Source of the DNA: Gemmatimonadetes bacterium bin94
GTDB lineage: Bacteria; Gemmatimonadota; Gemmatimonadetes; Longimicrobiales; Gaopeijiaceae
Assembly: GCA_002238865.1 (NCBI GenBank)
Contig: MPNE01000036.1
Span: forward strand, 1 to 38,160
DNA: 38,160 bases
Reading direction: 5' to 3'
A program made the position numbers and the translations under genes. Position 1 is the first letter of the stretch. Each line of letters begins with the position of its first letter. This document shows, piece after piece, positions 1-38,160 of this stretch. The notes beneath the pieces are model-generated. The model worked only from the letters and a program-made list of their open reading frames with translations, searched no databases and was not told the DNA's origin.

Positions 1-232
1 CTTGGAACATAACCCCTCAGTATACGCGTTCGCATCCGATCCGTGGGCGAAGACTTCACCCAATGCGGCGACGGGTCGGCGATGATGCCCCCTTCCCCCG
101 CGGAAAGACGAGCCTTGACCCCGACGCTTCTGCTTCGCTGCGGGACCGGATCGGGGCGCTGGGAGCGGCGGGTCTCCGAGTTGAGGCGGGCCGCGTTGCG
201 CATCAGCCGCGGACATCGTCGAACGCCAGCCG

Positions 233-1402
233 TCAGACTTTCGCACCATCGGCCAAGTAGTCGCTCCACGCCTGAAGAACCTCGGCGCGGCGCTCCAGCA
301 GGTCGGAGCGCTGATACGCCTGAACGACCCGGCTCTTGGGAACGTGGGCGAGGCAAGCCTCGGCAACCTCCGCCGGGACGCCGGTCTCGGCCATCCACGA
401 CCGGGCGCTCGACCGGAATCCGTGCAGCGTCGAATCCAGCCCGGCGACCTGGAGCACCCGCGCCACCGTCTTCGGCGCAATCGTCCGGCCGGTCCGAGAC
501 GGGAACACCAGCGGCGAGGCGCCCGACAGCTTGCGCGCCTTCCTCAGCACGCTCAGCGCGCCCGTGCTGAGCGGAACCGTGAACTCGCGTCCCGCCTTCA
601 TCCTCGCCGCCGGAATCGTCCACCTTGCCGCGTCCATGTCGATCTCGTCCCAGCGTGCGCCGCGCGCCTCGCCGGGACGCACCGCCGTCAGCACGATCAG
701 TTCGACGCACAGCGCGGCCGGACTCCCGGCTCCCGCCCGGCGGATGGCGCGAAGCGCACCCGCGATCTCGCCGTGCGGCAGCGCCCGGTGGTGGCCCCCG
801 GCGTTGCCGTTCTGCTTCGGCAGCGCCGCAACCGCCCGGTCCACCGGGTTGTCCCGGCGGTAGTTCCGGCCGATGCTCCACCGGAACACGGCGGCGATCC
901 GGTGCTTGGCCTTCCGCGCGGCCGTGGGCATCGAGTTCCAGATCGGACCGAGGCACCCCAGCACGTCCGCGCTCGTGATCCGGTCCACCGGTTTGTCACG
1001 CAGCGGCGCGGCGTGGAGCCGAAACGTCGATTCCCACTGCTGGGGAAGCGGGCTCCCGGCCTTCCACGAGTCGCGGTGCAGTTCGATCGTCCGCCGCGCG
1101 GCCTCGGCGAACGTCGGGACGCCGCGCCCGCGCGGGTCCTGGCCTTGGCGGACCCTTCGGCTGTTGTCCAGCGCCTTCTGCCGGGCGTCCGCGAGCGTCA
1201 CTTCGGGATACGGACCGAGCCCGATCGAGGTGAGCCGCCCGTCGATCCTGACGCGCTGACGCCACGTCTTGGTGATCCGCCCGTTGGCCGTCCGGTACAC
1301 CCGAAGGCTCAGCCCCCGGCCGCCTCGTCCGTCGCCGTACACGCCGGGTCGGCCGACCGTGCGAACGAACGCGGCGGTGAGCGTCCTCGGTCGCTTCGTC
1401 AT
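233..1402 (-). CDS. Tyrosine recombinase/integrase (P4-type)
   Basis: Site-specific recombinase that integrates and excises a mobile element. The ATG at 1402 is chosen because it follows a good ribosome site (AGGAAGG) and begins with the usual short basic N-terminus (MTKRPRTLT); the frame stays open upstream to 1480 but that part looks non-coding. The product is 389 aa, the normal size. The N-terminal part (LSLRVYRTANGR, IGLGPYPEVTLADAR) is the DUF4102-like arm-binding domain, followed by a SAM-like core-binding domain. The catalytic domain shows Arg at about 242 (TAVRPGEARGARW), His-x-x-Arg at 327-330 (HGFRSSARSW), a third His at about 353 (LAHVPKSR) and the nucleophile Tyr at about 363 (AYQRSD). 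All key residues look present, so the enzyme may be active. Its promoter side faces the truncated lipoprotein gene, which places the element end at about 1400-1580 and the element body to the left, outside the window. Confidence 0.93.
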   Translation of the reverse strand: MTKRPRTLTAAFVRTVGRPGVYGDGRGGRGLSLRVYRTANGRITKTWRQRVRIDGRLTSIGLGPYPEVTLADARQKALDNSRRVRQGQDPRGRGVPTFAEAARRTIELHRDSWKAGSPLPQQWESTFRLHAAPLRDKPVDRITSADVLGCLGPIWNSMPTAARKAKHRIAAVFRWSIGRNYRRDNPVDRAVAALPKQNGNAGGHHRALPHGEIAGALRAIRRAGAGSPAALCVELIVLTAVRPGEARGARWDEIDMDAARWTIPAARMKAGREFTVPLSTGALSVLRKARKLSGASPLVFPSRTGRTIAPKTVARVLQVAGLDSTLHGFRSSARSWMAETGVPAEVAEACLAHVPKSRVVQAYQRSDLLERRAEVLQAWSDYLADGAKV

Positions 1403-1499
1403 GGGTGCCTTCCTGCTGTTGTGTATCACATCGCAAATCACTACACAGGGAAGAATACACGGGATGGCAACGGACTGCAAGGGACGAAACGATTCGGCG

Positions 1500-1574
1500 A
1501 TACCCTTGGAACTGGTTGTCCAGTATTGTGTTACAACCGTACTGGCATACCCTAATGGACTACTTGGGACAACC
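1500..1574. repeat. Repeat cluster, candidate attachment/arm sites of the integrase
   Basis: Between the integrase start and the broken lipoprotein end there are several short repeats: ggttgtcc at 1514-1521 with its inverted copy ggacaacc at 1567-1574; a perfect hairpin ACTGG-ttgt-CCAGT at 1511-1524; and an imperfect direct repeat (atacccttggaact at 1500-1513, ataccctaatggact at 1547-1561). Integrases of this kind bind such repeats around their attachment site. The function is inferred from position; the matching second attachment site would be outside the window. Confidence 0.35.
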
Positions 1575-2921
1575 GGTATCTAGTTCGGGCGGAAGCGTGC
1601 CCTTGAGGCCATAGCGCACCCAGTTGCCGTCGCTGTCCCGCTGCCCGTGCAGGCGCAACCAGTTGACCCGCCCGGAGGCGTCCGTGTTCACGCCGTGCCA
1701 CTGTGCAAGCGGCTTATCCGTGAGCCAGTTGTCGTTCCTGGCCCACTCCGGGCCGTTCGTCGCGTGGTAAAGTGCCACCAGCGGTGCGCGGTCCGGGTTG
1801 AACACCGTGATCCGTGCGACCCCCTGGACGCTTCCGGTCGCCGCGGCGATCCCGGCCGTTCCTTCGCCCACACCCCGGACCACACCCGTGGTGTCCACGG
1901 TCGCAATCGCGGTGTCGCTCGATGACCATGTGAACGCCGCACCGGCGACCGGGTGCCCGTTGGCGTCCAGAGCCTCGGCCGCCAGGCGCAGACTGTCACC
2001 CAGTATCAGCGTGTCCGCCGATGGCGTCGTCGTCACCCGGCGCGCCACCTGCATCACCTCGATCGCCGCGTCGCCGGAGATCTCGCCTGCAGTCGCGGCG
2101 ACCGTCGCCGCGCCGTTCCCCACCGCCGCCACCAGACCCGAGGCGTCCACCGTCGCGACCAGGGTGTCACGGGCGGTCCACATCACCGCCTCGTCCGGCA
2201 TCGGCCGCCCGGCCTGGTCCTGCACCTCGGCCGTGAGCTGCAAGGTGTCGCCAAGCGCCTCGAACCTCACCGTGTCGGGTCTCACGGCTACCGTCGTGGG
2301 CGCGGGCTCGACCACCTCGAGCTGCGCCCGCCCGGTCACGCCGGACGACGTCGCCAACACCTCCACCACCCCCAATGCGATCCCCGTGACGAGCCCCGAC
2401 CCGTCCACAGTCGCCAACGTGGTGTCGCCCGACGTCCAAGCGAACTCGGAGCCGGCAACCGCATGGCCGTTCGCGTCCTGCGCCTCCGCGGCGAGTTGCA
2501 GCGTGGTGCCCGGCAGCACGAAGGCGGAGTCGGGGGTGATCTCGACGGCGCTCACCTGCTGGACGACCGTCACCGTGGCGGTCCCCGACACCGTCCCGGC
2601 CGTCGCGGTGATCGTGGCCGTTCCGTTGCCGGCGGCCGTCACCAGGCCCGATGTGCCGACGGTCGCGACCGTCGTGCTGCTGCTCGACCAGGCTACGGCC
2701 GCCGCCATCACCTGCCCGCTCTGGTCACGCACCTCGGCCGTCAACTGCACCGTCGCACCCAGCGCGGTCAGCTCACTCGTCGCCGGGCTGACCGTGACCG
2801 CGGTGGGGCGTGGAGGATCGGGCGGAGGTTGCGGCTGGGTACCCCCGTCACCACAGGCGGAGGCCCAGGCAGTGCATGCCGACAGCGCAAGAACCAACGG
2901 CAGGATTCGGCTGCGACTCAC
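1560..2921 (-). CDS. BIG2 Ig-like/LRR surface lipoprotein, 3' end truncated
   Basis: Predicted secreted lipoprotein of 453 aa. The N-terminus is a lipoprotein signal (MSRSRILPLVLALSAC; a second candidate Cys follows in ASACGDGG). A proline-rich linker leads into four BIG2-type Ig-like domains of about 80 residues each (roughly 40-125, 126-205, 207-290, 291-375), each with the recurrent pattern V..LTAEVxDxxG, W.SSDT..ATV and GxATITA. From about 380 the sequence changes to the start of a leucine-rich-repeat module (LYHATNGPEWARNDNWL, then GVNTDASGRVNWLRL) and ends at GTLPPEL plus six unrelated residues. Proteins of this build normally carry several more LRR units, so the last residues are probably read from foreign DNA at the junction with the integrase element. 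The role is unknown; such proteins are thought to mediate surface binding. Confidence 0.82.
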   Translation of the reverse strand: MSRSRILPLVLALSACTAWASACGDGGTQPQPPPDPPRPTAVTVSPATSELTALGATVQLTAEVRDQSGQVMAAAVAWSSSSTTVATVGTSGLVTAAGNGTATITATAGTVSGTATVTVVQQVSAVEITPDSAFVLPGTTLQLAAEAQDANGHAVAGSEFAWTSGDTTLATVDGSGLVTGIALGVVEVLATSSGVTGRAQLEVVEPAPTTVAVRPDTVRFEALGDTLQLTAEVQDQAGRPMPDEAVMWTARDTLVATVDASGLVAAVGNGAATVAATAGEISGDAAIEVMQVARRVTTTPSADTLILGDSLRLAAEALDANGHPVAGAAFTWSSSDTAIATVDTTGVVRGVGEGTAGIAAATGSVQGVARITVFNPDRAPLVALYHATNGPEWARNDNWLTDKPLAQWHGVNTDASGRVNWLRLHGQRDSDGNWVRYGLKGTLPPELDTGCPK

Positions 2922-3331
2922 CTTGGGCCGACCCTCCTCAACGGTGACTGTATGAAGTGGTGACCGGGACTGTACGTGAGTTCACGGCAATATGCCATGG
3001 GGTGGTGTTGACTCGTGGCGGGTGCGAGCGCACGTCGAAATGTAATGTTTGATTTCCATTTTGTATGGTAAAGTTGTCATTTGAGAGGATCACCCACCTC
3101 CGCCATCCAGGTGGTCATGGGGTGGGAGGACTCGCACCTCCACATGCCCTGGAATCGGTGATCGGCTTGCCGTCCGGAATCAGCACGTGAGCGGCCGCCG
3201 GAGTGCCGGTCGGCGTGACCCGCAGCAGCACAAGGTCCCATCCGAACATTCTGGCGCCCGGCGGTCCCGGGTAGCTTCGTGGCCCCCGCCCTTCAGGGGC
3301 CACTTCGTTCCACGCCAGACCGGGCCACGCA
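2922..3331. other. Intergenic region with a repeat and a possible gene scrap
   Basis: No intact gene is seen. It holds one copy of the long direct repeat (3036-3090), a small inverted repeat (CCACCT...AGGTGG near 3094-3114), and, on the minus strand around 3120-3265, a stretch that reads like a protein fragment (GWDLVLLRVTPTGTP, HVLIPDGKPITD) without a recognisable family or start. It may be the decayed tail of an older gene. Confidence 0.3.
3036..3090 (+). repeat. Long direct repeat, copy 1
   Basis: Positions 3053-3090 match 5118-5155 in the same orientation with only two differences (a/g at two places); the shared core includes tttccattttgtatggt. Weaker similarity (aaatgt.a.gt) extends the match left to about 3036 and 5101. 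The pair brackets the Rpn nuclease and the beta-barrel gene. The repeat is clearly more AT-rich than its surroundings. It could be a shared promoter/leader, a duplicated target or a mobile-element end. Confidence 0.8.
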
Positions 3332-4357
3332 GTGGAAGACGCGTTCTTCAAGACGGTTTTCTCACATCCCCGGATGATCGAGCTTCTCATCCGGTCCCAG
3401 ATCCCCAATTGGGCCGACGCGATCGACTATTCGTCGCTTCAGAGGCTGCCCGGGGAATTCGTCGATGACAGACTGAGGCACCGCTTCGCCGACAGAGTCT
3501 GGAGGGGCCAGTCGTTGGACGCGGGCACGGAATACATCCTCGTTCTGGAATTCCAGGGCCGGCCGGAGCGGCACATGGCGCTGCGAACCACCGTCTACAG
3601 TGGGCTTGCGGTCCAGGAGCTCCTCCGGCACGACAAGGAGTTGGCGAGAGGCGACCGCGATCTCGCCGTCGCGTGCCTCGTCCTCTACCACGGGGACCGG
3701 CCGTGGAACGCGCCGACACGATTGCGGTACCTGTTTCGCGACTCCGCTCCAGACACCTATCAGGTAGTCTCGCGGCGGCCCCCGGCAACTCCGCCGCCGA
3801 CACCGCTCGACCTCCCACAGTTGCTGTTGGGGCTGGCAGGTTTGTCGAGGGCTCAGGACATGCAGGCCGAGTTGCGGGTACTGCAGCGCGTGGTTCGGGA
3901 CTGCGAGGACGATGACCTCGATCAGTTCTTGACCCAGGCGGTGAAGGCGTGGTTAAGTTCGAAGGGCATGTCCAGTACGCAATTGGAGGAGGCGATGACG
4001 ATGCAGACGGTAGCGACGGCTTTTGAGCGTAGCCTGGACGAGATCAGGCAAGAGGGCCGCGAACAGGGCATCCGGCAAGGCCGTGAACACGGGATCCGGC
4101 AGGGGCGCGAGCAGGGCATCCGGCAGGGGCGCGAGCAGGGCATTCGGCAGGGGCGCGAGCAGGGCATCGAGTTGGGCCGGGTGAGCATCCTCCGCCAATT
4201 GGCCGCCCGGAAGTTCGGACCGGTGGTCGCCGAGGAGCTGGTGAAGGTGCTCAAGGGAACCCCGGACCCGGAGTGCGTCGCGCGCGCCACGGAGGCACTT
4301 CTCGACTGCGACGCGGCAGACGACTTCGTGAAGCGAGTGCGAGCAGGCGGCCGGTGA
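3332..4357 (+). CDS. Rpn family recombination-promoting nuclease/putative transposase
   Basis: 341-aa protein of the Rpn (PD-(D/E)XK nuclease, Transposase_31) family, which in E. coli promotes RecA-independent recombination by DNA cleavage. The start is a GTG at 3332, giving the typical opening DAFFKTVFSHPRM. The nuclease core includes ILVLEFQGRPERHMALR (residues about 70-86), which holds the E.Q...R pattern of the family. Residues about 242-281 are five tandem 8-residue units of the type GREQGIRQ, also usual near the C-terminus of these proteins, followed by a closing domain (LGRVSILRQLAARKFG...). No strong ribosome site is visible, so the start is less sure than the gene. It stands alone on the plus strand and is flanked by the long direct repeats at 3036 and 5101, so it may travel as a unit. 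Confidence 0.85.
   Translation: MEDAFFKTVFSHPRMIELLIRSQIPNWADAIDYSSLQRLPGEFVDDRLRHRFADRVWRGQSLDAGTEYILVLEFQGRPERHMALRTTVYSGLAVQELLRHDKELARGDRDLAVACLVLYHGDRPWNAPTRLRYLFRDSAPDTYQVVSRRPPATPPPTPLDLPQLLLGLAGLSRAQDMQAELRVLQRVVRDCEDDDLDQFLTQAVKAWLSSKGMSSTQLEEAMTMQTVATAFERSLDEIRQEGREQGIRQGREHGIRQGREQGIRQGREQGIRQGREQGIELGRVSILRQLAARKFGPVVAEELVKVLKGTPDPECVARATEALLDCDAADDFVKRVRAGGR
4055..4174 (+). repeat. Five tandem 24-nt units inside the Rpn gene
   Basis: Units begin at 4055, 4079, 4103, 4127 and 4151; the third and fourth differ by one base. Each encodes GREQGIRQ or a variant and keeps the frame. Copy number could vary by slippage without breaking the protein. Confidence 0.9.
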
Positions 4358-4414
4358 GCCCTCAGGTGCAGAGCGTGGTCAAGATCAGTTAGAAGGCCGG
4401 CGAGGGAGGGCCGG

Positions 4415-5053
4415 ATGCACAGAATCGTGCTTGTCCTGATCCTGCTCCCGACGACGCTGCCCGCGGCCGCCCAGACAACCGTCGGGGTCCGGGCCGGGTT
4501 GGGCAGCGCGAAGATGGCTGTTCCCGGAACCGTCGACTTTGCGCCATGTCCACCGGAAACGGATTGTCCGAGTTCCGCGACCGACCCTGTTCGGGGGCTC
4601 ACGTTCGGAGCCGACTTCGACATCCCGATCTTCGGCCCCGGCGGTGTTTTCGGCCTTCGGTTCGGCGCCGCCTACGTCGAAAAGGGGGGTGCAGGGTCCG
4701 GTTACGATGCCAAGGGAGAGCCCGACAGCGGGACCATCTCGACGAGCTACGTTCAGTTCTCAATGCTCCTGCGCGCCCGGACATCCGGTCCGCAGTCGGT
4801 GGTCATCCTGTTCGGCCCCTGGGCCGGGGCCCAACTGTCGTGCGAGAAGGAAGGCGACGTGGCGGCAAACTGTGGGGGGGGCGACGCCGGAGTCACCATG
4901 GGCGCAGGAGTGGAGATTGCGTTGCCCGGCGGTGCCGGTCGGAGTGTCGGAATAGAAGGGATCTACTACCGGGGCCTGACAGGGCATTCGCAGTACGACG
5001 AGACGACGAGGCTCGTGGCGGTCCAGGTGGGGTTTGTCTTTCCGGTCGGTTGA
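4415..5053 (+). CDS. Outer-membrane beta-barrel (porin-like) protein
   Basis: 212-aa protein with a clear Sec signal peptide (MHRIVLVLILLPTTLPAAAQ, cleavage after AAAQ). The mature part has alternating hydrophobic strands rich in Gly and aromatic residues (GVRAGLGSAKM, GLTFGADFDIPIFG, FGLRFGAAYVEKGG, VAVQVGFVFPVG) typical of the small OMP_b-brl_2 barrel group, and ends in an aromatic-containing strand. A ribosome site (GGGAGG) lies just upstream of the ATG. Two Cys pairs (APCPPETDC and LSCEKEGDVAANC) may form disulfides. No ligand can be assigned. It follows the Rpn gene by 57 nt, but functions look unrelated. Confidence 0.75.
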   Translation: MHRIVLVLILLPTTLPAAAQTTVGVRAGLGSAKMAVPGTVDFAPCPPETDCPSSATDPVRGLTFGADFDIPIFGPGGVFGLRFGAAYVEKGGAGSGYDAKGEPDSGTISTSYVQFSMLLRARTSGPQSVVILFGPWAGAQLSCEKEGDVAANCGGGDAGVTMGAGVEIALPGGAGRSVGIEGIYYRGLTGHSQYDETTRLVAVQVGFVFPVG

Positions 5054-5100
5054 CGGCGGCCGGCGAACGGAAACGGTGCTGACGGCAAGGCTGGGCTGGA

Positions 5101-5155
5101 CAAAATGTCAAGTAGAGTTTCCATTTTGTATGGTGAAGTTGTCATTTGAGGGGAT
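5101..5155 (+). repeat. Long direct repeat, copy 2
   Basis: Second copy of the repeat at 3036-3090 (38-nt core at 5118-5155). It lies about 110 nt upstream of the start at 5268. See copy 1 for the comparison. Confidence 0.8.
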
Positions 5156-5267
5156 TGCCAGCCGGATACGACACCACGGACTAAAGTGTCCTGGCGAACC
5201 CGTGTTGGGCCGCGAGTATCCCCGCAGTTGAAGGCTGAACGTAGTCTAGAGGACGAAAGGTGCTCTG

Positions 5268-6197
5268 ATGGAATTGGACGACGGCCCAGTGCCCTACAAA
5301 CGGTTTCGCGAGGAGCCCTACGGCCGAAGACTGAAGGCGCTACTCCAAGTCAAGGGGGATCTGCTCCAAAAGGAGTTTCTCGAATCTGTCCGAGATCGGC
5401 GAACGTTTGTCAACTACATGTCGGAACTTCCAGTCGACGGAATCCGAGAGGTGCCGCTGTGGGACAAATCGATATCGGAGCACGACTTCCGTGCGTTGCC
5501 CCCGGAGCTCGAATTGAGTCTCTACCGGCGATGGTGGCAGGTTCCCCCCGAGGTGGCCAGCCGTTCGGGATTCTGGGGCTACGTGACCACTTGCCATGTC
5601 GGGGCAGGCACAATCGACTCGACACACCTCGCCGCCACTAATCGCCTCCCCGGTGTGTCGGCAATCGATCAGGCGCTAGCTGAAGATGCGCCACTAATGA
5701 TCGACCGTTGTGTTCGCACGGCATTGCGGCGCCTAGGCGGTCTCCGGCCGGCCCGCGGCCACCGCAGTGTGTACGTCGACTGCATGTTTGCGCGGGCATG
5801 GTGGCGAGAGCGCATGGTGGAGGAAGCCACTAGCGAGGTCGCGGATCGCGTCCGCGCCCTTTTTCGGCTAAAGGGAAAATCCCTCTGGGAAGACCTGATC
5901 TCCCGTCTGATCGACGAGGACGGCGTTTCCGTGTTCGGGCCGATGAACGTCCCCAGCGGTGTCCGCAGTGCTCTCTTCCTCTCTCTCGCCCGGCATCTGA
6001 CGGGTGAGCCCAGATCGCCTCTAGCGCAATCTCATCAATTGCGGCACGTCTTCCAACAGATTGCCACCTACCAAGCAACCCCTGGCCTCGGTCCTGCCGA
6101 TGATCTGGAACTCGCCAATATCGTCAGAGCGATTGTGAGAGCTCGGGATTCGAGATCCTTACACTGGGACGACGAGCAGGAAGGCGACCGCGAGTAG
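5268..6197 (+). CDS. Uncharacterised protein upstream of the phosphorothioation operon (possibly DUF6339-like)
   Basis: 309-aa soluble protein starting at an ATG with a usable ribosome site (AAAGG). There is no signal peptide or membrane segment. It is rich in Arg and Trp: LYRRWWQVPPEVASRSGFWGY (its first 20 residues span about 87-106) and DCMFARAWWRERM (about 170-182). The FW...(R/K)WW arrangement reminds me of DUF6339 proteins, which occur near bacterial defence genes, but I cannot confirm that from the sequence alone. It precedes the cysteine desulfurase by 221 nt on the same strand, so it may be an accessory or regulatory member of the defence locus, or an independent passenger. No catalytic motif is recognised. 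Confidence 0.6.
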   Translation: MELDDGPVPYKRFREEPYGRRLKALLQVKGDLLQKEFLESVRDRRTFVNYMSELPVDGIREVPLWDKSISEHDFRALPPELELSLYRRWWQVPPEVASRSGFWGYVTTCHVGAGTIDSTHLAATNRLPGVSAIDQALAEDAPLMIDRCVRTALRRLGGLRPARGHRSVYVDCMFARAWWRERMVEEATSEVADRVRALFRLKGKSLWEDLISRLIDEDGVSVFGPMNVPSGVRSALFLSLARHLTGEPRSPLAQSHQLRHVFQQIATYQATPGLGPADDLELANIVRAIVRARDSRSLHWDDEQEGDRE

Positions 6198-6418
6198 TGT
6201 ACCCTCCATGACACGTGCGTCCGGAGCATCTGTACGCGTCCCCCCGTTCGGTTGGCTCCTCTGTTTGCCGTGATCGAGGGCCGCAAAGCCTGCGGAACGC
6301 GAGTCGCACTTGAATCGGTCGGATACGCCATCGATTTGGCGGAGGTCAGGGGAACTTCGGCGTTGACCGCAGATCGTCCGCCCTTCCAACCGACGCCCGG
6401 TTCCCCTATCCTTAGGAC

Positions 6419-7675
6419 ATGCCGAACGTAACCCGAACTGAGTCCGAAGCCTCCACGTTGTTGGACGAAGCTCCGACTCTGCGGGCGGGGCGGCATGAAT
6501 CGCAGGGGCGAGACATCGCCCGAGAGATCTACCTCGACTACAACGGGTCGGCGCCGCTCGACCCGCGTGTGGCTGACGTCATGATCCCGGTTCTCACCGA
6601 GCGATCAGGGAACGCGTCGTCCAGTCACGCTTTTGGACGCCGACAGGCCGCGCTCGTTGACGACGCACGCGAGCAGGTCGCGGCTTTGGTCGGTGGCCGT
6701 CCAAACGGCGTCGCCTTCACCGCTAGCGCCACCGAAGCCAACAATCTCGCTCTACGGGGGGCTTTGGAAGGCGCGCCGACAGGCCGAAACCGGATCCTGG
6801 TGTCGGCCGCCGAGCATGCGTCGGTATTGCGCACCGCAAAGTGGCTCGCGGACCGGCGTCTGGTACGCTTGGATATCGTTCCGGTCACCGAAGGCGGTTT
6901 TGTCGATCTGGCCGAGCTTGACTCGCTTCTTGGATCAGATGTTCTGTTGGTGTCGGTGATCGCGGCCAACGCGGAGACTGGGGTGATGAACCCACTCGCT
7001 GAGATATCCGAAATGGTTCGCGGGTCCGGTGCCCCGCTCCACTCGGACGCCACGCAGTTCGTGGGGCGGATGCCGCTGGCGATGGACGAGTCGGGTATCG
7101 ATCTCGTTTCGCTAAGCGCACACAAGATCTGTGGTCCCGGTGGTGTGGGAGCCCTGGTGGGCAACCAACGGGCGCTCCGCCGACTGCGGCCGCAGATACA
7201 CGGCGGGGGCCACGAAAAGGGCCTACGGTCCGGTTCGCTGAATGTCGCAGGGATTGTTGGAATGGGCGCCGCAGCACATCTTGCCTTTGAGGAGCGCGCA
7301 TCGGAATCCCGAAGGGTGGGACGACTCCGTGATCGTTTCACCCAAGCCCTGAAGGCGAGATTGCCTCGTATCAGCGAGATCGGAGATGTGAGTTGCCGCC
7401 TTTCCAACACAGCCAACCTCCGCTTTCACGGTGCTGACGCGGATGCAGTAGTGGTCAACATGGATCCGGTCGCTGCATCAACTGGCAGCGCGTGCAGCTC
7501 GGGGTCGATCGAGCCGTCCGACGTTCTGTTGGCAATGGGCCTGTCGCGAGACGCAGCGTTCGAGTGCGTCAGATTCAGCTTGGGGCGCTTCACTACCCAG
7601 GCGGACATTGACCTGGCTCTGCCTCGAGCAGTTGAGGCTGTCGCGCGCGTTCGTGGTCTGTCAGGGGACGAGTAG
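6419..7675 (+). CDS. sspA: Cysteine desulfurase of the DNA phosphorothioation system (SspA/DndA/IscS-like)
   Basis: PLP enzyme that takes sulfur from L-cysteine as a protein persulfide and supplies it for DNA backbone phosphorothioation. The core starts with IYLDYNGSAPLDP after a variable leader of about 35 residues, so the true start could lie downstream of 6419. Visible family features: TASATEANNLAL, SAAEHASVL, the PLP lysine at about 236 in SLSAHKICGPGG, HGGGHEKGLRSGSLN, and the catalytic cysteine at about 359 in STGSACSSGS. The length (418 aa) is normal. The assignment to the Ssp/Dnd branch rather than general Fe-S assembly rests on its neighbours: it is followed with no gap by a DUF4007 gene and further on by a PAPS-reductase-like gene. 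It is the first gene of the tight operon. Confidence 0.9.
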   Translation: MPNVTRTESEASTLLDEAPTLRAGRHESQGRDIAREIYLDYNGSAPLDPRVADVMIPVLTERSGNASSSHAFGRRQAALVDDAREQVAALVGGRPNGVAFTASATEANNLALRGALEGAPTGRNRILVSAAEHASVLRTAKWLADRRLVRLDIVPVTEGGFVDLAELDSLLGSDVLLVSVIAANAETGVMNPLAEISEMVRGSGAPLHSDATQFVGRMPLAMDESGIDLVSLSAHKICGPGGVGALVGNQRALRRLRPQIHGGGHEKGLRSGSLNVAGIVGMGAAAHLAFEERASESRRVGRLRDRFTQALKARLPRISEIGDVSCRLSNTANLRFHGADADAVVVNMDPVAASTGSACSSGSIEPSDVLLAMGLSRDAAFECVRFSLGRFTTQADIDLALPRAVEAVARVRGLSGDE

Positions 7676-8668
7676 ATGAGGTTGGTCGATGCCGCGGTCC
7701 CCATGTTCGCCCGACACGAGACCTTCCACCCTCGCTACGGTTGGTTCCGGAAGGCGTACGCCCAAGTGGCCGCGGACCCGCGCGCCTTCTTCGGGGACGA
7801 TGCGCCAGTTCGGATCGGGGTGGGAAAGAACATGGTTCGCGCGATCCGCTTCTGGGGGCTAGCTGCCAAACTGATTGCGGAGGATCCTCACTCTCCCAAC
7901 CCAAGGTCCCCTGAACTGATAACGACGCCGTTTGGTGACGCTCTGTTCGGTGAGAGTGGATGGGACCAATACATGGAAGACCCGGGCACCCTCTGGCTAC
8001 TCCACTGGTTGCTGCTGGCTCCACCAAGTCACGTGCCCATCTGGTGGCTCGCCTTCAATGAATTCCACGCCGTGGAGTTTACTGAGGACGACCTGCAGGC
8101 GGCCGTGGACACGCAGCTCGACTTTGCCGCGGAGTGGCGGAAGCCGCATCTCTCGTCAATCAAGAAAGATGTTGGTGCGTTGCTGCGTACATACGCGCCC
8201 CGCGAGCGGCGGGGGCGGGTGCCAATCGACGACATTCTGGACTGCCCGCTCCGCGAACTGAATCTCATCGGCCGGTCTCCCGGTCTCGGGCGATACCGGT
8301 TTGCCGTGGGAACAAAGGTGACCTTGCCCTCGGCTATCTTGGTCTACGCGCTCTTGGATTACCTCCGTCGCATGGACGTCGGTGGAACCACGATCACCGT
8401 CAGTCAACTCGCCCTAGCACCAGGCTCGCCCGGCAGAGCATTTAGACTCAGTGAGTCCGAGATGATTACCGCAATTGAGGGCACGGTAGAACGGAGTCCC
8501 GGACTAGATCTGGTCGCCGCGACCGGCGGCGTCCAACTCGCCTGGTCCGACGATCTAGAACGGCTAGGCAGGCAAACCCTCGATGATTACTACGGGTTGC
8601 TGGGCTCTGGCGGGCCAGAACGTAGGCAACCCGACCAGCTAGCCCTCGCCGCCGTCGGGGACCGCTAA
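7676..8668 (+). CDS. sspB: DUF4007 protein, SspB-like
   Basis: 330-aa protein of the DUF4007 family. The diagnostic opening FARHETFHPRYGWFRKAY (residues 11-28) and GVGKNMVRAIRFW (about 49-61) are both present, followed by the helical DUF4007 body (LWLLHWLLL, WWLAFNEF, SIKKDVGALLRTY). In SspABCD systems the DUF4007 protein SspB takes part in single-stranded phosphorothioation and has been described as a DNA nickase. The ATG directly follows the stop of the desulfurase gene, with a ribosome site (AGGGGA) inside the end of that gene. The next gene starts 2 nt after its stop. I name it SspB from family and order; the activity is not tested here. Confidence 0.85.
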   Translation: MRLVDAAVPMFARHETFHPRYGWFRKAYAQVAADPRAFFGDDAPVRIGVGKNMVRAIRFWGLAAKLIAEDPHSPNPRSPELITTPFGDALFGESGWDQYMEDPGTLWLLHWLLLAPPSHVPIWWLAFNEFHAVEFTEDDLQAAVDTQLDFAAEWRKPHLSSIKKDVGALLRTYAPRERRGRVPIDDILDCPLRELNLIGRSPGLGRYRFAVGTKVTLPSAILVYALLDYLRRMDVGGTTITVSQLALAPGSPGRAFRLSESEMITAIEGTVERSPGLDLVAATGGVQLAWSDDLERLGRQTLDDYYGLLGSGGPERRQPDQLALAAVGDR

Positions 8669-8669
8669 G

Positions 8670-11600
8670 ATGCCGACACTCGCTGACCACGTACGGATTC
8701 TGCCGCGTTTCGCAAGGTCTGCGAACCTCGAGCGCGACACGGGGCGTTCACAGCCTATGGAGGGGTACGTCGTCACTGCCCGAGCCCTCGAAGCCGTCGA
8801 ACGGATTCTCACAGTTGCCGCAACCCAGCAAGCAGGAGGGGCTTGGTCGCTTACCGGCCCGTACGGCTCTGGCAAATCGTCGCTAGCTCTTCTCCTGGAT
8901 GCCCTACTTGGGCCAGACGGGGCGACAAGGGATGCAGCAGTTGGGCTTGTGGAAGCGGCAAACCCCGACATGGCGGACTCGGTGTGGATAGCTCACGACA
9001 ATCACCGAACGCAGGAACCCGGCTTCCATCGGGGCCTCGTAACCGCAGCGCGCGAACCACTGAATCTCACCGTCCTTAGAGGCCTTCACGGTGCCGTACT
9101 GGCAGCATTCGGCGAGATTCCCTCCGGGCGCCGTTTCCCGGCTGCCGGTGCGCTCAGAGCGGCGTTGAGCGACGCGGCTAGCGAGGATCCCCGCCGTACC
9201 GGCCCCTCGCCAGCGGCCCTGATAGAGGTTGCGAAGTGCTTGGCCAGCGACAGGCCCCTCTTTCTGGTAATCGACGAGTTTGGAAAAAACCTCGAAGCGA
9301 TCGCCGACAGTAGCGACGGGGACCCCTATCTGCTTCAGCAACTCGCCGAAGCGGGCCAAGGCTCAGGCCTCCCCATCTTTCTGATGACGCTGCAGCACCT
9401 TTCGTTCGAGGACTATCTGGCGCAGACGGAGGGACCGCAACGCCGCGAGTGGGCAAAGGTACAAGGGCGTTTCGAATCCATCGCCTACGTTGAATCCGCG
9501 AGCCAGACCCGGGCGTTTATCGGAACCGTGTTTCAGGCAGATGATGGGATCCGCAATCGTATCAACGACTGGGCCGAGCGGCAAACGGCTACAATGCGTT
9601 CCTTGGGAATCTCGGAAATGAGCGACCCTGACGTGATAGCGTCGTGCTATCCACTCCATCCCTTGGCGGCGACAGTCCTACCGGAGCTGTGCAACCGATA
9701 TGGGCAGCACGAACGAACCCTGTTCTCGTTCCTGACGAGCGCCGACCCAGCGAGCGCAGCCTCCTACCTGGGGGCGACGATGCTACCACCTGAGGGCGAG
9801 CTTCCGTCTTTGGGGCTTGCTGGCATCTACGACTATTTCGTGGCCAGCGGAACAATGGCGGGCGTTCCTTTCGACCAAGGCCGCTGGACGGAGATTGCAA
9901 CGCGCCTGCGTGACGCTCCCAACCTTACCGGGGCTCAAAGGCGTCTGGCCAAAGCCATCGCCATTCTGAATCTGGTTTCAACGACCGGTGTGATTCGCGC
10001 GTCCAAGCGGCTCCTCGCCGAGGCAGAATCCCACGCCGACGATCTCCTCCGGGATCTGGAAGTAGCCGGTGTCGTCACCTACCGAGATTTCTCCGACGAG
10101 TACCGTATCTGGCAGGGCACCGACGTCGACATCCATCGGCTCCTGTCGGTTGCACGGAAGGAGACGCAAGGGCGCTCGCTTGCTGCGGTACTGTCGGAGA
10201 CCGAAGATCCCAAACCGGTGGTGGCTGCGAGGCACAGCGCGGAACACGACGTGCTGAGGGTTTTCGTCCAGAAGTACGTCGCCGGCGGAGAGCTGGTTGA
10301 GCCGCTCGATCCGTTTTCCGACTACGACGGTCAGGCTCTCTTGGTGGTCGGACAGGGCGGGTTGCCGCGTCTGGCGAAGTCGTCCAAGGCAGCCAAGCCC
10401 GTAGTGGCCGCGGTGCCAGAGGATGTAGCTGCACTGGATGAGGCCGCGCGCGAACTAGCTGCCGTGAAGTCGGTGTTGGAGGATCCAGCAGTCGAAGAAG
10501 ACTGGGTGGCACGGCAGGAGGTCAGCGAGAGGCTCGCCCAGGCCCAGATGCACCTCGATCGAGCGATCGTGGCGGCGTTTGGGGCGGGCCGTTGCCGATG
10601 GAAGTTGTTGGCCCACCCGGGGTATCGCGACCTAGAGGGGGGGCGCGGAAGCGCGGCCATTTCCAGCGCTTGTGACATCGCTTACGAGTCCACCCCGTCG
10701 GTGGGCAACGAGATCCTCAACCGTACGGCTGTGACTTCACAGGGTGCCAAGGCGCGCCGCATACTGCTGGAAGGCATGATTGAGAGGGGCGACACCGAGC
10801 AATTGGGTCTTGAGGGCCACGGGCCGGAAGTCGCGATGTACCGGGCGTTCCTTGGTAGAACCGGGCTTCACGGGCTCGAACCGCAAGGGTCCCGCTGGAT
10901 CTCTCGCCCACCCACCGACGAGAAGCTCCAGCCAGCTTGGAAGTTGGTCGAGGGCGAGTTCGAGCGGGCCACCCAACGCCGGGTCAATCTTCGGGACATC
11001 TACGCCAGTCTGCTATCGCCGCCGGTGGGAATGAAGCGCGGGGTCATTCCAGTGCTCGTGACAGCCGCTCTGTTGGTGCGAAGTGAGGACATCGCCGTGT
11101 ACGAGCACGGCACGTTCGTTCCCGTGCTGACGCCAGCACTCTCCGAGCGGATGGTCCGGAACCCGGGACACTTCGAAGTCAAGCACTTTGCCAATACAAC
11201 AGGGGCCCGCCTCCAAGTGATAGAGGCCATCGCGGAACGAGTGGGTGTGAGGCCGGGACTCGGGCAGGTCCGGGTCGCCAATGTCCTCGGCGTTGTAGGT
11301 CAGCTAGTTGCTCAGGCACAGCGTATGGACAACTTCACACGCAGAACGGACAGCTTGAGTGACGCGACGATCAGAGCCAGGGAAGCCCTTTTCACCGCTG
11401 TGGAGCCCGACGAACTCCTGTTCCAGAGTCTGCCGCACGCGCTCGGAATGCCCGAGGTCCCTGCTTCCGCGAACGACTACCCAGCGGCCAGGACCTACGC
11501 GATCAGGCTCGTCGAAGCGGTGAACGAACTCGTGGGCTGTGCGGACGAACTGCTTGAGCAGCTCTTCAAAGACCTATTGAATGCGAGCGGTGAGACGTCC

Positions 11601-12131
11601 CGCCAAGCGATCACCGGCTTCGCCAAGTCGCTCGAAGACGAAGTTCTCGATCCTGAAGTTCGAGCTTTCGTTCTCACGCTCGCCAACGACACCGTGGATA
11701 CCGATGCCGACTGGGTGGACACGATCGCGACGGTGGTTGCCGGAAAAGCTCCATCTGAATGGATCGATCGGGACCGCGCCCATTTCCGGCACGTGCTGGG
11801 CCGCCGGGTGGAGTCGTTTCTGCGTCTCGTGGCTCTCCACGCCGATCACGGTGCTGATGGTGGGGGCCCGTTCAAGCCCTTCCGCCTGACGCTCACGCGT
11901 CCCGATGGCAGAGAGCACGTCGCGCTGGTTGGGGTCGATGATAGGGATCAGCAAATGGTCAGCGGTGTCCTTGACACGGCTATGGGCGAACTAGTAGCTA
12001 CAGTGGGGTCGGAGAAGAGAGGGCTCTCGGCGTTGATTGCGATCATCGCCGAACGACTTCTCCCCTCCGAGGATGTGGCGGATGACGAAACCGGGGCCCA
12101 TCTCACCACAAACACTGTGCGGAATGCCTGA
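8670..12131 (+). CDS. sspC: Large P-loop ATPase, SspC-like
   Basis: 1153-aa protein, the largest of the core. The N-terminus has a clear Walker A, GPYGSGKSS (about 63-71), and a Walker B, LFLVIDEFGKNLEA (about 197-210), of the AAA/STAND-like kind. The remainder is long and mostly helical, with no motif I can assign. Gene order (desulfurase, DUF4007, ATPase, PAPS-reductase-like) identifies it as SspC, the ATPase partner needed for single-strand phosphorothioation. The start ATG overlaps the TAAG end of the previous gene by one-base spacing, and its 3' end overlaps the next gene by 8 nt, so translation is probably coupled on both sides. It is longer than a minimal ATPase, and the C-terminal two thirds may mediate contact with DNA or with SspB and SspD. 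Confidence 0.8.
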   Translation: MPTLADHVRILPRFARSANLERDTGRSQPMEGYVVTARALEAVERILTVAATQQAGGAWSLTGPYGSGKSSLALLLDALLGPDGATRDAAVGLVEAANPDMADSVWIAHDNHRTQEPGFHRGLVTAAREPLNLTVLRGLHGAVLAAFGEIPSGRRFPAAGALRAALSDAASEDPRRTGPSPAALIEVAKCLASDRPLFLVIDEFGKNLEAIADSSDGDPYLLQQLAEAGQGSGLPIFLMTLQHLSFEDYLAQTEGPQRREWAKVQGRFESIAYVESASQTRAFIGTVFQADDGIRNRINDWAERQTATMRSLGISEMSDPDVIASCYPLHPLAATVLPELCNRYGQHERTLFSFLTSADPASAASYLGATMLPPEGELPSLGLAGIYDYFVASGTMAGVPFDQGRWTEIATRLRDAPNLTGAQRRLAKAIAILNLVSTTGVIRASKRLLAEAESHADDLLRDLEVAGVVTYRDFSDEYRIWQGTDVDIHRLLSVARKETQGRSLAAVLSETEDPKPVVAARHSAEHDVLRVFVQKYVAGGELVEPLDPFSDYDGQALLVVGQGGLPRLAKSSKAAKPVVAAVPEDVAALDEAARELAAVKSVLEDPAVEEDWVARQEVSERLAQAQMHLDRAIVAAFGAGRCRWKLLAHPGYRDLEGGRGSAAISSACDIAYESTPSVGNEILNRTAVTSQGAKARRILLEGMIERGDTEQLGLEGHGPEVAMYRAFLGRTGLHGLEPQGSRWISRPPTDEKLQPAWKLVEGEFERATQRRVNLRDIYASLLSPPVGMKRGVIPVLVTAALLVRSEDIAVYEHGTFVPVLTPALSERMVRNPGHFEVKHFANTTGARLQVIEAIAERVGVRPGLGQVRVANVLGVVGQLVAQAQRMDNFTRRTDSLSDATIRAREALFTAVEPDELLFQSLPHALGMPEVPASANDYPAARTYAIRLVEAVNELVGCADELLEQLFKDLLNASGETSRQAITGFAKSLEDEVLDPEVRAFVLTLANDTVDTDADWVDTIATVVAGKAPSEWIDRDRAHFRHVLGRRVESFLRLVALHADHGADGGGPFKPFRLTLTRPDGREHVALVGVDDRDQQMVSGVLDTAMGELVATVGSEKRGLSALIAIIAERLLPSEDVADDETGAHLTTNTVRNA

Positions 12132-12975
12132 CGACGCCACTCGGCACATCTGCGGAATCTCTGGAGGCAAGGACTCCAGTGCGCTCGCGGTGTACCTCCG
12201 GGATACCGTCCCCGAGATGGAGTACTTCTTCTGCGACACCGGGGCCGAGCTTCCCGAAACCTACGAGTACCTGACTCGCCTCCAGGTCATTCTTGGCAAG
12301 CCGATCGAACGCTTGAATGCGACCCGCGGATTCGATCACTGGTTCGAAGTCTTCCGGGGAGCCCTACCGTCCCCGCAGATGCGCTGGTGCACGAAGAACA
12401 TGAAGATCAAGCCGATCGAAGAGTGGATCGGCGATACGCCCGCTGTATCATACGTCGCGATCCGGGCTGACGAGTCGAACCGCAAGGGGTACATCTCCAC
12501 CAAGTCGAACATTCAAACCCGCTTCCCTTTCGTTGAAGACGGGATCGACCGGGACCGCGTCATGAGGATTCTGGAGGATGCGGGAATCGGGCTTCCGAAA
12601 TACTACGAGTGGAGGACGAGATCGGGTTGCTATTTCTGTTTCTATCAGCGTAAGGCCGAGTGGATCGGTCTCGCCGAACGACATCCAGAGCTATTCGAGA
12701 GAGCTGTAGCTATCGAGCAAAAGGTGCTTCAGGACGCTGGGGTTGCCGGTGACGCCGACTTTCGGGATCGGGCTATGCGGGGACGGCAGTACACATGGTC
12801 GGGCGGAGAGACGCTCACCGAGCTAAAGGAGCGGAAGGGGGAGATTCTCGAACGGCACGAGTCCGCAATGTCAAGAGTCAAGAACACGAAGAGGAACCTT
12901 CCCTTGGTTCAAGCCTTGGGGGACGCGTTGGACGACGAGGACGATACGATACCCTGTACGATGTGTGCTTTGTGA
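12124..12975 (+). CDS. sspD: PAPS-reductase-like ATP pyrophosphatase, SspD/DndC-like
   Basis: 283-aa protein that activates the DNA phosphate for sulfur insertion, as DndC and SspD do. The PP-loop SGGKDS is at residues 13-18. RWCTKNMKIKPIEEW (Cys 89) and SGCYFCFYQRKAEW (Cys 169 and 172) give cysteines expected to hold an Fe-S cluster, and the protein ends in CTMCAL. The frame is open from 12037, but the ATG at 12124 is preferred: it overlaps the SspC stop by 8 nt and puts the PP-loop at the usual distance from the N-terminus. The ribosome site is weak, in keeping with coupled translation. The next gene begins within its stop codon. Confidence 0.9.
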   Translation: MPDDATRHICGISGGKDSSALAVYLRDTVPEMEYFFCDTGAELPETYEYLTRLQVILGKPIERLNATRGFDHWFEVFRGALPSPQMRWCTKNMKIKPIEEWIGDTPAVSYVAIRADESNRKGYISTKSNIQTRFPFVEDGIDRDRVMRILEDAGIGLPKYYEWRTRSGCYFCFYQRKAEWIGLAERHPELFERAVAIEQKVLQDAGVAGDADFRDRAMRGRQYTWSGGETLTELKERKGEILERHESAMSRVKNTKRNLPLVQALGDALDDEDDTIPCTMCAL

Positions 12976-15080
12976 GCCAACCACTCGCCGAGGGTGCCTC
13001 TTCCGAGGATGCGCCTGGACTCGCCCCATGGGGCAGCCCGCCCACACCTCTATTGCCACGCTGGTATCGAGATAACCTTCCGAACGTACGGGTCTCCGCC
13101 AGGATCCGGAAAGAGAATCCGGCTGTCGTTACCATAGGGCACCTCGAGAAATTCTGGGACGGCAGATCGGTACCCATCGGCGACCCCGCCCTGCGCTCGT
13201 TGCTATACATTGCAAACACTTATCCTCCGCCCACTGCGCTGGTTGTCATACCGGCGGAGATCGACAGGGCTGAGCTCTTGGCCCTTCCACTCCGTACCCG
13301 AACGGCAAGCGCCCTGATCCAAAGTGGGTTTCTCAGAGATTCGGGCCCCTTGTCCGTGCAGGACTTACTCGCCATCCGCGGCTTCGGAATGGGCTCGCTC
13401 TTGGACCTGATGTGCGTCGCCGAAGCTGCGCCACTGGTTCGGTCGGAAGTCTCAGTTCCCGCAACAGCCGCGGGGACTCCGGATGTTGTCGGCAAGGGTA
13501 CGGCGTGGCGCGAACTCACGGATGTCCTGGAACTTCTGCTTGCCGCAGCCAACGAGTTCCACGGAGCGGTCACAGTTGGCGACGCTTTGGAACTCGATCT
13601 AGTGGAGTTAGCCACGGACTTGGGAATCGCTCAGGCGGTCGACTCCCACAAGATAAGAGACCTGACCGACGTCGGCATCTTGGTTGGTGTGATTGATGCG
13701 ATCCGTGACCTGCGGACAAACATGCCTGAGCGCAAGCTAGTGATCGTTGAGCAGTATCTGTACGCGCGTACACGGGCGACGCTCGCAGAGCTAGGACAGA
13801 CCTTCGGCGTCACTCCGGAACGAATCAGACAGGTCAAGAACAGGATCGCCGCAGAGATAGAAGAGCTTGTGGGTCCCGAGATTGCGATCATAGCAGCCAT
13901 CCTTAGGCGGAAGGCTGGCCTCGTCGTGCGTGACGACGACCTGCGCCGGCTACTGGACACCCTTTTCGAGTATGAGTCCATCCATGACCCAGCCGTCGCT
14001 CTTACGCGCCGAATCGTCGAAGCGGCGCTAGAGTATGACTCGGAAAGAGGCGTATGTGCCAACCGCGAGGCCAGAGAGATTCTGGACGGATTCTGCAAGC
14101 ACTCGGCGGCGCTTTCGGATGACGTCGGACTCATTGATGAGGAGGCTCTGCGGGCATCCCTTCCCGATGAGGAATGGCGCCGGCTCTTCGAACTAGTGGT
14201 CGAACGATCTGGCCTCGTGCGTATCGGCGATCGATTGGCGCTACGCTCCACCAAGAAGGCGCGCGCGAAGGGGGCGATTCTCACAATCGGGCGGCCGGCC
14301 ACACTTGATGAGATCGTGGCGGAGTCGGGCCTCCCACGAACTAATCTAGGTGGGCTGCTTTCGGGTATCGCGGGGATTGTGCGGGCGAGCAAGACGAAAT
14401 GGGGGATTGAGGATTGGATCGAGGATGAATACGAGGGGATTGTTACGGAAATAAAGCAGCGGATCAAAGAAGATGGTGGCTTCACGACCCTGGACCGGCT
14501 GGTTACTGAGTTGCCGGAGATGTTCGAGGTAAAGGAGGCCAGCGTACGGGCCCTGGTGGCAACCCCACAATTCCTCCTGCGGGACGGCATTGTGAGCTTG
14601 GCGGAGGAATCGGAGGTGGCGCTGCGAGATATCGATGACGTCGCTGATGGTGTGACAGCGGAGGGATGGCCCTATTGGAGTTTCCGGATTCACGAGAGAT
14701 ACTTCGACGGGTATAGTCTCGCTGGGGTCCCGCCGGAGATTGCTCGCGCGCTAGGATGCCCAAAGAACGGTAGCATTAGGGCGGTTGTTTCTCGACCTAC
14801 CGGCTGTAGACGGATCTCAGTCAATTGGCATTTGGCGTCCCTGTCGGGGGCAAGTGTGGGCTATATCTCGACATCGCTTAGCCGCCTAGGAGTCGCGGAA
14901 GGTGATCAAGTACGCTTGGTCGTGGTGAAACCCCGCGTCGTCGAGTTTCGGTTGTTCGATCCGGAACCCGGTAGAAGGGAAAGGCGGAGGAGTGCTGGTG
15001 CGGTGCTGACGGCAAGGACAGGCGACACGAGAACGGCCGTTCTGCTGGAACGATTGAAACGTCGGCGGCAGGTGTTGTGA
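12972..15080 (+). CDS. DNA-binding protein with HhH/alpha-CTD-like and sigma region 4-like domains; candidate SspF-position gene
   Basis: The preferred start is the GTG at 12972, which overlaps the SspD stop as GTGA and gives 702 aa; the frame upstream of it is read-through of SspD. Residues about 110-150 (RTRTASALIQSGFL, LSVQDLLAIRGFGMGSLLDL) resemble the helix-hairpin-helix of the RNA polymerase alpha C-terminal domain. Residues about 266-292 (TLAELGQTFGVTPERIRQVKNR) form a sigma-70 region 4 type helix-turn-helix. The C-terminal half is helical and unassigned, with a final small beta domain (VNWHLASLSGASVGYISTSL). A sigma/alpha-like DNA reader inside a phosphorothioation operon is odd for a transcription factor and may instead recognise DNA for modification or restriction. 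Its family and exact match to known SspF are unverified. Confidence 0.7.
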   Translation: MSQPLAEGASSEDAPGLAPWGSPPTPLLPRWYRDNLPNVRVSARIRKENPAVVTIGHLEKFWDGRSVPIGDPALRSLLYIANTYPPPTALVVIPAEIDRAELLALPLRTRTASALIQSGFLRDSGPLSVQDLLAIRGFGMGSLLDLMCVAEAAPLVRSEVSVPATAAGTPDVVGKGTAWRELTDVLELLLAAANEFHGAVTVGDALELDLVELATDLGIAQAVDSHKIRDLTDVGILVGVIDAIRDLRTNMPERKLVIVEQYLYARTRATLAELGQTFGVTPERIRQVKNRIAAEIEELVGPEIAIIAAILRRKAGLVVRDDDLRRLLDTLFEYESIHDPAVALTRRIVEAALEYDSERGVCANREAREILDGFCKHSAALSDDVGLIDEEALRASLPDEEWRRLFELVVERSGLVRIGDRLALRSTKKARAKGAILTIGRPATLDEIVAESGLPRTNLGGLLSGIAGIVRASKTKWGIEDWIEDEYEGIVTEIKQRIKEDGGFTTLDRLVTELPEMFEVKEASVRALVATPQFLLRDGIVSLAEESEVALRDIDDVADGVTAEGWPYWSFRIHERYFDGYSLAGVPPEIARALGCPKNGSIRAVVSRPTGCRRISVNWHLASLSGASVGYISTSLSRLGVAEGDQVRLVVVKPRVVEFRLFDPEPGRRERRRSAGAVLTARTGDTRTAVLLERLKRRRQVL

Positions 15081-15081
15081 C

Positions 15082-17325
15082 GTGTTCAACCGAGACACCG
15101 TGATCCCAGGATTGTATCGGCTTCCCGAGGACCCCGTTGGCCCGAGAGTCCTCATCCCTAGCTTTGTTTCCGCGACAGCGGTGCGAGGAGCATTTGGGTG
15201 GTTCTCAGCGGGCTGGATCGCGCGACTTGCTCCGGGTTTGGCGGAGTACATCGATCGGCGCGGCACTTCTCCGATCGACTTCACCGTGGCGCCGGTCTTA
15301 TTCCCGGCAGAGCGCGAAGCTGCAGAGCAGGCAGTATCCCTGACTCCGGATGAGGCGAGCCGCAGGGTTGTCGATGTGTTCCACCAAGGCAGCGTGAACG
15401 TGTCCGCCCTCGCCCAACATGCTTTGGATTGCCTTGCTTGGATGATTGCCACGGAAACACTGCGCCTCCGGATCGCAGTACCGAAGGCCAATTCAAACTA
15501 TCATCCCAAGATATGGTTCTTCGATGACGGGACCGATCAAGTGCTTGCTCGGGGGTCGGGCAACGCTACGGCCCGCGGGATCACCAGCGGCGTGGAGCAT
15601 TTCGACGTAGACGTGACGTGGATTGGACACAGCCGACAGCGCGTTCGCGACGGCATGGCGATGCTTGACGACTGGTCTCAAGGAAAGAGCCAAGGCATCG
15701 AGCGCGTCGTCGACTTAGCTCAAGCTCTAAAGGAGGATATCATCCAGACCGCCCCGGAATCCCCACCTAGTCCGGCCGATTACGTCCAAGCGGCCGCGGA
15801 CGACGACGATCCCGGATGGGCGGTTGACGTAGCCGCACGACTAACCGCTCGCTTTGGCCGAAAAGTGACCCAAGAACGCCCGCGCTTGGCAATCCCCGAT
15901 GGCCTCGTGTGGAAGGCAGGCCCATACCGCCATCAAGGCGAGGCCATCGCGGCTTGGGAGTCCGGACCCAATCCTGAACGCGGCACGATCTCGATGGCCA
16001 CCGGCGCCGGAAAGACCATCACTGCCTTGATCTCCGCTACTCGCCTCCAAGACCGCCTACAGGGGCAGCCGCTACTTGTGGTCATATCGGCACCATCGAT
16101 CCCGCTGATTCAGCAGTGGCACAGCGAGGTAGGAAAGTTCGGCGTCCAAGCTGTCGTGCCGACACTTGAGACCAATACGAACATGGCGCTCACAAACCTG
16201 TTCCGCAGATTGCGTGGCGGTGGCACTCACGTCGTGATCGTCACCAACCACCTGGTTTCGTCCCCTAGCTTCCAGGCAACAGTAGCACAGAAGACCCCCT
16301 CGACAGACACTCTCTTCATCGGCGATGAAGTGCACACACTGGGTGCCGCAAAGTTCGTGGCGAACAAACCCGGCTTCTTTGCCCGTCGACTCGGTCTTTC
16401 GGCCACACCTGAACGTCAATACGACCCTGACGGAACGGAGGAGATCTTCGCCTATTTTGGTGACCCCGTCTATGCGTTTGGCCTCGGCCGGGCGATCGGT
16501 TTCTGTCTCACTCCGTACAACTACTATGTACACGCCGCAACTCTCGACGACGATGAAGTCGCGCGGTTCGAACGTCTTAGTCAGCGGATCAACGTGGCCA
16601 TGGCTATTGAGGCCAACGACCAGGATGACCAGGACCACGACTCACTCAAGCGCTTGAGGATCCAGCGGCGCAGGGTGATCGAGACAGCTCGAACCAAGAT
16701 CTCGCTGCTCCGAAGGGTTCTTGAAGAACGGGATCCGCGTTCGTTGGACGGTGCCTTGATATATGCGACGGCCAAGGCCCCCGAGCAGTTTGCGAGAATA
16801 GGATCGCTTCTAACCGATCTCGATATACGATGGGCTCCTGTAACGCAGGAGACCACCGCACGACCCAAGCTGCTCGCAAGCCGTCTAACGGCCTTCTCTG
16901 AAGGCGGCTACCAGGTGCTGTTGGCCAAGAAGGTCCTCGACGAGGGTGTAGACATTCCGCGAATCCGCGAAGCCTTCATTGTCGCTTCGTCCACAGTAGA
17001 GCGAGAATGGATCCAGCGCAGAGGTCGAGTCCTTCGACGCCACTGCGATAAACCATATGCGCTCGTCCACGATTTTCTTGCGCTGCCACCGGCACTACTA
17101 ATCGCCCACGATACTACGAACGTTCAGAAGATCCTTCGCACGGACTTCAATCGCGCTTATACGTTCGCGAAATATGCACGCAATGCGACTGGCGAGAAGA
17201 CGGTGTTTGCTGACTTGGAGCGCATTAGATTGGCATACCAGTCCAATGGCCAAACGTCACTGCTCCTTCAACGTAGCGGTGATTTCTTTATCTCTCCTGG
17301 TACTCCGAGAGGGCCTACATGGTAA
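15082..17325 (+). CDS. PLD-like domain fused to a DEAD/DEAH SF2 helicase
   Basis: 747-aa protein starting at GTG 15082, one base after the previous stop. The N-terminal region carries a phospholipase-D-like half site: HPKIWFF (His about 141) followed by GSGNATARGI (about 157-166), as in PLD-family nucleases that are fused to helicases. The helicase follows: Q-like PYRHQGEAI, Walker A ATGAGKTI (about 305-312), DEVH (about 415-418), LGLSATPER, and motif VI QRRGRVLRR (about 644-652). It is placed between the sigma-like protein and the DndD-like ATPase, the position expected for the unwinding and cutting part of a restriction module. It overlaps the next gene by 7 nt. The fold is clear; the role in restriction is inferred from context. 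Confidence 0.88.
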   Translation: MFNRDTVIPGLYRLPEDPVGPRVLIPSFVSATAVRGAFGWFSAGWIARLAPGLAEYIDRRGTSPIDFTVAPVLFPAEREAAEQAVSLTPDEASRRVVDVFHQGSVNVSALAQHALDCLAWMIATETLRLRIAVPKANSNYHPKIWFFDDGTDQVLARGSGNATARGITSGVEHFDVDVTWIGHSRQRVRDGMAMLDDWSQGKSQGIERVVDLAQALKEDIIQTAPESPPSPADYVQAAADDDDPGWAVDVAARLTARFGRKVTQERPRLAIPDGLVWKAGPYRHQGEAIAAWESGPNPERGTISMATGAGKTITALISATRLQDRLQGQPLLVVISAPSIPLIQQWHSEVGKFGVQAVVPTLETNTNMALTNLFRRLRGGGTHVVIVTNHLVSSPSFQATVAQKTPSTDTLFIGDEVHTLGAAKFVANKPGFFARRLGLSATPERQYDPDGTEEIFAYFGDPVYAFGLGRAIGFCLTPYNYYVHAATLDDDEVARFERLSQRINVAMAIEANDQDDQDHDSLKRLRIQRRRVIETARTKISLLRRVLEERDPRSLDGALIYATAKAPEQFARIGSLLTDLDIRWAPVTQETTARPKLLASRLTAFSEGGYQVLLAKKVLDEGVDIPRIREAFIVASSTVEREWIQRRGRVLRRHCDKPYALVHDFLALPPALLIAHDTTNVQKILRTDFNRAYTFAKYARNATGEKTVFADLERIRLAYQSNGQTSLLLQRSGDFFISPGTPRGPTW

Positions 17326-17546
17326 ACAACTACGACCGTATATACAGAGAACTCCAAGTCGAAGCCCGGCGAATCAGTGAAGACTTGGATATCGATCCTG
17401 AAGCCCTCGCGACCCTGGCTCTGGAGATCGTGGATCTTGAGGATCGGCATCGCGTTTCTCACGTCCACGCCATCCACAAACAGATCCGAGCCCTGATCGA
17501 CGACACGGCGGTTGTGCAAAGAAGGGAGGATTCAGATCGTGATTAG
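17319..17546 (+). CDS. Small 75-aa protein of the phosphorothioation/defence operon
   Basis: Acidic, helix-forming protein (RIYRELQVEARRISEDLDID, LEIVDLEDRHRVSHVHAIHK). The ATG overlaps the helicase stop (ATGGTAA), and its own end overlaps the start of the DndD-like gene by 8 nt, so it is held in a precise coupled chain, which supports it being real. It has no known catalytic motif. It may be a bridging or stabilising subunit for one of its two neighbours. Confidence 0.72.
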   Translation: MVNNYDRIYRELQVEARRISEDLDIDPEALATLALEIVDLEDRHRVSHVHAIHKQIRALIDDTAVVQRREDSDRD

Positions 17547-19791
17547 ATTGCGCCGGATCGACATTCGCAACTTTGTTTGTTTCGACCATATCGTCGTCGA
17601 GCCGTCGGTTGACTCAGAGAAGCGGCTCACAGTCATTAGGGCCGAGAACGGTTCCGGGAAGACCACTTTCCTTCGGGCGATTCGGTGGGGAATGTATGGT
17701 GAGAAGGGGTTGCCTGGTGCCAACACGAAGACGTTCTCGATTCACCCGGCGGACTGGCGGCCAGACCATGAGGGGGGGATCGACACAAAGGTGGAGATTG
17801 AATTCGAGACCGATGGATCGACTCGAGTTCATGCTGGGACGACCGGTCCCACCACGATCTACAGTCTCAAGAGGCGGGTGACTACTATTCCCAATCCCGC
17901 CAGGCGAGATGACCTCCCGGATTACCGACGTGTTCGGGAGACGGAATCGCTTATGAAAAGGGGGCCGGACGGCAATTGGACACCAATACCGCATCCGAGG
18001 AGGGTGATTGAGGAGTTGCTTCCCTGGGATCTCCGGGATTTCTTTGTCATGGACGCTGACAAGGCGGCCGATTTTGTCGGCGGCAGCGAGAACAAGGCAA
18101 TCGCACGTCGAGACGTGATCGCCAAAACCACGAAGGCTGTCCAGAGCCTGCTGGGGATTGGTGTCTTTATGGATGCCACCGCACGAGTCGAACGCCTAGC
18201 GCGTGAGTTCGGCGCGGAAGCAACGAAGGCTATCGGAGATAGCGACCTTGATGCCCTTCAGAAAGAGTTGGAGGAATACAGACAGCAGGAGACGACCGTA
18301 CAGCGAGATTTGGCCGACCAGCGCCGACAACGGCGGGAGTTGGCAGACGCTTTGCGACGAGCGCAGGACAATCTTGAAACGGAAGTAAAGGGCGTGGGCG
18401 CCGCCGAGCAACTTTCCGAGCGTCTTCAGCAGACGCGACAGCGGAGGAAGCAAACCTCGGCGAGTTACGGGAGAACTAAGCTACGGCTTAGTGGGCAATT
18501 GGAGTCGGCTAACCTCCTTGCAACATTGTCCGGACGGTTGGTCAGGAAAGCACATGCGGCGTTGACGCCCCTGCATGATTCTGGAGCGATTCCTCTCAGG
18601 CATCTACAGTTCGTTCGCGCCCTCTTGGACGAGGGCACCTGCGTGTGTGGCCAGCAACTGTCGATCAACGGTGTGCATCGGCGGCATCTTGAGGAGCGTG
18701 TTGCCAAGACTGCCGATCAGGAGCGCCGTGCCGAGTACCTTGGGAGATTGTACGACTCGGCACATGCTTTGGTGCGCACGGGCCAGGCCGCGGAGTGGCT
18801 GAGCCGCACGGAACAACTAGCGCAGGACGCCGTGTCGCTCAGCGACGAGTTGTCGGAGTTGGCACGGCAACAGGGCGAGATCAAAGCCGATTTGGACCTG
18901 ATCGATGAAGACAGGATACAGATGTTGCGTGACGAGATCGACGCTCTGGAGACCCAACTGAATACAGTCACGCACAGGATCGCCGACAATGAGACGACCT
19001 TGCCGACAGTTGTGCAGAACATACGATCCCTGACCAAGAGCATTAATCATCGAACCACAAGAGAGCGAGTCGCACGCGACAAAAAGGCATCCGAGAAACT
19101 TGCAAGCGCTGTGGCAGCGATTCTCAGGCGTGCCTACAGAAGCATAGAGAGCGAACAAGTGGAGGAGCTTTCCCAGCGCATGAATCTGCTGTTCGGGCAA
19201 ATGGCGGCTAACGTGTCCGATGAGGACGTGCTCAACGCGGAGGCAAATAAGGCTACCCTCCGGATGATTGCCGAAGTTGGGGTGCGGCCCGTTAGTGACG
19301 CTGCAGGAGAATACGAAATCTGTGCATTCAACGGGCGAGGTCGCCTGATGCCGCCCATAGAGATCAACGGTGCCTCAAGAAGGGTGCTCGCGCTGTCTTT
19401 CGTGCTAGCACTTTGTAGGGAATCTCGCACCTTTGCTCCGCTGGTCGCTGACTCTCTGCTCAATTTCATGTCGGGGGCAGTGCGGCGAAATACTTTGCTA
19501 GTTACCTCCGAGAACTCTAGTCAACCTATTCTCCTGCTGACGGGTTCGGATCTCGAAGGACAACACGAGGCTGATATTACGACCCGCTATGGTGGGGCGA
19601 CGTATACGCTGACTGGCCAGTGGGATGTTGTTGGCGAAGGCGGTGGCGGAGACGTGGTGAATTACACGGTCAGGCGGCAGGTAGCGATGGTATGCGAATG
19701 TGGGCCGAGGGAGTTTTGCAATGTTTGCGAGCGACTTGGACAACGGGAGTCGCCGGGTTGGACTAGGCGCGAAAACGGAGATCGTGGATGA
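17539..19791 (+). CDS. SMC/Rad50-like ATPase, DndD-related
   Basis: The chosen start is GTG 17539, eight bases after a strong ribosome site (AGGGAGGA), giving 750 aa. Rad50-like opening IRLRRIDIRNFVCFD, Walker A ENGSGKTT (about 36-43). Two long coiled-coil arms (about 230-330 and 420-520) enclose a hinge with CVCGQQL (about 367-373), a partial zinc hook. The C-terminal ATPase lobe is unusual: in place of an LSxGE signature it has INGASRRVLALSFVLAL, and the Walker B region reads PLVADSLLNF rather than ..DE or D(S/T)P. A Cys-rich tail (CECGPREFCNVCERLG) could bind zinc. DndD-like ATPases act in phosphorothioation or in the linked restriction modules. Here the core already has SspC, so a restriction role is more likely. 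It overlaps the last gene by 4 nt. Confidence 0.82.
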   Translation: MIRLRRIDIRNFVCFDHIVVEPSVDSEKRLTVIRAENGSGKTTFLRAIRWGMYGEKGLPGANTKTFSIHPADWRPDHEGGIDTKVEIEFETDGSTRVHAGTTGPTTIYSLKRRVTTIPNPARRDDLPDYRRVRETESLMKRGPDGNWTPIPHPRRVIEELLPWDLRDFFVMDADKAADFVGGSENKAIARRDVIAKTTKAVQSLLGIGVFMDATARVERLAREFGAEATKAIGDSDLDALQKELEEYRQQETTVQRDLADQRRQRRELADALRRAQDNLETEVKGVGAAEQLSERLQQTRQRRKQTSASYGRTKLRLSGQLESANLLATLSGRLVRKAHAALTPLHDSGAIPLRHLQFVRALLDEGTCVCGQQLSINGVHRRHLEERVAKTADQERRAEYLGRLYDSAHALVRTGQAAEWLSRTEQLAQDAVSLSDELSELARQQGEIKADLDLIDEDRIQMLRDEIDALETQLNTVTHRIADNETTLPTVVQNIRSLTKSINHRTTRERVARDKKASEKLASAVAAILRRAYRSIESEQVEELSQRMNLLFGQMAANVSDEDVLNAEANKATLRMIAEVGVRPVSDAAGEYEICAFNGRGRLMPPIEINGASRRVLALSFVLALCRESRTFAPLVADSLLNFMSGAVRRNTLLVTSENSSQPILLLTGSDLEGQHEADITTRYGGATYTLTGQWDVVGEGGGGDVVNYTVRRQVAMVCECGPREFCNVCERLGQRESPGWTRRENGDRG

Positions 19792-20276
19792 ACTATTTCA
19801 AAGCGCAATTGACCAGTCGGGCACATTCTCTATTCCTCCCTGCCAAATGGAAGGACGACATACAACGCTACATCCGTCAACACCAGCAGGGAGCGAGCAG
19901 AGACCCGGAGGTGGCACCCTTCGGACGCCAACTGGATTTCTGGACGCTCGCGTTTGCAACGGCGGTTGCGCGGGGCGTCGCTCCCCTTGAGTCCCGACCC
20001 AGTCAGTGGGGCCGTAAGTTCGTCGATACTCAGAAGGTCGAGATGTCCGACGAGCTTTGCGAGTTGCTCGCCGTCGTGGCTTTAGGTGCCTTGGGTCCCA
20101 ATGACCAAGGCGTTGAAGATCCTGCCCGGATCATTGAACTTGCCAACCAGTATGCCGGCGCCGGTTGTGAAGAACTACTCCTCCGGCTCCGCGACCCGGA
20201 TTTGCGCCTGAGTACGCTCGAAAAGGCGATCGCCTTCTCTAAGGAATTGGCGCAGCCCAGACCCAAGACAGATTGA
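19788..20276 (+). CDS. 162-aa helical protein, last gene of the operon
   Basis: The ATG overlaps the stop of the DndD-like gene (ATGA) and has a ribosome site (CGGAGA). The protein is soluble and largely helical (FKAQLTSRAHSLFLP, ELCELLAVVALGALG, ARIIELANQYAGAGCEELL) with no recognised motif. Its tight coupling suggests a subunit of the ATPase complex. The region after its stop is the first real break in the operon and holds insertion-sequence relics. Confidence 0.72.
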   Translation: MNYFKAQLTSRAHSLFLPAKWKDDIQRYIRQHQQGASRDPEVAPFGRQLDFWTLAFATAVARGVAPLESRPSQWGRKFVDTQKVEMSDELCELLAVVALGALGPNDQGVEDPARIIELANQYAGAGCEELLLRLRDPDLRLSTLEKAIAFSKELAQPRPKTD

Positions 20277-20406
20277 ACCTTGGTTGCTTCGTAGATCAAG
20301 CGCGCGCGGCGAGCTCACTTTGGCCGGGTGTACGGAATACCTGGCTCGACCGAGGAGATCCACGCAGCCGAACCGACCCAAGCTCGCGCGCACCCCAACG
20401 CTATAG

Positions 20407-20505
20407 TGCCCCCGATTTCTCTGGACAGTAGTTTAGCAACCCTTCCGGGGTCCAAGAGAGAGGAGGTACGGGATGTCTCGGAGTACGAAAGAGCAGGATT
20501 TGGCG
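20407..20505 (+). mobile_element. Possible relic of an IS3-type left end and orfA start
   Basis: A terminal-like stretch at about 20407-20435 (cccgatttctctggacag) is followed by an excellent ribosome site (AGGAGG at 20461) and an ATG at 20473 opening with MSRSTKEQD, which resembles the beginning of IS3-group OrfA proteins (MSRKRYTPEQ...). The similarity is lost after a few codons, where the istB relic begins. This is a pattern-based call without a database match. Confidence 0.35.
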
Positions 20506-20524
20506 AATGCTGATTCCGGCCCAC

Positions 20525-20770
20525 GCACGGATCTGGCTCCTCGTCCTCGACGACTGGGGACTCGCCTCGCTCTCAGGCCAGGGACGACACGACCTCCTCG
20601 AGGTCGTCGACGACCGCTACGCCCGCCGTGGCACGCTGCTCGCCAGCCAGGTCCCCGTCGACCACTGGCACGATGTCGTCGGCGACCCCACCTTCGGCGA
20701 CGCCATGCTGTGTGGCTTGGTACGATCTATTGACAACAGCCGTATCAGAACTGGCTCCCCTCTAACCCTT
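20525..20770 (+). pseudogene. Fragment of istB, the IS21-family helper ATPase
   Basis: The open frame reads LLVLDDWGLASLSGQGRHDL then DRYARRGTLLASQVPVDHWH and VVGDPTFGDAML, a good match to the central part of IstB (Walker B DDWG, then the SQ.PV..WH..IGDPT..DA motif). Only about 80 of about 250 residues remain: the Walker A part is missing and the end (CGLVRSIDNSRIRTGSPL) is a decayed form of LVHNA.RIELTGESL. No istA is present, so this is a dead remnant that marks past transposition next to the phosphorothioation operon. Confidence 0.8.
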
Positions 20771-20857
20771 GACGCTCGGAAGGATCTACGGATAGCCTGA
20801 TAGCCCGTTGCCACCCGACGAGACTCCCGCTTCTTCATCAATGAGCCTTCCTCCCCC

Positions 20858-22462
20858 ATGACCACCGACCCAAGCGCGCCCCTGTCCATTCCCGATGCGG
20901 ATTACACCTACCGCTCCTTGTTGCGGAACAACTACCTGCCGGCCAGAGCGTGGCACCGCGACGAGGTCCCTCCTTTCTTTTCGACCAGGACGCTGACCCC
21001 GGAGAAGGCGAACGAATTGCTCGGGGTGACCGACAAGAAGAGGTCGCACGACTTCATTCACTACCGCCTCACGCGCCACGCCAACAGCACCCGACTGCTC
21101 TCGATACCACATCCGGCGCCTTACGCTCGCCTGTGTCGTGAGATCTTCGACTCATGGGACATCGACATGGTCTTTCGGATCGAGCAAAACAAGGAGAGTC
21201 GCATCGTTCCGCGAGTATACCCGAACGACAACATCGTCTCCTTCGGCTCATACGAGGCCTCTGACGGTGAGGAGGACGAAGACTCACGAGTCATCATGCA
21301 GCACCATCCGGCTTCGGCGAGTCGGTTGCGCGCCGAGGAGGTGGATCTCGCCATCGGCAAGCGGTATTTGGTCAAGGCCGACATTGCCGCGTTCTTCCCT
21401 TCCGTGTACACGCACGCCATCCCTTGGGCCGTCCATGGGAAGGAGGTTGGGAAGCAGTGGCCCCCTGACTACACGCTCTGCGGAAACCGGCTTGACAGAT
21501 GCTCACGCAACCTACAGCGCCGAGAGAGTATCGGAGTCCCGATAGGCCCCGGAACCTCTCACATACTCTCGGAGTTGCTCCTGAATCCCGTCGATGCGTA
21601 CCTGAGAGAACAGGGGTATGCTTTCATCCGGCTCATCGACGACTATCGGTGCTACTGCGCTTCCAGGAAACATGCCGACGCCTTCATCATTGACTTGGAA
21701 GACCAACTGACCGAATACGGTCTCCATCTCAACGCAAGCAAGACGAGCATTGCGAGCCTCCCGGTAAAAAGGAATGATCCCTGGGCGGTGCAACTGCGCA
21801 CTCAACTGTCGGAAATGGAGCTGTCCAAAACCACCACCGTCAGCGACGTTTTTGATCTAGCGATTGGCCTCCAGGCAAAATGGCCCGAAAGCAATGTGCT
21901 GAAGTACGCAGCGCGCGCACTCGCTAGGAAATCGGAGTCAGCCGGCGACCTACTCGAACGAACAGCACGACACATCCTGGGAATTGCCTTCCACCACCCA
22001 ACGGTCACCCCAATCCTAGCCGGTCTGGTGCAGAAGAGTCGAGCTGCGGTAAGGGTTGCCGAGGTCGAGCAGCTCCTGTGTACGCAGTTGAAAGAGCGTC
22101 TGCCGTCGGATGCGATTTGCTGGACGCTGTTCCTCTGGCAGCAGTTGGCGGGAACCCGCCGCACGTTGCCGTCGGAGCTGGTGGATCGCGTGATTGAGCA
22201 GGCAGATTGCATGGTGATCTCATCGCTATGGGCAATCGGGCAGGGCCGAGACCAGGTTATCCGATTCGTCGAGAGACTGGACCCCGGCGATCGCGGATGG
22301 CAGTACGATCGGTACTGGCTCTTGGTCCACGAGGTTGCTGATGCAGTACCGCAAACAACCCAGTACCGCAAGGAGACTGGACTCCAGTTTCTGGCCGACA
22401 AACAGGTCGCGTTCATTGATCGGACGGTGTTGTACGCCAATGAGTTTGAAGAAGTCATGTGA
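20858..22462 (+). CDS. Stand-alone reverse transcriptase of defence (UG/Abi) type
   Basis: 534-aa RNA-directed DNA polymerase without maturase or group II intron features. Motif A is VKADIAAFFPSVYTHAIPW (Asp about 175), motif B is IGVPIGPGTSHILSELLLN (about 225-243), and the catalytic pair is FIRLIDDYRCY (Asp 261-262), where the usual YxDD is LIDD. The THAIPWAVHGK stretch is characteristic of the defence-associated reverse transcriptases (DRT/UG groups) rather than retrons. The last 200 residues are an alpha-helical domain typical of the same groups. It has no nitrilase or other obvious fused enzyme, so the DRT type cannot be fixed from sequence alone. The ATG at 20858 lacks a strong ribosome site. 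It follows IS relics and lies within a defence island. Confidence 0.85.
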   Translation: MTTDPSAPLSIPDADYTYRSLLRNNYLPARAWHRDEVPPFFSTRTLTPEKANELLGVTDKKRSHDFIHYRLTRHANSTRLLSIPHPAPYARLCREIFDSWDIDMVFRIEQNKESRIVPRVYPNDNIVSFGSYEASDGEEDEDSRVIMQHHPASASRLRAEEVDLAIGKRYLVKADIAAFFPSVYTHAIPWAVHGKEVGKQWPPDYTLCGNRLDRCSRNLQRRESIGVPIGPGTSHILSELLLNPVDAYLREQGYAFIRLIDDYRCYCASRKHADAFIIDLEDQLTEYGLHLNASKTSIASLPVKRNDPWAVQLRTQLSEMELSKTTTVSDVFDLAIGLQAKWPESNVLKYAARALARKSESAGDLLERTARHILGIAFHHPTVTPILAGLVQKSRAAVRVAEVEQLLCTQLKERLPSDAICWTLFLWQQLAGTRRTLPSELVDRVIEQADCMVISSLWAIGQGRDQVIRFVERLDPGDRGWQYDRYWLLVHEVADAVPQTTQYRKETGLQFLADKQVAFIDRTVLYANEFEEVM

Positions 22463-22551
22463 CCCCCAGTTTCGCAATCCCGCTAAAGCTCCGACATTGG
22501 GCACATGGACACTCCACCCAGCGAGCAGGTGAAAAACGCAGCCGAGCGCGC

Positions 22552-23500
22552 CTACGTCGAGTCCCACGCGGCCGCGATGTAGCCCGCTTCCCCTTTTAGT
22601 GCGGCTCCCAGCCACAGTTTCTCCACGGTCGGGTGAATCACCTTGCCCTCGGGCACATCCGGAGTACCAACATCGGAATTCGGCCCCTGAAGTACTACCG
22701 TCGTTGCGAGTAGATGCCGGATGACGTCCGCACGCAGCTTGGTCGGGGAATCGGATTTGAAGTACGGTTTTGCAGCGACCCGTTCCTCGTGATACTCCAG
22801 ACCCAACTCCGCATTCACGCGTACCGAAAACGCCGCCGTGCACCCCAAGTCGAATCGGCAGGTTCAAACCAAGCGTACTCGTTCGGCCCCCACCACTTCT
22901 TGTGGGGATCTGGACCGACCTCTGCACGCGACCACGCGCATCCACCTTCGGCTCGCTAGCATCGCCGGCAGGATTCTCGAAGTCAAAGTCCGAGAGTGAG
23001 ATTGCCGGCATGTCGCGGGGAAGGACACCAAGGGCGGACACCAGTGCGCAAGCCTGCAAGTACAGATGGCCAGGTGTGCCCTCGGGAAAGTCCCGTCGAG
23101 TCAACGGTCCCCCTCGGGACTTCCGATGAGCTTTCCGCTTGGCGTTCTCGACACGTTCGCTGAACTCGGCCTTGTCCCTGTCCATGTCCGGCAGGATCTT
23201 CAGCACGAATCTCGCCTTCTCGTCGTACTCGGCTCCTCTACCGCCGCGCACCCTCGGCATGTTGCGCTCCGCCTCGCGCAACATCCTATTCGCTTCCTGC
23301 TCGGCTTCGTCCGCGTCAACGCTCCGCCCACACATCCGACACGCTATGCGGATCCAACTCCCGTTCGCGTCGATTGCTCCGACGATTGGGCCCCAGCAGT
23401 CTGCACAGCGTCCTTCAATGTCCACCATCCGGGCCGGTCCGACCTGAACGGCGTCCGGAGCGCGATCCGGCAATTGGAGGCGCTTCTTGAAGGCCACCAT
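22552..23500 (-). pseudogene. Zinc-ribbon protein interrupted by two frameshifts
   Basis: Starting at the ATG at 23500 (ribosome site GGAGG 8 nt upstream), the first frame carries a zinc ribbon (CADCWGPIVGAI then CRMCGRSVD) and runs to about 22925 (SDFDFENPAGD). Good coding sense then continues in a second frame (KKWWGPNEYAWFEP, to about 22847) and in a third frame to the stop at 22552 (ELGLEYHEERVAAKPYFK, HPTVEKLWLGAALKGE). Restoring one base near 22930 and one G in the GGGG run at 22843-22846 would join all three into about 316 codons. Either the gene is freshly broken or the assembly has two single-base errors. The family is not recognised. It is convergent with the reverse transcriptase gene. 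Confidence 0.65.
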
Positions 23501-23859
23501 GCGGTAGTCCTCCGCCCCTTTCGGTTCCATGCTCACGCTCCGCCTCGGTCCTTTTCCATCCGGTTGGGTGTCCTTCCCTTGGCCCGCCCCCCGCCAAGGA
23601 TGACCGGGTGGCCGCAAGATAACCCCGTTGCTCGATTCGTTGCGCATCCGCCCGCGTTCCGGAGCGAATGGGTAACTGAAGAACGCTGGAGGGACAGCCT
23701 GCTCGGCCCCTGGATGACGGTTTCGTGGACTTCGACCTCGACGGCACTGCGGATGTGGTCGCAAGACCGGATATCGTGTCCAGACGGCTTCTAGGCAGAT
23801 CGCCGCGGGATCACCCGGTGAGCACACCCTGGTCCTTCGCTGCTGAGGAGTCGGTGTCG
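23501..23859. other. Intergenic region, nothing recognised
   Basis: A stretch of 359 nt between two minus-strand genes. Long frames are open here because of high GC, but none has a good start or coherent protein composition. It probably contains the promoter of the zinc-ribbon gene; I see no clear promoter elements. Confidence 0.4.
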
Positions 23860-24642
23860 CTACTTGGGCGGCGTCCACGGTTGGAACAAGCCGATTCCCG
23901 TTCTGGTCAACTCGATGTCGATACAGTCGGGCATTCTGCCCCATTGCGGGCTTCTCAGAAGCCACGCGAGCCTGTACTCCTCCTGATCCCTGTACTTCCT
24001 TCTCTTCCTGAACCACCTAGTCATTTGACGCACTTCTTCCTCAGCCACTTCGCGAAGCTCACGGCTCGCGGGCACTGAGTCGTATGGGTAGGACACGAAC
24101 CCCCTGCGCGTTCGTATTTCGTGCTCCGTGATCTCGTTCATCCCCATCCATCGTTTCAGCCCACACTCGATTTCAAACTTCAGCCGGTGAACGTCGTCCG
24201 TTACGGTCCAGACGTCGTACCGCTCCGGTAACGCCTCTCGCATTCTCGTCCAGTCGGCCCGCGTAGTCGGCTCGCGCGACAGACAAAAGAGAAACGGGCT
24301 ATCGAGATTGCGGTCGTCAACCCTGAGGTGCTGAACTCCCTCCCACTCTCCGCCGTCTTGCGATCTCAGCTCGACGAGCACATCGTCGTCCGTGTCCGAC
24401 GGTTCCGGATGCAGTTCGCCGTGCTCGGTCCCGTCGCCGTCAGTCGCGCCCTCCGGCCTCGGTTCAGAGACCGTTTCGCCCACGGATACGTTGACAGGCA
24501 CTCTCACCCGAATCTCGCCTTCCCTGCGGTCTCCTATCCCGTCCTCTTCGCCAATTTCTCTGTACCGCCGTGCCTTGCTAAGCCGCACCCCGCCAATCTC
24601 ATCCGGGAGGTACCGGCGTTCCCACCCCCTGATCAGTCGCAT
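23860..24642 (-). CDS. DUF2971-like hypothetical protein
   Basis: 260-aa soluble protein. The start region (RYLPDEIGGVRLSKARRYRE then GDRREGE) fits the opening of DUF2971-type proteins, in which a short lead is followed by a residue pattern naming the state of an object. The middle has FLFCLSREPTTRADW, and the C-terminal part has the typical KYRDQEEYRLAWL (about 218-230), in which the E.E.R motif is the hallmark. Residues 50-110 are an acidic, low-complexity insertion (PSDTDDDVLVE), unusual for the group. DUF2971 proteins are often found beside defence or toxin genes; the biochemical role is unknown. The assignment rests on motif spacing and is tentative. Confidence 0.55.
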   Translation of the reverse strand: MRLIRGWERRYLPDEIGGVRLSKARRYREIGEEDGIGDRREGEIRVRVPVNVSVGETVSEPRPEGATDGDGTEHGELHPEPSDTDDDVLVELRSQDGGEWEGVQHLRVDDRNLDSPFLFCLSREPTTRADWTRMREALPERYDVWTVTDDVHRLKFEIECGLKRWMGMNEITEHEIRTRRGFVSYPYDSVPASRELREVAEEEVRQMTRWFRKRRKYRDQEEYRLAWLLRSPQWGRMPDCIDIELTRTGIGLFQPWTPPK

Positions 24643-24765
24643 TCGAGATTCCCTGCTTCACAGCCGCCCGGGGACGCGGACATCCTCGGCGGGGTGCTTG
24701 TACGGTGCCGGACCCGTTTCGTTCGCGCCATCATTCGATTCCTTCGGCGGAACGGCTTCCGCCGC

Positions 24766-25401
24766 TCAGTCGCCGTGCCGGTGCTGCAGCCGGTAGACGG
24801 GTACGGCCAGCACGGCACCGGCCACGGTGCCGCCCCAGTAGAGCCATAGCGAGTCGAGCGAGCCTCCGCCGGCCAGGGAGGCGAGGATCGGACCAGTACC
24901 GACCGCCGGGTTGAAGACACCGCCGGAAATGCCCCCGACCGCGAAGGCGCCCGTCATCACCGTGAACCCGATGGTCAGACCGTAGTGGGAATTGCCTTCC
25001 GTGCGGGGCGAGATCGCCACGTTCAGGATCACCAGCGCGAGCGCGAAGGTATAGAGGACTTCGGCCAGCACCGCGGCGGTGGTAGGCACCCCTGCACCCG
25101 GGGCCACCGCCAGGAAATCTCCGGTCAGCTTCTGGACGACGAGCGCAGCTGCAAATGTCCCCGCGATCTGTGCGACGATGTAGGGTAGCAGCTCCGTCCG
25201 CTCGAGCTTGCCGAGGATCGTGACGGCGATGCTGATGGCCGGATTGTAGTGGGCGCCGGAGATGTGGCCGCCCATGTAGACCATGACCATCAGCGCGCCG
25301 CCGATGGCGAGGGGAGCGGGGACGACATCCTGCAGCGTGGCGAGGCCGATGGTGAGGACAAGGAAGAAGGCACCGATGAACTCGGTGACGTATCTGGCCA
25401 T
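24766..25401 (-). CDS. Aquaporin/MIP family channel, atypical selectivity filter
   Basis: 211-aa six-helix membrane channel for water or small neutral solutes. It has both half-helix motifs: HYNPAIS (NPA at 53-55) and GGVFNPAVG (NPA at 164-166), with the expected pseudo-twofold repeat and a total length slightly shorter than AqpZ. In most water channels the second NPA is followed by Arg (NPAR), which forms the ar/R filter; here the residue is Val, so selectivity is probably altered. The ATG at 25401 has a GGAG ribosome site. It is a single gene with no operon partner, lying between the DUF2971-like gene and a Fic remnant. Confidence 0.9.
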   Translation of the reverse strand: MARYVTEFIGAFFLVLTIGLATLQDVVPAPLAIGGALMVMVYMGGHISGAHYNPAISIAVTILGKLERTELLPYIVAQIAGTFAAALVVQKLTGDFLAVAPGAGVPTTAAVLAEVLYTFALALVILNVAISPRTEGNSHYGLTIGFTVMTGAFAVGGISGGVFNPAVGTGPILASLAGGGSLDSLWLYWGGTVAGAVLAVPVYRLQHRHGD

Positions 25402-25510
25402 GGTTGAAGGGCTCCAGCGGGAGGAACGGAGATGAGGAAGCGACCACGGAAACTATGGGACGACCGGTGGGACCGGACCAAGCTGCCCACCGGTGAGCGG
25501 CAAGAGCGAT

Positions 25511-25651
25511 TGGCCGGACGCCGCCATTCGCCTCATGCTTCCCGGCACCGCGCACGCTGTCAAGGAGCACCTCGTGGGCCCTGCAGATCACGCGGCGGGA
25601 GATCGGGAGCGTCTCCAGCATCCGCTCCGCCTCGTGCATCCCAAGCTCCAG
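25511..25651 (-). pseudogene. Fragment of a Fic-family (AMPylase-type) gene
   Basis: About 47 codons read LELGMHEAERMLETLPISRR then AHEVLLDSVRGAGK, closely following the helix that precedes the Fic core in Fic/DOC proteins (..LERL..LPLS.RLI.E.H..LL.GVRG..K.PGE). The catalytic HPFxxGNGR part is absent, and stop codons lie directly upstream in this frame. It is therefore an old remnant. Confidence 0.6.
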
Positions 25652-25694
25652 GCATCAAGGACCCTTACGTTACGTCAGGCTCCTGCGGACCCCA

Positions 25695-26183
25695 TCACCG
25701 CCGCCCACTGGCATGATCGCCGTGATCCCGGAGCTGCGCGTCGAACCAGTCATGAATCGCTGATACCAGCTCGGGTTCCTCGGCCCTGTAGACGATTCGG
25801 GCACCGAGCTCGATCTCGCCGTACTCGATCGCAAGCCGCTCATGCCCCAGCACCAGCTCGTGGAGCCCGGCCATGTCCGCTCCGTGAATCATCGCCGGGT
25901 CGTGGAAGTCGCCCCCCGCAAAGCGCTCGGCCTCCTCTTCGAGATGCTCCCGGATGAGCGCGACCTGACGCGGGTCCACGGAGTCCGCCACAACCTCCTG
26001 AATGCCGCCGAACTCCGTCTTTTCGAAGACATGGGTGGTCGCATCGAGATCGAAGGGCATCACCTGCGCACCCGCGGCCGCGACTTCGGCCTGGTGTTCA
26101 TCCAGTTCGGATGATCGATCGGCCTCCGCGCATCCCGTAATGGACAGAGCGCCCAGGGCCAGGACTATCCTTGCCGGCATCAT
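25695..26183 (-). CDS. Small predicted lipoprotein of unknown function
   Basis: The start is taken at the ATG pair at 26178-26183, giving MPARIVLALGALSITGC, a clean lipoprotein signal with lipobox ITGC; the frame is open further upstream but without a signal. The mature part of about 140 residues has the pattern PFDLDATTHVFEKTEFGG, REHLEEEAERFAGGDF, HDPAMIHGADMAGLHEL and ELGARIVYRAEEPELV, which belongs to a conserved family of short secreted proteins sometimes labelled (without support) aspartate carbamoyltransferase. Function is unknown. Confidence 0.65.
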   Translation of the reverse strand: MMPARIVLALGALSITGCAEADRSSELDEHQAEVAAAGAQVMPFDLDATTHVFEKTEFGGIQEVVADSVDPRQVALIREHLEEEAERFAGGDFHDPAMIHGADMAGLHELVLGHERLAIEYGEIELGARIVYRAEEPELVSAIHDWFDAQLRDHGDHASGRR

Positions 26184-26399
26184 CGGCTGACTCGCTTGAG
26201 GAGGGGTTGAAGTGACGTGCCAGAGGCGCAACTCGGGCACGGATCATGGCAACGCTTCGAGTGCCAGTACCTTCGCGGTTCCGCAGACCCCCGGCAAGCA
26301 AGCCGAACATCTTCACGAGGTGAAGTCGCCAAAGGAGCGCTTTCCACGTCTGCCGCCATGGAGTAGCTTGCCATTCCTCCGACCGGAAGCGCGAATCGA

Positions 26400-27614
26400 A
26401 TGACCCGAACATTCCTCCCAGCGTGCCTCGCGGCCCTGTTCTTCACGGGGGATGGTCACGCCCAGGAAACAATCGAGCTTCCACGCGAAGACCGACCTTT
26501 GGCCCTGGAGCTCGCGGAGGTCTACCGCATCGGGTCGGCCAGCGCGGTCGCCGACTGGGAGCTTCTTTACATGGTTCGGGGCGCAGGATTTGATGCGGCC
26601 GGAAACCTGTACCTCTTGAACTCGCCCAATCGCGTGGTCACTGTCGGCCCTGCCGGCAACTTTCTGGGCCAGTTCGGCCGTACCGGCGGAGGTCCCGGCG
26701 AGTTCGCGGAGGCTGGCCAGCTGGATGTCCTGCCAAGCGGGCGAATCGTCGTCGCGGACATGAGACGCCTGGCCTTTCACGTCTTCGGTCCCGAGGGCGT
26801 GTTCGAGCGCATGGTGAGAATGGAATTCGTTCCGGACCCCAACGTCTTTCCGGACCTCTACTATTGGGGGAGAGCCGAAGTGTTCGGCGCGCGCCCCGCC
26901 CGCAGGGGCGCAGCGATCTTCTCGGACGGCGTTCGCCAGATCATGCGCACCGACCTGTCGTCGGACGAGGCGCGAGTCGAGCCTTTCGTGGAAGCATGGG
27001 CACCGCCGGGCACGGAAATGAAGTTCGGGAGCCTGGCCGAGGTGACAAGCGGGGTTTGGGGGTTCGTGCCGCCGCTCGTTTTTGACGCGTTGCCAGGGGG
27101 CGGGATCGCCTATTCGGATTCGTCCGCGTATGCGATCAAGGTGACGGGCCCGTCTGGCCAGGTGTTGCGGATCCTGCGCCGCCCGATCGTCCCGCAACCG
27201 GTCAACGATCGGCTCAAGCGCGCGGAGATTGACCGCCAACTGGCGGAATTGAGCGCCAACGACAATACCGGTGGCGACGTCCCCCCAAACGCTCGGGCGC
27301 TGATGGCGGTATTTGGATCGGGCCGAGTGCAAGCGATCGAAGGGATGCAATTCCTTCCGGAGGTGCCGGTGCTGCACGCGTTGCGCACCACTTGGGAGGG
27401 CAACCTCTGGGTGCAACGCCGCGGAGAGGAACCCGACGTGGACCTCGGACCGATCGACGTGCTCACACCGACCGGCCGTTATCTGGGAACCATCGACGGG
27501 CGAATGCGGATGCCGGACGAATTCGGCCCCGACGGCCTCGTAGCCTTCATCGAAAGGGATGAGTACGATGTCCCGGTCATCGTGGTGAAGAGGCTGCCGC
27601 CGGGGATTCGGTGA
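26400..27614 (+). CDS. Secreted 6-bladed beta-propeller protein
   Basis: 404-aa protein with a signal peptide ([22 protein letters not shown]). The mature part has repeating beta-propeller units with the NHL-like pattern: [20 protein letters not shown], then [30 protein letters not shown] and [12 protein letters not shown]. The GRxGxGPGEF turn marks the 6-bladed propeller family that is expanded in Gemmatimonadota and related phyla. Ligand and function are unknown. The ATG has a weak GGAAG ribosome site. It is monocistronic and convergent with the DoxX-family gene. Confidence 0.85.
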
Positions 27615-27649
27615 ATCCAATGTTCGCGCCACGGCGCGCCCCCGGAAAC

Positions 27650-28381
27650 TCAGGCCGGTTTTTCGCCGCGTCGAGCACCGGTCGTCCGGGAGTCGTCCCT
27701 TCCTCGTCCTTGCCGGACCGAGATGACAACGAAGCGCAGGAGCGTGAAAATTCCTGCGGCCAGCCCGAGCCAGATGGCCCACCGCCCCACCTCCGCTCCG
27801 ACGAGGTTCCGGGTGAAGCCGAAGAAGGCGAACAATGCCACGGCGAAGGTCACGAACCCCGCTCGCTCCCACGCATCAAGCTTCAGGTCGGGAACTCTCG
27901 GGCCCGCCGGGAACGGCCTGGTCGTGAAGAGGCTGCGGAAGCGGCCGTAATCCCATGCCATAAGGTAGAGCACCGCGAGCAGCATCAGGACGGTGATCAG
28001 GATCGTACCCGCACCGAAGTCGACGCCTGTGACGATCGCGACGATGCAAGCCATAACAGGGAGAAACACGAGCGCACCCAGGTGCGCGAAGGCCGGTATG
28101 AGCAGCAGAACGCCCGCGAGCACCTGCGCCGCGCCCATGAAGTTCCAGAAGGCGCCGGTCTGGTACATGGCTTCGAAGAACGCCCCGATCGCGTTGCTCC
28201 GTGGCAGGGTCGTGAAGCGTTGGCCGAGGAGCTTGACCATCCCCGTGGGAATGAAGCCGGCGGCAAGCAGGATCCGCGTCAGGACGGTGAGCCGCAAAAG
28301 GAACCGCTGCGACCTCAGCCAAACGAAGATGCTGTCCGGCATGGAGGCTGCCATCGTCGAGTCACCCGGGCGCCGTATCAT
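27650..28381 (-). CDS. DoxX-family integral membrane protein
   Basis: About 243 aa (from ATG 28381; a GTG at 28390 and ATGs at 28354 and 28342 are alternatives). Four to six hydrophobic helices are visible: LTRILLAAGFIPTGMVKLLG, WNFMGAAQVLAGVLLLIPAF, LVFLPVMACIVAIVTGV, ILITVLMLLAVLYLMAW, FVTFAVALFAFFGF and IWLGLAAGIFTLLRFVV. The GxxPTGMxKL and (Q/A)xLxGxLLL..F patterns of the first helices are those of DoxX-like quinone-linked membrane proteins. The function in this group is unsettled. A palindromic operator candidate lies at 28450-28469, about 70 nt upstream of the start. Confidence 0.75.
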   Translation of the reverse strand: MIRRPGDSTMAASMPDSIFVWLRSQRFLLRLTVLTRILLAAGFIPTGMVKLLGQRFTTLPRSNAIGAFFEAMYQTGAFWNFMGAAQVLAGVLLLIPAFAHLGALVFLPVMACIVAIVTGVDFGAGTILITVLMLLAVLYLMAWDYGRFRSLFTTRPFPAGPRVPDLKLDAWERAGFVTFAVALFAFFGFTRNLVGAEVGRWAIWLGLAAGIFTLLRFVVISVRQGRGRDDSRTTGARRGEKPA

Positions 28382-28449
28382 CCTGGACACGAAGTTCTAC
28401 CGCGACGCGCTCGCCCGCAACGTGAGGAGCGGGTAGCGTTGGCCAGAAA

Positions 28450-28469
28450 AAGTCAACTTTGGTTGACTT
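28450..28469. promoter_or_regulatory. Perfect inverted repeat, operator candidate
   Basis: AAGTCAAC-tttg-GTTGACTT, eight paired bases around a 4-nt centre, in the leader of the DoxX-family gene. This size and symmetry fit a dimeric repressor site. No run of T follows on either strand to suggest a terminator. Confidence 0.5.
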
Positions 28470-28582
28470 AATGGAAACCCGACTTGACACTCCGTTGGCC
28501 AGGAGCGAGACCGGCAGGGCTTCATTGAAGTCCCGGTCCACCACGATCACACGCATTGCTCGGGTCGGTCCCCATATTGTCA

Positions 28583-28611
28583 TTGATTTTGGCGCAATGT
28601 CGCCATAATAT
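28583..28611 (+). promoter_or_regulatory. Sigma-70-like promoter with palindrome in the spacer
   Basis: TTGATT (28583-28588), 17-nt spacer, TAATAT (28606-28611). The spacer holds TGGCG-caatgt-CGCCA (28590-28605), a position where repressors commonly bind. The next ATG is at 28618, so a transcript starting at the usual distance would begin almost on that codon. The match is by eye. Confidence 0.4.
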
Positions 28612-28710
28612 CACACCATGAGTCAGAAGGTGGCTGTCCGGCGTTTGCTGACGGCATGTCGATCCTCCGATCTGACGCGGGCTGCCTCCAGGATGGAAAC
28701 GTGAGGTGTG

Positions 28711-28803
28711 ATGGATCCGGTTACTCCAACGTTTGCGGCGGTGGTCGGATTGTTTCTTCTGGTCACGGCCCCGATCGTCGCATGGCTGCACCGTAGGCGT
28801 TGA
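28711..28803 (+). CDS. Possible 30-aa single-pass membrane microprotein
   Basis: ATG at 28711 with a GAGG ribosome site six bases upstream. The product is MDPVTPTFAAVVGLFLLVTA followed by a short basic tail with WLHRRR, a plausible one-helix membrane protein with the positive-inside end at the C-terminus. An even smaller open frame (28618-28704, 28 codons) precedes it directly behind the promoter at 28583. Neither has a known family; the hydrophobic profile and ribosome site are the only support. The rest of 28470-28927 shows no gene. Confidence 0.35.
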   Translation: MDPVTPTFAAVVGLFLLVTAPIVAWLHRRR

Positions 28804-28927
28804 CGCGTGAACGAAAGGATCATCTATCGCCACAAACAGCCGCCGGAGGGTGAACGGTGCGAGTAAGTGATCAACACGACAGGGGTTGCGACCGGCCGTT
28901 CTAGCTCGAGGTGGCCAGGGAGTCGCT

Positions 28928-29338
28928 ATGGACACACGAAATCGGCGGCGTGGGAGAGACCAGGACAGAGTGTCCACTTCGTCACGCGACGATGCGCGGG
29001 CATGGGTCCGCCTCTACGTGCGGGCGGCAGGCGAGCTTGGATCGAGAGGCCTTGCCGCCTGCTTCCCCATCGGACGGGAGCAGCTTTGCGCCGAGGACCA
29101 GTACAACGCGGAGCGGCTGGCGGCAGCGCCGGATTTCAGCCTTGCTCTCGCATCCGACAGGAAATCGGTGGTATTGACATGGACTGAGGACGGCACCAGC
29201 GAACGCTACCCATTGTGGCCCCACGACGAGCGTGCAGGTAACGATGGAGCGAGAAACGCGGCAGCGACGGAGGCAATGACTGACCGCGAGACCGGGGGGC
29301 TGCGCGCTGGTGGTTCCGGGTCGTCGTTCCGGGCCTAG
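28928..29338 (+). CDS. Hypothetical protein, 136 aa
   Basis: ATG at 28928 with a ribosome site (AGGGAG) 7 nt upstream. The centre of the protein is coherent (DDARAWVRLYVRAAGELG, AACFPIGREQLCAEDQYNAE, KSVVLTWTEDGTSERYPLW), while both ends are rich in Arg, Gly and Ser and could be disordered. No known domain is recognised. It lies 50 nt upstream of the DUF1971 gene on the same strand. The gene is plausible but not certain. Confidence 0.42.
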   Translation: MDTRNRRRGRDQDRVSTSSRDDARAWVRLYVRAAGELGSRGLAACFPIGREQLCAEDQYNAERLAAAPDFSLALASDRKSVVLTWTEDGTSERYPLWPHDERAGNDGARNAAATEAMTDRETGGLRAGGSGSSFRA

Positions 29339-29388
29339 GCAGCCTTCCCGCTGACACCCAGCGACCCGTCTTGCCACCCCCACACCCC

Positions 29389-29670
29389 ATGACCAACCAA
29401 TTGCCCGACGGACTCGTACCAGGCCGAGCATCCCCCGTCTTCACACAGGAATCCCTACCGGACGCCCTGCAGGCCGAGCACACCCTGGCGTCAGGACACT
29501 GGGCCGTGCTGAACGTGATCGAGGGCAGCCTACGATTCGTGAACCTCAAGACGGACGAGGAGCGGCTGATCTCGGCACCGGACCGCGTCACGATCCGGCC
29601 CGGCCTGCCTCACAGGGTGGCCCTCGAGGGCCCGCTGCGCTGCAGGATCGACTTCTTCCGGAAGCCGTAG
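29389..29670 (+). CDS. DUF1971 cupin protein (YeaR/TehB-N like)
   Basis: 93-aa single-domain cupin. It matches the DUF1971 pattern: LPDGLVPGRASPVFTQESLP, then AEHTLASGHWAVLNVIEGSL with the central G.W....V..G.L strand, and IRPGLPHRV with the P..PH motif, ending in CRIDFFRK. Such proteins (YeaR and the N-terminal part of some TehB proteins) are linked to tellurite or nitrate response, but no partner gene is nearby. The start at 29389 is chosen because an upstream alternative at 29371 adds only PPPH-type residues. Confidence 0.82.
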   Translation: MTNQLPDGLVPGRASPVFTQESLPDALQAEHTLASGHWAVLNVIEGSLRFVNLKTDEERLISAPDRVTIRPGLPHRVALEGPLRCRIDFFRKP

Positions 29671-29759
29671 GCCGACAGCTTCGACCACCAGGGCCCGAAA
29701 ACCGAGGAGATCATGGATTCCGCAACCGACATCGGGAAACGAGGGGTGCCGGCCGGGGG

Positions 29760-30848
29760 CTAGCAGTTGGCCGGTTTTCTGGCCAGCACGAAGTACATCG
29801 GCGTGAAGATTCCAAGTTGACCGGATTCGGCGAACGCCGCTGCGGCCATGTTGAGGAGCCTGGATACCCGCAGCGTGCCGCTCGGCAGGACGCCGAGCCT
29901 TTCCATCGTCCAGACCGAGCCGTGGGTCACCGCGCGCCCCACCTTCGAACTGCGGAAGTTGGCGAGCGACATGCCGCGACCGGTTAGCGGGTGATACCAA
30001 GGTATCCCCCTCGCGTCCTGCACGGCTTTGTCGCTGGCTGCCAACAACTCGAACCCCACGGTGCGAAGCGCGCCATCGACCTCGGGCGGGTAGGCGATGT
30101 CGGGCAGCCCGCCCCCAAGCTCCAGGTCGGCCTTGAGGCGCTGGTGGTTCGCATCCTCCGGGTCGAAGAGGTCGGTGAGACAATACTCGTAGACCCCGAA
30201 GCGAGCTCCAGGCTTAAGGAGGCGGAACGCTTCGCCGAAGACGCCGACCTTGTCCGGCGCGCAGCATGTCGTTTCGATCGAGAAGACGGCGTCGAAAGAC
30301 TCGTCGGGAAAGTCCATCTTCATGAAGTCACACTCGACGAATTCCGCCATGTGCCCCAGGCCGGCTTCGTCGGTCTGCTTCCGCGCTCGGTCGATCCCGT
30401 ATCCGCTGATGCTGACGCCCACGATGCGCGCGCCCGAGAAACGGATCATCTCGCGCAGCGGACCCCCGATACCGCAGCCGAGATCGAGCGCCACCATCCC
30501 GGGACGAAGTTGGAGCTCTTGTGCCAGGTAGTGCTCGTGGCGAGTGAGCGACGCCCGAAAGCTCTCGTTGCGGGTCCGGGGTGCAAAGTGGAAAGACCTG
30601 CTCCATCCATACTCGTAGAAGTCGGTGATGAGATCGAAATAGAGCTTGGCGAAGTTTCGGTATTCGCTCTTCCTGAGGTCCAGGCCTCCGCGCGCGGGGC
30701 CGCCGTATCGGTACTCGTATTCCTGGATGGCTGCGGCAACGTCTCCACCATCGACCGCGTTCCTGAGAATGCGCGAAAGCCTGGGAGCCAAGTTGGTCTC
30801 ACTGCCAAAGAGAACTGAATATGCATTTCGGGGCGCTCGTGCTGGCAT
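29760..30848 (-). CDS. Sterol C24-methyltransferase-like (Erg6/SMT family) enzyme
   Basis: S-adenosylmethionine-dependent methyltransferase of 362 aa, from an ATG at 30848; the frame is open to 31055, but that part looks non-coding. It shows the sequence blocks that define sterol 24-C-methyltransferases: YEYGWSRSFHFAPR (about 79-92), RHEHYLAQEL, the SAM-binding LDLGCGIGGPLREMIRFSGA (about 118-137), DFMKMDFPDESFDAVFSIET, EAFRLLKPGARFGVYEYCLT, LGGGLPDI, PWYHPL and the C-terminal IFTPMYFVLARKP. The typical IEATCHAP motif reads IETTCCAP, with His replaced by Cys. Bacterial SMTs are rare and mostly known from uncultured lineages. The nearby RND pump and P450 could be related. The alternative is a related tocopherol/C-methyltransferase, but block identity favours SMT. 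Confidence 0.85.
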   Translation of the reverse strand: MPARAPRNAYSVLFGSETNLAPRLSRILRNAVDGGDVAAAIQEYEYRYGGPARGGLDLRKSEYRNFAKLYFDLITDFYEYGWSRSFHFAPRTRNESFRASLTRHEHYLAQELQLRPGMVALDLGCGIGGPLREMIRFSGARIVGVSISGYGIDRARKQTDEAGLGHMAEFVECDFMKMDFPDESFDAVFSIETTCCAPDKVGVFGEAFRLLKPGARFGVYEYCLTDLFDPEDANHQRLKADLELGGGLPDIAYPPEVDGALRTVGFELLAASDKAVQDARGIPWYHPLTGRGMSLANFRSSKVGRAVTHGSVWTMERLGVLPSGTLRVSRLLNMAAAAFAESGQLGIFTPMYFVLARKPANC

Positions 30849-31102
30849 CTCCGATGTGGAGTGTGCAGCGATCGCCCTTCCATCCGACCTTATGCACGGT
30901 CGGCATGACCCGCCGACCTCGCAAGTCGTGCCCGGGTCCGCGACGACCCGGATCCGTGGTTTCATCGACCGCGCGAGCCGGTGCGCGGCCGGCTCGCCGA
31001 GCGCCAACCGAAGCTTCATGACCAGCCGCTTGCCCCTGCAACCCTTGCGCGCCAATTTCTGGAAATCGGTGCTGGAAACGTCCCTGCTTCACAGGAGGAC
31101 AA

Positions 31103-31951
31103 ATGCGGCAGCAACACTCATTCCTCAGGCGTCTGGTCGGCTTCCCCAAGGGGCTGGTCGTCGGCTTGGCGATCGTCTGTCTCGCGGGCGCGCAGCACGC
31201 CTGCCAACCCGGCGCTCCAGAGCACTCGGACGCACCGGAGGAGCCGACAGCAGAGCACGCGCCCGAGACCGGAGGCGGCGAGGTTCACTGGACGTATGAC
31301 GGCGAGACGGGTGCCGCGAGATGGGGTGAGCTGGATCCGTCCTTCGCGGTTTGTGCCGAAGGTGCGCAGCAGTCTCCGGTGGACCTTGCGGGCCCGGCTC
31401 CGGCGGACGCGGGAACCCTGGACATCCAATGGCAGCCTGGGGAAGCGCATGTGGTGGACAACGGGCACACGATCCAGGTCGACATGGGCGAGGGGAGCTC
31501 GATCACCCTTGAAGGCCGGCGGTTCTCCCTCCTTCAGTTTCATTTCCATAGTCCCAGCGAGCATGCGGTCGACGGAGACCGTTTCCCCATGGAGGTGCAC
31601 TTCGTGCATCAGGCCGAGGAGGGGGACCTTGCGGTGGTCGGAGTGTTCATGGACACCGGCGAGAGCCATTCGGCAATCGAGAGCATCCAGGGTGCCATCC
31701 CGGGACCGGGCGAGCCACCAGCGACTCTTCAGGAACTGGACCCGCGCGCGCTCTTGCCCGGGGAAGCTGGCTACTTCCGCTACGCCGGGTCCCTGACCAC
31801 GCCTCCGTGTTCCGAAGTGGTCAGCTGGGTGGTGATGACCGAGCCGATTTCGGTCTCCCCGGCGCAGGCCGGCGCCTTTGCGGCCCGGCATGCCATGAAT
31901 GCGCGTCCCCTGCAGGCGATGAACCGGCGGTTCATTCTGTTGCAACGGTAG
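31103..31951 (+). CDS. Alpha-type carbonic anhydrase, exported
   Basis: 282-aa zinc enzyme that interconverts CO2 and bicarbonate outside the cytoplasm. The N-terminus is a signal sequence (LVVGLAIVCLAGAQHACQPG), probably a lipoprotein anchor at Cys 34, followed by a low-complexity acidic linker. The three zinc histidines are visible at about 147 and 149 (LQFHFHSPSEH) and 166 (EVHFVHQ). The QQSPVDL and YAGSLTTPPCSEVVSW motifs are typical. A strong ribosome site (AGGAGG) precedes the ATG. It is divergent from the sterol methyltransferase gene, and the two may share the 254-nt intergenic region. Confidence 0.93.
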   Translation: MRQQHSFLRRLVGFPKGLVVGLAIVCLAGAQHACQPGAPEHSDAPEEPTAEHAPETGGGEVHWTYDGETGAARWGELDPSFAVCAEGAQQSPVDLAGPAPADAGTLDIQWQPGEAHVVDNGHTIQVDMGEGSSITLEGRRFSLLQFHFHSPSEHAVDGDRFPMEVHFVHQAEEGDLAVVGVFMDTGESHSAIESIQGAIPGPGEPPATLQELDPRALLPGEAGYFRYAGSLTTPPCSEVVSWVVMTEPISVSPAQAGAFAARHAMNARPLQAMNRRFILLQR

Positions 31952-32117
31952 AGGATCACGATCCAGTTGATGGCGGACCTCGGCTACATCGCCTTCGGAC
32001 GGGCGCGTCGTTCGCGTACTTGCAAAACGGTAGCCGGTTTTCGCTTGACAGCGGTGGGGCACGTGCCGAACCATTAGGGAGGACATTCCGTTCACGAGGC
32101 GCCCGGAACAGACCGCC

Positions 32118-33344
32118 ATGCTGCGCAGCCTGTTATTTGGATCCAGCGTCAGGATCGTCATCGTCATCGCGGTGACTACGGTGGCCGGTGTGACGCTGCT
32201 GCTTAGACTGGCACCTGAGCCCGAGAGCCGGGAGCTGCCTCCCCGGATTCCGTTCGCGCAGACGGCGCGCGTTTCCGCCGGATCGGGTCCCATACCGGTG
32301 TACGGGTCCGGCACCGTGCGGCCAAGCGCCGAGGTCGACATCGCCCCGCAGGTGGGCGGCAGGGTCGTCTGGGTGGATCCAGGGTTCCAGAGCGGGCGCC
32401 GGGTCGAAGCTGGCCGGACGCTGTTCCGCATTGAGGAGGCGGACTACCTGTACCGCCTGCAGGAGGCCGAAGCCAATCTCGCCTCGCGCGAGGTCGCTGT
32501 CCTCCAAGAACAGGAACAGGCGAAGATCGCGCGCGCGCAGTACGACCTGTATGCCAAGCGGCAAGGCGCCCGGGGGGCGCCGTCCGAGCCGAGTCCGCTC
32601 ACCTTGAGAGAGCCCCAACTCAAGGCTGCGCGCGCCGCACTGAGTCGCGACGAAGCCCGGCTGGCAGACGCGAATCTCGCGTTGTCCCGAACCCGCGTCA
32701 CCGCGCCGTTCGATGGCGTGGTCCATTCGGAGTCCGTGGACGTGGGGCGGGTCGTGAGCCCGGGACAACCCGTGGGGCGGCTCTTCGCCTCGCATGCCGT
32801 GGAGGTGATCGTCCCGCTGTCCGATGCCGATGCGTCGCTGATCCCCGGCCTGTGGGAACTCCAGGCCCGTGACGGAGAGGGTGGAGTGGCGGTGCGGGTG
32901 ATCGCCCGATACGGAGAGGGAATGCACGTCTGGGACGGCTACGTGGACCGCGTCGAGGCGTCGCTCGACGCGCAGACCCGAACCATCGACGTGATCGCGC
33001 TTGTGTCGGACCCGTTCAGCTCAGGTGTCCCGGCGAGCGGATCCAGTGCGGCCGCCGCCCGGCCCCCCCTGCTGGTCGGCAAGTTCGTGGACGTGGAAAT
33101 CGACGGCGTGTCACCGGAGGACTACTTCCGGATACCGCGCGCGGCGCTGCAAACAGGCAACGAGGTCTGGGCGGTGAGCGAGGGCGGCGCCGTGCATATC
33201 GTTCCGGTCCAGGTGCTGCAGCGCGCGAACGATGAGGTATTCGTGACCGGCCCGCTCGAGAGTGGCCAGCAAGTGGTCACGGGTGGAATTCAGTTCGCCA
33301 CCGAGGGCATGCGCGTCCTGACCGGAACCGACGCGGTGCGATGA
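32118..33344 (+). CDS. RND efflux periplasmic adaptor (MFP/HlyD family)
   Basis: 408-aa membrane-fusion protein that links the inner-membrane pump to an outer-membrane channel. An N-terminal helix (VIVIAVTTVAGVTLLLRLA) anchors it. Then come the first lipoyl half (VDIAPQVGGRVVWVDPGFQS), a coiled-coil hairpin (about residues 115-190, with ANLASREVAVLQEQEQAKIA), the second half (RVTAPFDGVVHSESVDVG), and the beta-barrel and membrane-proximal domains. The stop overlaps the pump gene by ATGA, so both are made together. No outer-membrane TolC-like gene is seen in the window. Confidence 0.92.
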   Translation: MLRSLLFGSSVRIVIVIAVTTVAGVTLLLRLAPEPESRELPPRIPFAQTARVSAGSGPIPVYGSGTVRPSAEVDIAPQVGGRVVWVDPGFQSGRRVEAGRTLFRIEEADYLYRLQEAEANLASREVAVLQEQEQAKIARAQYDLYAKRQGARGAPSEPSPLTLREPQLKAARAALSRDEARLADANLALSRTRVTAPFDGVVHSESVDVGRVVSPGQPVGRLFASHAVEVIVPLSDADASLIPGLWELQARDGEGGVAVRVIARYGEGMHVWDGYVDRVEASLDAQTRTIDVIALVSDPFSSGVPASGSSAAAARPPLLVGKFVDVEIDGVSPEDYFRIPRAALQTGNEVWAVSEGGAVHIVPVQVLQRANDEVFVTGPLESGQQVVTGGIQFATEGMRVLTGTDAVR

Positions 33345-36300
33345 GTCCCGACGCGGGTCCCGGGCCGTACAACGGCCGCGAACGGTCCGGCCCGATCGCC
33401 TACATGGCGAGCAACGGCATCGCGGCCAATCTCCTGATGATGGCAATCATCGCGGCCGGACTCGTGTCGCTGACGGGTCTCGATCGGGAAGCTTGGCCAA
33501 TCACCCCCTTCTACCATATCGAAGTCTCGATGGCCTATCCCGGCGCCACGCCGGAGGAGATCGAGGAGTCGATCGTCGCAAAGATCGAGGACCAGGTCAG
33601 CGGGCTGGACGACGTGAGGGCGGTCAAGTCCGTGGCGGCTCCGGGCATGGCCTCCGTACGGGTCCAAATGGATTCCCGTACGGACATGGATCGAGCCCTG
33701 GACGACATCGAATCTGCCGTCAATCGCATACAGTCCTTTCCGGCCGGCGCCGAACGTCCCCGGTTCCGGGAGATGGACAACCGCATGAGCATGATGCGGC
33801 TCATCGTCCACGGCGACATCTCCGAGCGCTCGCTGAAGGAACTTGCGCACCAGATCGAAGACGACCTCACCACGCTGCCCTCGGTTTCCCAGGTCGAAGT
33901 CAGCGGGGTCCGGAACTACGAGATCTCCATCGAGGTGCCGCTTCACGGGCTGAGGGCCCTCGGACTCACGCTCACCGATATCGCCAATGCGATCCGGCGC
34001 AGTTCGCTGGACCTGTCGGCCGGCAGCATCAATACCCGGGAATCCCAGGTTCGGGTGCGGACCCTCGGGCAGAGCTACGACCAGCAGGACTTCGAGGAGA
34101 TCCCCCTCCTCAGCGACCGCGACGGCACGGTGCTGCGCCTCGGCGATATCGCCAGGGTCCGCGACGGCTTCCAGGAAGCAGACCTGATTGTCCGCCATCA
34201 GAACCATCCCGCCCTTTTCGTCGAGGTCTACCGGGCCGGTGGCGAACAGGTGATGGATGTCGCCACCACCGTGCGCGAGCACCTGGCGAACGAGGTGATC
34301 CCGGCTCTGCCGGACGGCGTGGGCATCACCATGTGGAACGACGAATCCCAAGCCTACGAGGAACGCGCCAACATTCTCCTGAAGAACGGTATCCTGGGCC
34401 TGTTGCTGGTGCTGATCGCACTCAGCCTGTTTCTCCAGGTCCGGCTCGCCCTGTGGGTTGTCGTGGGCCTCGTCGTTTCGGGTATCGGAGCCCTCGCCGT
34501 CATGATGGCGTTCGACGTGGCGATCAACACCATCAGCCTGTTCTCCTTTGTCCTCGCCATTGGGATCGTCGTCGACGACGCCATCGTTGTGGCCGAGCAC
34601 ATTCAATACGAGCGCAATCGGGGGACACCCGGGGTCGCCGCCGCGATCCGCGGCGTCAGGCGGATCAAGGTGCCCTTGACGTTCGCGGTCCTCACGTCGG
34701 TGGTGGCCTTCGTCCCGTTGCTGTTCATCCCGGGCGGCGTCGGTGACGTCTGGCGGGCCCTGCCGATCATCATGATCGCCATGCTGCTGGTTTCCCTGGT
34801 GGAATCGCTGCTGGTGCTGCCCGCCCACCTGTCACACCTGCCCGGCCCGGATTGGGTGCCGACCAATGCCTTCGACCGGTTCTTCACGCGGCTCCAGAGT
34901 CGTGTTGACGTCCAGCTGAACCGGTTCGTGCAGGGGCCCCTTGACCGGGCCCTGCGGTTCGCCACGGACCGGCCCGGAGTGACCATGGCGGGTGCCGTCG
35001 GAACGCTCGTGCTGAGCATCTCCCTACTGCCCGCCGGGGTCGTTCCCATGACGCTGGCCGACGACGTGGAAGGCGATTTCGCGACGGTCGTTTTGGAAAT
35101 GCCCGATGGGACCACCGCTTCGAGAACGTACGAAGTGGCGCGGGAGCTGGAGGCTGCGGGCCGCCGGGGCATCCAACGACTTTCCCGCGACCGGCCCGCG
35201 GATGCGCCACCGCTGCTAAGCGGCGTCACGGTGACCGTCGGACTGGGAGCCAGACTCGAGGGCGGACTCAACCCGGAGCCCACGCTCAATCCGCAGGCCA
35301 ATATCGCCACCATCGAGTTCAAGCTGCTCGGCGCGCAGCAGAGACGGATCTCCACCGGAGAGGTTGTGCAGGTGTGGCGGGAGGAGGTGGGTGTTCTGCC
35401 TTACGTGCGCGGCATCACCTTCAGCGGCGAGATCTTCACCCTCGGGAACCCGGTCGAGGCCGTACTGTCCCATCCCGACCCGGAGCGCCTCGTCCTGATC
35501 GCGGACTCGGTGGTAGACGGACTCCGCAGCGTGGAAGGCGTCTACGACATACGGTCGGATCACGCCTCCGGCATCCCGGAGGTTCAGCTGGAACTGCGCC
35601 CCGAAGCGCGGACCCTCGGTCTCACCCTGCAGGAGTTGGCGGGGCAGGCGAGGGCCGCGTTCTTCGGCGCGGAAGCCGTCCGAGTGCAGCGAGGCCGGGA
35701 CGAGGTACGAGTCTACGTGCGCCTGCCCGAGGAAGAGCGGAACTCCATTACCGATATCGAAGGCTACCTGATCCGCACGCCGAGCGGGGACGAGGTGCCG
35801 ATCGTCAGTGCGGCCGCGCTAAGCCGGGGCGTGTCGTCGTCGGCCCTCCGGCGCAGGGATGGCCAGCGCGTCGTCACCGTCACAGCGGATGTGGACGCCT
35901 CCGTGATCTCCAGCGACGAAGCCAACGATATCCTGGCCGGTTCGATCCTCGCGGACCTGACCGCGACGTATCCGGACCTGACCTACACGTTCGGGGGTGA
36001 ACAGCAGCAGCAACTGGAGTCGATCGACGCGCTGTACCGTGGGTTCGCGGTCGCCATGATCATGATCTTTGTGCTCCTCGCCATCCCCCTCCGTTCATAT
36101 ACCAAGCCGTTCATCATCATGGCCGTGATCCCCTTCGGGTTCATCGGCGTGATCCTGGGCCACTGGATCCTGGGCGTGGCCCTGAGCGCCATATCCTTCA
36201 TGGGGATCTTCGGTCTCAGCGGGGTGGTGGTGAACGATTCCCTGGTCATGATCGACTTCATCGACCAGAAACTCAGCGACGGGACCGCGCCGAAGACGGC

Positions 36301-36547
36301 TATCGTGGAGGGGGCCAAGGGACGCTTCCGTCCGATCATGCTCACTTCCGTGACGACTTTCCTCGGCTTCACCCCCCTGATCCTGGAGCGCGCAATCCAC
36401 GCCCAGTTCCTGATTCCCTTCGCCGCGTCGCTCGGTTGCGGCATTCTCTTCATCACGGCTATCCTTATGATGGTTGTTCCGGCGCTATACACCCTGCACC
36501 TGCGTCTGAGGCTCTCTTGGCGCCGTTTCGGTGTGGGTGCCGCGTAG
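33341..36547 (+). CDS. RND efflux transporter (AcrB/HAE family permease)
   Basis: 1068-aa proton-driven inner-membrane pump with the full two-repeat plan: N-terminal helix (GIAANLLMMAIIAAGLVSLT), a porter domain, transmembrane block at about 345-500, second periplasmic half, and transmembrane block at about 900-1060. The proton-relay aspartates are in FVLAIGIVVDDAIVVAEH (about 412-413), and the second repeat has GIFGLSGVVVNDSLVMIDF. The length is normal and no breaks are seen. It overlaps the adaptor gene by 4 nt and is followed 30 nt later by the GPP34-P450 gene on the same strand, which may be cotranscribed. The substrate is unknown; hydrophobic lipids such as sterols are a possibility given the neighbours. 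Confidence 0.93.
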   Translation: MSPDAGPGPYNGRERSGPIAYMASNGIAANLLMMAIIAAGLVSLTGLDREAWPITPFYHIEVSMAYPGATPEEIEESIVAKIEDQVSGLDDVRAVKSVAAPGMASVRVQMDSRTDMDRALDDIESAVNRIQSFPAGAERPRFREMDNRMSMMRLIVHGDISERSLKELAHQIEDDLTTLPSVSQVEVSGVRNYEISIEVPLHGLRALGLTLTDIANAIRRSSLDLSAGSINTRESQVRVRTLGQSYDQQDFEEIPLLSDRDGTVLRLGDIARVRDGFQEADLIVRHQNHPALFVEVYRAGGEQVMDVATTVREHLANEVIPALPDGVGITMWNDESQAYEERANILLKNGILGLLLVLIALSLFLQVRLALWVVVGLVVSGIGALAVMMAFDVAINTISLFSFVLAIGIVVDDAIVVAEHIQYERNRGTPGVAAAIRGVRRIKVPLTFAVLTSVVAFVPLLFIPGGVGDVWRALPIIMIAMLLVSLVESLLVLPAHLSHLPGPDWVPTNAFDRFFTRLQSRVDVQLNRFVQGPLDRALRFATDRPGVTMAGAVGTLVLSISLLPAGVVPMTLADDVEGDFATVVLEMPDGTTASRTYEVARELEAAGRRGIQRLSRDRPADAPPLLSGVTVTVGLGARLEGGLNPEPTLNPQANIATIEFKLLGAQQRRISTGEVVQVWREEVGVLPYVRGITFSGEIFTLGNPVEAVLSHPDPERLVLIADSVVDGLRSVEGVYDIRSDHASGIPEVQLELRPEARTLGLTLQELAGQARAAFFGAEAVRVQRGRDEVRVYVRLPEEERNSITDIEGYLIRTPSGDEVPIVSAAALSRGVSSSALRRRDGQRVVTVTADVDASVISSDEANDILAGSILADLTATYPDLTYTFGGEQQQQLESIDALYRGFAVAMIMIFVLLAIPLRSYTKPFIIMAVIPFGFIGVILGHWILGVALSAISFMGIFGLSGVVVNDSLVMIDFIDQKLSDGTAPKTAIVEGAKGRFRPIMLTSVTTFLGFTPLILERAIHAQFLIPFAASLGCGILFITAILMMVVPALYTLHLRLRLSWRRFGVGAA

Positions 36548-36577
36548 TGCATCTCGGCTGCGGACGAGACGAAACCC

Positions 36578-38160
36578 ATGACTGACAAGGCGATAACTGC
36601 GAAAACGGCGGAGACGGCGGAGAGTTCGACGGCTGAACCCCTGAGCCTGGTCGACGAACTCATCCTGATGCTTCTCGACGAGAAGGCCGGCTACTTCCAT
36701 CAGGTACCCGGCTGGCAACTGAACTGCGCCGTCGTCGGCGGAGTGCTGGCGGAACTCTCCTTCCGGTCGCGGCTCGACTCGGACTTGACATCCCTGTTCG
36801 TCGTTGACCCGGCCGAAACGGGCGACCCCGTCCTGGACCCCATCCTGAGGGAAATCGTGGACGCACCGGGCCAACGCACTGCCCGGTACTGGATCGAACG
36901 GCTAGCCTCCCGTGCGGAGTCGGTCATCGAAATGACTCTGGCGGGCCTGGTTGAACGGGGGATCCTCCAACACCACGAGGGCGAATTCTGGACGCTGGCT
37001 CCCACCGTCCTGCATGGGCAACAGTACGGGACGTCTGCGGAAGGCACGCCCGACCAGTTCATCAGGGCGCGCATCGGCAAGCTTCTCTTCACCGACGAGA
37101 TTCCCGACCCCAGAGACGTCGTCATCGTATGCCTCGTCAATACGTGCGACGTCTTTCGCCTGATTTTTGAACTCGATGAGAAGGCGGAGGAGCGCATCGA
37201 GGACATCTGCCAGATGGACTTGATCGGCCGGTCCATTGCCGATGCGGTCTCTCGGAACCTCGTCGGCCCAATCCGTAGGCATGCCGCTCTTTCCAAGAAG
37301 ATTCCGACGGTGCCGCTGCGCAAGCTGCTGGCCAACCCGCATATCCGGGACGGCAACCTGAACGCCTTGCTCGGGCACCTCGCGGAGGAGTACGGCCCGG
37401 TGTTCCGTGTCCGCCCTCCCTTCGCGGAGCCCATGACCTTCCTGGCCGGACTCGAGACGAACCGCTGGGTGCACAAGCAGGGGCGGCAGTACCTGAGAAC
37501 CAGGGACTACTTCAGCGACTTCGAGAAGGTGTACGGTGCGGCCGGCGTCCTCCCCGCCCTGGACGGCGCCGATCACTTCCGGCTTCGCAAGTTCCTGGCG
37601 CCGGCCTATTCCCAGGCGAGGCTGGGAGGGCAGATGGATCAGCTCTACGACAAGGGCCGCGCGTACATGGCGAGCTTGACGGTTGGGGACTCCTGCCGCG
37701 CCACGTCCATGTGCCGGGCGATGGTCAACGCCCAGCTTTCACCGCTGTTCATCGGCGTCGATACGCAAGATCTCATGGACGACCTGATGACATACAAGGA
37801 ACGGGCCCTGAGCGTGCATATCGCCCGACTCCTGCCCAAGTTTACGTTGAATACCCCGGGCATGAAACGCCGGGCGAAAACCCTGGACACCCTGATGGAA
37901 CGGGTGTTGCGAGTCAACACGCCCGGCCAACGGGCGGAAGGCCCGCGGAACCTGGTGGACGATTACCTCAGCCTGCACGCGAGCGACCCGCAGTTTCTCC
38001 CGGAGTCCAACCTGCTCTTCGCGTTTTCCGCAGCCCTGATCGCCAGCGTGTACCTCGGCGATACGTTCAGCCTCATGGTCTACGCCATGGCGTCGCAGCC
38101 GGACCTGTACGCCAGGATCCAGGCCGAAGCGGACGCCCTGTTCGCCAACGGCGACCCCGC
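36578..38160 (+). CDS. GPP34 (Golgi phosphoprotein 3-like) domain fused to cytochrome P450, cut by the window end
   Basis: The frame is open from ATG 36578 to the end (527 codons so far). Residues about 17-225 match GPP34: LSLVDELILMLLDEKAGYF, NCAVVGGVLAELSFRSRL, ETGDPVLDPILREIVD, TARYWIERLAS and LAGLVERGIL. In eukaryotes GOLPH3 binds phosphoinositide; in bacteria its role is unknown. From about 235 a P450 follows: an N-terminal hinge (KKIPTVPLRKLLANPH), EYGPVFRV, DHFRLRKFLAPAYS (C-helix), and an I-helix with LIASVYLGDTFSL, where GDT fits the oxygen-activation motif. The haem Cys would lie beyond the window. The P450 looks closest in style to the CYP51/CYP120 type. GPP34-P450 fusions are unusual. 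Confidence 0.85.
   Translation, partial: MTDKAITAKTAETAESSTAEPLSLVDELILMLLDEKAGYFHQVPGWQLNCAVVGGVLAELSFRSRLDSDLTSLFVVDPAETGDPVLDPILREIVDAPGQRTARYWIERLASRAESVIEMTLAGLVERGILQHHEGEFWTLAPTVLHGQQYGTSAEGTPDQFIRARIGKLLFTDEIPDPRDVVIVCLVNTCDVFRLIFELDEKAEERIEDICQMDLIGRSIADAVSRNLVGPIRRHAALSKKIPTVPLRKLLANPHIRDGNLNALLGHLAEEYGPVFRVRPPFAEPMTFLAGLETNRWVHKQGRQYLRTRDYFSDFEKVYGAAGVLPALDGADHFRLRKFLAPAYSQARLGGQMDQLYDKGRAYMASLTVGDSCRATSMCRAMVNAQLSPLFIGVDTQDLMDDLMTYKERALSVHIARLLPKFTLNTPGMKRRAKTLDTLMERVLRVNTPGQRAEGPRNLVDDYLSLHASDPQFLPESNLLFAFSAALIASVYLGDTFSLMVYAMASQPDLYARIQAEADALFANGDP

What the first reader, a model, noticed from the sequence alone, without database searches (positions are those of the whole stretch)
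5268..20276. SspABCD-type phosphorothioation operon with a non-SspE effector set
Seen: desulfurase, DUF4007, large P-loop ATPase and PAPS-reductase-like gene in exactly the SspA-B-C-D order, then five coupled genes (HhH/sigma4-like, PLD-helicase, 75 aa, DndD-like ATPase, 162 aa). Known: SspABCD makes single-strand phosphorothioate and pairs with SspE or SspFGH effectors. Inferred: the five downstream genes are an SspFGH-like or variant restriction module. No DUF262/DUF1524 SspE occurs, and two small coupled genes may be additional subunits not described for the known modules.
Basis: partly seen in the sequence, partly recalled or inferred. Interest (0 to 1): 0.85.

Follow-up and report, generated by a model that had tools for sequence, protein, structure and literature searches.

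The report
Sulfur-mark defence with swapped effector
A bacterial anti-virus operon that is predicted to tag its own DNA with sulfur using the Ssp machinery is joined to a cutting machine (PbeABCD) so far described only with the other sulfur-tagging system, Dnd, plus one undescribed DNA-reading protein; the same pairing recurs across many phyla and may give a large set of 'orphan' Ssp systems their missing weapon.

Summary
Window 6419-20276 holds nine tightly coupled genes: SspA-B-C-D (all strong PADLOC matches), an undescribed 702-aa protein ('g6'), then PbeA-B-C-D. The effector is not SspFGH or SspE. Four of the five downstream genes match the archaeal/bacterial PbeABCD module: PbeA is an HxK nuclease plus SF2 helicase, PbeC a CxC-hook ABC ATPase, PbeD has a DndE-like fold, and PbeB is the small gene between A and C. 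The two small genes are therefore PbeB and PbeD, not new subunits. PbeABCD has been described with DndCDE(A). The pairing with Ssp is not in any paper I could read. It recurs: one strongly supported PbeA clade holds 33 Ssp-linked loci from about ten phyla, 0 Dnd-linked ones, in several gene arrangements. The host genome has no DndC. Gene 6 occurs in 16 of 37 related loci, its sequence distances follow Pbe more than Ssp, and its model is a chain of DNA-binding domains (alpha-CTD-like, sigma-70 region 4, winged helices, a B3/EcoRII-N-like barrel). I read it as a fifth, optional effector subunit for DNA recognition. Modification, nuclease action and defence are untested. New variant of a known kind.

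The parts
6419..7675 (+). sspA, cysteine desulfurase (418 aa), PLP lysine (SAHK) and catalytic-cysteine motif (GSACSSG) present
   Evidence: PADLOC SspA 4.2e-123, Pfam Aminotran_5, motifs
7676..8668 (+). sspB, DUF4007 (330 aa), triple-winged-helix nickase family
   Evidence: PADLOC SspB 2.1e-100, Pfam DUF4007 6.3e-81
8670..12131 (+). sspC, large P-loop ATPase (1153 aa), Walker A GPYGSGKS
   Evidence: PADLOC SspC E=0, 1026 bits
12124..12975 (+). sspD, PAPS-reductase-like sulfurtransferase with SGGKDS loop (ORF could begin at 12037)
   Evidence: PADLOC SspD 1.3e-109, PAPS_reduct 2.7e-9, motifs and starts
12972..15080 (+). gene 6 (g6), 702 aa, multi-domain DNA-binding protein: alpha-CTD-like region about 91-152, sigma-70 region 4 about 250-308, winged helices (best tested 426-480 and 485-544), C-terminal B3/EcoRII-N-like barrel about 565-665
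   Evidence: Pfam Sigma70_r4; profile to RpoD region 4 E 6.8e-14; model pLDDT 84.7; VIA-align
15082..17325 (+). pbeA, N-terminal PLD-like HxK nuclease (HPKIWFFD) fused to SF2 helicase
   Evidence: PADLOC PbeA 5.6e-152, TIGR04095 1.3e-92, invariant motifs
17319..17546 (+). pbeB, 75-aa small protein
   Evidence: position and size; a pbeB-sized gap between pbeA and pbeC in the related loci
17539..19791 (+). pbeC, Rad50/DndD-like ABC ATPase with CVCG zinc hook in the coiled coil
   Evidence: PADLOC PbeC 1.2e-45, TIGR03185 DndD 4e-29, CxCG in 36/36 clade members
19788..20276 (+). pbeD, 162 aa, DndE-like fold with two strand-helix-helix repeats
   Evidence: AF2 pLDDT 88.6; DndE structures rank 1-3, Z 8.1/7.2/6.9; TIGR04062 in 4 of 16 members

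Best explanation
An anti-phage defence operon that joins the Ssp phosphorothioation module to a PbeABCD-type effector carrying an extra DNA-recognition subunit. Inferred working: SspA takes sulfur from cysteine and passes it to SspD; SspB nicks and SspC drives target selection, placing a single-strand phosphorothioate (5'-C(PS)CA-3' in studied relatives; the motif here is unknown) in host DNA. PbeC (hooked ABC ATPase) with PbeD (DndE-like DNA binder) scans DNA for the marked or unmarked site. On foreign DNA this licenses PbeA, which translocates with its SF2 motor and cuts or blocks the DNA with its HxK nuclease, stopping replication; PbeB is a small regulator or linker. Gene 6 is an optional fifth effector subunit that reads DNA sequence or mark status through its sigma-4, winged-helix and B3-like domains. 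Shown here: gene identities, coupling, recurrence of the pairing, and that gene 6 travels mainly with Pbe. Inferred: all catalysis, the mark-dependence and the gene 6 role.
For: Gene identities. Coupling. No DndC elsewhere in the genome, so only Ssp can supply the mark. Recurrence: six Ssp-Pbe loci in the same phylum, two plasmids, and about 30 of the 80 best genome-contig loci. The PbeA core clade is 33 Ssp-linked, 2 linked to an M33 module, 2 cut by contig ends, 0 Dnd, support 100. The modules keep company in several arrangements: Ssp upstream in the same direction, Pbe upstream of Ssp, facing each other, BCDA order. Module border: G004 keeps the window's sspABCD at 82% DNA identity up to the last base of sspD and then carries another gene. 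Gene 6 follows Pbe: distance correlation 0.70/0.77 with PbeA/PbeC against 0.52 with SspC, n=12; it stays beside Pbe when Ssp is replaced by PDC-M33 genes in L075 and L055, and it is absent from the G004 locus that lacks Pbe.
Against: No chemistry or phage assay was found for any Ssp+Pbe locus. Gene 6 is missing from more than half of the clade, so it is not essential. A shorter gene 6 relative sits with SspABCD and no Pbe in G128 (L042). Across-module distance correlation is only moderate (SspC-PbeA 0.36), so Ssp and Pbe have been re-paired often. The n=12 gene 6 correlation is small and may partly reflect two subclades.
Confidence: 0.75

Rival explanations
1. Gene 6 is not an effector subunit but a transcription regulator of the operon: the alpha-CTD-like and sigma-4 regions bind promoter DNA and keep the toxic Pbe genes off until needed.
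For: RERxRQ recognition motif of sigma-70 region 4 kept in most members; alpha-CTD-like region; a shorter paralogue in every genome of the genus searched, outside the defence locus; MzaA-like hits in 7 of 19 members.
Against: It lies inside the operon between modification and effector genes, coupled by a 4-base overlap. Its distances track PbeA/PbeC closely. A B3/EcoRII-N-type domain, typical of restriction-enzyme target recognition, forms its C-terminus.
Confidence: 0.3
2. Ssp and Pbe are two separate defence systems that merely sit together in a defence island, without functional coupling.
For: The locus lies in an island (integrase; DRT4 reverse transcriptase just downstream); PADLOC has separate models for the two.
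Against: Overlapping genes; about 30 loci across phyla in several orientations; a PbeA clade with no Dnd link; no DndC in the genome.
Confidence: 0.08
3. The operon is a variant of BREX type 4, which shares SspB/C/D relatives.
For: SspC, SspB and SspD are homologous to BREX type 4 parts (PMC12839542); SspC also hits BrxC; a PglZ-domain gene exists on another contig.
Against: No PglZ or BrxL model hit among the operon proteins; SspD matches SspD (1e-109) far better than BrxP (1e-12); the PglZ gene lies on another contig with only a weak model match.
Confidence: 0.03

Closest known systems
DndCDEA-PbeABCD of Haloterrigena jeotgali A29 (PMC6459918; reannotated in PMC10853773)
   Same: Effector: HKD nuclease-helicase PbeA, small PbeB (66 vs 75 aa), CxC ABC ATPase PbeC, DndE-like PbeD (152 vs 162 aa), in the order A-B-C-D
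   Different: Modification is SspABCD, not DndCDEA; PbeA belongs to a separate clade; gene 6 sits between the modules
SspABCD-SspE and SspABCD-SspFGH (PMC8092258)
   Same: Same modification module SspA-B-C-D in the same order
   Different: Effector is neither SspE nor SspFGH; that paper left 2,211 of 2,678 sspBCD without either partner
BREX type 4 (PMC12839542)
   Same: SspB/SspC/SspD relatives, cysteine desulfurase
   Different: No PglZ or BrxL in the operon
MzaA of the MZA system (PADLOC/NCBIfam)
   Same: Sigma-70 region 4 type domain; weak matches to gene 6 members
   Different: Window's gene 6 has no PADLOC match; NCBIfam MzaA match covers only the sigma-4 part; different operon partners

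Membership tests
Ssp single-strand phosphorothioation module | SspA, SspB, SspC, SspD in one cluster with catalytic motifs | tested here: met
Ssp single-strand phosphorothioation module | single-strand C(PS)C phosphorothioate in host DNA | not testable with these tools
   needs LC-MS/MS
SspABCD-SspE | SspE (DUF262-DUF1524) in the locus | tested here: not met
   lone DUF262 gene on contig C80 is Orf5-like
SspABCD-SspFGH | three-gene module with FtsK-like C-terminus in SspH | tested here: not met
   no FtsK-type domain in any of the five downstream proteins; definition from PMC8092258
PbeABCD effector | PbeA: HKD nuclease fused to SF2 helicase | tested here: met
   H and K invariant in the alignment, the Asp variable
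PbeABCD effector | PbeB: small protein gene between pbeA and pbeC | tested here: inconclusive
   75-aa gene in place; gap of that size kept in the clade; no sequence comparison with A29 PbeB made
PbeABCD effector | PbeC: CxC-hook ABC ATPase | tested here: met
PbeABCD effector | PbeD: DndE-like tandem ribbon-helix-helix | tested here: met
   (Z 8.1, 112 residues, 3.5 A to archaeal DndE)
DndCDEA-PbeABCD system | paired with DndCDE(A) | tested here: not met
   no DndC in the genome; SspABCD adjacent
BREX type 4 | PglZ and BrxL with BrxC, BrxP, DUF4007 | tested here: not met
   no PglZ/BrxL model hit among the operon proteins; PglZ gene only on contig C54
MZA (for gene 6) | full-length MzaA match with Mza partners | tested here: not met
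   window gene 6 has no PADLOC match; 7 of 19 relatives match weakly

The most novel reading that the evidence does not exclude
Gene 6 gives the effector its aim by reading promoter-like DNA: an alpha-CTD-like region plus a sigma-70 region 4 that keeps the -35 recognition residues would steer a phosphorothioate-dependent nuclease to promoter-type sites on incoming DNA, a way of choosing targets not described for any restriction system I know of.
Probability: 0.12. Interest if true: 0.85.

Novelty: new variant of a known kind. Interest (0 to 1): 0.62.

Why it matters
Two published surveys each left a large unexplained remainder: 2,211 of 2,678 sspBCD clusters had no known restriction partner (PMC8092258), and 320 of 553 PbeAC pairs had no Dnd partner (PMC6459918). 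The recurrent Ssp+Pbe pairing may explain part of both. It suggests that one effector type can serve two chemically different marks (double-strand Dnd, single-strand Ssp), with a PbeA lineage that appears specialised for Ssp, and it supplies natural swaps (same Ssp with another effector; same Pbe with another modification module) that make the question of how an effector reads its mark directly testable. Gene 6 is an undescribed candidate reader.

Tried and rejected
SspFGH: rejected, no matching domains. SspE: none in the locus. BREX type 4: no PglZ/BrxL in the operon. Fe-S assembly or tRNA thiolation: SspA resembles NifS/IscS but scores below their curated cut-offs, and SspB/C/D fit no such pathway. 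The 309-aa gene upstream as a part: only one close copy in 23 genus genomes. Promoter/terminator scan: hits no more than chance. Gene 6 in phage records: none; in plasmids only its C-terminal half in mycobacteria; the two such loci I looked at carry no Ssp or Pbe genes. Profile search of PbeD against PDB sequences found nothing useful; the fold comparison did. The gene 6 alignment was too diverse for a viral-contig scan. In the first PbeA tree L068 was misplaced because its ORF was cut wrongly; corrected. Taxonomy of the host left open: a relative in the same family is named 'BD2-11 clade', which NCBI lists under Gammaproteobacteria, but the name is also used for another phylum (own knowledge).
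Full report
What is there. The window carries, on the plus strand from 6419 to 20276, nine genes that run almost without gaps: spacing 0, +1, overlap, -4, +1, -7, -8 and -4 bases. The first four match SspA, SspB, SspC and SspD of PADLOC at 4e-123, 2e-100, 0 and 1e-109, with DUF4007 in SspB and a PAPS-reductase domain in SspD. Catalytic signatures are present: the PLP lysine and GSACSSG cysteine motif in SspA, the GPYGSGKS loop in SspC and SGGKDS in SspD.

The effector is Pbe. Gene 7 (15082-17325) hits PbeA at 5.6e-152 and the 'DNA phosphorothioation system restriction enzyme' model TIGR04095; its HxK, GSGN, GAGKT, DExH, SATP and QRRGR motifs are present, and their key residues are kept in relatives. 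Gene 9 (17539-19791) hits PbeC at 1.2e-45 and carries the CxC zinc hook, found in 36 of 36 clade members tested. Gene 10 (19788-20276) has no family hit itself, but relatives in its alignment hit 'DNA phosphorothioation-associated protein 4'; its AlphaFold model (pLDDT 88.6) has two strand-helix-helix units, and the three DndE structures are its best three matches in VIA-align (Z 8.1, 7.2, 6.9). Gene 8, 75 aa, has the place and size of PbeB. This is the gene set of PbeABCD as described with DndCDEA (PMC6459918) and as reannotated in PMC10853773. So the two small genes are not new.

The pairing. PbeABCD has been described with Dnd. Here the genome has no DndC at all, so the adjacent SspABCD is the only candidate supplier of the mark. 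The pairing recurs. In 395 genomes of the phylum, SspC occurs in 14 genomes, and six loci (including the window and two in one genome) place a PbeA a few kb downstream. An Arabidopsis-leaf Sphingomonadaceae plasmid has SspABCD-PbeABCD collinear with no gene between; a Rhizobium plasmid has the two modules facing each other. Of 80 loci fetched from named genomes with a PbeA profile, 27 hold SspB and SspC and several more are cut by contig ends; they include Latescibacterota, Actinomycetota, Acidobacteriota, Chloroflexota, Poribacteria, Planctomycetota, Verrucomicrobiota, Rhodothermota and Pseudomonadota. In the corrected PbeA tree, one clade with support 100 holds 33 Ssp-linked rows, 2 linked to PDC-M33 genes, 2 cut by contig ends and no Dnd-linked row. 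Outside this clade there are further Ssp-type links (Rhizobium, Alistipes, and SspB-SspC-BrxP variants in Clostridia and Treponema), so the association probably arose more than once. Several gene arrangements occur, which argues against simple hitch-hiking of one operon.

Modularity. Genome G004 of the same genus has the window's sspABCD at 82% DNA identity from 6341 to 12976, ending at the last base of sspD, and then an unrelated 826-aa gene instead of g6-pbeABCD. Conversely, L075 and L055 keep g6-PbeABCD behind PDC-M33 genes instead of Ssp. Pairwise distances correlate strongly inside modules (SspC-SspD 0.71, PbeA-PbeC 0.74) and moderately between them (SspC-PbeA 0.36). The window's SspD is nearest to that of G004, which has no Pbe beside it.

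Gene 6. The 702-aa product has no PADLOC match. Its profile matches sigma-70 region 4 of RpoD at 6.8e-14, and most members keep the RERxRQ recognition residues. An alpha-CTD-like region precedes it (a relative hits RNA_pol_A_CTD at 1e-4, just under Pfam's cut-off). The model (pLDDT 84.7) continues with winged helices (426-480, Z 8.5) and ends in a barrel (565-665) whose best matches are the LlaJI.R1 N-terminal domain (Z 9.1, 98 residues, 3.3 A), plant B3 domains and EcoRII-N. Z values of 7 to 9 are only moderately above the background stated by the tool; the consistency of the B3/EcoRII-N family in the list is what I rely on. Gene 6 is in 16 of 37 other loci of the clade, before pbeA, after pbeD or facing pbeD, and its distances follow PbeC and PbeA (0.77, 0.70) more than SspC (0.52) (n=12). 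A shorter paralogue, lacking the N-terminal part, is found in every genome of the genus searched and in none of 36 outside it. I infer a DNA-recognition subunit of the effector (about 0.6) over an operon regulator (about 0.3).

Literature. Nine held papers name both SspABCD and PbeABCD. I searched seven of these for the pairing, plus the SspFGH paper and a gut phosphorothioate survey; they list Pbe with Dnd, or as one of several restriction partners, and none reports Ssp+Pbe in the passages shown. Two of the nine were not opened, and subscription papers and supplements were not available, so novelty is 'not found', not 'proved new'.

Verdict. The gene content is secure; the functional coupling is likely; the role of gene 6 is a hypothesis. 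Known modules in an apparently undescribed, recurrent pairing, plus one undescribed subunit: a new variant of a known kind.

Noticed in passing
window 20858-22462 (+): DRT4-type defence reverse transcriptase (PADLOC Drt4 2.7e-118) 581 bases downstream of pbeD; with the integrase at 233-1480 this marks a defence island.
   Followed up: partly
L043, L044, L045 (G017, G001, G104): SspABCD followed by a DEAD/ResIII helicase and an MzaB-like GHKL ATPase: another candidate Ssp effector set, neither SspE nor SspFGH.
   Followed up: partly
L042, L046, L047 (G128, G005, G114): SspABCD followed by a DndB-like protein and a SNF2 helicase: a further candidate Ssp effector set.
   Followed up: partly
L039:4054-6531 (-): 826-aa protein (weak HATPase hit) that replaces g6-pbeABCD directly after an sspABCD 82% identical to the window's.
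   Followed up: partly
L075:2628-7063, L055:2109-7948: PDC-M33 genes in the place of SspABCD before g6-PbeABCD; in L075 the M33C protein carries an SspD-like C-terminal part, so M33 may be another phosphorothioation module.
   Followed up: partly
L114, L119, L123: BrxP-like PAPS reductase (tested in L114 and L123), SspB, SspC and an aminotransferase-V gene followed by PbeA: type-4-BREX-like marking genes with a Pbe effector; L114 also has an MzaA-like gene. PglZ/BrxL not searched for there.
   Followed up: partly
G000:C22:60402-61826 and 22 genus genomes: A roughly 500-aa paralogue of gene 6 without the N-terminal part, present in all genomes of the genus searched and in none of 36 outside it; function unknown.
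   Followed up: no
L135, L136, L137 (IMG/VR contigs): SspBCD-PbeA-PbeC loci on contigs called viral; may be proviral islands or miscalled bacterial contigs.
   Followed up: no
window 29760-31055 (-): Weak mad2 (MADS) match, 6.9e-19.
   Followed up: no
G122:C17 and G122:C62 (L032, L031): One genome with two different Ssp-Pbe systems, one of them with the order SspBCDA and a gene 6 relative facing pbeD.
   Followed up: no
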